Below, piece after piece: positions 1 to 64,000 of a stretch of DNA of 64,000 nucleotides. Below the pieces are notes generated by a model. The model ran no database searches. It had not been told where the DNA came from and saw only the letters and a list, made by a program, of their open reading frames with translations. The position numbers and the translations under genes were made by a program. The DNA lies in IMG/VR virus record IMGVR_UViG_3300047557_001498, positions 51,070 to 115,069 of that record, one strand, 5' to 3'. This DNA is from a virus. Each line of letters begins with the position of its first letter. The stretch's first letter is position 1.

Positions 1-1312
1 GTGATTTGTATGATTGAGTTTCATCGTCAGAATACATTTCACGATTGAAATATGGCGGTGATGTGAAAACAAAATCTAACTTACCTTCATACTTTTGGAA
101 TTTAGGATTGTGTTGAATCAATTCTGAACCATCTTGAAAAACATCATACGTGTGATCCTCTTTTACATCGAAAAATCTTGATGAAAGTGAACTACCTTTT
201 TCACCAATGGATTTCAAATAAAAATCAGCAAGATATTCATAACGAGTTATTCCCAATTCTGGAATAGAATTGTCTGTATTAGGATCAGTTCCAACATAAT
301 GTATTGGACGACTTACAGACATTGCACCGAGTATTCTACCACCCCACCCTGCACTTGGATCATATACCGTCACCATTTCACTTGCCGGAATATGTTTCGT
401 AAAATGTTCATACAAAAACTTTGCAGTCATTGGCGGAAAATTTACAGCAGGTTGTGAGAATGAAATACGGAATATCTGAAATGCTTGTGGAAATAACTTT
501 GCACTCTTTTCATATACTCTAACCAAGAAAACGTTTACTCTTGGTTCTTCACCGTCTTTTTTTATCATAAAATTATCAGACAATTCATCTATATCACCCA
601 AATAAAAAATCATACTTTCATCAAGTATTCCATCCTTAACAAACTCACGAATTTGATCGGCTTTGATAGTTAAATACTTTGTATATTTTTTATTGTAAGT
701 TTCAAGTGTACACGATATTTTTGAAATACGCAAACCTTGTCCATCAAATCTACCATCACCATTCTTAAATGCTAAGAAGAAATCTCGAAGTGTTTCTCCC
801 TCACGGAAGTATGGGTTCTTGATTTGATTTGATGAAATGGATTTACTATACAAATACATTGAATCGTTATACAGAGTTCTACGCATAACATGATGAAATG
901 TCTCTTTCATTTCATCGGTGAAGAAATCGTAAATAGATCGTGAAGTTTCACCGTTTGTTCCACTGGCAATTTTTGTTTTCAACATTGTTGGGAAGAATTG
1001 ATTAGCTGCAGAACCGTTTTTAGAAAAATTGGCAATGACGCCGATGATGTCAGCGTCATTACCTTTTTCTGGATTATGAAAAATCTTTGAAGAATTGAAT
1101 TGACGGAGCTTTGAAAATGATTGTATGATTTCTTCTTCACTTCTGCCAACAAGTGGCGGTTTACCATTTTCATCCCAATCTTTCAAAAACCTCATTCGTA
1201 AATCTTCTACCCATTCGGAAAACTTTTTATCGTCATAAGTTACCAACTCACCATATGTTATATTACATGGCCAGGACAGAACATTACCTTTTTCATAAAA
1301 ATATTTTTGCAT
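1..1312 (-). CDS. DNA methyltransferase (amino-MTase, SPPY type), 3' end outside window
   Basis: The reading frame is open from the ATG at 1312 to base 1, giving about 437 residues; the C-terminus lies outside the window. It probably transfers a methyl group from S-adenosylmethionine to an exocyclic amino group in DNA. A cofactor-site segment DPSAGWGGR lies near residues 317-325, and the catalytic motif TSPPYFN near 415. The order (SAM motif before SPPY) and the motif wording match the methylase at 5455-6681, so the two are probably paralogues. The start overlaps the clamp stop as TGATG, implying translational coupling. No restriction endonuclease is seen nearby, so protection of phage DNA or competition with host modification is more likely than a full restriction-modification pair. 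The target base is unknown. Confidence 0.8.
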   Translation of the reverse strand, partial: MQKYFYEKGNVLSWPCNITYGELVTYDDKKFSEWVEDLRMRFLKDWDENGKPPLVGRSEEEIIQSFSKLRQFNSSKIFHNPEKGNDADIIGVIANFSKNGSAANQFFPTMLKTKIASGTNGETSRSIYDFFTDEMKETFHHVMRRTLYNDSMYLYSKSISSNQIKNPYFREGETLRDFFLAFKNGDGRFDGQGLRISKISCTLETYNKKYTKYLTIKADQIREFVKDGILDESMIFYLGDIDELSDNFMIKKDGEEPRVNVFLVRVYEKSAKLFPQAFQIFRISFSQPAVNFPPMTAKFLYEHFTKHIPASEMVTVYDPSAGWGGRILGAMSVSRPIHYVGTDPNTDNSIPELGITRYEYLADFYLKSIGEKGSSLSSRFFDVKEDHTYDVFQDGSELIQHNPKFQKYEGKLDFVFTSPPYFNREMYSDDETQSYKS

Positions 1313-2031
1313 CAGTTGTTATCCAATTTTACTAAATAATATTTGGCTTCAAAATCATCAATATCAAATTCAACTTTTGCCAAACCTTCGGAAGAAACTT
1401 TAAGAGTTCCACCATTAAGGTCTTTATTAGCAGCAAGAATACCGTTAAAGTATTTTGCAGAGAAACTAATCGGATCAATATCACCACTTGCATTACAATC
1501 AATATCAATAGAGATACGGTTTGAATTTGTATTTGAATAACCAAGAACAATTTGATATTTGTTCAATTTATCATTCTTCAATACCGTGAACTTTTCAATA
1601 TCAGATAGTGCAGATTTTGCCTTAATGAATTTGTCAATAAATTCTTTTGTAATCGTAATATCCAATTCAAAAGGTGGCAACTCTTTTAGGTCTGGTGCAG
1701 GTGGAATTACTGCAAGGTCAGCCAACATATAATTTACCGTAGTTGATTTGTCATCAATAGTTAATGAGAACGCCTTATCACCTGCACCGTTTACTTGAAA
1801 GTTTACTGTATTACCAAGAACTCCCAATAAACTCACAAGCAGGTCAGTATTGTAAACTCCAAATTTCCAAGAATCTCCTTGAAAACTTTTTAACTTAACT
1901 TCACCAACAACACACTTATCATCGGAAATAAAACGAGTAGATAAACCACCGTTCATATTCCAAGCAACCGATTGAATCAACTTACCCAAGTGATACTTGC
2001 TGATAAAGTTGAGCAACTTTGATTTTTCCAT
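1312..2031 (-). CDS. gp45: DNA polymerase sliding clamp (gp45-like)
   Basis: A 239-residue protein, close to the 228 of T4 gp45. It opens with a helix (residues 1-20) followed by alternating strands and ends in an acidic strand (FDIDDFEAKYYLV), as in phage clamps. It would form a trimeric ring that tethers the polymerase and, in T4-like phages, also supports late transcription. Position supports the call: it directly follows the polymerase C-terminal fragment. It has an AAGGA ribosome binding site and its own promoter at 2067-2098. The clamp loader genes are not in the window. Recognition rests on overall pattern and context, as clamps have no catalytic motif. Confidence 0.85.
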   Translation of the reverse strand: MEKSKLLNFISKYHLGKLIQSVAWNMNGGLSTRFISDDKCVVGEVKLKSFQGDSWKFGVYNTDLLVSLLGVLGNTVNFQVNGAGDKAFSLTIDDKSTTVNYMLADLAVIPPAPDLKELPPFELDITITKEFIDKFIKAKSALSDIEKFTVLKNDKLNKYQIVLGYSNTNSNRISIDIDCNASGDIDPISFSAKYFNGILAANKDLNGGTLKVSSEGLAKVEFDIDDFEAKYYLVKLDNN

Positions 2032-2066
2032 AACAAAAATCCTTAATGATTAGAAAATAATGTATA

Positions 2067-2098
2067 CAAATATACGAAAAAATTTTGAATTATCAAAA
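2067..2098 (-). promoter_or_regulatory. Bacteroidota-type promoter for clamp gene
   Basis: On the coding strand TTTTG (2098-2094), a 19-base spacer, then TATATTTG (2074-2067) followed by TATAC. This fits the Bacteroidota sigma-A consensus (-33 TTTG, -7 TAnnTTTG). It starts inside the last codons of the polymerase fragment and would give a leader of roughly 30 bases before the clamp ATG at 2031. Confidence 0.65.
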
Positions 2099-3007
2099 CG
2101 AAAAAAACTTTTGTGCAACTTTTTTGTTCTCCGTTGGGAAATCCCACTTCATTGCATCATAAAAGTTTCTTAACTTGCCATCCAATTCAGATACAAATAA
2201 TTCGTTGGCATCAAAATGTTCTTTGATAAACTCAATAATTTCATCTGGATCGGAATCTCCACGAAAAGCCAACTCCTCCAAACCATATTTGTTGGCTTTT
2301 AAATAAGCAATCTTAACCTTATCACCATTTTTGATTGGAGGAAACTTTGGAGGACAACCAAATACTTTTAATAACTTATTGTAATTTATAGCAGCTTTAA
2401 TATGTGATGGTGTTCCTTTTCCGAATTTACCAAGAACATCATCCGTAACCATGCTTGCATATTTTTTAATGTCTTTAATAGAAGATGTCTTTGCAACCTC
2501 TGAATACAAAACTGTATTCAGATTTCTTTTGAAAGATAAAATATTTTCATCTATGTCCTTTTTATTTTTGTCTTTGAGAATATCAACTATAACATTTTTC
2601 ATAAGTTTCTGAAACGATTTTGGGAATGATGAGCGCACAATATCCAATCCTTTAACTTCTAACTTATCAACCGATACTCCATTATCTGAAATAATCCATA
2701 GTGCATATCTCTTTTTCTTTTGCCAGAAACCCGTTCTACCAATCATTTCTTGTTTAATTTCTAAACGATGTTTGTCTGTATTGAATATCTTTTTAGCAAA
2801 AACATCATAGAATTGATTAACATAATTTTGAACTTCAGTTGCAATTTCGTAAATTTTAGGTGTCATAGAATCAATATCATTGGTATCTATTTCAGGAAAT
2901 CTATTCTTAACGAGAGGCAGACAAGAAACGAAAACAGAATCCGTGTCTACATATTGAACATGATCTATTTCAACATTTTCATTTTTTATTATTTTTTTTA
3001 TTTTCAT
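2093..3007 (-). CDS. gp43: Family B DNA polymerase, C-terminal fragment (motif C, thumb, clamp tail)
   Basis: This 304-residue protein holds the rest of the replicative polymerase. The catalytic motif C, YVDTDSVF, sits at residues 19-26, and the KKRY motif at about 98-101 is followed by a thumb-like region. The C-terminus (KVAQKFFSF) looks like the short hydrophobic clamp-binding tail of gp43. With only one acidic catalytic motif it cannot polymerise alone; it must pair with the fragment at 3687-5453, which carries the exonuclease and motifs A and B. Residues 1-14, before the polymerase homology begins, are basic and resemble the late part of an intein, but there is no His-Asn before a Cys/Ser/Thr. 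The start has no clear ribosome binding site and lies 16 bases after the glycosyltransferase stop. Confidence 0.9.
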   Translation of the reverse strand: MKIKKIIKNENVEIDHVQYVDTDSVFVSCLPLVKNRFPEIDTNDIDSMTPKIYEIATEVQNYVNQFYDVFAKKIFNTDKHRLEIKQEMIGRTGFWQKKKRYALWIISDNGVSVDKLEVKGLDIVRSSFPKSFQKLMKNVIVDILKDKNKKDIDENILSFKRNLNTVLYSEVAKTSSIKDIKKYASMVTDDVLGKFGKGTPSHIKAAINYNKLLKVFGCPPKFPPIKNGDKVKIAYLKANKYGLEELAFRGDSDPDEIIEFIKEHFDANELFVSELDGKLRNFYDAMKWDFPTENKKVAQKFFSF

Positions 3008-3023
3008 ATCGAATCAATATATT

Positions 3024-3671
3024 TTACAAATTAAGAAAACTTTTATACGAACATGATATATTTGCATTGTCTAAATAGTGTTTAAATTCTACATCCGAAT
3101 CTCTTTCTTCTGGTGTGAAATACCACGGTATATGTTTTGCCCTATAATCAACTAAACTAACACCACCGATGAATGCATCTTTTATATTGTAAACAGCAAA
3201 TGTAGTATCTATCAATACATTTATCAAACAACCTTCAAGTTCTGTTGATTGCGTTTGTCTAGATTTTTCATACGATTGTATGTGATCATAATACGGCGAA
3301 TCAATCGGAACATCGTGAAAGTCTAATGTTAAACCAACCTTACCATAATCTGGAAATTTTTCAAGAATAGATATTGATTTTGTCAAACAATCTGTTGGTG
3401 TGATTGATAAATCTAAATCAGGATCTGTTACAACATAGTAATCTGATTCTAATGAATTAACCAATCCCGAAATCCATGGTGCATGATGGCCTAAATTTTC
3501 AGTTCTAACAACTCTAATATCCGTTTCACTATACCATTCCAAAAGAGGTTCATATGTACTATCATTATCTAAAATTATTATTTCACCGACCATATCAAAC
3601 TTTGAAATGTATTCTATCATTTTTCTTGGCCATGTCAATAAGTTTCTATTATTTATTATTACTGGAATCAT
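3024..3671 (-). CDS. GT-A fold (family 2-like) glycosyltransferase
   Basis: A 215-residue protein beginning with a nucleotide-sugar-binding pattern: IPVIINNRN, then EIIILDNDSTYEPLL near residue 35, and a metal-binding DxD-like TDPDLDLS near residue 82. These are hallmarks of GT-A glycosyltransferases, and similar short enzymes are common in marine phages. It likely moves a sugar from an activated nucleotide sugar onto an acceptor that cannot be told from sequence (modified DNA base, virion protein or host glycan). Its place is odd: it separates the two halves of the DNA polymerase, 15 bases after one and 16 before the other. It shows no HNH, GIY-YIG, LAGLIDADG or Vsr-like motif, so it is not an obvious homing endonuclease. 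Confidence 0.75.
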   Translation of the reverse strand: MIPVIINNRNLLTWPRKMIEYISKFDMVGEIIILDNDSTYEPLLEWYSETDIRVVRTENLGHHAPWISGLVNSLESDYYVVTDPDLDLSITPTDCLTKSISILEKFPDYGKVGLTLDFHDVPIDSPYYDHIQSYEKSRQTQSTELEGCLINVLIDTTFAVYNIKDAFIGGVSLVDYRAKHIPWYFTPEERDSDVEFKHYLDNANISCSYKSFLNL

Positions 3672-3686
3672 TTTTTTTCCAAAAAA

Positions 3687-5453
3687 TTATACAATATCAT
3701 CTGTTTCTAAAAGTTCAGACGCCTTAACTTTTGTCAATATACCATTTCTCATTATGGATATAAAATTATTTGAATAGTATGTTCGAGTTGAATTGTCTTC
3801 CATTTTAACAATTACCTCATATCCAAGCTCTTTATTGTATTTCATGTTTATAGCAGCTTCTGTTTTTTTGATAACGGTTTGACCGGATAGAGTAACCGCT
3901 TCAGCATTATCAATATCATAAAAACGAAATGCCGGTAAACCCAAAATACCATACATAGAATTAAGAAGAATTTTTTGAACAAGTTGTCTTTTCTTGTAAA
4001 ACTCATACTTTTCTGTATCACCCGCATTACCCCACTTCTTCATTTCATTTTTATACTCAACCCTCTTATCAAACCAATCAGAAAGAATTGCTGGAATAAG
4101 TCCTGTTCTTTCTGAACTATACATTACCCCATTTGATGCAACGGTGTATTTGTATTTATCCAAAAATGCCTTTAACTTTTCTTTCGATACCGTTTCACCA
4201 CCAACAATATATGCATCTACATTACCACGAAGAAATTCTTCTGCATTCCAATTCTCAATCTTAGCAATTTTTGTTTCCGGTGAAATGTTTAGTGTCATAA
4301 TGATTGACGGATAAAGTGATGTTAAGTCCAAGTCATACATCCACTCATATCTACCAGGAACGGGATCCTTAACAAATGCTCCAATAAATCCCTTCTCACC
4401 ACTATCTTTCAATTCTTGCATTTTTTCTTGTCTATCTGCAGGTTTGTTCGGAGCAACAACACCACCAATATGCTTCAGATATGTCAGCATCGCACCTTCA
4501 AGATACTTTGATGAATAAACAAAATCTTCATAAGGAACATGACCGACATGAGCAATACCTCTAACTAAATCGATATATTGTAATTTCTTATCCAAATCAA
4601 TTACCAACTCAACGTCAGTAATGTTGTAATCAATAAATGTATCAATATCGTTTTCCATCAAATCATCAAGATTACCCTCATACTCAACCTTACCACGACC
4701 AAGTTCTGTTATTGAAACATAATCTAATGAATAAGATGGTAGCTCCTTATATGAGAATTTTTTGTAAACAGTCATATAATCTAACACAGATGTCCCACCT
4801 ATTGTATATCGGTTTCTATATGGAGAATAAAACATTTCACCGATAACAGAAAGATTGTTTGCTTGTTTTTTACCGAGAACACGTTTGATGCGATTATACA
4901 AATATGGAATATCGAATGCATCACAATTCCAACCCGTCATAACATGGGGTTGAATTTCTTGAATAGCATCTATAAATTTTAATAACAAAGTTTTTTCATC
5001 GTAACATGGAATTACTGTTTTGTTATGGGTAGTTTTTGAATCTAATTTTTTTTTCTTGTCCAATACAAGAATTGTGTAATGGTCTGATGCAGAATCATGG
5101 TAAGCGATAGATGTTACTTCATTGTTACCTTGTGTTGGATCTGGAACACCTGTAATCATTTCAACCTCAATATCAAATGTCATAGTAACTATTCCATTTG
5201 ACGGCATATCTGAATCGCCGTACATATCAACGAGAATACGAGTAGTCTCTGCAATATCAGATTCAAACAAGTCTGGATCATTCTTAACAAAGTTTGTAAC
5301 CTTTGATAGTTTATCACCATATAGAGAAATATATTTACCGTTAGGATCTTTTTTGTAAGCATACGGTTTATATTCAAAATGTAATAAACCTTTGGTATCA
5401 TCCCAAACCCACGCTTCTCTTGTATTTGTTTTTACGAAAATGTTTTGATACAT
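3687..5453 (-). CDS. gp43: Family B DNA polymerase, N-terminal fragment (exonuclease plus motifs A and B)
   Basis: 588 residues. The 3'-5' exonuclease motifs are intact: Exo I FDIEVE (93-98), Exo II GWNCDAFDIPY (174-184), Exo III YNITD (276-280). Polymerase motif A is DLDLTSLYPS (374-383) and motif B KILLNSMYG (494-502). Homology stops at about residue 544, before motif C, which is on the separate gene at 2093-3007. Residues 545-588 are extra and read like the middle of an intein/Hint domain (a strand-rich stretch ending VKASELLETDDIV), yet there is no N-terminal nucleophile and the usual block B His is absent. The start is ATG 5453, one base after the methylase stop; a longer in-frame start would overlap that gene by 62 bases and add unrelated residues. 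It replicates phage DNA together with gp45, gp41 and gp32. Confidence 0.92.
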   Translation of the reverse strand: MYQNIFVKTNTREAWVWDDTKGLLHFEYKPYAYKKDPNGKYISLYGDKLSKVTNFVKNDPDLFESDIAETTRILVDMYGDSDMPSNGIVTMTFDIEVEMITGVPDPTQGNNEVTSIAYHDSASDHYTILVLDKKKKLDSKTTHNKTVIPCYDEKTLLLKFIDAIQEIQPHVMTGWNCDAFDIPYLYNRIKRVLGKKQANNLSVIGEMFYSPYRNRYTIGGTSVLDYMTVYKKFSYKELPSYSLDYVSITELGRGKVEYEGNLDDLMENDIDTFIDYNITDVELVIDLDKKLQYIDLVRGIAHVGHVPYEDFVYSSKYLEGAMLTYLKHIGGVVAPNKPADRQEKMQELKDSGEKGFIGAFVKDPVPGRYEWMYDLDLTSLYPSIIMTLNISPETKIAKIENWNAEEFLRGNVDAYIVGGETVSKEKLKAFLDKYKYTVASNGVMYSSERTGLIPAILSDWFDKRVEYKNEMKKWGNAGDTEKYEFYKKRQLVQKILLNSMYGILGLPAFRFYDIDNAEAVTLSGQTVIKKTEAAINMKYNKELGYEVIVKMEDNSTRTYYSNNFISIMRNGILTKVKASELLETDDIV

Positions 5454-5454
5454 A

Positions 5455-6681
5455 TTAAACTCTCTTAAACATCCATATTGGTTCACAAAACTTTTTATCT
5501 CTATTCTTCTCGGCAAATTCTACACTATCATCAAGGAAATGTCCGTCTCTTGTTGCAGTTCCTGCACCGGCAGAGTTTGGTCTTTTTGACATTTCCATTC
5601 CGATACAACCGATATATTCCATTCCATTCTCTACAAGGAAATCACTCATTGGGTTTGTTATCTCTAACCATTGACGACCGGTAGACCATGCAGAGTTTGT
5701 GTAAACATCTGCAATGTTTATTGCCATAATACCACCAACTCTCAATGATGGGATGATATTACCCAATGTTTTATGTAGAAAGTTTTTATTCCATTCATCA
5801 ATACCTTTATATCGAACCCAACTTTGTGTGTCTGATTGTGAATACTTCTCAACATTAAAATATGGTGGTGATGTAAACACCAAGTCAAAGTGTTCCGGAT
5901 ATTGTGTGAAATCGAAATCTTCTGCTGGTGATGTATAAAAATTCGTTTTCTTTTTACTTTCAAAGAAACCTAAATTCTTTTCATAGAACTGTTTTTGTTC
6001 TTCATATATCGGATGATTTTCTACTCTTGGATCCAAACCAACATAATGTTCGGTACAAGATGCTGCATAAAAACCAGCAAGTCTGTCACCCCATCCCATA
6101 GAGAAATCCAATACATTCTTTACACCCAACATTTCATATAGAACTTTAGCAACATTTGGTTTAAACTGTGAACAAATGTATTTACGAAGACCTAACATGG
6201 TTCTTAATTCCGATTTACCAAGTGTTTCCATTTTGAGTGAATACATGGAACCCATTAGTGATTTCATAAACTTATGGTTAGACCATGTTCTGGCAGGACC
6301 TGGTGAAACTGATGCATCAACTTCCCAACGATTCTTTTGTTGAAAATAATTTGATGCATCGTTACCAGTATTCAAACGACTGAAATATAATTGTTTTCCC
6401 TCATATGTCAAAGCATATTTTGGTTCAGACGCCTTTCTTGGAAACCACTCACCTTCGGTTAGCAATTCATTCCAACGAATACCTTTGAGTTTTAGAAACT
6501 CTCGTTGTGCATCTTCAATAGTAATTTCAGCGTAAGGTAAAGGGTATGTCATTGCTATTTCAGCAAGACGATCCTTTACATATTCTTTATCGAAGTTTTC
6601 TTTTATGTATGTTATTTGTTCGGCAGTTATTGTTAGATACGGTTCCATACCGTAAAATTGTTGGAAGTAATCTTGTTGCAC
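5455..6681 (-). CDS. DNA methyltransferase (amino-MTase, SPPY type)
   Basis: 408 residues, probably modifying adenine-N6 or cytosine-N4 in DNA. The SAM-binding segment DFSMGWGDRLAGF lies near residues 190-202, followed by HYVGLDPR, and the catalytic FTSPPYFNVEKYS near 267-279. The C-terminus holds a conserved-looking strand (GGIMAINIADVY). It shares motif wording and order with the methylase at 1-1312. The chosen start is GTG 6681; ATG 6648 is the alternative, and neither has a strong ribosome binding site. The stop is two bases upstream of the polymerase start, suggesting coupled translation. Confidence 0.82.
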   Translation of the reverse strand: MQQDYFQQFYGMEPYLTITAEQITYIKENFDKEYVKDRLAEIAMTYPLPYAEITIEDAQREFLKLKGIRWNELLTEGEWFPRKASEPKYALTYEGKQLYFSRLNTGNDASNYFQQKNRWEVDASVSPGPARTWSNHKFMKSLMGSMYSLKMETLGKSELRTMLGLRKYICSQFKPNVAKVLYEMLGVKNVLDFSMGWGDRLAGFYAASCTEHYVGLDPRVENHPIYEEQKQFYEKNLGFFESKKKTNFYTSPAEDFDFTQYPEHFDLVFTSPPYFNVEKYSQSDTQSWVRYKGIDEWNKNFLHKTLGNIIPSLRVGGIMAINIADVYTNSAWSTGRQWLEITNPMSDFLVENGMEYIGCIGMEMSKRPNSAGAGTATRDGHFLDDSVEFAEKNRDKKFCEPIWMFKRV

Positions 6682-6694
6682 AAAACACCATTTG

Positions 6695-6985
6695 TTAATC
6701 TATTGAATAAAAACTACCTATTCTATCTCTCATATCATATACAACTCTAAACTTTCTTACAAATTCATCTTGTTTGTATATTTTTGTATCATTATTATCA
6801 ATAACAACGTAATCGCCCGGTAAAATTTCTTTTCCAGATTTAAATGTGAACTTGTACAACGATTCACTTACCAATGAAATAACACCGTCCCATTTATCAA
6901 CAGCTTCAAGTGCAGATTCTTTTGTGCCATCAAAATGATATGCAGAGAATTTAGAGTGTAAAGGTTCGACCATCATAAAATTCAT
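6695..6985 (-). CDS. Small protein of unknown function
   Basis: 96 residues with no motif I can assign. It is a mixed alpha/beta sequence with a central strand-turn region (KEILPGDYVVIDNND) typical of small beta-barrel folds. A GAGGAAAT ribosome binding site precedes the ATG, and the gene lies six bases after its upstream neighbour, so it belongs to the same transcript as the genes at 6991-7940. Confidence 0.75.
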   Translation of the reverse strand: MNFMMVEPLHSKFSAYHFDGTKESALEAVDKWDGVISLVSESLYKFTFKSGKEILPGDYVVIDNNDTKIYKQDEFVRKFRVVYDMRDRIGSFYSID

Positions 6986-6990
6986 AACAA

Positions 6991-7275
6991 TTATTTCCTC
7001 ATAAGTTTTTTCTTAAAATCTTTCAACCAATCTGGATCGTTTTCAGTATCATCAATGTCATAATATGTTTTACCATCTTTTGCCATTGTCCAATTATCAG
7101 AGATTTCATCCTCATTTGGCATTAGAATTTCTTCCAAAGAATCCAAATCACCGTGAGTTGCTGCAATATGATCCTTTATATGTTTTCTGGTCTTTCTGTG
7201 AGCATGGACTTTATCATATTTTTCAGAAGAACCTGTATTGCCTATTATAGGATTTTTTCTATATGAACGGCTCAT
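6991..7275 (-). CDS. Small conserved-type phage protein, unknown function
   Basis: 94 residues. The N-terminal 30 are very basic (MSRSYRKNPIIGNTGSSEK, then a His/Arg-rich stretch), while the rest is acidic. Short phage proteins opening with a SRSYRK-P pattern are familiar from other phages, but I know no function. The basic head could bind nucleic acid; that is inference. A GAGG site precedes the ATG. Confidence 0.72.
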   Translation of the reverse strand: MSRSYRKNPIIGNTGSSEKYDKVHAHRKTRKHIKDHIAATHGDLDSLEEILMPNEDEISDNWTMAKDGKTYYDIDDTENDPDWLKDFKKKLMRK

Positions 7276-7292
7276 AACATAACCTCATAAAA

Positions 7293-7940
7293 TTAAAGTT
7301 GAATATCTTTCCAATTTCCGTTTGCAATAGTTTTTGTTGCCCATTTACCCATGTTGTTTGCAACTTCATAATAGTTGTAAACACCTTTTTGTTCTAACAT
7401 ACTATCTTCAAACACAAATGGTCTACCCTTTACCTTTGTCATAAATTCTCCACCCTTACCCATGTTTCTATCATTAAAAGATTGTGTGTTTCTGTATCCA
7501 GGAAAAGAATTAGGACACTTATTTGTTCCAATCAAAACAGATCCTTTGCCACCTTTTGGTATAAACAGTATAGAATCTTGCATATACTTTTCACCTAGTC
7601 TGACTAAATCTGATTTTAATGTTCCCTTATCTTTCAAATCAACAACAAAGTAAACATCCTCTTTTACTTCTTTTGCATCTTTTGTTCCAAAGTTTTCGAT
7701 ATAAGCACCATCAACTCTAGTTACACCATAACCAAGAACTTCAAGATTTGCATACAACTGTCTATTTCTTTTTTTATTATCATCCAATGAATATTCTGCA
7801 TCATCTGGACTACCACAACCTTCTTTTGAACGGAATGCCGTTATTGTACCACAATCATGTTCATCCATGTGTTTTGTTAAACGAGAAAGACCACTCTCAT
7901 TTACATTCTTGTTTGGTAATAAATCTTTTAACTTTGCCAT
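7293..7940 (-). CDS. Phage protein of unknown function, 215 aa
   Basis: A soluble alpha/beta protein. The middle carries a pattern seen in several uncharacterised phage proteins: an opening strand TITAFRS, an N-K-K-R-N-R-Q-L helix near residue 55, then GYGVTRVDGAYIEN. No catalytic motif can be named with confidence. It is the first gene after a late-type promoter motif at 7970-7979 and is followed closely by two small genes, which suggests a short late transcript. Confidence 0.75.
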   Translation of the reverse strand: MAKLKDLLPNKNVNESGLSRLTKHMDEHDCGTITAFRSKEGCGSPDDAEYSLDDNKKRNRQLYANLEVLGYGVTRVDGAYIENFGTKDAKEVKEDVYFVVDLKDKGTLKSDLVRLGEKYMQDSILFIPKGGKGSVLIGTNKCPNSFPGYRNTQSFNDRNMGKGGEFMTKVKGRPFVFEDSMLEQKGVYNYYEVANNMGKWATKTIANGNWKDIQL

Positions 7941-7969
7941 AATTTCTCTCGGTTATGAAAAACATTTAC

Positions 7970-7979
7970 TATAAATATA
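7970..7979 (-). promoter_or_regulatory. Late-type promoter motif
   Basis: Coding strand reads TATATTTATA, 29 bases before the ATG at 7940. It sits in the 43-base gap after the dUTPase stop. Confidence 0.5.
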
Positions 7980-7983
7980 CAAA

Positions 7984-8490
7984 TCATTTTTTATCTGTTG
8001 AACCAAATCCACCATCGCCTCTATTACTATCAGACAGTTCTCGAACTTCTTCAAAATGAACGGTTGGGTATGGAATGATTATCAACTGAGCAATTTTATC
8101 GCCAACTTTTGGAACATTGTTTATCCATTCTTCATCAAATGGAAAACTTGGATATTCAAATCTAGCAAGAATTTCACCACGATAATTTGAATCAATAACT
8201 CCAACTGAATTTTTTAATGATACACCCGATAGTGCCTTTGTTATTGAGCTTCTTGGAAAAAGAAGTCCAACATAACCACTTGGAATTTCTACGGCAATAC
8301 CTGTTCCATATTCCATGAATGTTTTATCCTTTCTCAATGATGTTGCAGTTAAATCCAAACCAGCATCACCATCTTGTGCATATCGTGGTGTTACTGCTTC
8401 AGGTACTAATTTACGAAATTTTACAGTTAAATCCAAATTATTTTTGTAATTTAATTTGTAATTGGGAAACCATTTGCCAACCAAACTCAT
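7984..8490 (-). CDS. dut: dUTP pyrophosphatase (dUTPase)
   Basis: 168 residues, the normal size for the trimeric enzyme that hydrolyses dUTP to dUMP and pyrophosphate, keeping uracil out of DNA and feeding dTMP synthesis. All five family motifs are visible in order: DAGLDLTA (about 42-49), PRSSI (about 79-83), GVIDSNYRGE with the catalytic Asp (about 101-110), KIAQLII (about 133-139), and the C-terminal Gly-rich lid RGDGGFGSTDK. An AGGAGG site overlaps the end of the PLP-enzyme gene, so the two are coupled. It works with the ribonucleotide reductase at 14219-16072 in nucleotide supply. Confidence 0.97.
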   Translation of the reverse strand: MSLVGKWFPNYKLNYKNNLDLTVKFRKLVPEAVTPRYAQDGDAGLDLTATSLRKDKTFMEYGTGIAVEIPSGYVGLLFPRSSITKALSGVSLKNSVGVIDSNYRGEILARFEYPSFPFDEEWINNVPKVGDKIAQLIIIPYPTVHFEEVRELSDSNRGDGGFGSTDKK

Positions 8491-8491
8491 T

Positions 8492-9241
8492 TTAACCTCC
8501 TACATTCCAAAATAATGCATCATCCGATGCGTGTTCTCTAATAAATGACCAAACTTTTGAATCGTAATAATCCGAAGATGGAAACGGTGGTTTCTCTGCG
8601 GGTTTACATTTTTGTGTGAATTTATACTTTGATACGAAGATTTCTGCCCTACCTCTCTCTCTATCGGTAGTATTGTGACCAACTCTAACACCATATATTT
8701 TTGCATCTGGCCATGCCTTCTGTAATCCCCTTGACAGAACACCTGAACTTATACATGACCAAACTTCTTTTGGTTGTATTGGAAGTGAACTCGCAATTCT
8801 AGCAACTTCATCAATAACAACAGGATGGTCAAGACCAAATGGTAATAATTGTGAACCGGGAGTTTCTACTGCATATTTTTTAGCAACGTGTTGAATGTGT
8901 GTAAGAAATCCCATAGGAACTTCTATAATGTTTGCACCAATAGAAATTGCTTCTTTGGTTAGTGGTAGATGTTTTCCTTTCGGAATGATAACTGTTGCCT
9001 TCAATCCCAAATCTCTACAAGCATAAGCAAGTGCAACTTGAGCATAGCCAACTCTCGGTGAAGCATAAACCCATTCCCTTACATGAGATTGTGATTGAAG
9101 ATAACGATATAAAAATCTTCTCTTTGTTCCACCAGGAAGTAAGTCATCACGAACTACCCAAATGTTTTCATGTTTTTCAATAACAACATCTGGTAAAGTT
9201 ACCGTAACATCTTTCGTTGGATATTGAAAGAAGTCTGACAT
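8492..9241 (-). CDS. Fold-type II PLP-dependent enzyme (ACC deaminase / threonine synthase-like)
   Basis: 249 residues, shorter than cellular members (about 330 or more). The probable Schiff-base lysine is in PGGTKRRF near residues 36-43, matching the G-x-K-x-R arrangement of the ACC deaminase/D-cysteine desulfhydrase branch. It is followed by the alpha/beta core ASPRVGYAQVALAYAC and a cofactor-loop-like GVLSRGL near residue 168. A beta-replacement or elimination reaction on an amino acid is likely, but the substrate is unknown. Phage copies could serve base hypermodification or amino acid scavenging; neither is shown here. It lies eight bases after thioredoxin and one base before dut. Confidence 0.78.
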   Translation of the reverse strand: MSDFFQYPTKDVTVTLPDVVIEKHENIWVVRDDLLPGGTKRRFLYRYLQSQSHVREWVYASPRVGYAQVALAYACRDLGLKATVIIPKGKHLPLTKEAISIGANIIEVPMGFLTHIQHVAKKYAVETPGSQLLPFGLDHPVVIDEVARIASSLPIQPKEVWSCISSGVLSRGLQKAWPDAKIYGVRVGHNTTDRERGRAEIFVSKYKFTQKCKPAEKPPFPSSDYYDSKVWSFIREHASDDALFWNVGG

Positions 9242-9249
9242 AAATAACC

Positions 9250-9507
9250 TTACAAACTAGTGATAATTTCTTCGTAGTATTTTAATCCATGTAACCCTAC
9301 AATCCTTTGAACTTCTTCTCCGTTTTTTTCAAATATTACGGTTGGAACCCCTCTAACGCCAATTTTTGATGCAGCTTCTGGATTTTCATCAACATCTATT
9401 ATTTGGTAATTAGTATTTGGATATTTGTTCACCAAGTCTCTCATAATAGGAGACAGTTGTTTACATGGTTGGCACCATGTTGCTGTGAAGTGTTTAATTT
9501 TAATCAT
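9250..9507 (-). CDS. Thioredoxin-like protein
   Basis: 85 residues with the active site WCQPC at about residues 11-15, the cis-proline strand RGVPTVIF near 52-59, and the closing strand/helix; this is a minimal thioredoxin/glutaredoxin-size fold. It would reduce protein disulfides in the cytoplasm. The likely partner in this genome is the class II ribonucleotide reductase, whose C-terminal cysteine pair needs reduction after each turnover. It has its own host-like promoter at 9542-9549. Confidence 0.93.
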   Translation of the reverse strand: MIKIKHFTATWCQPCKQLSPIMRDLVNKYPNTNYQIIDVDENPEAASKIGVRGVPTVIFEKNGEEVQRIVGLHGLKYYEEIITSL

Positions 9508-9541
9508 AACTCATTTTAATTGTTTGTTCAAAAACTTATGT

Positions 9542-9549
9542 CAAATATA
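9542..9549 (-). promoter_or_regulatory. Host-like -7 promoter element before thioredoxin
   Basis: Coding strand TATATTTG matches the TAnnTTTG form. The -33 region is weaker here (TTGC at about 19-20 bases upstream). The leader to the ATG at 9507 would be about 30 bases. Confidence 0.5.
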
Positions 9550-9580
9550 CATATTTTTCAAATACCAAGCAAGCAATTTA

Positions 9581-12406
9581 TTAAATAGATAGTCTGACAT
9601 CGAATAATAATTCTCGTTCCATTGTCTTTTTCAAAGGTTTACTTAATTTGCCAACCGCAACTAGATTTTCATTATCGTCATACAGTCCGATAGTTGTTAC
9701 ATAAGTTACAGGTTCTATGTAAAAGTTTTTAACCTTTAATCTACCTTTTCCATCTGAAGAATGTGCAAATGTTGGATTGTTTGAATAGTTGGCATGATGT
9801 GCCGGTACTCGTATGAAATAATGTGTAACCGTATCTTTAAAAGTATTTCTACTGAAAAACGAATATCCATCTTGCATTGCATTATTTATAGAATCAAATA
9901 ATATCAATTCATTTTTAGCATCAACATTACTATCAGTATCTATATTAAAGTTTAATTCTGTTACGAATTTATTTGCATCGAATATGATAATGCCCATGTT
10001 TGGATATATCTTACCGTAAGTAGTATATGTTGTATTAGTATCTGAATTACTTGCACCCGATGAATGAAATCCAGATAACAAACTTCCACTAACTAAATCG
10101 AATGAATAGTATGGGGATTCATCGAAATACTTTGTATTCGTTGGATCCTGTGATGTATCTATTAAAGTTATTATATTAGATGGATTTGAAATATCCGATA
10201 AACTTATTTGTAAATTACCCGCGTCAATTCTATCTTTCATTGAATCTTTATCGAATTTCATAATGTATATGTGTTCTGATTCCGGAGATAAAATACCATT
10301 TGAGTAAAAAGAAAATGGAGATACATCATCGTTTGTAAATAATTTATATTGTGAATAATTTATCTTTGATGTAGTATCTTTGTCTCTTTCACCAACCTTT
10401 AATGATCCTGATCCAGATACGTGGGCATACAATAACGAAAATTGTTTTATATCATTTTCATCGGTTATATCTGTATAGTATTTTTTAGTATCATCATTTT
10501 GTATAGAACTTGTATACATTATACTCATCGATGGACTATTATTGAATGCACCATTAGTTTCTATAATATTTAAACCATTCAACATATCTTTTTCAAAAGA
10601 CATCTTATGCAATACGGCAGGTTTAGTCATATCGTGACAATTTGTTCTATCAATATGTCTTATTTCCAATCTAGTTGGAACTGAATTTGGTGGTACTATT
10701 CTATTTTCATAATAATAATTCCCATCATCAGGACAGACGGTGTATATGGTATCTGTATGTAGGACATCACATTCATTTGGATCATTTGGATCAATGTATG
10801 GGGGATTCTGAACAGATACTTCTATGCATTCACACGTCTTATCTATGGAATTTCTTATTATATTTTCCCATTCCACTATAACTTGAGAAGAAGAAACTAT
10901 CTTGTATTCATATTTTATTGTCCTTGATCCATAAACCAATCCATCATCACCAACTCTACCATCGAAACATTCTTTACTTGATGTATGTTCGTAGTGAATT
11001 AGTGCATCATATGTTGCGGGTAAACCTTGATAACATGGTCTTCCTGGTATTGGATAAAATTTAGATGTATCTTTTGATATTAAAGTATAAACATCTAAAT
11101 CATTTCTTCTTCTAACATCTGTAACAACAAATGGCAATTTAGTACAATCATCACTTGGTAATTTTTGAACACAATTTGTTTTACCACGGCAAATGTTTTC
11201 ATACCCATCGTCATCCAGTCTTGTGCTAACCCTCAACCATTTTGCAGCCCTTGGCATATAATAACCCTCTGCAAAATCAGATTGTAATGGGAAACCATCA
11301 ACTTCAAGTGCTAACATTACTCCATCATAATAATCCTTCCCATCATCTAATCTAGGATTGGTTGGATCAACACTAACATTATCGAATCTGTAACCTACCC
11401 ATGTTTTCCATATAGTTTGCCATATAATATTTTGTGTTATAGGATTATCATGTGTCTCTGTTCCACCATTTTGATTTACACGAATTTCATTTGAATCTAA
11501 TGTGAAACCGTCCCATGTAACCATTTCTCCAAAATTATTTACAGAAAACTCACCTGCCTCAGGAACAACACCCCTTCCCTTCGGCACAGTCCCTCTTTTT
11601 ACAAGTGGAACCATTTTTTTATACAATGGAGCTTCCGATAAAGTTGGTGGTTCTATTAAATCAAAAGTTATTGGACTTTCTAAATTAACATCTTGTGGTT
11701 GTGGTCTTTCTTGTTTTAATCGTGTTGTTAAATCAACATCATTGCCGGTTGTGTTTGACTTTTGTTTAAAGTCTAAACCGGAAAGTGATTCTATTTCTTC
11801 TACTGAAAATTTGTAATACCAACTGATTTGATTTCTATTTGATGGTAAAGTTCTAGCTGTATTTGAAAACGGAAGAAACGGAGAAGTTATTATCTGTGGT
11901 GATGATGTGGATGAACAATCATCTATACTATACTCTAACTGTCCGGATGCAAGTAATACATCACTTTTAATTATACCAGACATAACTTCTTCTATCGGTG
12001 TCTGTCCAATAGAATTTATTACAACCTTTCTTTTTAAATACAAATAAATGTCTGCTACCAAATCCCATCTTCCAGGTATGGTATTTCCAGCAATTATTGT
12101 ATTCAATCTTATATTATTATCATCGTATATTGGAACGAGTCTTATATCACGAATAGCATATGCAATGGATCCATCCTCAAACTCACCCTTTTCTCCGAGT
12201 AAGTTTCTGATTTGCATTTCACCATCTTTTACATATTCCGGTAAAATACCACCTTCGGAAGACGGCTTAAAATATAAACGCCAATCCGTTAATTTATTAC
12301 GAGTTCCATCCTCGTTTAAAATTGGACTATATCTTGCTTCATCTTCCGGAACTTGTATGTTTGTGCGTGGTATTCCACCTAATTTATTTCCGTAGGTAAG
12401 TCTCAT
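9581..12406 (-). CDS. Large probable virion/tail protein, 941 aa
   Basis: 941 residues, beta-rich, low in Lys-rich helices, with many Asn, Ser, Thr, Tyr and short turns typical of phage fibre or baseplate proteins. It has no enzyme motif and no transmembrane segment. Residues about 390-600 contain at least ten cysteines, including the cluster CECIEVS and a nearby YTVCPDD, which is unusual for a cytoplasmically assembled tail protein. It opens MRLTYGNKLGGIPRTN. There is no clear ribosome binding site. It lies more than 14 kb from the main structural block, among nucleotide-metabolism genes, so it may be a receptor-binding or decoration protein in an exchangeable position. That function is inferred from composition only. 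Confidence 0.78.
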   Translation of the reverse strand: MRLTYGNKLGGIPRTNIQVPEDEARYSPILNEDGTRNKLTDWRLYFKPSSEGGILPEYVKDGEMQIRNLLGEKGEFEDGSIAYAIRDIRLVPIYDDNNIRLNTIIAGNTIPGRWDLVADIYLYLKRKVVINSIGQTPIEEVMSGIIKSDVLLASGQLEYSIDDCSSTSSPQIITSPFLPFSNTARTLPSNRNQISWYYKFSVEEIESLSGLDFKQKSNTTGNDVDLTTRLKQERPQPQDVNLESPITFDLIEPPTLSEAPLYKKMVPLVKRGTVPKGRGVVPEAGEFSVNNFGEMVTWDGFTLDSNEIRVNQNGGTETHDNPITQNIIWQTIWKTWVGYRFDNVSVDPTNPRLDDGKDYYDGVMLALEVDGFPLQSDFAEGYYMPRAAKWLRVSTRLDDDGYENICRGKTNCVQKLPSDDCTKLPFVVTDVRRRNDLDVYTLISKDTSKFYPIPGRPCYQGLPATYDALIHYEHTSSKECFDGRVGDDGLVYGSRTIKYEYKIVSSSQVIVEWENIIRNSIDKTCECIEVSVQNPPYIDPNDPNECDVLHTDTIYTVCPDDGNYYYENRIVPPNSVPTRLEIRHIDRTNCHDMTKPAVLHKMSFEKDMLNGLNIIETNGAFNNSPSMSIMYTSSIQNDDTKKYYTDITDENDIKQFSLLYAHVSGSGSLKVGERDKDTTSKINYSQYKLFTNDDVSPFSFYSNGILSPESEHIYIMKFDKDSMKDRIDAGNLQISLSDISNPSNIITLIDTSQDPTNTKYFDESPYYSFDLVSGSLLSGFHSSGASNSDTNTTYTTYGKIYPNMGIIIFDANKFVTELNFNIDTDSNVDAKNELILFDSINNAMQDGYSFFSRNTFKDTVTHYFIRVPAHHANYSNNPTFAHSSDGKGRLKVKNFYIEPVTYVTTIGLYDDNENLVAVGKLSKPLKKTMERELLFDVRLSI

Positions 12407-12425
12407 TATTTATTTTACTTTTATA

Positions 12426-12803
12426 TTAGAAACAACTTGTTAATAGTGCCAACTCTTTATTATTGAATTTATTTTTTGCATATAAAAGAAGTGCAATTTT
12501 AATTGATTCGGTATATTTAGTCAAGTGTTGTGCATCAACTACTAACAATGCATCTTCTTCAAATTTTTCATATTGTTTATGAATATCTTTTATTGAGTTT
12601 AATATGGCAGTATATTGTTTTTGATCTACCAATTTTGATAATTCAATTAAAGCAGATACCACATCGCCTTTTTCTGCGCAAAATTCTTTCATTTTTTTAA
12701 CAGCGTTTTCTACTTTTGTATCAACACCGTCAGTTTCTTCTTTAATGATACCGAGTAATTTTTCCGCATCTTTCATTAACTTAACTCTTGATGAAATGTT
12801 CAT
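12426..12803 (-). CDS. Helical protein of unknown function, 125 aa
   Basis: Predicted almost wholly alpha-helical from its Lys/Glu/Leu periodicity, with no signal peptide. No family recognised. A GGAGG site lies seven bases before the ATG. It follows the small membrane protein by 12 bases and precedes the 941-residue protein by 19, so the three probably share the transcript starting at 13067-13076. Confidence 0.78.
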   Translation of the reverse strand: MNISSRVKLMKDAEKLLGIIKEETDGVDTKVENAVKKMKEFCAEKGDVVSALIELSKLVDQKQYTAILNSIKDIHKQYEKFEEDALLVVDAQHLTKYTESIKIALLLYAKNKFNNKELALLTSCF

Positions 12804-12815
12804 CTTTTCCTCCGG

Positions 12816-13019
12816 TTATTTACGGGATAATAAAAAATAAAGTCCAAAAAATAACAGCGCTACCGAGTAAAATATAATATCGGTAACGATGTAACTCCCT
12901 GTAAGTTTTGTCACTAAAGCAAAAGCCGCATCGAATCCAAGCGGATTGAAAAAAGTCCCAAGTATTAAACATACTTTTGCCAACACATCTTTGTATTTTT
13001 TTGGTTTTCTTTCTGACAT
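12816..13019 (-). CDS. Small membrane protein, two transmembrane segments (holin-like candidate)
   Basis: 67 residues. A basic N-terminus (ERKPKKYKD) is followed by two hydrophobic spans: about residues 13-37 (VCLILGTFFNPLGFDAAFAL) and 44-64 (IVTDIIFYSVALLFFGLYFL). Size and topology fit a class II holin, but many small phage membrane proteins look the same and no endolysin is next to it. It is the first gene after a terminator and a late-type promoter motif. Confidence 0.65.
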   Translation of the reverse strand: MSERKPKKYKDVLAKVCLILGTFFNPLGFDAAFALVTKLTGSYIVTDIIFYSVALLFFGLYFLLSRK

Positions 13020-13066
13020 TACGCCATCCCATCTGATTACCTTGTTGTTAAAAATACTATTGTAAA

Positions 13067-13076
13067 TATAAATATG
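13067..13076 (-). promoter_or_regulatory. Late-type promoter motif
   Basis: Coding strand CATATTTATA, 47 bases before the ATG at 13019 and nine bases downstream of the terminator at 13085-13111. Confidence 0.5.
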
Positions 13077-13084
13077 GGATAACT

Positions 13085-13111
13085 AAAAAAGGGGTGGAAA
13101 TCCACCCCTTT
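13085..13111 (-). terminator. Rho-independent terminator
   Basis: An 11-base-pair stem with a GGGGTGG/CCACCCC core and a two-base loop, followed on the coding strand by a run of six T. It ends the transcript carrying the Hc1-like gene. Confidence 0.9.
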
Positions 13112-13121
13112 CATTTTTTTA

Positions 13122-13301
13122 TTATTTTTTTGCTTCTTTTGCTTCGGCAACAGATGCTTGATTATACGGTGTAATCAACTTTTTAATTGAACTTGCTGCT
13201 TTACGAGCAACAGCCGCATCTTTCTTTTTTGTTGAATTATGAGCAACTGTAAACTCATTAAATAGGTTTGTCAGTTGTTCATAAAGTTCTTGCTTAGTCA
13301 T
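13122..13301 (-). CDS. Hc1-like (histone H1-type) small basic DNA-binding protein
   Basis: A 59-residue gene found by reading the gap: ATG at 13301 with a perfect GGAGG site six bases upstream, stop TAA at 13122-13124, terminator just beyond. The protein starts MTKQELYEQL, has a Lys-rich turn (STKKKDAAVARKAASSIKKL, residues 23-42) and ends in an Ala/Lys/Glu tail (ASVAEAKEAKK). This two-helix pattern with ARKA-x-x-x-IKKL and a terminal SVxxAK tail resembles the Hc1-like histone H1 proteins of Bacteroidota and Chlamydia. It could bind and compact DNA, either host or packaged phage DNA. The family call is from memory of the pattern, not a search. Confidence 0.72.
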   Translation of the reverse strand: MTKQELYEQLTNLFNEFTVAHNSTKKKDAAVARKAASSIKKLITPYNQASVAEAKEAKK

Positions 13302-13320
13302 AGAAACCTCCTATGTAAAA

Positions 13321-14196
13321 TTAAAGTATTTCAGGTATCGGTAGTTTTGCCTTTGTTATATTTTGTATAAACAATTCACGAATTGTCTGTCTAACATCCG
13401 AAACCTTACTTGGTTTATTAAAAACAATATCATATAACTTTTCAAAAGATGATACATCTTCTGTTGTATATTCCTCTCCTAAAAAGAAATCTACTAATTC
13501 TTCCGGAACTTGAGTTAAAAATGTCTCACTTCCTGCAATAGTTTTTCCGGCTTTTATTATACTACCTCCTTTTCCGGCATAACTTTTTGTTAATTGATAG
13601 ACTCCCCTATCGTGTCTCAATACATATTTACGAACTTCTATTGGAATACCTGTATCAGATTGTTTTAGTATTTCATATTTGAATCCCGCAATAACAGAAG
13701 ACAATAAAAAGTTTCTATATGCAGATTTATATTTTGATTCACCCTTTGAATAATCTGGTGATGAATAAATAAATTTCGTCCAATTCATGTTACTTGATAA
13801 CATAAAATCAACTTGAACTGGTTCATCAGTAACTCTGCCGACTATGGGATATGGTATTGATACTTGTGAAAATCCGCGCAAAGGTTCAACATCATATCCC
13901 ATTTCTGTTAATTTATTTATCAACCAATCTAAAACATCGCTCAACTTTAGTTTATTCACAGATGCGAGTTGATCAATGGAAACGCCTATGTCTAAATCTC
14001 CAGATAGTTGGTCTTCACTTTTTTTACCAGCACTTCCCAATAAAAAGCAATCGGTTCCAAGTCCAATAAGACCGAGTGGTTTCAATACATCTGTCTCAAT
14101 TTTTGAGACAGTTGCAGGGACTTCACTCTGTTTTATACCAACAACATCTGGAAATAAATTCCCACCTTCTAATAATATATCTTTTAATTTAATCAT
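13321..14196 (-). CDS. Nucleotidyltransferase-fold protein
   Basis: 291 residues. Residues about 50-74 hold the nucleotidyltransferase signature: FLLGSAGKK, then SGDLDIGV giving the paired acidic residues. A third acidic residue is in PVQVDFML near residue 130. These are the metal-binding positions of the Pol-beta-like superfamily, so transfer of a nucleotide to an unknown protein, RNA or small-molecule acceptor is likely. Related proteins occur in T4-like cyanophages without a settled role. The N-terminus (MIKLKDILLEGG) resembles leaders of phage proteins in this genome. No ribosome binding site is seen before the ATG. Confidence 0.75.
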   Translation of the reverse strand: MIKLKDILLEGGNLFPDVVGIKQSEVPATVSKIETDVLKPLGLIGLGTDCFLLGSAGKKSEDQLSGDLDIGVSIDQLASVNKLKLSDVLDWLINKLTEMGYDVEPLRGFSQVSIPYPIVGRVTDEPVQVDFMLSSNMNWTKFIYSSPDYSKGESKYKSAYRNFLLSSVIAGFKYEILKQSDTGIPIEVRKYVLRHDRGVYQLTKSYAGKGGSIIKAGKTIAGSETFLTQVPEELVDFFLGEEYTTEDVSSFEKLYDIVFNKPSKVSDVRQTIRELFIQNITKAKLPIPEIL

Positions 14197-14199
14197 ATC

Positions 14200-14209
14200 A
14201 ATAAATATA
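14200..14209 (-). promoter_or_regulatory. Late-type promoter motif (weak case)
   Basis: Coding strand TATATTTATT, only three bases from the ATG at 14196. A promoter here would give a nearly leaderless mRNA, so this copy may be fortuitous or act for a transcript starting within the gene. Confidence 0.25.
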
Positions 14210-14218
14210 AAATATATT

Positions 14219-16072
14219 TTATTTTATCTCACAAGCACCACCTGCACACGCAAGTTCACCTGATAAGTCTGTATTATCTTCAAGTTCAATCACCTTACTC
14301 AAATCAACATCGTGCAATGTTTCCATCAACTGATTGTATTTTTCTTCGGTAATATCTTCAAATGGTGCCTGAATATATGTTCCACCGTCATAAGGCAATA
14401 CTGAAAGACCATTGAAGTGTTCTTTGTTTTCCCACATCCAATTACCAACCGCATCCCATTCATGTTCACGGATGGAAACTGTTGCAGAAATATTGTGAGT
14501 ATTCATACCCGTTCTGTGTCCAGGTTTAATCCAGTTCTGATTGAACCATTTTACTCTTTCCAATAACTGCAATGGACTTTCACTACGAAGTATAGAACCA
14601 TCCGGAGACTTTTGTGGAACACCAATAACAGCGGTATCATGCGGGCGGAAATATTCATCTTCAACCAATTCAGGATGATTGATTGCAAGATAAGAATAAA
14701 TTGCCTCGTTCTTACCAACACGAACACGGCGTAAATAGAAATCATTGTGCCATGCATGAATACCTGATGAACAACCTAATGTTAATGATGATGTTCCAGC
14801 AGGTTTAATTGTTGTTGTTCTTGCACTACGATTGATGCCGATTATACTAGCAACTCTTTCATTTTCTTCACGAGAAACTTTAGCAGCGGCTTTCAAATCA
14901 AACTTCTGAACTTTACCAGAACCGATGCCAGTCATACCAACACCGAGTAATGCATCTTTTTCCGTTGTTCTTTGCCAGATAGGGCGAAGATAATGGAAGT
15001 CTGTGTAGCCGGCTTGTAATGTTCCAATGAAAGAAGCGGCACGAACTCTTGCATCCAAATCTTCTTGACTTTCAACATCAGAAACATTTACCTCACATAG
15101 ATTGCAGAATTGGAATGGACGAAGTGCAATTTCACAACAGGGGTTTGTTCCCCAATCTTTATCATTTGAAAGATAAATTCCAGGTTCACCTGCATTAGAT
15201 AATTCTATTTTCTTCCAAAGTGATTTGAAAAATTCTTCGGAAACTTTACTACGAAGAAGAACTGCTGAATTATTTGCTCTGCCCCTTTGTGGATTTAGTT
15301 CCCACCAATTTCCAAACTTACAAGAAATCATATCGTCATCATCGGCAGAGAAAAGAGAGATAAGAGCTGCACGGCGAATACCACCAGCAAGAACTGCATC
15401 TGCAATGTGACAAACAATATCGTGAACTTCAATAGATGAAAGTTGTTCACCGTCTTGTTTCAAATCAAGTATTGCTCTAATCTTTTCGATACAGATGCGG
15501 AGTGGCTCTGGACCAGGTGCCTTACCACCACTTGTAATCAAACGAGCTCCCTTATGACGAATATCTGAATAATCAAACCGAATGGATGAACCACCAGTAA
15601 AGTATGACTTCATCAATGCCTTAATAGAATCCGCCCAACCTTCTATTGAATCACCAATCAAAAATCTTCTTTCTTTATTCTTTGGTCTGTGGATTGGTGG
15701 GAGTTTTTCTACATGATGTTTTTGAACAGAATATCCAACACCAGTTCCACCGAGAAGAAGAAACATAACTTCACCAAATGCACGCCAGTCATCAATAGGC
15801 AAGTATGCACAGTTGTAAATTCTGTTCGGAGAAATCTCTATGGGCTTACCACCAAACTGTAATGAACGCATTGATGGTAAGACTTTCTTATCATAGACAA
15901 ATTTATAGACATTTTCAATCTCATCTTTAAGTTGTGGGTATTTTCTTTGGTGCATTTCTTTGTTTCTCGTTACCAATTCTTCCCACGTTTCCCTACGATT
16001 CTTTTCAGGAATAAAACGAGCGTATTTCATATACACAGTAATTTCAGACAAAATTCGATTGCTAATGTCCAT
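14219..16072 (-). CDS. nrdJ: Class II (adenosylcobalamin-dependent) ribonucleoside-triphosphate reductase
   Basis: 617 residues, monomeric RTPR type. It reduces ribonucleotides to deoxyribonucleotides with coenzyme B12 as radical source, so it works with or without oxygen. The catalytic segment NPCCEI (310-315) places Cys312 and Glu314 at the Lactobacillus Cys408 and Glu410 positions, and Cys323 exactly where Cys419 falls. Cys88 in IYNCAY is the partner cysteine. The C-terminus CAGGACEIK carries the cysteine pair re-reduced by thioredoxin (a thioredoxin is encoded at 9250-9507). A GGAGA site precedes the ATG. It depends on host or environmental B12, as no cobalamin gene is seen. Confidence 0.96.
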   Translation of the reverse strand: MDISNRILSEITVYMKYARFIPEKNRRETWEELVTRNKEMHQRKYPQLKDEIENVYKFVYDKKVLPSMRSLQFGGKPIEISPNRIYNCAYLPIDDWRAFGEVMFLLLGGTGVGYSVQKHHVEKLPPIHRPKNKERRFLIGDSIEGWADSIKALMKSYFTGGSSIRFDYSDIRHKGARLITSGGKAPGPEPLRICIEKIRAILDLKQDGEQLSSIEVHDIVCHIADAVLAGGIRRAALISLFSADDDDMISCKFGNWWELNPQRGRANNSAVLLRSKVSEEFFKSLWKKIELSNAGEPGIYLSNDKDWGTNPCCEIALRPFQFCNLCEVNVSDVESQEDLDARVRAASFIGTLQAGYTDFHYLRPIWQRTTEKDALLGVGMTGIGSGKVQKFDLKAAAKVSREENERVASIIGINRSARTTTIKPAGTSSLTLGCSSGIHAWHNDFYLRRVRVGKNEAIYSYLAINHPELVEDEYFRPHDTAVIGVPQKSPDGSILRSESPLQLLERVKWFNQNWIKPGHRTGMNTHNISATVSIREHEWDAVGNWMWENKEHFNGLSVLPYDGGTYIQAPFEDITEEKYNQLMETLHDVDLSKVIELEDNTDLSGELACAGGACEIK

Positions 16073-16117
16073 TTATTTCTCCATTTATTTTTTTATTAAA
16101 AACGTTGATTTGCTACT

Positions 16118-16151
16118 ATAAAACAAAACGATATAGTAATAACTATACCGT
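16118..16151 (-). terminator. Rho-independent terminator
   Basis: Ten-base-pair stem (ACGGTATAGT with ACTATATCGT, one G-U pair), four-base loop, followed on the coding strand by TTTTGTTTTA. It lies after the gene at 16189 and before nrdJ. The 116-base gap holds nothing else clear; any nrdJ promoter would have to overlap the terminator tail. Confidence 0.8.
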
Positions 16152-16188
16152 TTGAAAGAAAAAAATTGGGTTTTGCTAAATTATTTTT

Positions 16189-16770
16189 TTAATAGTTTCC
16201 CACATTCCATGTTTGGCCATCCCACCATTCAAAGTTGGGATAATGTGATTTGTAATGGAATTGTTCATACCACTCTCCAATATAAAGATACGGATAATCA
16301 TGGTTTAACAATTCATTTATGAAAAAATAACAAGTCATTGGTGTTATACCTTCTCTGCGAACTTTACCACCCACTACGAGTGAAAAGTAAGGTATATTGC
16401 CAAACCAATTAAGTACACCAAATACACTATTATTAAAATAATATATTTCATGTTCAAACGATAAAACCGTGTCCAAGTATTCTTCTATTATTGGATCATA
16501 TAGATACTTTGAACTTTCAAAAATTTTTCGATAATCACCTGATTTGCTTATTCTAATCTTTGCAAGTTGGTAGTGTCTTCTTGCAGAAATAGGAGCAATT
16601 TTTACCCTTGATGACCTTGATTGATACCATTCTCCGTCTGTGGTTGGCAACCAACCCATTTCAAAAAGATATTGTGGAGTTTCATTCTCCGGTTTACAAA
16701 ACAGTTCACATAAATCGGCATGGGTGTTTAAATCATACTGACCGTTCAAATGACTGATTCGTATTTTCAT
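16189..16770 (-). CDS. GNAT/arginyltransferase-like protein, function unknown
   Basis: 193 residues, rich in Tyr and Trp. The C-terminal half (YPYLYIGEWYEQFHYKSHY and then FEWWDGQTW) has the pattern of the acyltransferase half of aminoacyl-tRNA-protein transferases and related phage GNAT-like proteins, where a strand ending in YLG is followed by a YK-rich helix. Transfer of an amino acid or acyl group is possible, but key residues cannot be assigned. It overlaps the end of the upstream gene by 38 bases and has a GAGAGG site. Confidence 0.68.
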   Translation of the reverse strand: MKIRISHLNGQYDLNTHADLCELFCKPENETPQYLFEMGWLPTTDGEWYQSRSSRVKIAPISARRHYQLAKIRISKSGDYRKIFESSKYLYDPIIEEYLDTVLSFEHEIYYFNNSVFGVLNWFGNIPYFSLVVGGKVRREGITPMTCYFFINELLNHDYPYLYIGEWYEQFHYKSHYPNFEWWDGQTWNVGNY

Positions 16771-17455
16771 TTAACCTCTCGTTATAGTGCTTTGACCGTT
16801 CTTCATTGGATTCACCGGCATCCAAATCGGTATGGTCGTAATTCATGTTTTCCGTGTCCGGCGTAACCCATCGGTGATTCCGTTCAGCTGTCCATAGTGT
16901 ATTGTTATACATTCGGTCTACTACAATATTTTGTTTTGTAGTAAATGCTGGATCGTGAAGCAAAAAACGATTATTGGGTTGTATGGCAAAATTACCATTG
17001 TCCATCATTATTACATGGCCACACTTATGCTGTGAGGGGTATTCGGAGAATAAATAATTAGTATCTCCCGAATCTGTGCTAGCAGCCCAGTCTAACGTAA
17101 ATAAATATCTACCTTTGTATTCTTTTCTTCGTCTTGAAATAAATTTTACTACTTTATTTTTCAAGTACGGAAATTCTGTTGCAGATACATGATATGAAAA
17201 AGAATCCCATAAAACCAATTCATCCAATTCTTGTTCGGGCGAATCTTCTTTCCAACAAAAGGCATGAATGGGCATTCTCCACCAAATACCACCATCCTCC
17301 ATAACAAAATGAAATAGTGGTGCCTGACCAGGTATTGATGACATTCCTATAATTAAACATGGAAATTTTTTATCGAACATATCTTTTTGGTCACGAAGAA
17401 AATTACCACGAACATATGCATCAATAATTGGTATTGGTGTATTTAGATAAGCCAT
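16733..17455 (-). CDS. Phage protein of unknown function, 240 aa
   Basis: A soluble protein with many Trp, His and Tyr residues and a polar, disordered C-terminus (Asn/Glu-rich, residues 205-240). No family recognised. Its ATG overlaps the helicase stop as TAATG, so it is translated with gp41. A role linked to replication is suggested only by that coupling. Confidence 0.75.
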   Translation of the reverse strand: MAYLNTPIPIIDAYVRGNFLRDQKDMFDKKFPCLIIGMSSIPGQAPLFHFVMEDGGIWWRMPIHAFCWKEDSPEQELDELVLWDSFSYHVSATEFPYLKNKVVKFISRRRKEYKGRYLFTLDWAASTDSGDTNYLFSEYPSQHKCGHVIMMDNGNFAIQPNNRFLLHDPAFTTKQNIVVDRMYNNTLWTAERNHRWVTPDTENMNYDHTDLDAGESNEERSKHYNERLNENTNQSFERSV

Positions 17456-18807
17456 TAGAAACCTTCTAATTCTTTGAATTTTTGTGAAAGAGCTTTCTTA
17501 ACATTCATATCACCTTTCATTGAAACCGTCACACTTTGACCCATATCTGATGATGGTTCGTATATTTCAATATGACCAGTCATTGTATTTATTTTACTTG
17601 GAAATGTCATACCATCTGGACCAAAACGATTTTTAACTATATGCCATCTACCGGTTCCACCAACTTTGTCATTGAGCTTTCTTGACAGCGACATGATAAA
17701 ATCCGCAATCATAATTTTGTTATATGATTCTGAAACCTTACCACCTTCGATAACATCATCTTCAAGGGCAGAACGATTTGCCTGTGAAGCAGTCCATATG
17801 GGTATTTCATAAGTTCCACCAATACCACGAAGATCCTCGTAAATATCATTCAGTTCTAATCTCTTATCGGTTGCCTTTGCAGGTCTAATCAAATCTGCAT
17901 AATCAATAATAACCAAATCAGGTTTTTTACCTTGACTAATACATTTCTCAATGTGTGATGATATAGTATTTATACTTGCAGTTTTAGTTGGATAATACTT
18001 TACAATCAATTCACCTTTTAGAGTTTCCATTGTAGAACGAATTTTTTCTTGAGCGTGTTCTTCCGAAAGATTTTGGAATGCAATCTTTGTAAAATAAGCA
18101 TCAAATCTTCTTGCAACATAAAATTGATTTAATTCCAATGTATAATATATTACAGTCTTTCCTTCTTTTACGGCATTTGCCGCAATACTCACTAATCCCC
18201 AAGATTTACCGCCACCAGCAGGAGCGATAATAACACCAAGTTCACCGGCAGACAATCCACCGTTTGTAATATCATCTACAACATTCCATCCGGTAGGGAC
18301 ACAAGTTCTTGCACCTTCCTCATATCTTGCAATAATATCAACAAGATATTCGTGACCAATATCTTTGTCTGTTCCCGCTTTTAATGCAGTATCAATTTTC
18401 TTCTTTATCAAATCGTATTTACCACTCTTAAGCAAATCAACAGATTCGATGATTGCAACTTTCATCTTTTGGTTTTTACAAAACTCTAAAGTTGCGTTTT
18501 TTACATATTCCAAATCAGAACTGTCTTTATATTTTTTTGTTTCCGTAAGAGAATCAACAATAGTAGATTTCAAAACTTTATCATCCACCGCAAGTATTTC
18601 AGATTTAAAAACTTCTGGTGTTGGTGAACTGCGATAATTGTTGTAATAAGATATAATCTTTTCAACAATCCAAGAGTTTGCCTGTGATTCAAAATAATTT
18701 GGTTCTATAATATCGGAGACTTGTTGTAGAAATGATTTATCAGATAACAATGCGGTAATTACTTTTGTTTGAAAGGTATGACCGAATTGTGATAGATTAT
18801 CCTGCAT
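17455..18807 (-). CDS. gp41: Replicative DNA helicase (DnaB family, gp41-like)
   Basis: 450 residues. It would form the hexameric 5'-3' helicase that unwinds the fork ahead of the polymerase. An N-terminal helical domain (1-150) is followed by a RecA-like core: Walker A APAGGGKS (195-202), Walker B PDLVIIDYADLI near 300, and a Q/R-rich motif TASQANRSALEDD near 340 typical of DnaB. Length is near that of T4 gp41 (475). It overlaps the 5' nuclease gene by 11 bases and has an AGGA site there. No primase (gp61-like) is in the window. Confidence 0.95.
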   Translation of the reverse strand: MQDNLSQFGHTFQTKVITALLSDKSFLQQVSDIIEPNYFESQANSWIVEKIISYYNNYRSSPTPEVFKSEILAVDDKVLKSTIVDSLTETKKYKDSSDLEYVKNATLEFCKNQKMKVAIIESVDLLKSGKYDLIKKKIDTALKAGTDKDIGHEYLVDIIARYEEGARTCVPTGWNVVDDITNGGLSAGELGVIIAPAGGGKSWGLVSIAANAVKEGKTVIYYTLELNQFYVARRFDAYFTKIAFQNLSEEHAQEKIRSTMETLKGELIVKYYPTKTASINTISSHIEKCISQGKKPDLVIIDYADLIRPAKATDKRLELNDIYEDLRGIGGTYEIPIWTASQANRSALEDDVIEGGKVSESYNKIMIADFIMSLSRKLNDKVGGTGRWHIVKNRFGPDGMTFPSKINTMTGHIEIYEPSSDMGQSVTVSMKGDMNVKKALSQKFKELEGF

Positions 18808-19858
18808 TTTTATTCCTAAACTTGTTTAATTGTGTAAAATTCTTTTTCAACCATTCATCCCAATCTGCAATTATTGATTGCAACTTGTCTTGTAAATATA
18901 ATTTACCCAACTCCACCGTATTCATTGAATCTATCTCACCATCAACTAAACCACGAATATTTGATTTATGACTCTGTGAAATATCAACATCATGTAATTG
19001 CATGATGTCATAATTCGTTTGTAGTTTATTTGTACTATGTTTTAGTGTTTGAAGTGCCTTTAATTTACCATCATATAATTTACAAATTTCTATGAACTTT
19101 TCCAAATTTATTTTTTCTTTTTCCGATAATTGTGGGAAATGTTTTTTAATTGTTGTTTCGCCAACCCCATGAATACCAGAAACATTATCACTTTTATCAC
19201 CCATTAGTGCCTTGTATATGATATAATTCTCACACCATATACCAGTTTCTTCGAGTAGATTTTCTGGATTATACATCTTCTTTTTGGTTGGCAAATACAC
19301 ATTCACTTTATCTGAAACTAATTGTAGGAAGTCTCTGTCATTAGAAAGTATTACTACTTTTTCTTTGAAATACGAAGAAAGATATGCAATAACATCATCT
19401 GCTTCTATATTGTCTATCATTATTATAGTTACCGGCAGATTTTGTAAATAAGCAAAAACACGCAACATTTGATGTTTCATTGCCGCCTGTTCATCATCAA
19501 TACCTTCAAACCCGACAACACGGTTCAACTTTGATTTTATTGCCCTACCTTCTTTGTAGTTTGAATATATTTTTTTCCTTCGATGTGAACCACCCTTTCC
19601 ATCAAAGACAACAACAACCCGCGTTGGATTTACCATGCGGATTGTTGCTCCAAGCGACTTTAAGAATCCAGATAGACCACCGACATGAATACCATCTTCG
19701 TTCAATGTTGGGATGGCAGAAAAGGTGCGTATGAAAAGATTCATCCCATCAACAATCAAAACCTTACTATCACGATGTAGGTTTACTTGTTCGGCGTTTT
19801 CTGTTTCTATTTCTTGTAAAAGTCTTTGATATTTTTTGTTCATTGTAACCAATTCCAT
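18797..19858 (-). CDS. rnh: FEN/RNase H-type 5'-3' nuclease
   Basis: 353 residues. It removes RNA primers and flaps from the lagging strand. Visible family elements are VLIVDGMNLFIRTF near residue 34, VVVVFDGKGGSHRRKKIYSNYK (an Asp followed by the basic arch) near 85, IEADDVIAYL with paired Asp, LSNDRDFLQLV, and the DNA-binding helix-hairpin-helix GDKSDNVSGIHGVGETTI near 225. It is longer than T4 RNase H (305). The ATG at 19858 is chosen because a promoter at 19876-19907 would place the RNA start downstream of the longer in-frame ATG at 19900; ATG 19843 is also possible. Confidence 0.92.
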   Translation of the reverse strand: MELVTMNKKYQRLLQEIETENAEQVNLHRDSKVLIVDGMNLFIRTFSAIPTLNEDGIHVGGLSGFLKSLGATIRMVNPTRVVVVFDGKGGSHRRKKIYSNYKEGRAIKSKLNRVVGFEGIDDEQAAMKHQMLRVFAYLQNLPVTIIMIDNIEADDVIAYLSSYFKEKVVILSNDRDFLQLVSDKVNVYLPTKKKMYNPENLLEETGIWCENYIIYKALMGDKSDNVSGIHGVGETTIKKHFPQLSEKEKINLEKFIEICKLYDGKLKALQTLKHSTNKLQTNYDIMQLHDVDISQSHKSNIRGLVDGEIDSMNTVELGKLYLQDKLQSIIADWDEWLKKNFTQLNKFRNKNAG

Positions 19859-19875
19859 ATATCGTTTTATCAATA

Positions 19876-19907
19876 CTAATATACGAAAATAATATGACAT
19901 TGCAAAA
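19876..19907 (-). promoter_or_regulatory. Bacteroidota-type promoter for the 5' nuclease/helicase operon
   Basis: Coding strand TTTTG (19907-19903), 19-base spacer, TATATTAG (19883-19876). It begins right at the end of a terminator, so it starts a new unit: 5' nuclease, helicase, the genes at 16733-17455 and 16189-16770, ending at 16118-16151. Confidence 0.68.
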
Positions 19908-19934
19908 TAAAAAAAGAGAATCGGATGATTCTCT
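19907..19934 (-). terminator. Rho-independent terminator
   Basis: Eight-base-pair stem (AGAGAATC/GATTCTCT), loop ATCC on the coding strand, then a run of T. It ends the transcript of the gene at 19975-20391. Confidence 0.88.
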
Positions 19935-19974
19935 CTGTATAATTCTTAATTGGCTATTAGTTAATAATCGTTTA

Positions 19975-20391
19975 TTAAATATAATCATTTGCCGATATGC
20001 CTAATTTTGGAGCCAACTCGCGTATTTCTTGTTCTATCTCTCTTGATTGTTGAGGTCCAGCATATTCTTCATTGTAAATAACCAACCTTGATAATTCATG
20101 CACCATTTCAAAAAATGCATTACCTTTCATTTTTTTTATTTGTTGCTCTAATGGTTTCACTTGCTTTTCAGCATCTGTTGCTTCTTCTCCCCAACTTAAT
20201 TCCTCTGTTTTACGGTAATACACATAATCTTTAATCAATTCTTTTATATCATTATATTGATTAGGTGTTTCAGGAGATATTTTTTCAATCGGTGCATTTC
20301 CGAAAGGTGCCTCGTTTATTTTTTTGTTAAACTTTTCATGTATTGATCTTCCTTCTTGCACTAGATCCTTTACTTTTATCGTCTTACTCAT
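19975..20391 (-). CDS. Helical protein of unknown function, 138 aa
   Basis: Charged, mostly helical, with a Lys/Gln/Glu coiled-coil-like stretch near residues 75-90. No family recognised. It has a GGAG site and stands as a single-gene unit between a late-type promoter motif (20425-20434) and a terminator (19907-19934), which sets it apart from the replication genes on both sides. Confidence 0.78.
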   Translation of the reverse strand: MSKTIKVKDLVQEGRSIHEKFNKKINEAPFGNAPIEKISPETPNQYNDIKELIKDYVYYRKTEELSWGEEATDAEKQVKPLEQQIKKMKGNAFFEMVHELSRLVIYNEEYAGPQQSREIEQEIRELAPKLGISANDYI

Positions 20392-20424
20392 ATCAAATAC
20401 TCCAAAAAAAATACTCTATTTGAA

Positions 20425-20434
20425 TATAAATATG
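20425..20434 (-). promoter_or_regulatory. Late-type promoter motif
   Basis: Coding strand CATATTTATA, 33 bases before the ATG at 20391, touching the base of the hairpin that follows uvsX. Confidence 0.55.
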
Positions 20435-20455
20435 GGGATAAACAAATTTACCCCC
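20434..20455 (-). terminator. Hairpin after uvsX (probable terminator)
   Basis: Coding-strand stem GGGGGTAAA with TTTATCCCC (one G-U pair), loop TTTG. The T tract is weak because the next bases are the promoter motif ATATTTATA, so one AT-rich segment may serve both purposes. Confidence 0.6.
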
Positions 20456-20462
20456 AATAAAA

Positions 20463-21611
20463 TTATACTTCATCTTGTAGTAATGGTTCATCTGAAAGAG
20501 TTACATCATCGATTCTGGCTTCATCCAATTTCTTGTATTTCATAATTACCTTATCAGCAATTTCATCATATACTATATCGTATAATTCAGCATCACTCAT
20601 AATCTTTTCAACAAATTCTTTGGATTGAAATTTGATAACTTCTCCAGAACGTTTGTCTGTCCATGAATACCAAGCACCAGATTGAGATACAAGGTTGTGT
20701 TCTTTCATAACAGTAAGCCAACTACTGTAATCATCAATACCACTATCAAAGTAAACCTCATATTCACACTCTCTCAATGGAGGACCACAACGATTTTTAA
20801 CTAACTTTGCCTTAACTCTCGAACCAACAATTTCATCACGACCTTCTCTCTTTGCCTTGATGGCACCGATTGAAGACAGACGAAGACGAACAGATGCATG
20901 GAAAGGAATACCTTTACCACCAGGTGTTGTCCAAGGATCAGAGAATGCTGGGGCATTCAATTTCTGACGAAGTTGGTTTGTGATAATCAAACAAATACGC
21001 TCTCTACCGATAAGATTTGTAATCTTTCTCATTGCCTTTGAAATGATAAGTGCCTTTGCCGTAGCATAACCATCCTTATCAAAATCTGCAGCCATTTCTG
21101 TTTTAGTGGATGCACCGGCGATTGAATCAATTACAATAGTTACCAGTCTATCTTTATCGGATGAACGAACTTTGTCAATGATAACATCAACTGTTTCAAA
21201 AATATCTTCTACGGTTTCCAATGGAATGTATAACATATCTTTTAAGTTCAAACCGATTGCAGTTAGATATTCGGTAGCAATAGCATTCTCGGTATCAATA
21301 TAAACTGCAAGACCACCTTTCTTTTGTGTGTTTAGAAGTGCATGGGCTGCCAATAGAGATTTACCAGATTGTTCGAGACCTGTTATTTCAGATACACGAC
21401 CAACAGGAAAACCACCATACTTACGATTGGAAATAGCCAAATCCAACATGGTTGAGCCAGTTCCTACCCATTCTTTTACTATCGTAGGTGCATCACTATC
21501 ACCTTCAAGAAAGTAAGCGGTCTTAACATTTTGTGTTTTGAATTGTTTATTTATAGTTTCGGCAATGACTCCACCGAGTTCATCGGATAAATCACTTTTT
21601 GATTTTGCCAT
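20463..21611 (-). CDS. uvsX: RecA/UvsX-family recombinase
   Basis: 382 residues (T4 UvsX has 391). It coats ssDNA and carries out strand exchange in recombination-dependent replication and repair. Walker A GLEQSGKS is at 78-85, the Walker B-like LVTIVIDSIAGAS near 158, and the DNA-binding loop region TNQLRQKLNAPAFSD with a Gly-rich PGGKGIPFHAS beyond it. The acidic C-terminus (SDEPLLQDEV) is typical. An AAGGG site precedes the ATG, and it follows gp32 by 13 bases, so the two share the promoter at 22451-22482. Confidence 0.95.
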   Translation of the reverse strand: MAKSKSDLSDELGGVIAETINKQFKTQNVKTAYFLEGDSDAPTIVKEWVGTGSTMLDLAISNRKYGGFPVGRVSEITGLEQSGKSLLAAHALLNTQKKGGLAVYIDTENAIATEYLTAIGLNLKDMLYIPLETVEDIFETVDVIIDKVRSSDKDRLVTIVIDSIAGASTKTEMAADFDKDGYATAKALIISKAMRKITNLIGRERICLIITNQLRQKLNAPAFSDPWTTPGGKGIPFHASVRLRLSSIGAIKAKREGRDEIVGSRVKAKLVKNRCGPPLRECEYEVYFDSGIDDYSSWLTVMKEHNLVSQSGAWYSWTDKRSGEVIKFQSKEFVEKIMSDAELYDIVYDEIADKVIMKYKKLDEARIDDVTLSDEPLLQDEV

Positions 21612-21624
21612 AAAACACCCTTAA

Positions 21625-22386
21625 TTAAAATAAGTCATCAAATGTAACACCAATATCATCGGTAGATGTAGCTGGTGTTTCTGATTTTGTTTCTTTCTTT
21701 TCTTCTTTGTAATTGAGATCTTCAGCAGGTTCATCTGATTTACCCAACCATGTTTGTAATTGAATTTTCAATTCATCATAAGTTGGTTCAGGATAAAGTT
21801 CTGTGATTTTGGATTGTTCTTTTATTTTTTCAATAACCGATTGATCCTCTGTTACTACCGTTTCTTTTGGTTTGATTCTGATTGTTGTTTCTGCATAATC
21901 TCTGCCAGTTTCTTCTGGTGATTTTACAGTTACAACAATATCTCTACCGGTTTTCAAATCAGATAAATCACCGTAATCAGGATCAGCAAAGAAACCAAGA
22001 AGTTCTTGATAAAGTTGTTTACCAAATCCCCAAAACTTTACACCTTCATTTTCTTGTCCACGAATGATAACAGGAACATAAACTCTCATTTTTGGTTCAA
22101 GTTTTCTACCCATAATCCAATCACTCTTATCGCCAGTTTGTTTCAGTTTTTCTGCAAAGTCTACGATTGGATCAGGTCTACCAAAAGACACAGGTGAAAG
22201 AATTGAACGCTTACCGAGATTGTAGTGAAAATACATTTCTAAAAATGGATTCTCTCTGTTATGGATATAAGGAACAATACGGATTTGGTGTTCACCGGGT
22301 TCGGGTTTCCAAAGATTAGATGTGCGATTGTTTGTGTTTTTTAAAGAGTTCAAACGACTCTTGATTGCATCTAAGTTAATACTCAC
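21625..22386 (-). CDS. gp32: Single-stranded DNA-binding protein (gp32-like)
   Basis: 253 residues (T4 gp32 has 301). The N-terminus is a LAST-like basic helix (SRLNSLKNT). The core opens W-x-P-x-x-G-x-H-x-I-R-I-V-P near 26-40, the familiar start of the gp32 OB fold. The zinc-binding Cys/His set of T4 is not evident. The tail (residues 225-253) is acidic and Ser/Thr-rich, ending DDIGVTFDDLF, the protein-protein interaction tail. The start codon is GTG at 22386, with an AGGAG site eight bases upstream. It protects ssDNA and organises UvsX, helicase and polymerase. Confidence 0.93.
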   Translation of the reverse strand: MSINLDAIKSRLNSLKNTNNRTSNLWKPEPGEHQIRIVPYIHNRENPFLEMYFHYNLGKRSILSPVSFGRPDPIVDFAEKLKQTGDKSDWIMGRKLEPKMRVYVPVIIRGQENEGVKFWGFGKQLYQELLGFFADPDYGDLSDLKTGRDIVVTVKSPEETGRDYAETTIRIKPKETVVTEDQSVIEKIKEQSKITELYPEPTYDELKIQLQTWLGKSDEPAEDLNYKEEKKETKSETPATSTDDIGVTFDDLF

Positions 22387-22418
22387 GATGTAACTCCTAA
22401 TGTGTAATAAAAATAATG

Positions 22419-22438
22419 ATTAACCACTAATGGTTAAT
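22419..22438 (-). promoter_or_regulatory. Hairpin in the gp32 mRNA leader, candidate translational operator
   Basis: Perfect eight-base-pair stem (ATTAACCA/TGGTTAAT) with loop TTAG, inside the roughly 60-base leader between the promoter and the GTG start. There is no T tract. T4 gp32 represses its own mRNA through a structured leader, so a similar role is plausible but unproven. Confidence 0.45.
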
Positions 22439-22450
22439 GTTTAATGTATA

Positions 22451-22482
22451 CTAATATACGAATTTAATATTTAATAAGCAAA
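22451..22482 (-). promoter_or_regulatory. Bacteroidota-type promoter for gp32/uvsX
   Basis: Coding strand TTTG (22482-22479), 20-base spacer, TATATTAG (22458-22451) followed by TATAC. The bases TTCG directly before the -7 box are shared with the promoters at 2067 and 19876. Confidence 0.68.
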
Positions 22483-22489
22483 TTTTATT

Positions 22490-23323
22490 TTATTTTTTTA
22501 ATAAGTTTTTCAACTTAATGCCAACCGATTCAGGAAGTTTTTCAGTATTGGTGGCACTATTCTTCCAATCCGGAGCATCGTCTGTCTGTGGCATTACCTC
22601 TCTGGATGGAGCACCATCTACCGGCTGATTATTTTCATTCATCTTTTGAACATTAGACCAAATATAGTTGGCAATCTTTTCTGAACTATCACCTTTTTCA
22701 TATTTTGCAAAGACATCAATAACCTCATCTGTTATATTGTCTACAACATATTTTTTCAATACTTCTTCGCTTATAGTAAAAAGATTTATGCCACCACCTT
22801 CTGCACTTGGTATTTTACCCAATTCTGCACCGATACCTAATTGAGTTGTTTTCAATGCTTCGATTGGCTTTTTTATATTTGTCAAATCTATTGCCTTTAT
22901 TTTTGCATAAGGATTTATACAATACACCTGTGACCAACGATGATGGCCGTCTATAACAAATTGTCCTCCACCTCCAGTAACTATCGGTGTGTTATTCACC
23001 GTAACTATGCCACCACGAAGATACGATTCTACATTAGAAGCATTTTTTAATGGATAACTCAATGATTTACTCAATACAACTTCGTTTTGAGTTGGCTTTA
23101 ATTTGATACATTGAGGAGCAATACTCGATGTCTTAACTGGAGATTCAGATGACAATGACTTAATAGCAGCCAAAAATTTTGGATCATCTATATTATCACC
23201 CAATTCTTTTACAAAAGTAACATAATCTTTTTTCAAAATACGTTTTAATTCTTCTTTTGCATCATCTTCGTTTATTCGTATTTCATTTAAAATACTTTTC
23301 AGTAATGGCAATTTGTTTGACAT
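22490..23323 (-). CDS. ParB/sulfiredoxin-fold protein
   Basis: 277 residues. The centre carries the ParB-like signature FVIDGHHRWSQVYCINP near residues 121-138, preceded by a Gly-rich turn (VTGGGGQ). In ParB relatives this fold binds a nucleotide or cuts DNA; the exact activity cannot be told here. The N-terminal 50 residues are helical and charged, and the C-terminus is Pro/Asp-rich and probably disordered. It is not in a ParA/ParB pair, so plasmid-like partition is unlikely. Marine T4-like phages carry comparable proteins without known function. Confidence 0.72.
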   Translation of the reverse strand: MSNKLPLLKSILNEIRINEDDAKEELKRILKKDYVTFVKELGDNIDDPKFLAAIKSLSSESPVKTSSIAPQCIKLKPTQNEVVLSKSLSYPLKNASNVESYLRGGIVTVNNTPIVTGGGGQFVIDGHHRWSQVYCINPYAKIKAIDLTNIKKPIEALKTTQLGIGAELGKIPSAEGGGINLFTISEEVLKKYVVDNITDEVIDVFAKYEKGDSSEKIANYIWSNVQKMNENNQPVDGAPSREVMPQTDDAPDWKNSATNTEKLPESVGIKLKNLLKK

Positions 23324-23337
23324 ATCCCTTCCAAATA

Positions 23338-24024
23338 TTATTTACGAATTAAACCAGATATTTTTTTGTCCGTTAAACTACGTCTTACCATTTCTTTTAT
23401 TTTTTTACGCAATTTATTTTGATGATATTTACTTATCTTACTTTCTTTTTTAACTGGCTCTGGTTGTTCTTCCGATGAAGTTTCTGTATCATTTGTCTTT
23501 GGTTCTTCATTTGAATCTGGTTCTTCTTCAGTTTCTTCTTCAGATTTCATACTAGACAAAAGTTTTGATTCTATCTTATCTGATATTGTCTGTGAGGTAG
23601 ATTCCAAAGCGGGTAACATTTTTTGAACAGTTTGATTATCTTCATCTGTTAATTTTTGTTTTATGTATATTCCTATCTTTTTGATAAGTTTTTTTACATC
23701 TTTATCTCTTTCAGTCTTTTCCGGTTCGGTGAATGGTTCTGATAATAAAGCATTTAGAGAACGATATAATATTTTTAATGTACCGTCACCGTGAAATCTT
23801 GAACTTATAGATTCGAGTTTTGTTCTATCATCTTTCTTTTGATATTGTTCAGATTGGGAAAATGAATCATACCAATTTATGAGTTTGTTCATTTTCACAT
23901 CAGGAAAAATATATGTCATCATACTACGATTGTTTTGTAATATTTCCGTAGAATCTATTACAGCAATATAGTCTATAAAATTTTCATTTGATGATTCGAT
24001 TTCTTCTTTCAATGATTTTTTCAT
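23338..24024 (-). CDS. Charged helical protein of unknown function, 228 aa
   Basis: A globular helical first part (residues 1-140) is followed by a long acidic, Glu/Ser/Thr/Pro-rich linker (about 150-190) and a basic C-terminus rich in Lys and Arg. No family recognised. The opposite charges at the two ends recall head core or DNA-interacting phage proteins, but this is only a composition argument. AAGGA site present; it precedes the ParB-like gene by 14 bases. Confidence 0.75.
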   Translation of the reverse strand: MKKSLKEEIESSNENFIDYIAVIDSTEILQNNRSMMTYIFPDVKMNKLINWYDSFSQSEQYQKKDDRTKLESISSRFHGDGTLKILYRSLNALLSEPFTEPEKTERDKDVKKLIKKIGIYIKQKLTDEDNQTVQKMLPALESTSQTISDKIESKLLSSMKSEEETEEEPDSNEEPKTNDTETSSEEQPEPVKKESKISKYHQNKLRKKIKEMVRRSLTDKKISGLIRK

Positions 24025-24033
24025 TTTGAATCC

Positions 24034-24360
24034 TTATGGTATCAAAGATATTATGTTCTTTGGTTGAGTTACATATAAACTTATACTAGTTTGTTTGTTA
24101 AAAAAATGTAACTTGTTTCCCATTGCTTTCTTATATTCATATCCTAATTTTTTTAAGACATCTACAATTTGTTTTTCTGTATAATAACTACCATCAATTC
24201 TGTTGTCTGGAAGAATTGCAAGTTTTTCCAATTCACCTTTTAATTCTTGAAAAATAGTCTCAAATCCGTTACCTTCTGAAACTTCTAATTTTTCCATAAG
24301 TTTTTCCATAACACGATTTGTTATTTCTTCAACTAACATATTGTACTTGATTTTGCTCAT
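24034..24360 (-). CDS. Small protein of unknown function, 108 aa
   Basis: The N-terminal half is a helix with repeated Met, Glu and Leu (VMEKLMEKLEVSEG) suggestive of a short coiled coil. The C-terminal half looks like a small alpha/beta unit (EKQIVDVLKKLGYEYKKAMG followed by a His-Phe strand), vaguely like an HicA/dsRBD-size fold. No firm family. It follows a late-type promoter motif and leads into the genes at 23338 and 22490. Confidence 0.72.
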   Translation of the reverse strand: MSKIKYNMLVEEITNRVMEKLMEKLEVSEGNGFETIFQELKGELEKLAILPDNRIDGSYYTEKQIVDVLKKLGYEYKKAMGNKLHFFNKQTSISLYVTQPKNIISLIP

Positions 24361-24396
24361 ATTTTTTCTTATTTGTTTAAAAAATTAAAATATACA

Positions 24397-24406
24397 TATA
24401 AATATG
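24397..24406 (-). promoter_or_regulatory. Late-type promoter motif
   Basis: Coding strand CATATTTATA, 36 bases before the ATG at 24360. Confidence 0.5.
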
Positions 24407-24415
24407 TCATACTAA

Positions 24416-24835
24416 TTAAATTGTATAAACTTTGAGTAGTATTATTTTAACAACTTTGAAACCATCTTTATTTTTTAATAGGGCACAATTTCTATATCTT
24501 TCCCATTCGATAGGATATGTTTTATCTAATATACCATTGTTTAAGTTCATAATCAATTCATTCAAAGCATTTATAGTATAAATCGTATTAGTTTCACGCT
24601 TTTGATGAACCATTATTGAGTTGGGTAGGAATTTTTTGTAACTATCCATTACAACATTATAGGATAGTATACAATCTTCTTTTAGATCAAAAGTTCTAAA
24701 AAGAAATACTTTATTATTCAAAATTGAAAATGTATCTTTTATATCACGAATAGTGTTATCTATTTGGTGTTTGCGTGTAAATGTACATACTAATTGTGTC
24801 TTCAATACCTCTCTCTCTATTTTTTGAAATTTCAT
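24416..24835 (-). CDS. Protein of unknown function, 139 aa
   Basis: Alpha/beta composition with several hydrophobic strands and no signal peptide or membrane span. No motif recognised. It has no visible ribosome binding site, and the promoter-like motif at 24840-24849 lies only four bases upstream of its ATG. Confidence 0.65.
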   Translation of the reverse strand: MKFQKIEREVLKTQLVCTFTRKHQIDNTIRDIKDTFSILNNKVFLFRTFDLKEDCILSYNVVMDSYKKFLPNSIMVHQKRETNTIYTINALNELIMNLNNGILDKTYPIEWERYRNCALLKNKDGFKVVKIILLKVYTI

Positions 24836-24839
24836 TACA

Positions 24840-24849
24840 TATAAATATG
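24840..24849 (-). promoter_or_regulatory. Late-type promoter motif (weak case)
   Basis: Coding strand CATATTTATA inside a short palindrome (ACATATTTATATGT), four bases before the ATG at 24835. Spacing would give a leaderless mRNA. Confidence 0.3.
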
Positions 24850-24852
24850 TTT

Positions 24853-26064
24853 CTAAATTTGCAGAATACTACCAAAAGTATCACCTGTGTAAATTTTTAC
24901 TGACATATTATCAGTCTCGAAAGCACGGTGAAGAACATCTATCAAATCCATTTCATCTGGATGAATGTCAAAAATAAAAGCATCATACAGATACATCATA
25001 AATACTGATTTTTTATTCTTCAAATGTGGTAAAATAGTTTTTATCTTACGGACATTGTATTCAGTTTCTAATGATTGAAGAAAATAATTGAATAATTTAT
25101 TCGGTGTTACATCTTGAATATCACGAAATATCTTTTCATAAAACCATGATTTCACTTCTGATTCATTTTCATATTGTTCGTATAAAGTATCAATCATTGC
25201 TTGAACAGTTTGAAAAAACGGATGTCCCATAAATTCAGAAGTTATTGTGCCATAAATATTTTGAAACACCTTACCTTTGAATTGGTCATAATCCATGTCA
25301 ATTCCTAATTCATTCCGTATCTGTTCGTATGGATGATAGTCGAAATGATAATCCAATATCTTTGCCAATAACTTTATGTGAAAGGCATCATAATCAAATT
25401 GAACAATTTTACCACCTTCAAACCGTGAACGAATTTTATCACGAGTTCCATCTTTCTTATTCATGGCTGCGAAATTAAATCCACCCCAAGCATTACTTGG
25501 TCTGCCAGTTGCAGTATACCACATATAGTTTTGTTTTTTTATCTCATCACCAACAAGGATATGATTTTTTTCTATCTCATGGAATACTTCTATGAAATCA
25601 TTACAATAGTTCACACATTTTTCTTTTTTGAACTCAAATGGTTTTAATCTCAATACATATTTTGCAATACCTCTTGCCCATTCTAATTGATTTGCAAGTG
25701 GAATAACATGGCCTAAATCTTCTATCTTGTAAAACTTGTTAGCAAGATAATCCATACCTTTTGGATAAAATTCTTGTGGATTGATAGGTGTTGTTGCATA
25801 ATAATGTAGGTATGAGTTTATATCAAAACCATCATTGAAATCATTATTCACCAATACTTTTTTGTTGAACACAAGTGATTTTGGATGTAGTTTTATTTCT
25901 TGTAGGGTTATATCGGTATCAATTTCATCCGGATGCGTAAAATTGATATATCTATCTTCTCCAATTCCGAATGCCAGATAAAGACCTACGATAGCGACTT
26001 CTGATTGGTGTTTGTTGGCATTACTTGTGATTGGAACACAAATGCAAGGTTTGTCTTGGAACAT
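24853..26064 (-). CDS. Family A DNA polymerase palm-like protein
   Basis: 403 residues, much shorter than Pol I. Around residues 187-235 the order of Pol A landmarks is visible: TATGRPSNAWGG (the TGR-x-S segment), then IRSRFEGG, then motif A as IVQFDYDAFHIKLLA, keeping the catalytic Asp but with His where Pol I has the steric-gate-position Glu. A motif B-like helix, FKGKVFQNIYG, follows near 264-274, and motif C appears as MMYLYDAFIFDIHPDE near 360-375, keeping Asp but not the following Glu. The first 120 residues may be a degenerate exonuclease-like domain. Similar PolA-like proteins are found in marine phages with unclear roles. It lies six bases after a structural gene, far from gp43. Confidence 0.75.
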   Translation of the reverse strand: MFQDKPCICVPITSNANKHQSEVAIVGLYLAFGIGEDRYINFTHPDEIDTDITLQEIKLHPKSLVFNKKVLVNNDFNDGFDINSYLHYYATTPINPQEFYPKGMDYLANKFYKIEDLGHVIPLANQLEWARGIAKYVLRLKPFEFKKEKCVNYCNDFIEVFHEIEKNHILVGDEIKKQNYMWYTATGRPSNAWGGFNFAAMNKKDGTRDKIRSRFEGGKIVQFDYDAFHIKLLAKILDYHFDYHPYEQIRNELGIDMDYDQFKGKVFQNIYGTITSEFMGHPFFQTVQAMIDTLYEQYENESEVKSWFYEKIFRDIQDVTPNKLFNYFLQSLETEYNVRKIKTILPHLKNKKSVFMMYLYDAFIFDIHPDEMDLIDVLHRAFETDNMSVKIYTGDTFGSILQI

Positions 26065-26069
26065 AATTA

Positions 26070-26726
26070 TTATACATCGTATACGGTATATTCAAAAAAA
26101 TTCGTAACTACTTCTGCTAATTTAGGAAATTTTTGTGAATGCCGCAAGACAATTCTTTTATTTGTGTCAAATACTCCAGGTGTAACTAAAAGACCATTTT
26201 CAAAAACATCGTACTGTGGACCATCCAGTTTCCACTTAAACTCCAACAATCCATATAAACTTTGATTTATTCCGGCATTTGTAACTTTGTATAAACTTTT
26301 TTGATTGTCACTTATTTCAAGAAAAACTCTATTTGGCTCATTCCTTTTGTATACGAAGTATCTGTCCATCACACCCTTTAACAACTCAGCATCTGTTGTT
26401 TTTCTTTTTATAGCTCTAGGTGCCTTATATCTATTTGTATTGTAAACACCACTACTCATTATTTCTTTTTTTTGACCATTTGAATTTATGTAGTTTTTTG
26501 TATCAATATATTCAAAAAAAGATTCATCTCTATTTCTATATGTAACAAGTTTTTTTGAAGTTTTTGCATTCCATTCTGGACCGGTAAATGTTTCTCCAGT
26601 TATGTATCTGTGATATAAACCACGATATTCTTTCCAGTCTTCAAGTGTCATCCATTCTTTACCTTGTGTATAAAGATTCTTTTGAATTTGACTGTCTGGA
26701 TAATATAATTTATTACGGTAATTCAT
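26070..26726 (-). CDS. Probable virion (baseplate-region) protein, 218 aa
   Basis: The opening YYPDSQIQKNLYTQGKEW, with LYHRYITGETFTGPEWN soon after, matches a recurrent type of structural protein in marine T4-like phages. The rest is strand-rich with no enzyme motif. It follows the hub-like gene by 15 bases, which supports a baseplate or tail location. The exact T4 counterpart is not clear. Confidence 0.72.
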   Translation of the reverse strand: MNYRNKLYYPDSQIQKNLYTQGKEWMTLEDWKEYRGLYHRYITGETFTGPEWNAKTSKKLVTYRNRDESFFEYIDTKNYINSNGQKKEIMSSGVYNTNRYKAPRAIKRKTTDAELLKGVMDRYFVYKRNEPNRVFLEISDNQKSLYKVTNAGINQSLYGLLEFKWKLDGPQYDVFENGLLVTPGVFDTNKRIVLRHSQKFPKLAEVVTNFFEYTVYDV

Positions 26727-26741
26727 TTTTTACTCGAAAAA

Positions 26742-29700
26742 TTATTGACGATTTACTTCTTCACGATTCGGACCATACACATCCGTTCTAGAATCGGGAA
26801 GTCTTTTATCATCAGGTAAAGGATTTGCAGTAACTTGAATGCCAGTTAAAGGACTATCTAAACTCAATCTTGCAGACGTGTTTAATGTTGTTTCCCAAGT
26901 AGACGGTGTTACCTTGTGTAAAATTTTGGTTACAGTAAAGACCATATCCCAATCAACATTATAGTGTCTTGGTATCATAGTTGTTTTCAATACATCACCA
27001 AATTTAAATCCATTGATACCGTCAATCGTTACTGTAAATTCAACTGGATATATTGCTTTATTCAACCAATGCCCACCTACACCAATACTACGACCACTTT
27101 GATACATTGGCTTCGTTGTCAATCTTTTAAATTTTGTTAAAATAGATCTATAATTATCACACCATTCTTGTGTGAATCCTTGTGTTGCAACTGCATCTTC
27201 TTCTTTTGTTTTGTCTTTACTGTTTAAATCATATTGCTTTTCATATTCTTTGTTATCTCTATCAATCGGTCTTATTACGTTTCCATCGCCACTATATGGT
27301 TTTGCTCTAAAATCACCACCTTTAGCATTCGATTCTTGTCCTCGAGCTGCAATGTAAGCTGAAAATGCTAATTCTTTTGGAGGTTTTGATGATATTTGAA
27401 CATTTTTTATTAAAGGTTTGAATATTGTTGCCTCAAAAACAAACGGTTTAACTGAATATATGTCATCATTTAATTCAAAATCTGTTAAATTATCGGTTCC
27501 CAAATTTTCACTTGCTTTTATAGTTTGTGAATGTTTTCTCGCTATGTGAGTATCTTCTAATGATAAAACGGACATACCTTTAATTACAGAATTTCCCAAT
27601 TCTTGAGGTCCTGTATATTTGGGAGATAATTTTTCAGGTTCTGTAAACAAGTGTGAAACTAATTGGTAAGTATCACCGGATGCTGCATTTATCTCTCTAA
27701 TTATTACATCAAATAAACTTGTTATATTTTTGTAAGATATATTTGTTGCATTATCTATTAAAAATTCTCTGTATACTTTCAATATCAAATTTATACCTAT
27801 CAGTATATTGCCTATATTTATTACGTCATCTTCTATTCTTATCTTTTTTCCGCCGGTTTCAATTATATTTGCACCTTGTATTTCGGGTGAAATATCTTTT
27901 TTTATTTCAAATGTTCTTAAAAAATCAGAGTATTCATTATCATAGAACGGGTTAAATGTTTGATAACCACCCATTGATATATCTGGAAAATAAACATTTT
28001 GTGGATATGCCGATTTTACATCAGGTTGATATTCTGTTTCATTATTTTCACACATTATTCTAAATTTTTGAAAGTTATATTTTTTAGCTTCTTCACCTTC
28101 TTCAAATGTTTCCATCATTTTATTTGCAAATTCAACCAAATCTTTTAGTGTGATATACCAATAAGTTTGTCCAACTAAATGTGATTGATATTGTTGCGAT
28201 TGTGATGGATCAGCGCCAGTTCCAGTTCCATCACTTCCACCACCAGCACCATCAGCACCACCATCGGATGAACCACCATTTTGATTATTAGCGTTATTCA
28301 ATCTTTCTTGATATGCAGTTGATTTTACTTTTATCAAGTCCTTAACCGTATCTACTCCAGTTTTTTTCTGTTCTTCTCTGGCATCTATTAACTTTTGAAC
28401 AAATTTTGATGTTTGAGCTGATTTACGAATTGGTATTTCTTCATTTTTTGCACCTTTAAGATCGTATGAAATGTTGTCTTGAATACTCTTTACATCAACT
28501 CCACCAACAAATCTAGTTGGAGGATAATCTTTTTCAAAGTCTTGACGAACTTTATTGTTATCGGTCTTAAAAACATCTGCAGTAGAAATTCTACTTTGGA
28601 ATGTTTTGAGTTCTGATATTTCACCATCCAGTCTTTGTTTTTCTTCCGGTGTAACTTTTTCTGCAGGTTTTTTGTCATCAGTTTCAGCATCCGTTCCTTC
28701 TTTTTTATTTTTTACCGGTTCTTGTCCAGATAATGCAAATTTTTGAGCGGCATCTATGTATTCGTTTAATCTTTTTTCAAGTTCTGTGGAAGGACTTTGA
28801 AGTGTATTTCCGTTGTAAACATAACTTGTTTTATTCGTTCTACCTGATTCAAATAGTTCTAAAAGTGTTTTTGCATTTTCAGAAGATTTACCATCTAAGG
28901 CATCTCTTAAAGATTTCGTTGTTCCTAATTTTTGAAAAAATTCGTCCCAAAGATTTATCATTGTAACAACTTTATCTTGTTGACCAGAATAAGAATCTAC
29001 CAAACATATTGTTAAATTGTCTGGCCAAAAATATTTATCTCTCTCAACTTTATTAGTTTTTTCATCGTGATAGAAAAATTGACAATATTGTGATCCAAAT
29101 CTACCGAGTTCAGCGTTTTTATTATCACCTGATCTATTTTTATAGATTGCTGCTATTTTAACCTCTCTCAATTCTTGAGCAGCTAATTGTGCAATTTTTC
29201 TTTTTATGAATAAAACTTTTGAATCTAAATCCGATTTTGAATTTATTTTATCAATAAAATCATTGAAATCATTTAATTTTAAATCATCTATTAGTGGAAA
29301 TCCGGGTTCATTACCATTTTTATGTGAATCTAACCTTGCACGAGTTTCCCAAACTCTTTCTTTTGGAGCATTTCCGTTTGAATCTGGTTTTAAAACATAT
29401 CTAGATATATTTGATTTTGAAAATCTATCTTTCCATTTAGCAATCCACTCACCATTAGTATCTCCATTATTGGAAACAAATTGTCTTAAAAACTCCCTTA
29501 ATTGAAAAGATGCAGCAGGTTTGGCTTGTGTTCCGCCTGCACCTTGTTCGTTCCAATAAGTTGCTCTATAATCACCATCGGCTTTTGGCACCGATGCGGT
29601 CACTCCACCATCTGTATCTGTAAATATACCTTCAGCTAATGATGGTGGTAGTTCTTGAAACGTTTCTACGATAGCTTCTACTTGTTGTTGAACAATTTCT

Positions 29701-30659
29701 TGTTGTTCTTGTGCTCGTTCTTGATCATTCATAATCAATCTTCCAGCAGCTGCATCTTCAAATGAACTACCAACAACTGTTGGTAAACCTATCTTAAAAT
29801 AATTAAAAATTCCAGATTTTGTATTTTCTTTTGGTAAAAATTCAGCTACACCTGTTGCAGAAACATTTAAGGTTTCTCTATTTGCAAGCAAATCTCTTGT
29901 TATTATTGTTATTATATTCGTTTTTGGTGGAAGTGGTCTTCCCGTTGGATCAAGAACAACATCCGGATCACCGTCTTTTAAATCGAGAACTGTTTGTTCT
30001 CCAGATAAACCAAGTGATAACGTTGATGGAGCAACGATTTGAACTTCAGCGGTTATAGAAGTGTTCTGATTAAATGACCAGTTAAATCCATAAATGATTC
30101 CAACGAACTCTAATTTATTAACCTTTGGATCATATGCTGGTGTAGACCAACCAAAACCAATATTTACTCTATTTCCAGGTGTAAAAAATATTCTCTGAAT
30201 TGCTTCTAGTGCAAAACCATCAGGAAGCATACCGGGAAAGAAAGTAAATCCAAATTTACCTTTTAATAATGCACCCCTTTGTCCTTCATTTGATATTTCT
30301 ATATGTGTTAGTAATGGGTAGTTCGGTACATTTCTTTCAGAATCATACAATGTTAATCTGCCTTGACCATCGGAATTTGTTTTTATACCGTCTCTTTCGC
30401 TCAAATCAAATCCCAAAACTATCGGCAAATCTCTACCATCTTCTTTACTAAAAGTTTTTGATGTTACATATGCCCAAGGCATTTTTTGATAAGGCCATTC
30501 TATTGAATTTGATAGTCCAGTTCCAAGACTATTATTTATACCAGTTCTTGTTTTTGATCCGTAGTATTGTGCGCGTTTGTACATTTCCGCACGAACACTT
30601 GGCGTAACATCTAAATAATAAGGATTTATGTAAGTATCCAGATTATCAAAATAAGGCAT
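26742..30659 (-). CDS. Baseplate hub-like structural protein, 1305 aa
   Basis: The start at 30659 is fixed by GGAGGTGA directly upstream; a 19-residue longer frame has no such site and overlaps the LysM gene. Residues about 95-190 resemble phage hub/gpD-like proteins: a LxLPDGFALEAI-type helix, FFTPGNRVNIGFGWS, and a strand series ending ITAEVQIVAPSTL. Residues about 660-820 are charged and helical, then a Gly/Asp/Ser linker (about 825-855) separates a C-terminal part with further beta strands. It probably joins the tail tube end to the cell-puncturing apparatus. No lysozyme motif is visible. The upstream neighbours (LysM protein, giant OmpA protein, tape measure) make a baseplate role likely. 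Confidence 0.75.
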   Translation of the reverse strand: MPYFDNLDTYINPYYLDVTPSVRAEMYKRAQYYGSKTRTGINNSLGTGLSNSIEWPYQKMPWAYVTSKTFSKEDGRDLPIVLGFDLSERDGIKTNSDGQGRLTLYDSERNVPNYPLLTHIEISNEGQRGALLKGKFGFTFFPGMLPDGFALEAIQRIFFTPGNRVNIGFGWSTPAYDPKVNKLEFVGIIYGFNWSFNQNTSITAEVQIVAPSTLSLGLSGEQTVLDLKDGDPDVVLDPTGRPLPPKTNIITIITRDLLANRETLNVSATGVAEFLPKENTKSGIFNYFKIGLPTVVGSSFEDAAAGRLIMNDQERAQEQQEIVQQQVEAIVETFQELPPSLAEGIFTDTDGGVTASVPKADGDYRATYWNEQGAGGTQAKPAASFQLREFLRQFVSNNGDTNGEWIAKWKDRFSKSNISRYVLKPDSNGNAPKERVWETRARLDSHKNGNEPGFPLIDDLKLNDFNDFIDKINSKSDLDSKVLFIKRKIAQLAAQELREVKIAAIYKNRSGDNKNAELGRFGSQYCQFFYHDEKTNKVERDKYFWPDNLTICLVDSYSGQQDKVVTMINLWDEFFQKLGTTKSLRDALDGKSSENAKTLLELFESGRTNKTSYVYNGNTLQSPSTELEKRLNEYIDAAQKFALSGQEPVKNKKEGTDAETDDKKPAEKVTPEEKQRLDGEISELKTFQSRISTADVFKTDNNKVRQDFEKDYPPTRFVGGVDVKSIQDNISYDLKGAKNEEIPIRKSAQTSKFVQKLIDAREEQKKTGVDTVKDLIKVKSTAYQERLNNANNQNGGSSDGGADGAGGGSDGTGTGADPSQSQQYQSHLVGQTYWYITLKDLVEFANKMMETFEEGEEAKKYNFQKFRIMCENNETEYQPDVKSAYPQNVYFPDISMGGYQTFNPFYDNEYSDFLRTFEIKKDISPEIQGANIIETGGKKIRIEDDVINIGNILIGINLILKVYREFLIDNATNISYKNITSLFDVIIREINAASGDTYQLVSHLFTEPEKLSPKYTGPQELGNSVIKGMSVLSLEDTHIARKHSQTIKASENLGTDNLTDFELNDDIYSVKPFVFEATIFKPLIKNVQISSKPPKELAFSAYIAARGQESNAKGGDFRAKPYSGDGNVIRPIDRDNKEYEKQYDLNSKDKTKEEDAVATQGFTQEWCDNYRSILTKFKRLTTKPMYQSGRSIGVGGHWLNKAIYPVEFTVTIDGINGFKFGDVLKTTMIPRHYNVDWDMVFTVTKILHKVTPSTWETTLNTSARLSLDSPLTGIQVTANPLPDDKRLPDSRTDVYGPNREEVNRQ

Positions 30660-30660
30660 A

Positions 30661-30993
30661 TCACCTCCGGGTATTGTAATCAAATAACAATGAAGATATA
30701 CCGTCCATTGTTTCATACGGTATAGTTATCGGTATTCCTTTTGGAACGGCAAGTGTCCCCTTTCCTAAATTATTTGCCCTAGCAATAACAAACCAAAGTC
30801 TTTCGTCACCATAAAATTCTTTTGCAAGTAAATCTAATCTATCACCATCTTGTGTTGTTATTACCGTCCCATTTCCAGATCTGATAAAACTTGGATATAA
30901 CGTTGTTGATTTTCTTCTAACGGTTCTTTCTGTTCCATCCGAATCTATTTTTTTAGCATCTTTTATTGTATATGTGTATTCATATCTATTCAT
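30661..30993 (-). CDS. LysM-domain baseplate protein (gp53-like)
   Basis: 110 residues. A strand-rich start is followed by a LysM domain at about residues 44-95: VITTQDGDRLDLLAKEFYG, then LWFVIARANNL and a closing PKGIPITIP. T4 gp53, a baseplate wedge protein, and many short tail proteins have this layout, where LysM serves assembly or peptidoglycan contact. An AAGGA site and a late-type motif at 31016-31025 precede it. Its stop is one base before the hub start, so both are translated together. Confidence 0.85.
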   Translation of the reverse strand: MNRYEYTYTIKDAKKIDSDGTERTVRRKSTTLYPSFIRSGNGTVITTQDGDRLDLLAKEFYGDERLWFVIARANNLGKGTLAVPKGIPITIPYETMDGISSLLFDYNTRR

Positions 30994-31015
30994 AGTTTAA
31001 TCCTTTGTTATATCC

Positions 31016-31025
31016 TATAAATATC
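31016..31025 (-). promoter_or_regulatory. Late-type promoter motif
   Basis: Coding strand GATATTTATA, 22 bases before the LysM gene ATG at 30993. Confidence 0.55.
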
Positions 31026-31060
31026 ATCTTCATTAGTAATTTTTATTTTATAGTAATAAA

Positions 31061-34000
31061 TCAAGTTTCGTTTGGATCAACAGGTTGTGCTGATCTAGGT
31101 CTGTATGTATATGCACCAAAATTATTTGGGGATCCAGCAACAGGAGTTTTGTATCTAGATGTTGCACTTGTTGTACTTAAATCATAACCACGAACACGAT
31201 TTCCTTTTGTAGCCCATTTTGTTCTCCATGATACACCCCCATCTGCAATCCACCATTCTCCATCAACTTGTTCAGAAAATGCCTTATATTCTTCGGGTAT
31301 AACCGCAATACCACCGATACCGGTATCTGGTACAAATTTATGAGTAAAGTATTGTGGACCAACCAACCAAAATTCTGATTTATCTCCGATTTCTTTTCTA
31401 CTACATGATGTAACCGCAGGACAACCGGTTGCCTTTTTAGGATCAACTACAAGTTTTACATCACAACCGGCTTGATCTTGATTCTCTAAAATAATTTCTA
31501 TTCTTCTATTTTTAGCATCAGAAGGCGGTATACCCTGAATTAAACTTGTTATACCAGCCCCTCTTGATTGTATTCTATTTTCATCAACACCTTTTGCTAT
31601 CAATAAATTTTTAACAGTTGTTGCTCGACTATTACTTAATTTCATATTGTATAATGCATATCTTTCATATGCATCTTTTTCTTTTGGTAGTTTAAAATCA
31701 ACTTCTTGACTCGCATGACCTACTAAAGTTATTTTTGAATTTTTACAGTCATTCAACATCCAATTTGCCAATTGATCAATGACTGCATTTGATGAATCCG
31801 TTACGTATCTATCTTCATCTGTACAGAAATTTATTCCACATAGATATTTTTCTACCGGCTTTTTAGGTGCTGGTTCTGGCTTTGTTTCTTGTTTTTTCTC
31901 CTCCGGTTTTGGTTTCTTTTCCGTAAGATCAACTATTGCACATAATCCGGTATTCATTGGGTGTTTGAGTGGTAAATCATCAAATGTTCTGAAGTAATTA
32001 ACTCTATCACCGTGAACTGGAACAAGGCCTGTTTCTAAAGATCCATCTTCTGATCTATCATCAAATAATGAATAGAATACACAATCCCACTCTGGACGAT
32101 AGATATTGAATGTAACAAAAGTACATTGAACATTTATAGTCTTTGGTAATTCTAATGCTCCTGGCATTGACAATGCCTTTATCAAATTTCCTTCTGCATC
32201 TTTTTTAGAGAAATCCCAATCTTCTCTCAACTTAGCAGTTTCCCAAGTTGTTTGTGTATTATCAAATGTATATGTTAATGTAGATAAAAATCCAGGAAAC
32301 TTCCTATACAAATTACCAAGATTCAATCTAACCACAGGAGCTTTCATAAATCCGTTATCAGTATATTCGGGAGCAGTCCATGATGCTAACATATTTAATT
32401 TACGCCAACTTGCCTTCAATTCATCCCTCGTTCCTATATGAACTGTAAATCCAAAGTTTATATCCCTTTCATATCCATCATAAGAATAAACTGGATCAGC
32501 ACGACCAATATATTTTATAGGTGTCCACGATGGTTTGTGGTTATCAACGATAGTATCAATATATGCCCTAAAAACTATTGCTTCCGTTGGTTTATATTCA
32601 GAACCTTTTAGATTTGCTCCAGTAAAATAGAATTGAACTAGATCTTCAGCAGCACCAACCGAATCTCCTTTACCGTCTTGAAAAGCATTTTTATGTTGTT
32701 CGTATACATATTTAGAACTCAAATCGGTTGTTGATCTTTTCCAATCTATAATGTTTATTCTATCTCCTCTAAACTTTGGAACTTTGAATACAAGTGACTC
32801 AGCAGTACCATTTTTCTTTGCCATATCAAGTAATTTTTTTCTATATTGTTCAGTAACATCCTTTTTTAATGTTGGGTATGCCGCATATTTGTAATTACTC
32901 ATTACAGCACTATCTTTTAATGTAAGTGATCCATCAGCATTTTCAGTCCAAATACCGGTTCCTCCAGAACCACTTGGTATTAGTGATGTGTATTGGATGG
33001 TGCTAACATAAACCTCACTTCTTAAATTTCCAGGTTCCCCTTCAGATCCAATTCCAAATCTATCTTCCAGATTATTATTTTTGAAATTTATTACTTTTGG
33101 GCTAGAACTAAATGTTCGAGTAGAATTATCTGCCTCCAATCCAGATCTAAAATCTTGTAATTTTGTAGTATCTGTTATGGCATCAAAAGTTTCCTCACTA
33201 CGTACCAATCCACTATAATTGCTTGTTTTGTAATTTTTTATAGGTGAATGATCATTTTGAATAACTTTTGCTGTATCTAAAAATCCTGTTTTATCTGCTA
33301 TATCAGCGAATGATGGTGTTTTAGTCGTATCACGAACTCTATCGCTAGGATTTGGATGTTTCCATTGTTCAAATCCTTTTTCATATAATCTTCTTGCTGT
33401 TGCCTTTTGAATACCATACGGAACTGGAGCAGGTGTTTCATATGGATTTGCACCTTCCATTCTTCTACTTGCACCAGCACTTGAATATGTTTTTCTTATT
33501 TTTTGAATATAATTTTTTAAAGCAACTAGTGTTCCACCAAATTCTTCGTCTGTAACATATGCATCATCATTGAAATCATTATTTCTATCTAATGGATTTC
33601 CTGGATTACTTGCATTACTTAATATTAAATCACCATATTTGTTAATAGACTTTTGAAATACATTTCCAGTATTTACTAAATTATCCTGTACACTTGTTGG
33701 TGAGAAAAATACTTCTCTATCAGTTCCCTTTTCTATACTTTCTTTTGTTGGAAAATATCCAGTAGAATTTATGCCCTTGTATGGATGGGTTGCACGATTT
33801 ATAGTAGTTCCAAATAATCCTAGAAAAGAATTAGGACCACCAAATATCGTAGATAATCTTTGTATTTTTGTATCAGTTGATATTTGTGGAAGATTTGTAG
33901 AACTATTAACATTGTATTTTAATTTTTGTCTTACGCCTCCACCCGAATTTAATTGCGGAGCACCGTTTTCTAATAATAAATTATTATCAACTATTACTAT

Positions 34001-37000
34001 CGGTTTGTAAGAATCTGGTAATAATTCTTTTGTCAAAGATACTAAACGGTTGTAATCACTTGTTCTGTTAAAAAATCCAGGTGATGTAAAATCTTCAAAG
34101 TCTCTATTATCAGTATTTAATTGACGAGTAACGGCTATATCTTCATATGCACCCTCACCATACATAAGAACACCATGACGAGCAAATCTGGTATTTATTA
34201 CAGCATTCCTACCAAATGTATTAAGTGGAACGGATAGTGGATTGTATATGTTTGTCCAATTTATTCCAAGAACTCCACCCGGTAAACCAGTAGCACCGGC
34301 TATACCTAACAATCCAGTTCCAGTATCAACCATTGGATTCATAAATTGCAATCCTATTTGTTTTGCATTCCACAATAATCCTTTCGGTGATAACAAGAAT
34401 TTAGTAATACGTTTTGTATCAAGAATTGAACGAACTACATTTTTAACCAATCCACCACGAACAATTCCTTCATCAAATGATTGTGCAGAATCAAGGAAAC
34501 TTATAGCACTATTTATATTATTCTTTATAGAACTTAAATCAATAGTTCCTGTACCTGGAAGATTTACAGAGTTTGGTATACTGTTTATAGCACGTAGAGA
34601 TGAAATTAAATCTTTATCTTCACCGTTCAGAGATGTATCTATAAATGGTTGAGGATATGTTGTTGATGTGTTAAATGAATCCCTTACCAAATTATATTTT
34701 GAATACTGATAATCGATGTGTGATTTGTATAAAACTCCATTGTAATATGGTAATCCATTGAATGATCTATTCAATGCAACAACTTGTGCCGCAGTTAAAC
34801 CATTTGCACCAATGGTAGAAAATGGTTGTGTTGCTGTATTTGGATTTCCGGTATTTGCCCAAACTGCCATTTCACCATCAACATATGTTGGTCTTGAATC
34901 AATACCACCACCTAATGTATATCGGTTCACATCCATAAATGGAACGACTATTGACGGATTTATTAAGAATGCAGCACCTGTTGTTAAATCAACAAGTTGT
35001 CCTGAAGACTTACCTCGTCTTCTGAATCCAGTTATATTGAATCCATACTTCTGAACATTTACAACAGGAGATTGATTATCTAATGTTGCTTTGAATCCTG
35101 ATATTGATTTTCCACCAAAACTCAAAGGAGCATATTGCTCCAAGTTGCTAGTTTGTAATGGTTGTAGTAATTGTCTAAATGTACTCAATGCAAATCTTTG
35201 TACTCTTTGTGGAAATCCTTGTAAACCCAATATATTAGGACTAAACATTGGATTTATTATCGGATATGCAGTTCCATCGAATTGAGACATATTTACCATG
35301 AATCCAAATCTATTTCCTTGTGTAAACCCAAAGAATCTAGTTGCTCTCATTGAATATGGATCAGTACCATCCCAATCAAACTGTGTTGATCCAGGAGTTA
35401 TGTTTACCCCGCCTGATGTAATCGGTTGTCCTTGATTTGTATTTGCATACGATGTTGCTTCTAATGGGGTGGCAAATGTATGAAAACCTCTCCAAGTTGA
35501 TATATTATTACGGTCAAAATACCCATTCGGATTGTTTGCATCATTCGTAGGTGCTTGATTTCTTGTTCCATCCCAATCGAATTGTGTTGTTCCAAGCGGT
35601 CCACCAATAAGAGTAACACCCCCACCTGCAACCGGCTGACCTTGACCGGTGTTTGTATACGAAGTAGGTTCTAACGGTGTTGCAAATGTATGAAAACCTC
35701 TCCAAGTAGATTGATTATTTTGATCAAAATATCCATTAGGATTGTTTATGTCATTAGTTGGTGCTTGATTTCTTGTTCCATCCCAATCGAATTGTGTTGA
35801 ACCCAATAGTCCACCAATAAGAGTAACGCCACCACCTGCAACTGGTTGTCCTTGAGCAGTATTTGTATATGAGGTTGGTTCAAGTGGTGTTGCAAATGTA
35901 TGAAAACCCCTCCATGTTACAATATTATTCGCATCGAAATAACCACTTGGATTGTTTACATCATTCGTAGGTGCCTGTGATCTAAAACCATCCCAATCGA
36001 AATCGGAAGTTCCAACCCCAAGTGGTCCACCAACAAGAGTAACTATTGTACCGGCAATCGGCTGTCCTTGGTTAGTATTGGTATATGATGTTGCCTCTAA
36101 TGGAGTAGCAAATGTATGAAATCCTCTCCAAGTGAATCTGTTAGTTATGTCAAAGTAACCATTTGGATTGTTTATGTCATTCGTAGGTGCTTGATTCCGC
36201 AATCCATCCCAATCAAATTGTGTTGATCCCAACTGTCCACCGATAAGAGTTACACCAGGTCCTGTTACTGGTTGACCTTGAGCAGTATTTGTATATGAAG
36301 TAGGTTCTAATGGTGTTGCAAATGTATGAAAACCTCTCCAAGTAGATTGGTTGGTTATATCAAAATATCCATTCGGGTTATTAGCATCATTTGTTGGTGC
36401 CTGTGATCTAACGCCATCCCAATCAAAATCAGTAGTTCCAACGCCAATTGGTCCCCCAATTAGAGTAACTCCTGATGTAGTAACGGGCTGACCCTGATTT
36501 GTGTTGGTATATGAAGTTGGTTCAAGTGGTAAAGCAAATGTATGAAATCCTCTCCAAGTGAATCTGTTAGTTATGTCAAAATATCCATTGGGATTGTTTA
36601 TGTCATTTGTAGGTGCTTGGTTTCTAGTTCCATCCCAATCGAACTGTGTTGATCCGAGAAGTCCACCGATAAGAGTTACACCTGGTCCTGTTACTGGTTG
36701 TCCTTGTGCAGTGTTTGTATATGAAGTTGGTTCAAGTGGTAAAGCAAATGTATGAAATCCTCTCCAAGTGAATCTGTTAGTTATGTCAAAATATCCATTG
36801 GGATTGTTTATGTCATTTGTTGGTGCTTGGTTTCTAGTTCCATCCCAATCGAACTGTGTTGATCCGAGAAGTCCACCGATAAGAGTTACACCTGGTCCTG
36901 TTACTGGCTGTCCTTGAGCAGTGTTAGTATACGAAGTAGGTTCCAGCGGTGTAGCAAAAGTATGGAATCCTCTCCAAGTTGATTGATTGGTTATGTCAAA

Positions 37001-39673
37001 ATAACCATTCGGATTGTTAGCATCATTTGTTGGCGCTTGTGATCTAACCCCATCCCAATCAAAATCAGTAGTTCCTGCACCAATAGGTCCTCCGATTAAA
37101 GTAACACCAGATGTAGTAATCGGCTGTCCTTGGGCTGTATTCGTATATGATGTTGCTTCTAATGGAACAGCGAATGTATGAAAACCCCTCCAGGTAAATC
37201 TATTTGTTATGTCAAAATATCCATTGGGATTGTTAGCATCGTTTGTTGGTGCTTGTGATCTAATACCATCCCAATCAAAATCAGTAGTTCCTGCACCAAT
37301 AGGTCCACCTATCAGAGTAACACCTGAAGTTGTAATCGGTTGTCCTTGAGCGGTATTGGTATATGAAGTTGCTTCCAATGGAGCAGCAAATGTATGGAAT
37401 CCTCTCCAGGTAAATCTATTCGTTATGTCAAAATAACCATTCGGGTTGTTTATGTCATTTGTTGGCGCTTGATTTCTCGTTCCATCCCAATCGAACTGTG
37501 TTGAACCTAACAAACCACCTATCAGAGTTACACCAGATGTAGTAACTGGTTGCCCTTGAGCAGTGTTTCTATATGAAGTTGCTTCCAACGGAGCAGCAAA
37601 TGTATGAAATCCTCTCCAAGTATGTTGATTGGTAATATCAAAATATCCGTTGGGATTGTTTATATCATTCGTAGGTGCTTGGTTTCTCGTTCCATCCCAA
37701 TCAAAATCAGTAGTTCCCGCACCAATAGGTCCACCTATCAGAGTTACACCAGATGTTGCAACTGGTTGCCCTTGAGCAGTATTGGTATATGATGTTGCTT
37801 CTAATGGAACAGCGAATGTATGAAAACCCCTCCAGGTAAATCTGTTAGTTGAATCGAAGTAACCGTTTGGATTATTTATATCGTTAGTTGGTGCCTGTGA
37901 TCTAATACCATCCCAATCGAACTGTGTTGATCCGAGAAGTCCACCGATAAGAGTTACACCTGGTCCTGTTACTGGTTGCCCTTGAGCAGTGTTAGTATAT
38001 GATGTTGCTTCTAATGGCGTAGCAAAAGTATGGAATCCTCTCCAAGTTGATTGATTGGTTATGTCAAAATATCCGTTGGGATTATTTATATCGTTAGTGG
38101 GGGCATCCGCACGAACACCATCCCAATCGAATTGTGATGATTCTGGAATATACTTTGTATCATATATCTGTGCAAATTTGTGGAATCCTTCGGTAGTAAA
38201 TTGAACTATTCTGTCAAAATAATTAACTTCAGGAGCATCTTGTGGTGTACCATCCCAATCAAATCTTGAAGATTCATTTACATATTTACTATCATATTCT
38301 ACAGCAAATGTATGGAATCCTTCTTTCGTATTTGCACCAGTCAAATCGAAATAATTTACACGAGGAGCATTTTGTCTTACACCGTCCCAATCAAATTCAG
38401 ATGAATCTGTTTTATACTCTGTGATAAACTTTTGAGCAAAAGATGTGAAACCACTCTTTGTAAACTTATTTGTATCATCGAAATAATTTACAACGGGTGC
38501 ATTTTGTCTTACACCGTCCCAATCGTAAGCAGATGCATCGGGTTTATATTTACTATCAAATTCAACAGCAAACGCTTCAAATCCATCCGTTGTATATTGA
38601 TTTGTTATATCAAAATAATTTGCCTCTAATATCGTTTCATATCCGAGATTAGATGAATTATTTACATATTCAGATTGTAACGGTTGAATTTTTTTTGTAA
38701 AACCGTCAGCATTTGTGTTATCAAAATAATCAACTATACTATCTTTTGAATTTGAAAGTGAAGAATTTTTATCAGTCTCATGTCTTCCGGATAATACAGT
38801 TTGCTCTGGATTCGTTAAATCTAAAATACTATCTGATATTGCCAAGTCTGATATTTGACCGTTATATCTTGTAGTATCAACTTTTTCTGTTATCTCTCTG
38901 TTTTCTATTCTTGACTGAGTTCTATATTTTTCGGGTGTTCTATCTATATTTAAAATACTATCCGATAAAAGTTTATTGCTACTTGCATTTACAATAAATT
39001 CCCTTGAACTAAATCCCTTGTCCAAATCAACACTCTGTCCTTCCCTATTATATGTTAATGGTATATTATTTAGAGTGACATCGGGATTTTGTATATTATC
39101 AGTTGCATCATCTGGATTAACTGTTAAATCTGGAGATTGTCTTTGTCTTTCATAAGTTAATGGTATATTATTTAAAGTAACATTTGGATTTACTATATTA
39201 CCAACTTCCGAACCATTGTCTATGACTTCGACATTTGATTGATTGTTATTAGTTCCTTGTTGTGTTCTTGCAATAACAACATCGGATTTGTTTATACTAC
39301 TTTGTACTACATCTTTACTTATTCTTGAAAAAGAAGAAACTATATTTTCAAGTGGTACTCTGGAAGGTGATCCAAAATTCGTTTCTATATTTTTTGGTGA
39401 ATATTCCGAAACTGCATTTATCAATACTTCTTGAAATACATTTTTTATAGTATCATCTAATTTAGTATCTTTTAATTTACCAACTAAATCAATATTACTA
39501 GGAGTTCTAACTCCAGGTCTATTATCTATTAAACCGTCTGTTATAGGTTTATATGAACCGAAGTTATTATCATAGGAATTTCGCGTTTGTGAACTTTTGG
39601 GTAAAGTGGTAGTTGGTTTCGGCGCATTATACCGAAACTTTGACAAATCAGATTTTAAATCTAGCAATGACAT
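31061..39673 (-). CDS. Giant tail protein with 17 FDWDG repeats and an OmpA-like domain
   Basis: 2870 residues. Layout: residues 1-350 Asn/Ser/Asp-rich, with a duplicated NIPLTYxRxxQSxDL unit near 170 and 210; 352-526 four repeats of about 44 residues; 527-1436 thirteen repeats of about 70 residues, each running from NNPNGYFD through WRGFHTFA to FDWDG; about 1440-2550 unique beta-rich sequence, whose last part (IKYIGRADPVYSYDGYERD, then FPGFLSTLTYTFD) recalls tail-tube or baseplate proteins; a Lys/Pro/Glu linker; about 2606-2729 an OmpA C-terminal-like peptidoglycan-binding domain (ITLVGHAS, KLSNSRATTVKNLLIAKG, NRRIEIILE). It sits between the tape measure and the baseplate genes, and has an AGGAAA site. 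It likely belongs to the tail tip or baseplate. Confidence 0.85.
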   Translation of the reverse strand: MSLLDLKSDLSKFRYNAPKPTTTLPKSSQTRNSYDNNFGSYKPITDGLIDNRPGVRTPSNIDLVGKLKDTKLDDTIKNVFQEVLINAVSEYSPKNIETNFGSPSRVPLENIVSSFSRISKDVVQSSINKSDVVIARTQQGTNNNQSNVEVIDNGSEVGNIVNPNVTLNNIPLTYERQRQSPDLTVNPDDATDNIQNPDVTLNNIPLTYNREGQSVDLDKGFSSREFIVNASSNKLLSDSILNIDRTPEKYRTQSRIENREITEKVDTTRYNGQISDLAISDSILDLTNPEQTVLSGRHETDKNSSLSNSKDSIVDYFDNTNADGFTKKIQPLQSEYVNNSSNLGYETILEANYFDITNQYTTDGFEAFAVEFDSKYKPDASAYDWDGVRQNAPVVNYFDDTNKFTKSGFTSFAQKFITEYKTDSSEFDWDGVRQNAPRVNYFDLTGANTKEGFHTFAVEYDSKYVNESSRFDWDGTPQDAPEVNYFDRIVQFTTEGFHKFAQIYDTKYIPESSQFDWDGVRADAPTNDINNPNGYFDITNQSTWRGFHTFATPLEATSYTNTAQGQPVTGPGVTLIGGLLGSTQFDWDGIRSQAPTNDINNPNGYFDSTNRFTWRGFHTFAVPLEATSYTNTAQGQPVATSGVTLIGGPIGAGTTDFDWDGTRNQAPTNDINNPNGYFDITNQHTWRGFHTFAAPLEATSYRNTAQGQPVTTSGVTLIGGLLGSTQFDWDGTRNQAPTNDINNPNGYFDITNRFTWRGFHTFAAPLEATSYTNTAQGQPITTSGVTLIGGPIGAGTTDFDWDGIRSQAPTNDANNPNGYFDITNRFTWRGFHTFAVPLEATSYTNTAQGQPITTSGVTLIGGPIGAGTTDFDWDGVRSQAPTNDANNPNGYFDITNQSTWRGFHTFATPLEPTSYTNTAQGQPVTGPGVTLIGGLLGSTQFDWDGTRNQAPTNDINNPNGYFDITNRFTWRGFHTFALPLEPTSYTNTAQGQPVTGPGVTLIGGLLGSTQFDWDGTRNQAPTNDINNPNGYFDITNRFTWRGFHTFALPLEPTSYTNTNQGQPVTTSGVTLIGGPIGVGTTDFDWDGVRSQAPTNDANNPNGYFDITNQSTWRGFHTFATPLEPTSYTNTAQGQPVTGPGVTLIGGQLGSTQFDWDGLRNQAPTNDINNPNGYFDITNRFTWRGFHTFATPLEATSYTNTNQGQPIAGTIVTLVGGPLGVGTSDFDWDGFRSQAPTNDVNNPSGYFDANNIVTWRGFHTFATPLEPTSYTNTAQGQPVAGGGVTLIGGLLGSTQFDWDGTRNQAPTNDINNPNGYFDQNNQSTWRGFHTFATPLEPTSYTNTGQGQPVAGGGVTLIGGPLGTTQFDWDGTRNQAPTNDANNPNGYFDRNNISTWRGFHTFATPLEATSYANTNQGQPITSGGVNITPGSTQFDWDGTDPYSMRATRFFGFTQGNRFGFMVNMSQFDGTAYPIINPMFSPNILGLQGFPQRVQRFALSTFRQLLQPLQTSNLEQYAPLSFGGKSISGFKATLDNQSPVVNVQKYGFNITGFRRRGKSSGQLVDLTTGAAFLINPSIVVPFMDVNRYTLGGGIDSRPTYVDGEMAVWANTGNPNTATQPFSTIGANGLTAAQVVALNRSFNGLPYYNGVLYKSHIDYQYSKYNLVRDSFNTSTTYPQPFIDTSLNGEDKDLISSLRAINSIPNSVNLPGTGTIDLSSIKNNINSAISFLDSAQSFDEGIVRGGLVKNVVRSILDTKRITKFLLSPKGLLWNAKQIGLQFMNPMVDTGTGLLGIAGATGLPGGVLGINWTNIYNPLSVPLNTFGRNAVINTRFARHGVLMYGEGAYEDIAVTRQLNTDNRDFEDFTSPGFFNRTSDYNRLVSLTKELLPDSYKPIVIVDNNLLLENGAPQLNSGGGVRQKLKYNVNSSTNLPQISTDTKIQRLSTIFGGPNSFLGLFGTTINRATHPYKGINSTGYFPTKESIEKGTDREVFFSPTSVQDNLVNTGNVFQKSINKYGDLILSNASNPGNPLDRNNDFNDDAYVTDEEFGGTLVALKNYIQKIRKTYSSAGASRRMEGANPYETPAPVPYGIQKATARRLYEKGFEQWKHPNPSDRVRDTTKTPSFADIADKTGFLDTAKVIQNDHSPIKNYKTSNYSGLVRSEETFDAITDTTKLQDFRSGLEADNSTRTFSSSPKVINFKNNNLEDRFGIGSEGEPGNLRSEVYVSTIQYTSLIPSGSGGTGIWTENADGSLTLKDSAVMSNYKYAAYPTLKKDVTEQYRKKLLDMAKKNGTAESLVFKVPKFRGDRINIIDWKRSTTDLSSKYVYEQHKNAFQDGKGDSVGAAEDLVQFYFTGANLKGSEYKPTEAIVFRAYIDTIVDNHKPSWTPIKYIGRADPVYSYDGYERDINFGFTVHIGTRDELKASWRKLNMLASWTAPEYTDNGFMKAPVVRLNLGNLYRKFPGFLSTLTYTFDNTQTTWETAKLREDWDFSKKDAEGNLIKALSMPGALELPKTINVQCTFVTFNIYRPEWDCVFYSLFDDRSEDGSLETGLVPVHGDRVNYFRTFDDLPLKHPMNTGLCAIVDLTEKKPKPEEKKQETKPEPAPKKPVEKYLCGINFCTDEDRYVTDSSNAVIDQLANWMLNDCKNSKITLVGHASQEVDFKLPKEKDAYERYALYNMKLSNSRATTVKNLLIAKGVDENRIQSRGAGITSLIQGIPPSDAKNRRIEIILENQDQAGCDVKLVVDPKKATGCPAVTSCSRKEIGDKSEFWLVGPQYFTHKFVPDTGIGGIAVIPEEYKAFSEQVDGEWWIADGGVSWRTKWATKGNRVRGYDLSTTSATSRYKTPVAGSPNNFGAYTYRPRSAQPVDPNET
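35365..38095 (-). repeat. Thirteen tandem in-frame repeats of about 210 bases
   Basis: Each unit encodes about 70 residues: an N-D-x-N-N-P-N-G-Y-F-D opening, W-R-G-F-H-T-F-A, a PLExTSYxNTxQGQP stretch, VTLIGG and FDWDG. Units alternate between two versions of the segment before FDWDG (LLGSTQ or PIGAGTTD), and neighbouring copies are nearly identical at DNA level, so gain or loss of units by recombination is expected. Confidence 0.95.
38096..38620 (-). repeat. Four shorter tandem repeats of about 132 bases
   Basis: Each encodes about 44 residues of the form NYFD, GFxxFA, Y-x-x-x-S-S-x-FDWDG, x-AP. They are the long unit without its central 25-residue insertion and are more diverged from each other, suggesting they are the older form. 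Confidence 0.92.
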
Positions 39674-39692
39674 ATTTTTTCCTATTGTTTCC

Positions 39693-39702
39693 TATAAATA
39701 TG
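39693..39702 (-). promoter_or_regulatory. Late-type promoter motif
   Basis: Coding strand CATATTTATA, 19 bases before the ATG at 39673. Confidence 0.55.
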
Positions 39703-39709
39703 ATTTCTA

Positions 39710-42700
39710 TTAGATACCACCATACTTTTGAAGACCAACTTCTTTATTTTTTCTAAAATCAATTTCACTACTTATCGCTTCAACAGTTCTCTCTCCAATC
39801 TTTATGTATGTTGGTTGAGATGCCATATTTCCAATAATAGCAATTAACTTATCTATTTTTTGCTCAAGAGCAACTGTATTCACATTTACAGATACACCCG
39901 ACTGATTTGTTGTTCCGCTGCTATTTTTACCAGAAGAAACGGTTGATGTTGTTGATGAAACGGTTGATGTTTTTGCACCCTCTCCTCCACCAAATCCAAG
40001 GAAAGATTTTACACTACCAAATAAAGATCCGGCTGCACTTGAAACGGTGGATAATAATCCAGGATTTGTTATCTGTGTAACTCTTTCTAATTTTGCAACA
40101 TCTAACTTTGATAATTTTTTACTCAAATCGGCAATACTATTTGAGACAGATGATATACCACTAGCGAAAGAATATATTTTTGAATTGTTTACTGAATCAA
40201 ATGTTTTAACTACAAATGGTAACATCATGTTTCCACCCATTTTTACAAATGTTGAAAGACTTTCACTCAATGTTACTATTGATTTTGCAACTTGATTCAC
40301 CGCCTTTGATGCCTGCCAAGTTCTGTCTCCACCCAAAATTTGCATTTGTTCATTTAGTTTTTTTATTTCCTCTGCAGATTGTCTTGATAAACCGGCGGCT
40401 TGCTGTGCCATTGCCTGTTGTGGTTTTTGTTGTTGAGCGGCCTGTTGTTTTTTCTGTGCACCTTGTGGTGAATCATCATCTCCTGGTAAAAAGTGCATTA
40501 GTCCTGATATTGGGTTTGCTAAAATATCACCTGCCAATGATAGGTATTCACCTTTTTTATATTTTTCATGTTGTCTTGTATAATTTTGATAAAGTCCTTT
40601 TGTAATATTTTCTTTATCCATTCCAGGAATTAAACCAAACAATCCACTCATTGTCATTGATTCTAACGCACCTCCTAATACACCAGATGCAACTTGTTTA
40701 TTTGTAACAGGTGCTCCCTTTTTAACTAAACCAGCATTTTGTAAGGTTTTATTCGCATCCATTCCTCCGGTAATTCCTTCATATGCAGTGATTGCCGCTC
40801 CAATATATGGCAGTTTACGGGCAATGCTGCTCAAAGGTTTCATAACTTTTGAAAAAATTCCAGCCTTAGATCCAATATTTGCAACATCGTCTGATGAAGA
40901 TAATGCGGTTTTACCAATATCATCTATACTAGATGATGCAGTTTTAACAGTTTTAGTTGTAGTTGCACTTGGTTTCAATTTAATATCATCAACTTTATCT
41001 GCAACTTCTTTTGTTCCTTTTGCCCAATTTTTTAATCCTTCCCATCCAGATTTGAGGGTATTTTTAAGAGCATCTCCCATTTTTCCAATACCCCAAGTTA
41101 TCAACCCTTTAACACCGAAATAACCAGCAATCGTTGCTAATATGTTCGTCATGCTAAACCATTCTGCATTTAAAGATTTAACAGTTTTTGTTACTTTATT
41201 TCCGTTCTTATCTATTTCAGTTATCTGTTCTGATTTTATTATACCTAACCATTCCATTAACTGCATAACTGGTTGTAATAATCCCATCAATACCATTGCT
41301 ATATTTTTTACTATTTTTAAAACTTCAAGTCCAGTTTCTACCAGTCCTGGTAATGATTTAGCAAGAGTTTCAACTATTTTTTTTACTTCTGGTTTCAATT
41401 CATCATAAGTTTTATGTAATTCTTTTACTACCGGCATCAATGTATCTTTTAATTCAGTTTTTATTTTTTCCATATCATCTTGGAATCTTTCGCTTAAACT
41501 TGCTCCTTCTTTTGCTTTAGTCTCACCAAGAAGAAATCCGGCTGATCCTCCATCACCAACTGCCTTCTTATTTTGTTCTTGCATTTTTTGAATAGCTTTT
41601 AAACTGTTTTTACCAAATTGATCTTGTAATTGTCCAAGTCTTGCTACTTGTTCAGTAAATTCTTCCGGACTTATTCCAAATAGTTTTGCTGCAGCTCCTT
41701 TGGCTGTTCTGGACATTCCTTTTAATTTTGAACCAAATTTATCTATGTAATCATCATACATTTCCATTTGTAATTTAAATGCCTTATCGTCTTCACCCAT
41801 GTCTACGGCATATCTATATGCATCCATTTGTCTATGATGAACACCGGTCAATACCTCCACGGTGAATTGATCTTCTAAACTAGATTCAACATCTAATGCC
41901 GATGCTATTGCCTCGTGAAACATCTTTAAGTCTATACCCATTACTTTTGCCTGACCAGCAAATGCTGCCAATTCCCTAACTGATCCCTTGAATCCCAAAG
42001 CAATAGTTTGTGGAACACTTGCAATCGCCTTGAACGCCTGTCTCATGCTTAATATATTTTTATTGACACCACCGGCGGCTTGTGCCATCTTATCCATACT
42101 AACTCCCATTGAGTTAGATATTTTGTAAAAGTTTATTGCTTCCTCGTTTGTTAATTGCCATTTTTCTCTTAACAATGTAATACCCTGAAGCATTCCATTT
42201 TGTAAAGAAGCACTCTGCAATCTTTCCAATGATGTACCATATTCTTCTGTTAAATCTTCAAGTGTTTTTGCCAATTCTTTTACATTAACACCGACAACAT
42301 TCATACGAAGTGACAACTTTCCAAGAGTGCTAAACAATGCCTCAGCTCTAGATCTACTAATAGAAAATTGTTTACTTAAATCTGCAATATCTTGATCCAA
42401 TTCAAATACTACACCAATCAATTTTTTTACTACCGTTACCAACAAAGAGAATATCCCCATCAAAGCCATACCAGGTAAAGCAAGTGCAAATCCCTTAGCA
42501 GCAGTTCCCCAATCCTTTATAGTCTGTTTTATTGTTTTAGTTCCATCAAGAATCTTCCCTAATCCCATTTTGTTCATTATGAATGCACCGCCCGGTACAG
42601 CAGCAAGAAATCCTATCATTGCAGCCCTTGATTCTTTTGCAGATTTTGCCTTTTCCGCCATTTGTTGATTGATTTGTTTCAATTTCTGAAACTCTTTCAT

Positions 42701-43486
42701 TTGATCATCAACGAGCTTTCTTTGTAGGACATATCTTTCTGCACCAAGTTTCTTTGCATTCAAATCTAATCTGACAGATTGTTCTTTTAAGTCTTTTTCT
42801 AATTGGTATGTATCTATTAACTCATAACCCTTCTTCTTCATGTTTTCCATATTATCTACTATCTTTGCAGATAATGCGTCTATACCGGAAGCATTTTTTA
42901 CAGTTTCACCAAGAGTTTTTTCAAATGCCTGTGTTTCTTCTTTTGTACCCTTAAAAAGTTTTTTTATTTCCGTTGTTTTATCTGCAATTTGAGATACTGC
43001 CTGACCTGATATTTTTAATGCTTGTGCCTTTTTTAAAACACTTTCATTAACAGAACGCATTAGTATTGCAGATTTCTCTTGTAATCCACCAATTTCTTTT
43101 TCATATGATTTTTGTTTTTCGTATAATTGATTTCTTTCTTGTTGTTTTTTTAATCTTTCCGTTTCCCTTTTTGCTATTTTTTCAAGTTCTTTGTTTTCTT
43201 CTTTTATTTTTTTGTTTAAGTCTTCTTTTATAGACTGTTCTTTTTCTTGTCTTTTTAAACTTTCTTTTTCTATCTTTTCTATCTGGCCCATAATGCGATA
43301 ATATTCATTACGATTTTTAGATCTAACGGCATCTAACTTTGCCATTTTTTCTAAGAAATCGGCTGATTTTTTATCTTCGGCTGCAATTTGTTTTTTAACA
43401 GCAAGTATGTTTTTTTCTAACTCAAACAGAAGTTTTTTTAATTCAACAACCGTTGTTGGTAATTGAGTGGGTTTTTTCTTTGCCAT
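39710..43486 (-). CDS. Tail tape measure protein
   Basis: 1258 residues. The first 320 are Lys/Glu/Gln-rich coiled coil. A hydrophobic stretch near 335-375 (ALPGMALMGIFSLLVTVV) is followed by long helices, a second hydrophobic segment near 725-745, a low-complexity Gln/Ala region near 1010-1035 and a Ser/Thr/Gly-rich tail. This is the standard make-up of a tape measure, which sets tail length and exits with the DNA. Position agrees: after the sheath, tube and chaperone genes and before the baseplate genes. ATG 43486 is preferred over the in-frame TTG one codon upstream. Confidence 0.9.
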   Translation of the reverse strand: MAKKKPTQLPTTVVELKKLLFELEKNILAVKKQIAAEDKKSADFLEKMAKLDAVRSKNRNEYYRIMGQIEKIEKESLKRQEKEQSIKEDLNKKIKEENKELEKIAKRETERLKKQQERNQLYEKQKSYEKEIGGLQEKSAILMRSVNESVLKKAQALKISGQAVSQIADKTTEIKKLFKGTKEETQAFEKTLGETVKNASGIDALSAKIVDNMENMKKKGYELIDTYQLEKDLKEQSVRLDLNAKKLGAERYVLQRKLVDDQMKEFQKLKQINQQMAEKAKSAKESRAAMIGFLAAVPGGAFIMNKMGLGKILDGTKTIKQTIKDWGTAAKGFALALPGMALMGIFSLLVTVVKKLIGVVFELDQDIADLSKQFSISRSRAEALFSTLGKLSLRMNVVGVNVKELAKTLEDLTEEYGTSLERLQSASLQNGMLQGITLLREKWQLTNEEAINFYKISNSMGVSMDKMAQAAGGVNKNILSMRQAFKAIASVPQTIALGFKGSVRELAAFAGQAKVMGIDLKMFHEAIASALDVESSLEDQFTVEVLTGVHHRQMDAYRYAVDMGEDDKAFKLQMEMYDDYIDKFGSKLKGMSRTAKGAAAKLFGISPEEFTEQVARLGQLQDQFGKNSLKAIQKMQEQNKKAVGDGGSAGFLLGETKAKEGASLSERFQDDMEKIKTELKDTLMPVVKELHKTYDELKPEVKKIVETLAKSLPGLVETGLEVLKIVKNIAMVLMGLLQPVMQLMEWLGIIKSEQITEIDKNGNKVTKTVKSLNAEWFSMTNILATIAGYFGVKGLITWGIGKMGDALKNTLKSGWEGLKNWAKGTKEVADKVDDIKLKPSATTTKTVKTASSSIDDIGKTALSSSDDVANIGSKAGIFSKVMKPLSSIARKLPYIGAAITAYEGITGGMDANKTLQNAGLVKKGAPVTNKQVASGVLGGALESMTMSGLFGLIPGMDKENITKGLYQNYTRQHEKYKKGEYLSLAGDILANPISGLMHFLPGDDDSPQGAQKKQQAAQQQKPQQAMAQQAAGLSRQSAEEIKKLNEQMQILGGDRTWQASKAVNQVAKSIVTLSESLSTFVKMGGNMMLPFVVKTFDSVNNSKIYSFASGISSVSNSIADLSKKLSKLDVAKLERVTQITNPGLLSTVSSAAGSLFGSVKSFLGFGGGEGAKTSTVSSTTSTVSSGKNSSGTTNQSGVSVNVNTVALEQKIDKLIAIIGNMASQPTYIKIGERTVEAISSEIDFRKNKEVGLQKYGGI

Positions 43487-43507
43487 CAAATACTACCAAA
43501 ATCTAAT

Positions 43508-43540
43508 AAAAAAGTCTACATATGTATAAATATGTAGACT
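43508..43540 (-). terminator. Rho-independent terminator with a promoter motif in its loop
   Basis: Ten-base-pair stem (AGTCTACATA/TATGTAGACT) then TTTTTT on the coding strand. It ends the chaperone transcript. The eight-base loop plus part of the stem contains ATATTTATA. Confidence 0.85.
43525..43534 (-). promoter_or_regulatory. Late-type promoter motif inside terminator
   Basis: Coding strand CATATTTATA, 38 bases before the tape measure ATG at 43486. It spans the left stem end and loop of the hairpin at 43508-43540. Confidence 0.5.
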
Positions 43541-43545
43541 CTAAA

Positions 43546-43782
43546 TTATCTCGGCATATTGATGTTAGGTTTGCTTATTTCTTTTCCAGATGAATTTTCA
43601 TATTGTTTTCTTTCTTCTTCGATAGCATCAGACATCATTTTTAAGTAATATCTTCTTAAATATATTGGCATCTGATATACTTCTGTGAAATTAAATCCAC
43701 CTTTTCCTGCATAACACATGGAAAATATTTCTTGGTGTAAACCTAACCTATACTCAGGAGGTAGGCCAAAAAAAGGAGACAT
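43546..43782 (-). CDS. Tail assembly chaperone, downstream overlapping frame
   Basis: 78 residues, overlapping the end of the gp26-like gene by 29 bases in the +1 frame. In tailed phages the two genes before the tape measure encode chaperones, and the second is usually made by ribosomal frameshifting. Here a run of seven T (coding strand, complement of 43768-43774) sits inside the overlap, and a +1 or -2 shift there would join the frames (…MDVSFF to GLPPEYRLGL). It also has its own ATG with an AAGGAG 12 bases upstream, so separate initiation is possible. Confidence 0.72.
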   Translation of the reverse strand: MSPFFGLPPEYRLGLHQEIFSMCYAGKGGFNFTEVYQMPIYLRRYYLKMMSDAIEEERKQYENSSGKEISKPNINMPR

Positions 43783-44626
43783 CCATCGGGATGTCCAACT
43801 CCTTCACTTCACCTGTAGCATTTGATATAAATGTAAATTTCATATCCATGTCAGGAGATATTTCACGCATATACTTTCTAAATGCCCTTGAATCGAGGGC
43901 AAATAGTTCATTATCAACGAAATGATTTATTGCAGCTCGGCCTCTTTCACCATCAACTGCAATAATAATATGTTTGAGTCTTGTTGTCAATTCCTTATCA
44001 ATACCAGTTTTAATGAATGATTTATTTGATGCCTTTAATTCGGCTTGAATATCTTTTTCCAGTTGATGTGTCATCAGTCTAAAAGTTACCGTTCTTTTTG
44101 AATTTGGTAAAGTAAAATCAAATTCATTTTTACGGTTCTCAAATAAGCTAAAATCGACCTCCTTGTGCTCAATTTGAGATAAATCTATGGTTACAATTTG
44201 TTTATCTTCGGGGGAAAAAGGATCTTCAATTTCTACTGTATAATCATTCCCATATCCTAATATTCTTGCGGCCATCATAATTGCATTTTTATCACCGGCA
44301 TAAATATCACCATAATTGACAGGAGTAACAATCAAAGACTCAAACAATTTGTCTAATACAACACCTTGTTTAATGAGATTCTGTGATGTTAAAATGTCTT
44401 CTTCTCTTGCAGTCATATATTTCATTTCAATAAATCCATCTGCAAGTGGATGGTCTATTGGGTAAACTAATCCTTTTGAAGGCAATGGTATCACCTCTGT
44501 TGGAAAGTTTGTTTTTTTTACGTCTTCTTGTTTGTGTTGAGAGAGAAGTCTCTCTTTGATTTCGGCATCTGACATTTCAGAATTTAGTTCTTCCGAAATA
44601 TTATATCCATTAGCTAATTGTGACAT
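43754..44626 (-). CDS. T4 gp26-like baseplate/tail assembly chaperone
   Basis: 290 residues. The segment VIPLPSKGLVYP near 42-53, followed by IEMKYMTAREEDILTS near 66-81, is the signature of the T4 gp26 (T4_baseplate) family: a short P-x-x-G-x-x-Y-P element then an M-T-x-x-E-E-D-I-L-T helix. Family members assist hub assembly and behave as tail chaperones. It is immediately upstream of the overlapping chaperone frame and the tape measure, as expected. AGGA site present. Confidence 0.82.
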   Translation of the reverse strand: MSQLANGYNISEELNSEMSDAEIKERLLSQHKQEDVKKTNFPTEVIPLPSKGLVYPIDHPLADGFIEMKYMTAREEDILTSQNLIKQGVVLDKLFESLIVTPVNYGDIYAGDKNAIMMAARILGYGNDYTVEIEDPFSPEDKQIVTIDLSQIEHKEVDFSLFENRKNEFDFTLPNSKRTVTFRLMTHQLEKDIQAELKASNKSFIKTGIDKELTTRLKHIIIAVDGERGRAAINHFVDNELFALDSRAFRKYMREISPDMDMKFTFISNATGEVKELDIPMDVSFFWPTS

Positions 44627-44673
44627 AATATAATCCTATAACATTTTTTAAAAAACAATATATCGTGTGTTAC

Positions 44674-44683
44674 TATAAATATG
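44674..44683 (-). promoter_or_regulatory. Late-type promoter motif
   Basis: Coding strand CATATTTATA, 47 bases before the ATG at 44626. Confidence 0.5.
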
Positions 44684-44685
44684 AT

Positions 44686-45651
44686 TTAATTGGAAATATA
44701 CCAATCAATAGTTGATTTAAGTCCATCTTCAAACTTTATTAAGGGTTTCCATCCCAATTCTTCTTTTGCTTTCGATGAATCTATCGCATATCGTCTATCG
44801 TGACCTAATCTATCTTTTACATATTCTATTTTAGCAGACCATTTATCCATGATAGATAAAATTTTTCTTACTAATTCACCGTTAGACCACTCATTATCTG
44901 ATCCAACATTGTAAACTTCACCATTTCTACCTCTTTCATATGCAAGCCAGACAGCTCTACAATGGTCATCAACGTGAATCCAGTCTCTAACATTGAGTCC
45001 ATCGCCGTATATTGGTAGTGATTCACCATTCAAGGCGTTTGTTATCATCAATGGTATCAATTTTTCCGTATGTTGTCTTGGTCCATAGTTGTTTGAACAT
45101 CTTGTTATCACTGCAGGTACATCATAAGTGTGATAATATGACCGAACAAAACAATCAGCAGACGCTTTTGCCGCTGAATAAGGAGAATTTGGTTGTAACG
45201 ATGTGTTTTCTGTGAATTTTTCATCGGAATCCAAATCCAAACTACCATAAACCTCGTCAGTAGACACTTGAACGAACTTTTTTAACTTTAAATCTCTTGC
45301 AACATTCAAAAGTGATACAGTTCCGACTATATTGGTGTCTATAAACGGTTTTCCATCGATTATTGACCTATCTACATGGGATTCTGCAGCAAAATTTATT
45401 ATTCCTTCCACTTCATGTGATTTACATATATCATGTACAAGTCTTGTGTTCTGAATTTCTGCATGGTAGAAGATATAATTTTCATCACCGTTGAATTTTT
45501 CAACATTTTTCGGATTTCCGGCATAAGTTAGTGCATCAACATTCACAATTCTAATATTAGAATTTGGTTTGTCCAACATCATGTGAATAAAGTTACTACC
45601 AATAAAACCGGAACCACCTGTTACCAGAATAGTTCTTTTTTGATTTGACAT
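44686..45651 (-). CDS. rmlB: dTDP-glucose 4,6-dehydratase
   Basis: 321 residues, an extended short-chain dehydrogenase of near-normal length (about 330-360). It converts dTDP-glucose to dTDP-4-keto-6-deoxyglucose. The NAD site TGGSGFIGSN is at 11-20, the active-site strand STDEVYGSL near 120 has the Asp-Glu pair typical of RmlB, and the catalytic Tyr-Lys is in YSAAKAS near 150. Substrate-site CSNNYGPRQ follows. ATG 45651 is chosen over the upstream in-frame TTG. No rmlA, C or D is in the window, so it may use host dTDP-glucose. It is an island between the tube and chaperone genes, bounded by hairpins upstream and a late-type motif downstream. Confidence 0.95.
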   Translation of the reverse strand: MSNQKRTILVTGGSGFIGSNFIHMMLDKPNSNIRIVNVDALTYAGNPKNVEKFNGDENYIFYHAEIQNTRLVHDICKSHEVEGIINFAAESHVDRSIIDGKPFIDTNIVGTVSLLNVARDLKLKKFVQVSTDEVYGSLDLDSDEKFTENTSLQPNSPYSAAKASADCFVRSYYHTYDVPAVITRCSNNYGPRQHTEKLIPLMITNALNGESLPIYGDGLNVRDWIHVDDHCRAVWLAYERGRNGEVYNVGSDNEWSNGELVRKILSIMDKWSAKIEYVKDRLGHDRRYAIDSSKAKEELGWKPLIKFEDGLKSTIDWYISN

Positions 45652-45662
45652 AAAAAACAAAA

Positions 45663-45700
45663 CCCTATATTCATTAACATTACTGCCAATAAATATAGGG
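45663..45700 (-). other. Hairpin with embedded promoter motif before rmlB
   Basis: Nine-base-pair stem (CCCTATATT/AATATAGGG) with a 20-base loop, followed on the coding strand by TTTTGTTTTTT up to the rmlB ATG. It looks like a weak terminator or leader attenuator; the promoter motif TATATTTATT lies in its left arm. Confidence 0.5.
45688..45697 (-). promoter_or_regulatory. Late-type promoter motif
   Basis: Coding strand TATATTTATT, 36 bases before the rmlB ATG at 45651. Confidence 0.45.
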
Positions 45701-45730
45701 ATCTTTTTCTAAAAATGAATTTTACATAAT

Positions 45731-45751
45731 AAAAATTACAATTTTTGTAAT
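45731..45751 (-). terminator. Short AT-rich terminator after gp19
   Basis: Seven-base-pair stem (ATTACAA/TTGTAAT) with a three-base loop, then TTTTTA on the coding strand, starting one base after the tube gene stop. The stem is weak but the layout is standard. Confidence 0.6.
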
Positions 45752-45752
45752 A

Positions 45753-46241
45753 TTAGTATTGTAGAATAGCATAATCGTAGGCGAGTGTGAGAGAAATCTC
45801 AACAAACGCATCGTTTGCCCAATCCATTTCACCAAATGTTGTTGCAGTGATGAATGCACCTTTCAATGTCCATTCTTCAACCTTATCACCAACAGGACCG
45901 AGTGTATGTAATGTAATATCCTTTTTGTAAAAATCAGAATAACCATCACGACCCGTTACAGATTCGTGTGAAAGACGTACCCACTCCATGACTGCCTGTG
46001 CACCCGATGGAACTACTGGGTCATATAGTTTAATTGTAACATCCTGCCATTCCCCTTTACCTTTCACTTTACGATATACGTTGATGTGGTCTAACTTAAT
46101 TGGGTTAAAGTTGATGTTCGGTCTTCCCGCACCCTTTACCAACCAAGCAGGTACACCTTCGATGTACATGATAAAGCGATTTTGTAGTTTAGGCTCGAAG
46201 GGGGTAAAAAATATCTCATTCGAGTTAATCAGTTCAGCCAT
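45753..46241 (-). CDS. gp19: Tail tube protein (gp19-like)
   Basis: 162 residues, matching T4 gp19 (163). The text MAELINSNEIFFTPFEPK, then RFIMYIEGVPAWLVKGAGRP, and the ending strand VEISLTLAYDYAILQY follow the known pattern of contractile-tail tube proteins. It polymerises as hexamer rings under the sheath. GGAGA site and late-type motif upstream; separated from the sheath gene by a terminator, so tube and sheath are transcribed as separate units. Confidence 0.93.
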   Translation of the reverse strand: MAELINSNEIFFTPFEPKLQNRFIMYIEGVPAWLVKGAGRPNINFNPIKLDHINVYRKVKGKGEWQDVTIKLYDPVVPSGAQAVMEWVRLSHESVTGRDGYSDFYKKDITLHTLGPVGDKVEEWTLKGAFITATTFGEMDWANDAFVEISLTLAYDYAILQY

Positions 46242-46268
46242 TTATGTCTCCAAAAAATTATCTTTTCA

Positions 46269-46278
46269 AATAAATATG
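46269..46278 (-). promoter_or_regulatory. Late-type promoter motif
   Basis: Coding strand CATATTTATT, 27 bases before the gp19 ATG at 46241 and ten bases downstream of the sheath terminator. Confidence 0.55.
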
Positions 46279-46287
46279 TTGATTATT

Positions 46288-46317
46288 AAAAAGTGGGGAG
46301 AGTGTTTCATCTCCCCA
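46288..46317 (-). terminator. Rho-independent terminator after gp18
   Basis: Eight-base-pair stem (TGGGGAGA/TCTCCCCA) with an eight-base loop, then CTTTTTA on the coding strand. Confidence 0.88.
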
Positions 46318-46327
46318 ATCACATCAA

Positions 46328-48766
46328 TTAAGCACCAGGAAACGCAGCACCAGTATTTTGAATATTAAAATCTAATACTATAAATTCAGCAGTCTTTGTT
46401 GGTTGTAAGAACAACTGTCCGTAAAGAATGTTTCTATCTATAATATCTGGTGTATTATTTGTTTCATCCATGATAACACGGAATGCAAACAAACCTTGAC
46501 GTTGTTGTATTGATTCAAGATACGGATTAACAATATTCAAGAATCTTGAACGAGTTTGTGTTGTATTTTGTTCAAACACAAGGTATCTTGTAGAAGATGC
46601 AATAAACTTCTTAGCAGCAATCAACAAACGGCGAACATTGATACGGTCAAGGGCAGATGGACGACCTTGAAGTGTCTTTTGTCCCCATACACAAACGCCT
46701 GTTGCAGGGAATGTTGCGATTGGATTAACACGACCTTCATACAATGTGTCTCTTTCTGTTTGTGTGAGTCTTGACCTAACTTCAATTACCTCTGTCAAAC
46801 CACCTCTGTTCAAACCAGCAGGAGCAAACCATTCAGCAGATACTCTATCTGTAAATGCGATTACACCAGGAAGAACTACGGATGGTGGAACCCATACCGG
46901 CTTGTTTCTATCAGTATCAAGTATCTTAACCCAAGGATAGTATGTTGCAGCGTAGTTAGTATCAAGTGTTTCTACTGAACCAACAATCGTTGAAATATTA
47001 TCATTTATCTCCGATGCATCCATTACATAAAATGCATCACCACGTTCTTCACAAACATTTTTTGCATATGTTGTGATTGATGGGTGTATTGAATGTAAAA
47101 CACCTGGAGTTACTACCATGTTAATATCAAATTCATCTGCATTTGAGATTGTATCTAATGCCTTCTTGTATGAAACATATCCATCTGCAGAAGTATTGGA
47201 AATATCAAATCCTTGTGTATTCGTATTCAGTATGTAAGTACCTGTTCTTTTTTGAAGATTTGGTTTATGTCCATCAAATCCTCCTTGGAATGGAACGATA
47301 AACTTACGAGTATCAAGTGATGTATTTGTTGTTAAATCAATTGATCCACTATAAGGATTTGCTGATGTTGGATAGTTTGCAAGCGCAGACTGTGTAAAAT
47401 CACCCAAATAGAAATCTGTATTCAAACCAACAGTTTGATTAGTTGAAACTGGTAAAGCTCTCAAATAATTAAAATTATCTGTTCCAGAGAAATCATAGTC
47501 AAATCCATAATAAACTCTCCTACTATATTCACCAGCAATAACTTGATCAGCAACATAAGTAGCTGCGGCTGGTTGTGAGAATCCATCAGGAATAGGTGAT
47601 TTCAAAGCACGGAAGCCGAACGGAACATAACTTGGAGTTATTGCACTATTTGCAACAGCTTCAGTTACTTCTACTCTGATGTACTTTGAACGATTTGCAT
47701 AATCACCATTTACTATAACTTTGCCTTCGTCTGTACTTGTTACATATCTATCACCAATAACTCTTGAAATAAATTTAGGTGAATTTGGATCTAGGTTACA
47801 TCTAAATGATTCAAATACGTTTGGTCTTAAATCATCGTCTTCTGTTGTAAATGGTGTTTGTGGTAATTTTGACTGATCAACAGCACGAATAATTACATCA
47901 AATTCACCATATTCAGAACCAGCGATTGAACCAGCTGGTTTAATATTTGCAATACCAACTTTTACTTCATAGTTTGAATGTACGCCATGTGATAATGTAT
48001 GGAATTTGAATAAGTCTTGTGCATTTCCACCGATTCTTTGTGAAGTAATCCATGGTGTTGATGCCTCCAAGTAGCTATCTGTAAAGTCCCATTCCTTATC
48101 AGCAGTTCCGATTTCAATTATTATATCTTCTATTTCGGAAGCATCTAATAAATTAGCAGCGTCATTTGAGAAACATACATAATTGTAAACAGCGTTTGTT
48201 CCATAAGGATTGTGGCCAAACAAATCACCAATAAAATCATCACTTTCAGGATCAACAGATGCACTAAAATATGTTCCGTTTTGATCAACAGCATTTGTAA
48301 ATGCATCTTGTGGTGTTTCAAATGAACCAGATAATGTTAGTACAAATGAACCAGCATCAAACTGTCCTACTGTTGATTCATCAAATAATGGTGTATCGTC
48401 ATTATGATTTACAACAAAAGTTGGATGTAACATCGATATAAGACGTTTACCGAATGAACCAGTGGCAACTACTGCCAAAGGATATTTTAGTGTATATCCA
48501 CCGGATCCAAGAACACGAACTATCGTTGCAGATCCAGCACTATTCAAATAACTTTTAGCAGTGTAGGGTAGATATGATTGTTCATAATTCCCACCAAATA
48601 TACGTAAAAAGTCGGAATACCCATTGACTACTGTTGGGACAAAAGCAGGTCCTTTCAGGGTTGGTCCAATAAGTGCAGCACCAATAGCACCGATTCCTTG
48701 TGGAAGGAATGACAGGTCTTTCTCGTAGGTAAACACTCCAGGACTTACAATTCTTTCGTTAGCCAC
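46328..48766 (-). CDS. gp18: Tail sheath protein (gp18-like)
   Basis: 812 residues, longer than T4 gp18 (659), with the extra length in a Ser/Thr/Asp-rich middle (about 130-420) that likely forms outer domains. The N-terminus ERIVSPGVFTYEKDLSFLPQG and the C-terminal portion (VNPIATFPATGVCVWGQKTL, then INVRRLLIAAKKFI and VIMDETNNTPD) are diagnostic of contractile sheath proteins. The start codon is GTG with a GGAGAA site. It contracts to drive the tube through the cell envelope. Confidence 0.95.
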   Translation of the reverse strand: MANERIVSPGVFTYEKDLSFLPQGIGAIGAALIGPTLKGPAFVPTVVNGYSDFLRIFGGNYEQSYLPYTAKSYLNSAGSATIVRVLGSGGYTLKYPLAVVATGSFGKRLISMLHPTFVVNHNDDTPLFDESTVGQFDAGSFVLTLSGSFETPQDAFTNAVDQNGTYFSASVDPESDDFIGDLFGHNPYGTNAVYNYVCFSNDAANLLDASEIEDIIIEIGTADKEWDFTDSYLEASTPWITSQRIGGNAQDLFKFHTLSHGVHSNYEVKVGIANIKPAGSIAGSEYGEFDVIIRAVDQSKLPQTPFTTEDDDLRPNVFESFRCNLDPNSPKFISRVIGDRYVTSTDEGKVIVNGDYANRSKYIRVEVTEAVANSAITPSYVPFGFRALKSPIPDGFSQPAAATYVADQVIAGEYSRRVYYGFDYDFSGTDNFNYLRALPVSTNQTVGLNTDFYLGDFTQSALANYPTSANPYSGSIDLTTNTSLDTRKFIVPFQGGFDGHKPNLQKRTGTYILNTNTQGFDISNTSADGYVSYKKALDTISNADEFDINMVVTPGVLHSIHPSITTYAKNVCEERGDAFYVMDASEINDNISTIVGSVETLDTNYAATYYPWVKILDTDRNKPVWVPPSVVLPGVIAFTDRVSAEWFAPAGLNRGGLTEVIEVRSRLTQTERDTLYEGRVNPIATFPATGVCVWGQKTLQGRPSALDRINVRRLLIAAKKFIASSTRYLVFEQNTTQTRSRFLNIVNPYLESIQQRQGLFAFRVIMDETNNTPDIIDRNILYGQLFLQPTKTAEFIVLDFNIQNTGAAFPGA

Positions 48767-48814
48767 TATTTTCTCCAGAAAATGATATAATCAAGACAAG
48801 TAAAATGTTAATTT

Positions 48815-49123
48815 TTAAACAGTTGGTGTAGGAACAAATTTATTTGCTTCCAAATCTAAAATACCATCACCATACTTTTCGTTCAATTCCTTAACTAAAT
48901 TCTGTTCTTCTGTTTGTAGTTTAATGTAATTATCCAACAAATTTTCCCTAAATTTTTCGAGCTCTGTTACTCTTTTTTTTGAAATATGCAATTCGATTTC
49001 TACTTGACCAATTTGTGCAGTCGTTGTTGCATATTTTGTTCGTAAACCTTTTACTCTTTCAATATCTTCATTAGAAACTTTCTTTTCTTCGTTATCTACT
49101 GGAGTATCTACTGTTTCAGACAT
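48815..49123 (-). CDS. Coiled-coil protein of unknown function, 102 aa
   Basis: An acidic start (SETVDTPVDNEEKK) is followed by one long helix with heptad-like Leu/Ile/Val spacing to about residue 85. ATG 49123 is chosen because a GAGG site lies seven bases upstream, inside a longer in-frame start. It lies between the neck and sheath genes, so a tail-assembly role is possible. Confidence 0.72.
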   Translation of the reverse strand: MSETVDTPVDNEEKKVSNEDIERVKGLRTKYATTTAQIGQVEIELHISKKRVTELEKFRENLLDNYIKLQTEEQNLVKELNEKYGDGILDLEANKFVPTPTV

Positions 49124-49161
49124 ATAAAACCTCATAATTTAGTAATAAAATTGATTACAAA

Positions 49162-49171
49162 TATAAATATG
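49162..49171 (-). promoter_or_regulatory. Late-type promoter motif
   Basis: Coding strand CATATTTATA, 38 bases before the ATG at 49123, leading into the coiled-coil and sheath genes. Confidence 0.55.
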
Positions 49172-49223
49172 TATTATTTTTTTGAGAATGTGGTTTTTAC
49201 AAAATAAAATATGATTATGCTAT

Positions 49224-50102
49224 TTATGGCATACGATTTTGTCTATTTTCTTCCGCCAAAATATCATTTATATCAGTAAATGTTTCTGCAACGAATTGTA
49301 TTTTATTCGGTGTTACTATACGGTTGGTTGATGCCTTATTTGCAATATCCTTTGGAACTAAATAACCATGAACTGTTAATTGAAAATTGGCACGAACTAA
49401 TCGGTCTTGACCAGTTGTGTTACTATCTTCCATAGTTAATGATTCTATATTTGTTGCAAATTTAAAAAAGTTTCTTTCACCGAATGACTGACCACCGTAA
49501 AAGATAAAACTTTCAACAACATAATTTAATTGTGTCTGATATTCACACCAAATAATAAAATCGTATGTAACATCAACATAATCGGGTACAGGAGTGGAGA
49601 AGTATTCATATGGTTTTTGTTTTTCATATTGAATACTGAATCTATTGTAGGGTGTTAATTGACTATATTGTTTTTTCATTATGTAGTTAATTTGATCGGT
49701 ATTAGCAACTTTGTTCCTACGCATTTCAGGAACAATGTTTATACCGGATCTACGAAACGTTATTAGTGGAGCAAGTGTTTTTCCTTTTTTATCTTTTAAG
49801 AAACCATCCTTTTGTATTGATGCCCACTTTTCTGCGTTTGCATATATCGTTGGGACGTTAATATATTCATCACCGTCTTCAACTTTTAATTCCATTTTTT
49901 GATCAATAAAAGATTTGACAGCAAAATCAATATCGTAAAGTGTTATGCCAAGACTTCTAACTTTATCTTTATCTCTACGAACTTGTGTATGTCTTGCTTG
50001 TCCTAAATCTATTCTAGGATTTGCTTGAGAGTTTTTATCATCTATAAAAGAATCTCTAGTTCTTTTTATAGGTGGTACTCTATATTTTATAGAATTTTTC
50101 AT
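49224..50102 (-). CDS. Neck/tail terminator protein (gp15-like position)
   Basis: 292 residues (T4 gp15 has 272). It is strand-rich, with a charged Arg/Lys N-terminus, and a PVPDYVDVTYDFIIWCEYQ segment near 170-190 followed by VVESFIFYGGQSFG and a strand EFQLTVHGYLVP-like ending. No motif is diagnostic by itself; the assignment rests on gene order gp13, gp14, gp15, sheath, and on size. It would cap the tail sheath and tube at the head end. ATG overlaps the previous stop (TAATG). Confidence 0.65.
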   Translation of the reverse strand: MKNSIKYRVPPIKRTRDSFIDDKNSQANPRIDLGQARHTQVRRDKDKVRSLGITLYDIDFAVKSFIDQKMELKVEDGDEYINVPTIYANAEKWASIQKDGFLKDKKGKTLAPLITFRRSGINIVPEMRRNKVANTDQINYIMKKQYSQLTPYNRFSIQYEKQKPYEYFSTPVPDYVDVTYDFIIWCEYQTQLNYVVESFIFYGGQSFGERNFFKFATNIESLTMEDSNTTGQDRLVRANFQLTVHGYLVPKDIANKASTNRIVTPNKIQFVAETFTDINDILAEENRQNRMP

Positions 50103-50641
50103 TATATGTTGCTCGGTAAATCATTTGTATCATTTATTACAGGAGGTCTAAATTCCTCAATGTGTATTCTTGAACGTCTTGTTAAGTGTGTTGTTGCTAT
50201 TATAGAAACATTGTGTCCCCATCTTTCTCCGGCAAAAGAGTAATCTGGATTCTTACCACCAAAATATTGAGTCTCTTGAATGCCGTCCACTTCCCACCAT
50301 TCACCATTATATTCTATAACGTCACCAACTTCAACGAGAATTTCTGCATCTTTTAGATATTCTCTAACAAAACCGAAACTACACGCCTGTGTATAGTCTT
50401 GACCAAATTCATTTCCTTCGTATGTCTGTGCTTGATAGTCTATAAGTGCAGATATTTTTATTGGACTATGATAAACTTTTTTATCAGATTCATTATACAA
50501 ATTTGTTTTTGTATTTTCTAATGATAATTTATAGATAGCAACTTCTGTATCTATAATGTCATTGATAAGTTCCATGTTGAACTTGTGAATAAGACCTGCA
50601 TCTCTACTTCCGTGAAATAATGGCATTTTATCATCCAACAT
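50102..50641 (-). CDS. Neck protein (gp14-like position)
   Basis: 179 residues, shorter than T4 gp14 (256). The middle has a small beta-barrel pattern (ILVEVGDVIEYNGEWWEVDG) followed by QETQYFGGKNPDYSFAG, familiar from marine T4-like neck proteins. It overlaps the gp13-like gene by 11 bases; ATG 50626, right after that gene's stop with GGATGAT upstream, is an alternative start. It would help close the head and join it to the tail. Confidence 0.7.
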   Translation of the reverse strand: MLDDKMPLFHGSRDAGLIHKFNMELINDIIDTEVAIYKLSLENTKTNLYNESDKKVYHSPIKISALIDYQAQTYEGNEFGQDYTQACSFGFVREYLKDAEILVEVGDVIEYNGEWWEVDGIQETQYFGGKNPDYSFAGERWGHNVSIIATTHLTRRSRIHIEEFRPPVINDTNDLPSNI

Positions 50642-51761
50642 AAATTAACAAAGGACTACCGACTAATGTTCCATTCAAAGCATCAACTTCAGCTTTCTTT
50701 GCCTCTAATAGTTTTGCACGTGTTGTTGTGTCAAGTATTTCACGTAGTTCTGCAACCAAAGCAGTTTTTTCTGCAGTAGCGGCAGATAAAAGGTCAGCTG
50801 CATTTAGTGTTGTTTCACCATTTGGGATAGGAATTGATCCATATTTACCACGAACATATCCAAGTGTTTCTTTTGCCAATGCCAAAGCATAACTGTATAC
50901 CCACGTTTTTCCAACTGAATTTATATTTCCATAATTCATAAAATCATAAGGAGCGTTTGAAAAATCAGAAACAGATCCCGTTGGATATTTTAATGGATTA
51001 TTCCTTTCTTCTTTTATGATATACTCTACCCACAATTTAAATTCTTTCACAGGAACTGGAAATATTCTCAATTTATTATTAAGCAATTCAAATGAATATG
51101 CCGATTTACGCATCATATCATTGAACTCAATCGCTTGAACACGAAGTAAATCCGCATACATAGGCATCAACGTAAAAGATACGCCGGTTGAATATGCACC
51201 AAATCCAAATGTATCTAACATTGCCTGATTACCCAAATATGGATCATAAAAACGCATTGCAGCCGGTAGTGGGTAATGGTGAACTCTTTTTATTTCTATT
51301 GAACCCGTTGGTGCGTGAATATCTCTAACCAAAGAATTTAAATCATAAGTCTGTTGTCCGTTCTGAATATCAATAGATGCACTATAAAAATTTACATTAC
51401 CGTTTGTAAATGTATCAACACCATATTCTGTTGCAATTTGTATAATACCGCCAAGATTTGGTGATATATTTCTTTGGGTAGCATTATTAGATGTTGGTGT
51501 TCCTATCAAACTTAAAAGATTTTGTTGTATATTAAATTGATTCACTTGATTGGAATATTCCGAAACTGCTTCTTCAAAACAAGCATAAAAATTTTCAGCT
51601 TGTAATTCCACATCAACGAGTGGATAACCCAATCTCTTTGCACACCAATTAGCAACATGATCCGCATCTAATTGAAACTGTGGATCTGCATCATATAAAC
51701 CGAATGGTGTACTTCCGGTTGTAAAGGTTGATGTACCAGGCCAAATTGGAATATCTGTCAT
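50631..51761 (-). CDS. Neck/head completion protein (gp13-like)
   Basis: 376 residues (T4 gp13 has 309). The segment WCAKRLGYPLVDVELQAENF near 40-60, leading to CFEEAVSEYSNQVN, is the typical start of head-tail connector proteins in this group. Mid-protein strands (YADLLRVQAIEFNDMMRKSA) and a Trp/Tyr helix (KTWVYSYALALAKETLG) follow. The C-terminal 60 residues form an Ala/Glu/Leu coiled coil. It starts one base before the phoH end, with a GAGAAG site. Confidence 0.8.
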   Translation of the reverse strand: MTDIPIWPGTSTFTTGSTPFGLYDADPQFQLDADHVANWCAKRLGYPLVDVELQAENFYACFEEAVSEYSNQVNQFNIQQNLLSLIGTPTSNNATQRNISPNLGGIIQIATEYGVDTFTNGNVNFYSASIDIQNGQQTYDLNSLVRDIHAPTGSIEIKRVHHYPLPAAMRFYDPYLGNQAMLDTFGFGAYSTGVSFTLMPMYADLLRVQAIEFNDMMRKSAYSFELLNNKLRIFPVPVKEFKLWVEYIIKEERNNPLKYPTGSVSDFSNAPYDFMNYGNINSVGKTWVYSYALALAKETLGYVRGKYGSIPIPNGETTLNAADLLSAATAEKTALVAELREILDTTTRAKLLEAKKAEVDALNGTLVGSPLLIYVG

Positions 51762-52493
51762 TTACTTCTCTGTTTTATTATCATCAAAATATTTTAATAT
51801 ACTATCTACAATAGGATGACGGTGGTTTGTTTTTAGTTCATAAACACCCAATCCATGTATTTTATCTTTCATATCAAATAAATATGGTAATCCAGAATCT
51901 TTTTTCTGTTTCAAATCTATCTGACCAGCATCGCCTGTCAATATCATTTTTGAATTAACACCCAAACGAGATAAAACCATTTCCATTTGTGTTTTAGTTA
52001 CGTTTTGTGATTCATCTACAATCACACAAGCATTAACAAATGTTCTACCACGAAGAAAACTTATAGGAGCAATTTCAATCTTTTCTTCTTGTGTAAGTTT
52101 TTCAATCTTTTCCTTACTATACAACATATGCATATTTGCTTGAATTGGTGATAACCAAGGATCCATCTTTTCTTTTATATTTCCTGGAAGAAATCCCAAG
52201 TCTTCATTTGATACAGTCGGTCTTGTAATTATTATTCTATCTACCTCACGATAAAAAAGGTATTCTAAAGCAATTTGAGTTGCTAATAGAGTTTTACCAG
52301 AACCAGCTTTACCTAAAAAAACAGAAACCGTATCTTGTAATGCCTGTGACTTTACTGATTTTTGTTCTTCGTTTAATGATAACTGAAATTGTATTTTATT
52401 TTTTATTGTTTTTCTTCCTTTTTTTATACCGTCTAATTCAAATCCATTTACATCGTTTTTATTTATTTCATTTGAGTCGTTATCGAGTGTCAT
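51762..52493 (-). CDS. phoH: PhoH-like ATPase
   Basis: 243 residues. Walker A GKAGSGKT near 60-67, then IIITRPTVSNEDLGFLPG, Walker B VNACVIVDESQN near 153-164, sensor SKMILTGDAGQIDL, and the C-terminal TNHRHPIV arginine region all match the PhoH family. It is widespread in marine phages; the biochemical role (ATPase, possibly RNA-linked helicase/RNase activity as in PhoH2) is not settled. Placement in the structural block between capsid and neck genes suggests late expression. AGGAG site present. Confidence 0.93.
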   Translation of the reverse strand: MTLDNDSNEINKNDVNGFELDGIKKGRKTIKNKIQFQLSLNEEQKSVKSQALQDTVSVFLGKAGSGKTLLATQIALEYLFYREVDRIIITRPTVSNEDLGFLPGNIKEKMDPWLSPIQANMHMLYSKEKIEKLTQEEKIEIAPISFLRGRTFVNACVIVDESQNVTKTQMEMVLSRLGVNSKMILTGDAGQIDLKQKKDSGLPYLFDMKDKIHGLGVYELKTNHRHPIVDSILKYFDDNKTEK

Positions 52494-52501
52494 ATAAACT
52501 C

Positions 52502-53101
52502 CTACAATAGTTTTGATAGTGTTTCGCTTATTGTTTTAACATCTTCTTGAACTGTTACTATTATTTCATTAAAGTTTTCAGAAGTATGAGTCCATTCAAA
52601 TCCAATAATACCAATCAATTCTTGTGATTTTTTTATTGGATATACCGTTGCAGATTTGGTTCCTCTTTGTGTGAAAAATGCTCTTGTTATTAAATCTGAT
52701 ATTTCATCTACGATTGGATAAACTGCCTTATGTTTTGATACATCTTCAACAAAATTTGAATACAACGACATCGGTAAATTTTGATATTGAATAAATTCTG
52801 TACTAACACCTTCTTCAAGTGATTCAAATGAAGTAGAAAGTTTATTCATAGATTTACCGGTTTGATATTTTCCACCGTTGTGACGTTGTAATATAAAAAC
52901 TCTCTGACAAGAGTATTCTTCTAGCAGTTGATCGAGGATGGTTTGTATGAGTTTGGAATTTGATATTTCTCTTTCAATTTTTCTTTGTTTGTATTCACCG
53001 TACTTATACTTTAAATACCAGGACAAAAATACACCCAAAAGAGTCGCCAAACTAGACACTCCAAGTTTAATGATGTCAGTATAATTTATCAAGTTTTCCA
53101 T
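52502..53101 (-). CDS. Membrane-anchored GAF-like sensor protein
   Basis: 199 residues. One transmembrane helix (about 10-32, LGVSSLATLLGVFLSWYL) is followed by a basic juxtamembrane stretch and a cytoplasmic domain with GAF-like features: CQRVFILQRHNGG, a long variable loop, VYPIVDEISDLI, then SATVYPIKKSQELIGIIGFEW. GAF domains bind small molecules or cyclic nucleotides and sense signals. No output domain (kinase, cyclase) is attached. It lies between phoH and a hydrophobic protein, in the head gene region. Confidence 0.68.
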   Translation of the reverse strand: MENLINYTDIIKLGVSSLATLLGVFLSWYLKYKYGEYKQRKIEREISNSKLIQTILDQLLEEYSCQRVFILQRHNGGKYQTGKSMNKLSTSFESLEEGVSTEFIQYQNLPMSLYSNFVEDVSKHKAVYPIVDEISDLITRAFFTQRGTKSATVYPIKKSQELIGIIGFEWTHTSENFNEIIVTVQEDVKTISETLSKLL

Positions 53102-53125
53102 TTGTAATAAATAGCAATTATGAAA

Positions 53126-53153
53126 TAAAAAAGGGTGACGAATATCACCCTTT
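53126..53153 (-). terminator. Rho-independent terminator
   Basis: Nine-base-pair stem (AAAGGGTGA/TCACCCTTT), six-base loop, then TTTTTTA on the coding strand. It ends the transcript of the gene at 53177-53866. Confidence 0.88.
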
Positions 53154-53176
53154 ATGTAAAAATATTTTTGTAGATT

Positions 53177-53866
53177 TTATGCAAGAGCAGCAATTTCTTT
53201 TGATAAAAATTGAACAACTTCACCACTCTTTATTGCGGCGATTGCTCCCTCCATCGCACCTAATGTTGATATTCCGGCTTTAACGGCATTGAATCCGGAA
53301 TAAACTGCAAGACCTGCTATAATCAATGTAAAAACTATCTCTGCAACCTTTTCTTGTGTTTTATTATCTGCATTTCTAAACGATGGAACTGCTAACAATG
53401 CAATTCTTACTATCTTAACATAAACATGGTGCATTTTTTCTGCACTTGTTCTTAAAAATTCTGCAATTTTTGATTTATCACCACCACCTAATTTTTTCAC
53501 CAATTTTTCTATTAGTGTTGCAGTTATTTCAGCTATTTTTGGAAGTGCAAGTGCAAGGCTGAGAAAAAATACAGTATCAACTTCGTTTATATTTTTCTTT
53601 TTCGATTCTGATTTTTTTAATTTACCTTCAACTACCTTTGCCAAATCTGGCGCTTTTCGTAAAGCCATTTTTATCTGTTCTTTATCATTCTGTAATTTTT
53701 CAAGATCTGATGTTTTTGACTTCATATCCCCAACCATTGATTTTAAAATAGATTCAAAATCATTTTCCATTTTATCAGACTCACCTTCTTCTTTGAGAAT
53801 CTGTCTCTTTATTTCCAAAAGAATCAAGTCTTCTAATTTTCTGTTCATAGAACTATTTTTTTTCAT
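53177..53866 (-). CDS. Hydrophobic helical protein next to capsid gene, unknown function
   Basis: 229 residues. The first 95 are charged and helical, then come hydrophobic segments near 98-122 (VFFLSLALALPKIAEITATL), 150-165 and 175-200 (VFTLIIAGLAVYSGFNAV), ending in an Ala/Gly-rich amphipathic part. It may insert in membrane or be a head-internal protein. It forms its own unit: promoter motif 53900-53909, GGAG site, terminator 53126-53153. Confidence 0.75.
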   Translation of the reverse strand: MKKNSSMNRKLEDLILLEIKRQILKEEGESDKMENDFESILKSMVGDMKSKTSDLEKLQNDKEQIKMALRKAPDLAKVVEGKLKKSESKKKNINEVDTVFFLSLALALPKIAEITATLIEKLVKKLGGGDKSKIAEFLRTSAEKMHHVYVKIVRIALLAVPSFRNADNKTQEKVAEIVFTLIIAGLAVYSGFNAVKAGISTLGAMEGAIAAIKSGEVVQFLSKEIAALA

Positions 53867-53899
53867 TGTTACTCCAATCTATTTGTTTTTAATGGTATA

Positions 53900-53909
53900 A
53901 ATAAATATA
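53900..53909 (-). promoter_or_regulatory. Late-type promoter motif
   Basis: Coding strand TATATTTATT, 33 bases before the ATG at 53866 and nine bases after the capsid terminator. Confidence 0.5.
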
Positions 53910-53918
53910 TCATAAAAA

Positions 53919-53949
53919 TAAAAAAGGAGTGAGAAAATCTCACTCCTTT
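53919..53949 (-). terminator. Rho-independent terminator after the major capsid gene
   Basis: Twelve-base-pair stem (AAAGGAGTGAGA/TCTCACTCCTTT) with a three-base loop, followed by TTTTTATTTTT on the coding strand. The strongest terminator in the window. Confidence 0.93.
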
Positions 53950-53971
53950 ATTTTGACTAACCCTGTTAAGA

Positions 53972-55609
53972 TTAGATGTCACCGAGAGAATCAATTTGGA
54001 TAAGACCATAGAACTCTGGACGAACAATCTTCTTAGCATAACGAGTCATCACGCCTTTTCTTGGTGTGAAGTTCGTTGGGTCGTATACCAATGGTGTCAT
54101 TACGAGTGGAATATATGGAGCATACACGGCACCAGTTTCAAGGAACTGAGCACCACGGAAACCAACAAGAATTTGGTTTTCGAGCATATAAGGATTCTTA
54201 TAGACTGTGATACGACCATTCAACTGACCAACTTTTTGAACACCCATTGCAAATTTCATACCTTCACCATCAACTGCATAGCCAGGCATTGATTCAAGAA
54301 GTGTAGCAACTTGTGGAGAACATACGAGGAAGTTTGCACCACCACGAAGTGTTTTCTGATGAATTACGTTTGATACTTTTTGAATCTTTGTACCGAGTGT
54401 TTGGAACCATGTTTGTTGATTAAACGCAGAAGCAGCAGCTTGAGCGGTTGAATAATCATCAAATACGCCATTAGCAGCATCATAAGTACGGCCGATACGT
54501 GCAGACCATCTTTCTGTTGTTTGTGCATTCTTAATCAACATATCAAGAATTTCAAGGTCAATTTCTTGTGAAATATATTCTGACAACATTGATGTCAATT
54601 CAGCTTCTGCATCGATTGAGTGGTATGCATTCAAATCTTGTGCAAATTCAGGTGTCCATACTGCCTTCAACTTACGTGTTTTAGCAACGATAGATTCTGA
54701 ACGCAATTCGAGATTGATTTCAGGAATGTCAAGATTTGAACCTTTATCTTCAAAATCACCACGATTGTATGCAAGTGGTTGCTTAGAATATTTAACAACC
54801 AAGTTATCACCAGTTGTACCTGTTTTTCTACCAACAAATGTTATTGTAGAATCATCATTTGCAACTGTTGTATATTGTGGGAAATATTCAGCAAGGTTTG
54901 TTGCAGTAACGGTAAATGCACGAACTGCCTCAAAATCTACATCTTCTAAAGAAGCAGCAGAAACAGTAATTGTAATAATATTCCCTGCAGCCAAAGCAGT
55001 TGCGTATGCATTTTCAAATTCTGTATCATGTTGATAAAGACTTGGTGAAGCTGTTGTAACTGAACCTGTTTTGTATGTTGTTGCATTTACACTTGCACCT
55101 AAATCCAATTCAGCGGATGCAGCTTCGTTAATGGAATAACCAAAACGACCTGCACCATAAAGACCGCCTTCAGGATCAGCATCTTTGGCTTCTTTACCAG
55201 TAACACCGAATACAGAATCAGCTTGTGTTGTTCTACCTGCATTTGCTGTAAATCCAGGTTGACTTGTACCATATTTGAAATCTAGATAGAATACAAGACC
55301 GGAAGGCAAGTTCATTGGTTGAACAGAAACAAAATCTTTCGCAGCAATTTCAGAGAAAATACGGCGAACCAATGGAAGTGCAACACCTGCCCATTCTTCT
55401 GAACCGGCTGCTGTACCTGTACGGTTTGATTCATCAATAAGTTGTTTTGCCTGATTTTCGAGAAGAACTGCAATAGAGTTCTTTTCGTAATCGCTTGATA
55501 AGTTGTCAAGAAGACCTGATTTTTCCCACTTCTTAACAACACCTTTATTTTCTTCGATAAGACGCTTATGAGGGTTATTGGTAGCGCCTAAAAGTGATTG
55601 TATACTCAT
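53972..55609 (-). CDS. gp23: Major capsid protein (gp23-like)
   Basis: 545 residues (T4 gp23 has 521). The N-terminal helical region (1-65) is the likely propeptide removed by gp21. Then AGSEEWAGVALPLVRRIFSE (mature N-terminal arm), SVQPMNLPSGLVFYLDF, a Thr/Ser-rich insertion (about 190-280, with an Ig-like strand pattern), and TRKLKAVWTPEFAQDLNAYH with NFLVCSPQVATLLESMPG in the HK97-fold core. AAGGA site; ends at a very strong terminator, which fits high expression of a single product. Confidence 0.96.
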   Translation of the reverse strand: MSIQSLLGATNNPHKRLIEENKGVVKKWEKSGLLDNLSSDYEKNSIAVLLENQAKQLIDESNRTGTAAGSEEWAGVALPLVRRIFSEIAAKDFVSVQPMNLPSGLVFYLDFKYGTSQPGFTANAGRTTQADSVFGVTGKEAKDADPEGGLYGAGRFGYSINEAASAELDLGASVNATTYKTGSVTTASPSLYQHDTEFENAYATALAAGNIITITVSAASLEDVDFEAVRAFTVTATNLAEYFPQYTTVANDDSTITFVGRKTGTTGDNLVVKYSKQPLAYNRGDFEDKGSNLDIPEINLELRSESIVAKTRKLKAVWTPEFAQDLNAYHSIDAEAELTSMLSEYISQEIDLEILDMLIKNAQTTERWSARIGRTYDAANGVFDDYSTAQAAASAFNQQTWFQTLGTKIQKVSNVIHQKTLRGGANFLVCSPQVATLLESMPGYAVDGEGMKFAMGVQKVGQLNGRITVYKNPYMLENQILVGFRGAQFLETGAVYAPYIPLVMTPLVYDPTNFTPRKGVMTRYAKKIVRPEFYGLIQIDSLGDI

Positions 55610-55627
55610 TTTAATATCCTTAATTTG

Positions 55628-56740
55628 TTATTTTAAACCTGCTAATTTACGTAAACGATTCGCCATGTTATCACCTTCATTGATGATTGTTTTTGGACGA
55701 GTGCTTGCAATCGGTTTGCTTGCAAATGACTCTTTCAATGGTTTAGCATTTATCTTAGCAGATTTTAATGCCTCTGAAAGGGTTGCATATACCAATTTAA
55801 CTTCACGCAAGCTGGAAGCACGATCAAAGTTTTCAATGACCGTAATTTTTTGTTTCTCTGTCAATGAATGTTTCTTGAACAATTTGTTTGAGAATAACAA
55901 CTTAGAGTTCAAAAGATTGACTTCGTTGATTTTAGAACGTAAGAAAGTAATAACTGCATATGCCTCACGGAGTTTAGCTTCAGCCATTTCTTTTTCTTTT
56001 TCTTCTTCAGCTTCATCAACTTTCTCATCTTCATCTTCTTCACGAAGAGCACGAAGTATCTCTTTAATATCTACTGTGTCTTCATCTTCTTCCGCTTCTT
56101 CTACCTTTTCTTTTTCACCTTCTTCATCTTCTTCACGAATTGAACGCATCATTTCTTTGATGTCTTCATCTTCTTCGTCTTCTTCGTTTACAAGTTGAAC
56201 AAGTTTTTCTTTCTTGTCTTCGGTAGAATCATCAGAAGCAACTGGTGATGGTTTTTTATTATCGCCTGTACCAATGCCGGATGAATCAATGTCTTCTTCT
56301 AATTGACGTATGATTTCCATTAAATCTTCGTCAATTTCTTCTTCTTCATCTGCCTCATCCATTGCATATTCTTTTGTAGGTTCTTCGGCTTCTTCATCAT
56401 CAGCTTCACCAAACAATTCTTCAATGTCAATGTCATCTTCAGCCGTGTCTACTGACTTTTCTTCTGTGTGGTCTTCTTCTCCTTCGCCTTCTTCCATAGC
56501 GGGTTCTTCATCATCTGTTTCTGACATGGAACCTGGTTCTTCTTCAAACCAATCGTTACCATAATCTTCTTCAACAGATTTTTCTTCTTCTTCACCCTCT
56601 GCTTCTTCAGCGAGTTTTTGAGACAACATAGATTGAAGTCTAGGTGTCATAGCTTCTTCTAAAGCAAGTTTCGCATTTGCAAGTGCAATTTCACGAACTG
56701 CTTTAGCATCGGCTATTGCCTCTTTGAGTAAATCATTCAT
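55628..56740 (-). CDS. gp22: Prohead core scaffold protein (gp22-like)
   Basis: 370 residues, extremely acidic between about 45 and 240. An N-terminal helix (MNDLLKEAIADAKAVREIAL) and a C-terminal helical, Lys-containing part (KLREAYAVITFLRSKINEVN onward) flank the acidic core. Within it a motif recurs: DLMEIIRQLEED, DIKEMMRSIREED, DIKEILRALREED. Position between gp21/bS21 and gp23 is the T4 gp22 place. The scaffold is expected to be digested by gp21. ATG 56740 is chosen over the upstream ATG because GGAGA lies next to it. Confidence 0.85.
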   Translation of the reverse strand: MNDLLKEAIADAKAVREIALANAKLALEEAMTPRLQSMLSQKLAEEAEGEEEEKSVEEDYGNDWFEEEPGSMSETDDEEPAMEEGEGEEDHTEEKSVDTAEDDIDIEELFGEADDEEAEEPTKEYAMDEADEEEEIDEDLMEIIRQLEEDIDSSGIGTGDNKKPSPVASDDSTEDKKEKLVQLVNEEDEEDEDIKEMMRSIREEDEEGEKEKVEEAEEDEDTVDIKEILRALREEDEDEKVDEAEEEKEKEMAEAKLREAYAVITFLRSKINEVNLLNSKLLFSNKLFKKHSLTEKQKITVIENFDRASSLREVKLVYATLSEALKSAKINAKPLKESFASKPIASTRPKTIINEGDNMANRLRKLAGLK

Positions 56741-56852
56741 TAGAAATCTCCAACTTTTTGGCGTTATTATGAACCCCAATCAACATAAAAAAATTACAAA
56801 CCCCATATATTAAGATGTTATTGGATTCTTAATGTAGGATAGGGTATTATTG

Positions 56853-56862
56853 TATAAATATA
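56853..56862 (-). promoter_or_regulatory. Late-type promoter motif, long leader
   Basis: Coding strand TATATTTATA, 112 bases before the gp22 ATG at 56740. The leader contains a six-base-pair inverted repeat (TTAAGA/TCTTAA, about 56809-56831) and a possible 17-codon upstream frame overlapping the gp22 start; neither is well supported. Confidence 0.5.
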
Positions 56863-56874
56863 GTCTTTATTGAA

Positions 56875-57102
56875 TTATATGTTTTCTTCGTCTAATTTTT
56901 TTTGTCTTCTTACGGCAGCATTTCGTTTTTCTACCTTTCTTTTTGATGGTTTTATGTATTCCATCTTCTTCTTATATTCTTCTAATATACCTGATTCTTT
57001 GACTTTACGTTTAAAAATTTTAATCATAACGTCAATATTCATTCCGTTTCCCTTTACTTTAACATGAGCCGGTTTTGATGATGTATAAACTCTGTCTGAC
57101 AT
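56875..57102 (-). CDS. rpsU: Ribosomal protein bS21 homologue
   Basis: 75 residues, bS21 size. From about residue 12 the text follows bS21: a short strand (HVKVKGNGMNIDVMIK), then IFKRKVKESGILEEYKKKM, and a basic tail (KPSKRKVEKRNAAVRRQKK). bS21 sits on the 30S platform near the 3' end of 16S rRNA and affects mRNA selection. Phage copies are known from some pelagiphages and large phages. Here it is in the head gene block, between the DUF3008-like gene and the scaffold, with an AAAGG site, so it would be made late together with capsid proteins. Confidence 0.85.
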   Translation of the reverse strand: MSDRVYTSSKPAHVKVKGNGMNIDVMIKIFKRKVKESGILEEYKKKMEYIKPSKRKVEKRNAAVRRQKKLDEENI

Positions 57103-57114
57103 AACCTTTATTCC

Positions 57115-57726
57115 TTATTTATCGTTTAAATTATTATTTTGTTTTATTTCATAAAATCTACCAAGATGATTTCCAATTCCATCATAAATCGACTCTAATC
57201 TTCTTTGTAATTTTACAATTCTCTCCGATACTCTATGAAATTCTTTCAATGATTCACGGATTTGTTTTGATTTTCTGTTATATGATACGCCTTCGAACCA
57301 ATCACCAGATTCTTCTACTATATTTCTATTAGCAAACTCAACTATTGCCGTTATTTTACTAACCGCCTCTGGTAATGCTTTAGATCGGTGAATTATTTCT
57401 CTATATTCATTGTAATTAGATACCGCTTCTTTGAATTGTTGTTTTTGTTCTGGTGTTAGGTGTTTTGTGTTAAATCTTTCCTGCATAACTTCTTCAACAG
57501 CATCTTGAACCATTCTTTTTAAGTCTTCTACTTTAATTTTTGTTTCACCGACCTTCTTTGGAAGACCTTTATGTTTGGTTGATGCAAATTTTTCTAATTC
57601 TTTCTCGGACATACCACTTGCTATCTTTTTTATCGTAGGACTTACCTCTGATGGAGATACATTTCCTCTCTTGTATGCAAGTGCTAAGCCCATTATTTTC
57701 TGTTGTTGTTGTGATAACGCAGGCAT
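57115..57726 (-). CDS. DUF3008-like protein with helical C-terminal extension
   Basis: 203 residues. Residues 1-57 (MPALSQQQQKIMGLALAYKR, then SEKELEKFASTKHKGLP) match the DUF3008 type: a small Gln-rich start and the SEKELEKFAxTKHKGLP ending, seen in many phages and bacteria without known function. The remaining 145 residues are helical with coiled-coil character (VSERIVKLQRRLESIYDGIG). It starts two bases after gp21 with a GGGAGA site, so a role in head assembly is plausible. Confidence 0.78.
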   Translation of the reverse strand: MPALSQQQQKIMGLALAYKRGNVSPSEVSPTIKKIASGMSEKELEKFASTKHKGLPKKVGETKIKVEDLKRMVQDAVEEVMQERFNTKHLTPEQKQQFKEAVSNYNEYREIIHRSKALPEAVSKITAIVEFANRNIVEESGDWFEGVSYNRKSKQIRESLKEFHRVSERIVKLQRRLESIYDGIGNHLGRFYEIKQNNNLNDK

Positions 57727-57728
57727 TC

Positions 57729-58385
57729 TTATCTCCCATCAAATATACATTCACAAACATTTCCAATTTCACAAATTATGTTTGTTATGTTGTTGTTAAT
57801 ACGTTTAATTTTAGGATCAATTTTGGATATAGTCGAAAGTGATACGCCTTCTGAAATGAATCCTTCATTTTTTGATGTTGGGTACATAAATGCACCATGT
57901 GTAGACGGATTTGATACAAAATCCCACCCTATTAACTCAAAATCATCTTGAACTTGAACAACACCCTCACTAATTTCTTCTACCGATCCCATACCCCTTG
58001 AACTTATACCCAATCTTATTCCACATTTCAATAATTCTTTTAATATATTACCGGCAGGAGTTGGTAAAATCTCAACAACACCGACAACATCATTTCCTTT
58101 CCACTTAACTTCAAGTACATTGTGTGAAACATTTTTTAAATTTATTACAGATGATTCTGGATGGTCTAATTCCCCTAATGCCCTTCTTTCTTTTACGTTA
58201 GTATCTGCATATTTTTTTACTTCTCTCATCAAAATCTCTTTCGGATATACTCTACCGTTTTGATTTTTTGCCTCTGCACGTTGTAAAACCCCACTAACAA
58301 CAACTTTACCACTACCATCAATACTTTCGTTCAGATTTGGTGTGTTTAAATTAAATAAAATCGTGTCTATCAGTAGTTCTTTCAT
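57729..58385 (-). CDS. gp21: Prohead maturation protease (gp21-like)
   Basis: 218 residues (T4 gp21 has 212). The serine-protease signature of the herpesvirus/T4 prohead family is visible: VVVSGVLQRAEAKNQNGRVY near 28-47, the catalytic His in GELDHPESS (His75), and the Ser in GIRLGISSRG (Ser128 or Ser129). It digests the scaffold and trims gp23. ATG 58385 is used; an in-frame GTG three codons upstream lies inside the previous gene. Confidence 0.94.
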   Translation of the reverse strand: MKELLIDTILFNLNTPNLNESIDGSGKVVVSGVLQRAEAKNQNGRVYPKEILMREVKKYADTNVKERRALGELDHPESSVINLKNVSHNVLEVKWKGNDVVGVVEILPTPAGNILKELLKCGIRLGISSRGMGSVEEISEGVVQVQDDFELIGWDFVSNPSTHGAFMYPTSKNEGFISEGVSLSTISKIDPKIKRINNNITNIICEIGNVCECIFDGR

Positions 58386-58386
58386 C

Positions 58387-58890
58387 TTATGCACCTAATT
58401 CGTGAATTTTTTTAGTAATTCTGTTTATTCTTTCTGATATTTTTCTCAATCTATTCATTGATTCACCCCAAAGAGTTCTTTGATCAACATTCATTTCTGT
58501 TTTTAATTTGAGTGCATGTTCAACTACTCTTTCAACTTCATAGATTGTTCTGTTTATATTCTTAATTGAATCATTTATTTTTCTATTACTACTACGAGTT
58601 TCGTCTTTACGAAATTCTTTGTATGTTCCTTCATGTATAACATTCATTGCTTGTTTATATGAAGACTCGAAATTTTTCTTTTTTTGTTTTGGTACAACAG
58701 AATATCCTTGTACTTCTGCATTATCCTTGCTTGTTTTTTCAAAATCACTTTCACTTGGTGAAAATGCATTAGGGGTTTGGTAACCTGGTACAGCAGCAGT
58801 TGTACTCATTTCATCAAGTTCAATTTCTTCCTTAAATTTTCTATAATCTTCGGATTCTTGTATTTGCTTTATGAAAGATTGTATATTCAT
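58387..58890 (-). CDS. Head-region protein with conserved EMSTTAAVPGYQTPNAF motif
   Basis: 167 residues. A stretch at about 27-43 (EMSTTAAVPGYQTPNAFS) is of a type that recurs in marine T4-like phage proteins coded near the prohead genes. The C-terminal 70 residues are a coiled coil (IYEVERVVEHALKLKTEMN, then RLRKISERINRITKKI). Function unknown. It overlaps nothing but ends one base before the gp21 start and shares helical C-terminal style with the protein at 57115. Confidence 0.75.
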   Translation of the reverse strand: MNIQSFIKQIQESEDYRKFKEEIELDEMSTTAAVPGYQTPNAFSPSESDFEKTSKDNAEVQGYSVVPKQKKKNFESSYKQAMNVIHEGTYKEFRKDETRSSNRKINDSIKNINRTIYEVERVVEHALKLKTEMNVDQRTLWGESMNRLRKISERINRITKKIHELGA

Positions 58891-58898
58891 ATCGTACC

Positions 58899-59213
58899 TT
58901 ATTTTGAAACTTGATTTTTTACTAATGCATAAACAGTTCCGGAACTAATGTCTACGGATGATAAAGAAAATTCAAGAATACGTTTTGAATCCGCTAAACC
59001 TCCTATTGGCATACTTCCTCCGGCAGAGAAATACATTGTACCGGCTGCACCTGATGGTATCACAATACCACCGACACCGAAATTAGATCCGGTAAAATAC
59101 GTTACTCCTGTTGTACAGGTTATAGATTTTAAAAATTTACCAGGATGACCTTTTCTTTTAAAGTCATTTGCCTCTGATGGTGGGAAGTCATACGGATGTA
59201 TTTGGTCTGCCAT
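58899..59213 (-). CDS. Small Gly-rich beta protein in head block, unknown function
   Basis: 104 residues. After a polar start (MADQIHPYDFPPSEANDFKR) the protein is Gly/Ser/Val-rich with short strands (FGVGGIVIPSGAAGTMYFSA), a pattern of compact beta folds used in capsid decoration. No family named. Its ATG overlaps the preceding stop (TAATG) and a GGAG site is present. Confidence 0.75.
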   Translation of the reverse strand: MADQIHPYDFPPSEANDFKRKGHPGKFLKSITCTTGVTYFTGSNFGVGGIVIPSGAAGTMYFSAGGSMPIGGLADSKRILEFSLSSVDISSGTVYALVKNQVSK

Positions 59214-60055
59214 TATTTACTCCAAGATAAATCGTCTATCAAACTGTAATATCTTAACAATGCTGATATGTGGGTTTCTTCAACATTTTTCATATTTTCA
59301 TATGAATCAAGTAAAGTAACCACTTCTGTCAATTTTATTTTCAAAGATTTGTCTTTTACTTTGGACATATTTTGTTTAAATATATTTTTTATGTTTATCG
59401 CTTCAGTCTGTACAAGTGATTTCAGATTGTTAGTATTGCTAACATTTCCAATATATTCTCTTAACAATACTTTTTGTGATTCATTAAAATCGTTATATTT
59501 CTTATTAAATTTTTCAACCATCAATTTTTGTGATAATAAACGAACTTCTTTTGGTTCGCTTGAAATTGTTGTTGATTCATTTAGGGTTGTATTATTCGGC
59601 TTTTCGGTTATATTTTCCATTATTGTTATTTTTGATTTAGTCAATTCTATCGGATTATCCAATTCTTTGTATTCAAAAATCTTGTATATGGATGCAAGTA
59701 ACTTGTAATTTTGAACTTTTGTTTGGAAAAATAAATCTATATCAAAATTGTCCTTAATTGCCTTTATCAGTTGATACTTTTCTTCACTTAACTTTGATTT
59801 ATTCAACCCTCGTCTTGCAGTTATGGCTGCAGATATAAGCATATTAGCTTTTGATTCTGATTTTAACTTTTCATCAGAAAGGGTTTTATACAAAGTATAC
59901 TCCTTGATAAGTTCAGTATTCTTACCAAAGTGTTTTTTTAGTATTTGGATTGCCACGGATTCATTTGAAGAAATAATATCCGATGTTATTTGACGTGTTA
60001 ATAATTCAAATAACATTCCAGTATTTTTAAACTTTGAATGTTTTATTTTTCTCAT
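59213..60055 (-). CDS. Conserved phage head-region protein, 280 aa
   Basis: Helical, Lys-rich. The N-terminus RKIKHSKFKNTGMLFELLTR continuing to a Q-I-T-S-D stretch is of a type I associate with proteins next to portal genes in marine T4-like phages. No enzymatic motif. A role in prohead core or portal initiation is inferred from position between gp20 and gp21. It starts a unit behind the motif at 60090-60099. Confidence 0.75.
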   Translation of the reverse strand: MRKIKHSKFKNTGMLFELLTRQITSDIISSNESVAIQILKKHFGKNTELIKEYTLYKTLSDEKLKSESKANMLISAAITARRGLNKSKLSEEKYQLIKAIKDNFDIDLFFQTKVQNYKLLASIYKIFEYKELDNPIELTKSKITIMENITEKPNNTTLNESTTISSEPKEVRLLSQKLMVEKFNKKYNDFNESQKVLLREYIGNVSNTNNLKSLVQTEAINIKNIFKQNMSKVKDKSLKIKLTEVVTLLDSYENMKNVEETHISALLRYYSLIDDLSWSK

Positions 60056-60089
60056 TTTTAATTATACCTGTTAGTGCACACTTACATAG

Positions 60090-60099
60090 AATAAATATA
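60090..60099 (-). promoter_or_regulatory. Late-type promoter motif
   Basis: Coding strand TATATTTATT, 34 bases before the ATG at 60055. Confidence 0.5.
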
Positions 60100-60106
60100 G
60101 ACAATC

Positions 60107-61987
60107 TCATAATTCATCCAATAAATTGTCCTCATTTAGTAAATTTGGTTCATTTTCTTCGGAAATTTTTGTTGATTTTAGACTTTCCGATATAATTTTT
60201 TTAGTTTTTACCTTAACACCAGCCATATCACTAATCAATCGTTCCATATCTTTTTTCATTTTTTTACTTTCAGTTGATAGTGGACTACTTTTTTTGTAAT
60301 CATGTTTAGATGATTGGTTTACTTTTAATGTATTTCCAACATCCTTTTTACCGATAGGATCTCTGCCAAACGGACTATCATCGGTTGAATATGATAAATT
60401 CTTAGCAGGTCTTCCTGCACCTGGCCAACCTCCTTCTGGAACATCAACATCATTTATCATTTTACCACCACCCTTTACGTGCATACTTGCAATATCATGT
60501 GGTGTTCCAAATGATTCCTTTGTTATTGCAGGATCATTCCCTTCACTTTCGATTTGTGTTTGACGGAACTTGTGTTTAATATCTTCAAGTATTTCATTCT
60601 TTTCAAATTCTGCCTGGTCATCTGTCAGATTGAATATATTAGAATAAATGTATTTCAAAGAGAATAATTTATTTTCAATAAGTTGTGATGCCAAATCAAC
60701 TCTCTCTTTCATAAGAGCAACTTTTTCTTGTTCGTATACAATAGATGGACTTGTTAAATTTAACTCAAAATTAACAAGGTCTGCGTTTTCATATCCTTGT
60801 GAATAAAGATGAACAATAGCAATCTTCGTCAATTCTGATAAAACTATTCTTTGTATTCTCTCTATTGTTCTTGCAAAACGAATATCAAGAGCAGCAAGAG
60901 TTGCCTTCCCTTCTGTTGTTTCATCATATCCCAAAAATGCCTTTGGTATTTTTAACGCAGCAAATATTTTACTTTTAAGATACTCCACATCTTCTATTGC
61001 CTGATATTGTAATCCAGGAAGTGTTTCTATATTTGTTGCAGATTGTGAGCCACGAACAGGAAGATAATAGTCTTCCAAAAGATTTTGCATATTAAAACGA
61101 AGATTATATTGACCAGTCTTTTCATCAACGATTGGTACTTTTTTCATTTTGTTCATCATCGATTGTATGTATTGATCAACTTCACCAGGTGGTATGTTTC
61201 CAATATCAACTTTAAAGACTCTCTTTTCCGGAGCACGCATAATACGATGTATCAACATCGCATCTTCCATAAGAACTAATTGTTTGTAAAGTTTACGAGC
61301 ACCTTCTAACATAGATTTACCATAAGGTAAAAAGTTTGTATCACCCATTAAACGAAAATGTGCAATTTCATAATTTTGAAATTCACCCTTCCCAAGAGGT
61401 CCTTCATAAATAAATTTTGTCATGTAAATATGTTCGGGATCAGTTCCTTCTTCTCTTTGCATTTCATATGGTGAAAAGGGAACAACATTTGTTACACCCA
61501 ATCCCTCTTTCACATCAAGATATAGATAGAAGTCACCATATTTACAAAGATTACGAACCCAAGGCCATAGATTGTATTCTATATTAAGAATATCGTAAAA
61601 AAGATTATGAAGAATTTTACGAATATTATCGTTGTCAGTTCTAATGGTTAGAACATCGCCGGTATCGTTTTTAAGAGTGCTTTCATCGGAATAGATGTCA
61701 AGTGCAGATGAAACAATGGCATCGGTGTCCATTGCTTCATAATCAGTATAAAGGTCTATTTTTGTAGCAGAAAAAGAATTGTATTGATTGTATACGGATA
61801 TTGGGGTTCCTCTTGAACCATGTAATCTTCCATATCTATCAACAACTTTCGATGTATGTGGGTTTCCGTCTGCCTGATAACGGGCTGTATCAACAACCTT
61901 TAATCTTTTACCGCCAACATTTCTTACAACAACATTGGTAGAAAAAAGCGTTTTCAATCTATCAAACAAAGATTTTCTTTCTGCCAT
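60107..61987 (-). CDS. gp20: Portal protein (gp20-like)
   Basis: 626 residues (T4 gp20 has 524). The core is recognisable: YNSFSATKIDLYTDYEAMDT, then ALDIYSDESTL, IMRAPEKRVFKVDIGNIPPG, KMKKVPIVDEKTGQYN, and DVEYLKSKIFAALKIPKAFL. It forms the dodecameric ring at the packaging vertex and binds terminase and neck. The last 130 residues are polar, low-complexity and lie beyond the T4 length. AGGTGA site before the ATG; late-type motif at 62019-62028. Confidence 0.95.
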   Translation of the reverse strand: MAERKSLFDRLKTLFSTNVVVRNVGGKRLKVVDTARYQADGNPHTSKVVDRYGRLHGSRGTPISVYNQYNSFSATKIDLYTDYEAMDTDAIVSSALDIYSDESTLKNDTGDVLTIRTDNDNIRKILHNLFYDILNIEYNLWPWVRNLCKYGDFYLYLDVKEGLGVTNVVPFSPYEMQREEGTDPEHIYMTKFIYEGPLGKGEFQNYEIAHFRLMGDTNFLPYGKSMLEGARKLYKQLVLMEDAMLIHRIMRAPEKRVFKVDIGNIPPGEVDQYIQSMMNKMKKVPIVDEKTGQYNLRFNMQNLLEDYYLPVRGSQSATNIETLPGLQYQAIEDVEYLKSKIFAALKIPKAFLGYDETTEGKATLAALDIRFARTIERIQRIVLSELTKIAIVHLYSQGYENADLVNFELNLTSPSIVYEQEKVALMKERVDLASQLIENKLFSLKYIYSNIFNLTDDQAEFEKNEILEDIKHKFRQTQIESEGNDPAITKESFGTPHDIASMHVKGGGKMINDVDVPEGGWPGAGRPAKNLSYSTDDSPFGRDPIGKKDVGNTLKVNQSSKHDYKKSSPLSTESKKMKKDMERLISDMAGVKVKTKKIISESLKSTKISEENEPNLLNEDNLLDEL

Positions 61988-62018
61988 TTATCACCTATTT
62001 TTAATTATTATACATGAA

Positions 62019-62028
62019 TATAAATATG
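62019..62028 (-). promoter_or_regulatory. Late-type promoter motif
   Basis: Coding strand CATATTTATA, 31 bases before the portal ATG at 61987. Confidence 0.55.
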
Positions 62029-62045
62029 TTTGAAAAAAATGAAAA

Positions 62046-63632
62046 TTACTTTATTAACCAAGTTAAATCTTCATCATTTCCTCTAACTTGCATAGACCAA
62101 CCATCATCAAATTGATTTTGAGTTGTTGATTGGATTTGACCACCTTTACCGATGTAATCCAAACTCATACGAGTTCTCATCAATCCTTCTTGACGTAATT
62201 TTATTGCAGTATCTCTAACCCAAAGTCCTATTGCAAATGACATAACCAAATCATCGTTATATCCAGTTTGTGCTTCTGCCTTTGAACCATTCCAAACAAA
62301 TACAAAAAGTTCTTCAACTAATCTGGATGATTTTATTATTGGTGATCTTTCACGAAAATAAGTTTCCAATTTAGAAACAAGAAGTGGTCTAGTTTTTGCA
62401 CTTGTTGTAAATCCAGGAACCATTTGTGATTTGTCTTTAATATCATATCCTTTCGGAATATGTACTGATGGATCAATGTACCCATCTTCACGGTAAGTGT
62501 AATATAAATTATGATAACCTCTATCTATCACTTGTTGAATTACCGCCCAACCAACATTGGCATTTTCAATAACTAACATTGCATCGTTATATTCTGTTGC
62601 AACAGATACTAACATATTACCGTATGATTTTGTATCAAGTTTACCCTTATATTCAGCAACTTGTTCCAGATTATCAACATCTATTACATGAAATGCCGAA
62701 TTATCATTTCCATCACCACGAGCAACGTCAGCTACAACAATATATGTCTTTGAAGGATCTGGATATTCCCATATCCAATAAGCATCCTCTGATCCTCTTT
62801 TTTCTTTTGGCTCACACACATAAGTTTCTTGATACCATTGAACCAATTCACCATCAATAACAGAACGACCGGACGATAGAAAGTTTCCATCACATTCTTG
62901 TTTTGCCATATCTGGACCCAAAAGAATATCTTGTTCATCACGCCATTTTTGGTCACGGTCAGGATGAACTTGCCATAATAATTCTATCGGATTAAATGAA
63001 CTTTCACCGAGTTTTGCCTTTACCCATTGTTTGTGATAAAAATTACCGATACCATTTGGTGTAGAGTTTATTATTGCAGTTCCACCAGTTGCAAGTGTTT
63101 GTTGTGCAGATGCCCATATTTTATCTATATCATCAATAAAGGCGGCCTCATCTATAATCAAAAGTGAAAGTGCTTCAGAACGGGCAGAGTCAGCGGCAGC
63201 AGAAACGGCTTTAATTTGTGAACCGTTTTTAAAACGAAGTGAAAGTTTATTATCTTCTTGAACACCAGTCTTTAACCAACTCGGTAGATTGTCATACATA
63301 ACACGAACTTTTGTAACCAAGTTTTTTGCAGTTTCTTGTTTCGTAGCAATAACAAGAATATTTTTATCTTGATTGAATAACATTAACCAAAGTGAATATC
63401 CAGCAATAAGTGTGGAAATACCTAACTGACGAGACTTTAGAACAATGTTCCATCTATTATTGTTAAATTCTTTTAGTACATCTTCTTGAAACGGATATAA
63501 TTCAAAAAGAATTTTGCCACGAGTTGGGTGTTGAATCTTTGCATATCTTTTCATAAAGTAGATAGGATTACTTGCACACTTTGCAAATTCTTCTTTTATT
63601 ATGTCTTTAAGATTTTTAGTAACTTGACTCAT
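62046..63632 (-). CDS. gp17: Terminase large subunit (gp17-like)
   Basis: 528 residues (T4 gp17 has 610). The packaging ATPase has Walker A-like SRQLGIST (67-74), Walker B LLIIDEAAF near 157-165, and coupling motif INSTPNGIGNFYHK. The nuclease domain begins with YIVVADVARGDGNDNSAFH near 303-321 and keeps further acidic residues (LVIENANVGW, then NDDLVMSFAIG). It pumps DNA into the prohead and cuts the concatemer. ATG 63632 overlaps the previous gene's stop (ATGA); a longer frame start lies inside that gene. No small terminase is in the window. Confidence 0.96.
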   Translation of the reverse strand: MSQVTKNLKDIIKEEFAKCASNPIYFMKRYAKIQHPTRGKILFELYPFQEDVLKEFNNNRWNIVLKSRQLGISTLIAGYSLWLMLFNQDKNILVIATKQETAKNLVTKVRVMYDNLPSWLKTGVQEDNKLSLRFKNGSQIKAVSAAADSARSEALSLLIIDEAAFIDDIDKIWASAQQTLATGGTAIINSTPNGIGNFYHKQWVKAKLGESSFNPIELLWQVHPDRDQKWRDEQDILLGPDMAKQECDGNFLSSGRSVIDGELVQWYQETYVCEPKEKRGSEDAYWIWEYPDPSKTYIVVADVARGDGNDNSAFHVIDVDNLEQVAEYKGKLDTKSYGNMLVSVATEYNDAMLVIENANVGWAVIQQVIDRGYHNLYYTYREDGYIDPSVHIPKGYDIKDKSQMVPGFTTSAKTRPLLVSKLETYFRERSPIIKSSRLVEELFVFVWNGSKAEAQTGYNDDLVMSFAIGLWVRDTAIKLRQEGLMRTRMSLDYIGKGGQIQSTTQNQFDDGWSMQVRGNDEDLTWLIK

Positions 63633-64000
63633 TGTACCACTAAAATTATTCCAACAACAGAAGCTGCTCCGGTTAAGAACCATAAAAATTTATTATCGTA
63701 CCAACGTGGTTGTAGTTCTTGATTTATTTTTTCAAGTTCTTCACTTCTTTTTTTACAAGCAGCAAGTGCTTCATCACGGTTTTTTAATTGCTGTATAAAC
63801 ATTTCAGATCTAGAAACATATAAATTTATTACAGTATCTTGCACATTAACAACAGAAGTAAGATATTCGACTGAATCTCGTATGAGTTGAATTTTATTCC
63901 ACAATTTAGTTACTTCGGGTTTTGTAAAACAAATTAGGGAATCTTTTTCGGAAGCAAAGGTCATTGAAAAGGAAAATAATAATGCTATAACGTACTTCAT
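63629..64000 (-). CDS. Exported/membrane coiled-coil protein upstream of terminase
   Basis: 123 residues, ATG at the last bases of the window. Residues 1-17 look like a signal peptide (KYVIALLFSFSMTFASEK, likely cut after Ala-Ser), followed by a helical coiled coil (RDEALAACKKRSEELEKINQ) and a C-terminal transmembrane helix (FLWFLTGAASVVGIILVV). Such a layout places the coiled coil in the periplasm. Size and coiled coil resemble spanin-type lysis proteins, though those have an N-terminal anchor. The start could in principle lie further upstream, but the signal peptide argues it is complete. Confidence 0.75.
   Translation of the reverse strand: MKYVIALLFSFSMTFASEKDSLICFTKPEVTKLWNKIQLIRDSVEYLTSVVNVQDTVINLYVSRSEMFIQQLKNRDEALAACKKRSEELEKINQELQPRWYDNKFLWFLTGAASVVGIILVVQ

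Follow-up and report, generated by a model that had tools for sequence, protein, structure and literature searches.

An N-terminally extended ribosomal protein bS21 in the head gene cluster of a lake phage and its association with Shine-Dalgarno sites in related genomes

The window analysed here is the right end (64 kb) of a linear IMG/VR virus contig of 115,069 bases (lake phage). It carries a gene for ribosomal protein bS21 among capsid genes, as the preliminary description had proposed, and this head cluster is T4-like, with the surrounding head genes on the same minus strand (Table 1). The homologous major capsid protein (MCP) and terminase large subunit (TerL), together with the gene order, place this phage in the immutovirus-like T4-type capsid lineage. 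The spacing between bS21 and the gene upstream of it, for which no function is known, is conserved in the family (mostly 3–19 nt) and the two genes are probably cotranscribed and coupled. For the scaffold-like gene on the other side of bS21 a PHROG search gave no match.

Table 1. Features of the window discussed in the text (SD, Shine-Dalgarno site)
Feature	Position	Strand	Basis or remark
AGGAGG SD of gene 7984–8490	8496..8501	-	sequence
Bacteroidota-type promoter TTG-N20-TATATTTG	9542..9572	-	consensus from PMC6847099
GGAGG SD of gene 12426–12803	12809..12813	-	sequence
AGGAGG SD of gene 13122–13301	13307..13312	-	sequence
GGAGG SD before ATG at 30659	30664..30668	-	long ORF ends at 26742
Major capsid protein (MCP, major head protein)	53972..55609	-	phrog_138, E=5e-75
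Scaffold-like gene, between bS21 and capsid gene	55628..56779	-	position and synteny with Mel-JY01 and immuto
Candidate late promoter TATATTTATA	56853..56862	-	just downstream of bS21, before scaffold-like gene
bS21 gene	56875..57102	-	75 aa, 11-residue N-terminal extension; PF01165, translation, alignments, AF2
SD-like AGGA of bS21 gene	57112..57115	-	sequence; AAGGA in fuller form
Head-cluster gene of no known function	57115..57726	-	PHROG matches of unknown function; ends 12 nt before bS21
Head maturation protease	57729..58394	-	phrog_207, E=7e-53
Portal protein	60107..61987	-	phrog_213, E=1e-67
Terminase large subunit (TerL)	62046..63683	-	phrog_2, E=7.5e-51

The open reading frame is a real bS21 of family PF01165, which it matches with an E-value of 5.8e-14 and 49.1 bits (curated cut-off 27), and it also matches 25 solved bS21-type chains, the best ones being proteobacterial bS21s. 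The AlphaFold (AF2) model, of modest confidence (mean pLDDT 71.5, pTM 0.32), shows the usual three helices (23–37, 39–47 and 54–74) and a disordered N-terminus. The core of the protein is strongly conserved in the alignment. An Arg aligns at the position of Tyr54 of the Flavobacterium johnsoniae protein, and comparison at this anti-SD contact, which had been suggested earlier, revealed a non-aromatic residue in all the window-family sequences seen in the alignments. A scan of genome contigs for a close cellular source turned up a single contig, phage-like and binned as Rickettsiales, and therefore no recent capture of bS21 from a host is visible. Contig L092, in a Rickettsiales genome bin, looks like phage DNA and encodes an N-extended bS21 beside Hsp20- and ClpS-like genes.

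The preliminary description had also pointed to many clear SD sites next to bS21. The sites themselves are real, and the one before 13301 is likewise a full AGGAGG, but the four genes cited sit 26–48 kb from bS21 and do not adjoin it. One of these sites precedes the ATG at 30659, where the long ORF probably begins. The sites near bS21 are moderate: GGGAG (-9.3 kcal/mol) before 57726, in the immediate neighbour, GGAG at the scaffold-like gene, and AAGGA at the capsid gene as well as at bS21 itself. Genome-wide scoring bore out the abundance of SDs, with a 4-mer SD in 44% of the ATG genes of this phage versus 8–9% of its shuffled leaders and 3% of internal control positions; as longest-ORF starts were used, some true sites, e.g. 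that of the ATG at 30659, are missed in this count. With the same ab initio gene caller used for all genomes, the value was 55% for T4, 5% and 3% for the Flavobacterium phages immuto and FCL-2, and 7% for Cellulophaga phi38:1. Across clade A, to which this phage belongs, the sites show a sharp peak between -12 and -9. They precede 63% of the early plus-strand genes of this phage versus 39% of its late genes. Thus, the idea that the late position of bS21 would time its effect with capsid production fails for this phage, whose SDs are spread over the genome and are strongest in early genes.

Among annotated relatives, Mel-JY01 (PP395634; TerL 66% and MCP 70% identical), recorded from Microcystis, comes closest, followed by immuto, isolated on Flavobacterium (MCP 54.5% identical by tblastn and 60% over the alignment; TerL 55% and 57%, respectively); Rhodothermus phage RM378 is more distant. 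The Bacteroidota sigma-ABfr consensus is TTTG/TANNTTTG (PMC6847099). Promoters of this type point to the host independently of translation. Intergenic regions of this phage contain TTG-N18-21-TANNTTTG five times in sense and never in antisense orientation (0.4 in shuffled sequence), and those of Mel-JY01 15 times and once (0.5 shuffled). The sense/antisense counts in the other long clade A genomes were 5/0, 13/3, 4/2 and 3/0; none was found in the 74-kb clade A contig G020, and TATAAT showed no enrichment in intergenic regions of clade A genomes. The immuto promoters have the form TTGCAT...GTATCTTTA with the TTG placed 23 nt upstream in 8/8 sites, a spacing that recurs in clade A (22–23 nt in 19/24 promoter sites). 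In Mel-JY01 (PP395634.1; L086, L089, L091), TTGCATA-N-CGTATATTTG promoters of Bacteroidota type are seen and the phage groups with Flavobacterium phages; to judge from its sequence, the recorded cyanobacterial host is doubtful and may be wrong.

Given the promoter type and a Flavobacterium phage as the closest securely hosted relative, the host of this phage is likely of Bacteroidota type. This part of the earlier proposal agrees with the promoters and the closest cultured relatives, while the Microcystis record of Mel-JY01 runs against it. Matches of GroEL or RmlD were tried as indicators of host phylum but say nothing on it, given the Proteobacteria bias of plasmid records. Bacteroidia ribosomes ignore SDs. 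Bacterial classes of the Bacteroidia type have about 0.1–2% SD genes, and Ignavibacteria average 32% (PMC10783764). The latter value and the Microcystis record are in line with the main rival explanation, that the clade A host (for example a cyanobacterium, or an Ignavibacteria-like bacterium related to Bacteroidota) reads SDs normally, with phage SD use simply following the host, and bS21 has some other purpose; the spread of clade A SDs over the whole genome, early genes included, would fit as well. The intergenic sigma-ABfr-type promoters with the TTG spacing of immuto, and the missing TATAAT enrichment, do not, and together with the data on the sister clades given below they make an SD-reading host unlikely on the whole.

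Other promoter-like elements were noted in this group of phages. In early-region genes of contig L082 (4984–14199), TATATTTG lies 31–51 nt before the start codon, several copies having TTG at -33. The same motif occurs in many relatives 21 nt before the gene upstream of bS21, where it overlaps codons of the protease and forms a candidate early bS21 promoter, with no TTG at the usual spacing. The candidate late promoter motif ATATTTAT is found in clade A regions 81 times in sense and 3 times in antisense orientation (7.2 shuffled), and many late genes of the clade are preceded by ATATTTAT(A) at about 40 nt (in the window, for example, 45753–46241, 53177–53866 and that of the portal protein). 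The T4-type late promoter TATAAATA is absent in the clade, which has ATATTTATA in its place. In clade C, promoter-like GTATATT stands no more than about 15 nt from the start codon of some replication genes (G008–G010), which suggests very short leaders or leaderless mRNAs.

Capsid-protein scans yielded 156 new contigs, about 50 of which have bS21 at the same place and strand, and an MCP tree of 113 rows was built from this lineage, a set of metagenomic contigs without proven hosts and with gene starts called ab initio. SD use tracks bS21 across the tree, which supports the earlier proposal: 41 of the 43 phages with bS21 use SDs and 2 do not, while among the 70 without bS21 only 3 do and 67 do not. 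The three exceptions of the latter kind (L180, L170, L234) are contigs cut off near the bS21 position or before reaching it, and the two of the former (L166, L168) encode a short bS21 without the N-terminal extension. The F. johnsoniae-like phage bS21s (L251–271) are equally without N-extension and without SD use. SDs were used in 39/39 measured cases with an N-extension of at least 10 residues, a criterion chosen, like the clade grouping, after seeing the data; L164 seems to use SDs without it. A rule by which loss of Tyr54 would mark SD use was rejected, as clade B bS21s keep Tyr at this position and yet go with SDs. Therefore, the N-extension or other changes must matter in clade B.

Phages without bS21 and without SD use (L110/111/114, L122, L143–L161) are nested among those having bS21, and the two traits vanish together in at least three such subclades. 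Independent pairs gave 4 cases in the same direction, 0 in the opposite one and 2 without difference (sign test p=0.125), and with only 4–6 independent transitions this test cannot reach significance. This small number leaves some room for an extraribosomal or packaging role of bS21 in the head cluster, its link with SDs being one of descent only, and the gene is indeed always found inside that cluster, near the protease and scaffold genes. We consider such a role very improbable in view of the conserved bS21 core and of the joint losses in the nested subclades.

Clades B and C, two sister clades that carry bS21, allow a comparison within single genomes, genes being sorted into late and other ones through homologous structural or replication anchors. 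In their long contigs the SDs cluster in a stretch of 30–40 kb that surrounds the head and tail genes, and they are rare elsewhere. They are found in 0.57 of the late versus 0.16 of the other genes in clade C (Fisher p=2.9e-11; energies p=2e-8) and in 0.50 versus 0.23 in clade B (Fisher p=3.8e-4; energies p=6e-6), with higher late use in 7/7 genomes. Operon-internal genes also have SDs (46–48%), and the signal is therefore not merely a leader or promoter motif. Since host and genome are constant within each phage, host SD preference alone cannot explain this late-restricted use. The bS21 gene itself, amid SD-rich neighbours, has an SD in none of the 24 distinct clade B/C leaders; the corresponding figure for clade A is 45 of 50 distinct leaders. 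In genomes lacking bS21 (grouped with G014, which has a short bS21 and no SD) the 4-mer occurs in 0.15 of the late versus 0.04 of the other genes (p=0.014), an excess that is not accompanied by stronger pairing, and late-gene pairing energies of sister phages without bS21 are near zero.

That small excess, and the very high expression of capsid genes, would agree with a weak SD effect in the hosts of clades B and C for which the most highly expressed genes are selected, while bS21 would only supply ribosome capacity late in infection and leave SD reading as it is. This explanation is improbable, as it leaves aside that the sisters lacking bS21 are essentially without SDs in late genes and that the bS21 gene, presumably highly expressed too, is SD-less in every clade B/C leader. 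A host that reads SDs normally likewise leaves these clades unexplained, with early genes largely SD-less and late genes bearing SDs in one genome, and does not tell why the presence of bS21 follows SD use. The within-genome contrast favours an N-extended phage bS21 that makes SD-blind ribosomes read SDs.

In F. johnsoniae, bS21, bS18 and bS6 hold the 16S 3' tail, and a template with a strong SD gave a 3- to 5-fold higher yield when bS21 carried the substitution Y54A or a C-terminal truncation (PMC9976891). The bS21 of pelagiphage HTVC008M enters E. coli ribosomes (PMC6375957). From these data and the genome comparisons we infer that the N-terminally extended phage bS21 would enter the host small subunit and replace the host protein, which in a Bacteroidota-type host would normally help to hold the tail (anti-SD) in a pocket. 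The tail would then be free to pair, and SD-bearing phage mRNAs would initiate better than SD-less host mRNAs. For this release of the anti-SD by a bS21 swap, the best explanation at hand, the arguments on either side weigh about the same. Against it stand the early genes of this phage, which have the strongest SDs and are presumably translated before the late bS21 is made, and the one published in vitro test, where E. coli ribosomes translated less in the presence of a phage bS21 (PMC6375957). In clade A, bS21 may be made early or be carried in the virion, or the host may read SDs by itself. In the sister clades the swap could act as a late switch: unmodified ribosomes would make bS21 from its SD-less leader, and the SDs, mainly on late structural genes, would be read after the switch; in clade A the sites would have spread to the whole genome. 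This fuller scheme, a viral translation switch that makes an SD-blind ribosome able to read SDs by means of a gene itself lacking an SD, and that is genome-wide in clade A, is put forward tentatively, as a possibility slightly short of evenly balanced.

As an idea, redirection of late translation toward phage mRNA by a phage bS21 has already been published (PMC9723584, PMC6375957, PMC9976891). In the consulted text of Chen 2022 (PMC9723584), phages of clades a–e have bS21 in the TerL/portal/protease/MCP region, as here, and a Bacteroidetes host and redirection of late translation were proposed; SD scoring of phage genes does not appear in that text. According to the same text, their bS21 is encoded opposite to the structural genes and always keeps an aromatic residue at Tyr54, whereas the window and its relatives have the gene on the same strand as those genes, the window protein is N-extended with Arg at that position, and its family is non-aromatic there; the complete genomes measure 293–331 kb, and the record analysed here is a 115-kb linear contig that may be incomplete. 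Immuto (Immutovirus, MW353175) shares with this phage the capsid lineage, the gene order and TTG...GTAnnTTT promoters with the same TTG spacing, but no bS21 was found in it and its SD frequency equals that of shuffled leaders. Mel-JY01 uses SDs, has promoters of Bacteroidota type and encodes, at the corresponding locus, a bS21 of 51% identity; it differs in its weaker SD use outside the structural cluster and in its recorded cyanobacterial host. As in the scheme proposed here, the state of bS21 decides on the reading of SD mRNAs in the anti-SD occlusion and rpsU autoregulation of F. johnsoniae, where, however, it is loss of the host bS21 that frees the anti-SD (PMC9976891). HTVC008M has a proteobacterial host, and an SD link was not part of that study (PMC6375957). 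Literature searches (open-licence papers, no preprints) returned no report of SD use tracking phage bS21, of late-enriched SDs, or of an SD-less bS21 amid late genes with SDs.

Ribosomal protein bS21 is by far the commonest one carried by phages (PMC9976891, PMC6375957). If the SD link is true, phages would alter, in the middle of infection, the rule by which the host ribosome selects start sites, and SD use would allow this strategy to be recognised in virus genomes.

Several observations concern other genes. DNA polymerase B, encoded by a single gene (848 aa) in Mel-JY01, looks split in the window (2093–5516) into ORFs 3687–5516 and 2093–3007, which flank an ORF of 215 aa. One phage has two partial genes resembling N6/N4 DNA methylases (window 5455–6681 and L084 9693–10808). 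A phage GroEL is encoded at 401–2029 of L083 (record 20401–22029), preceded by a 99-aa ORF of GroES size, and two large adjoining proteins with RCC1-type repeats (L083 5761–10625) are perhaps tail or adhesin proteins.
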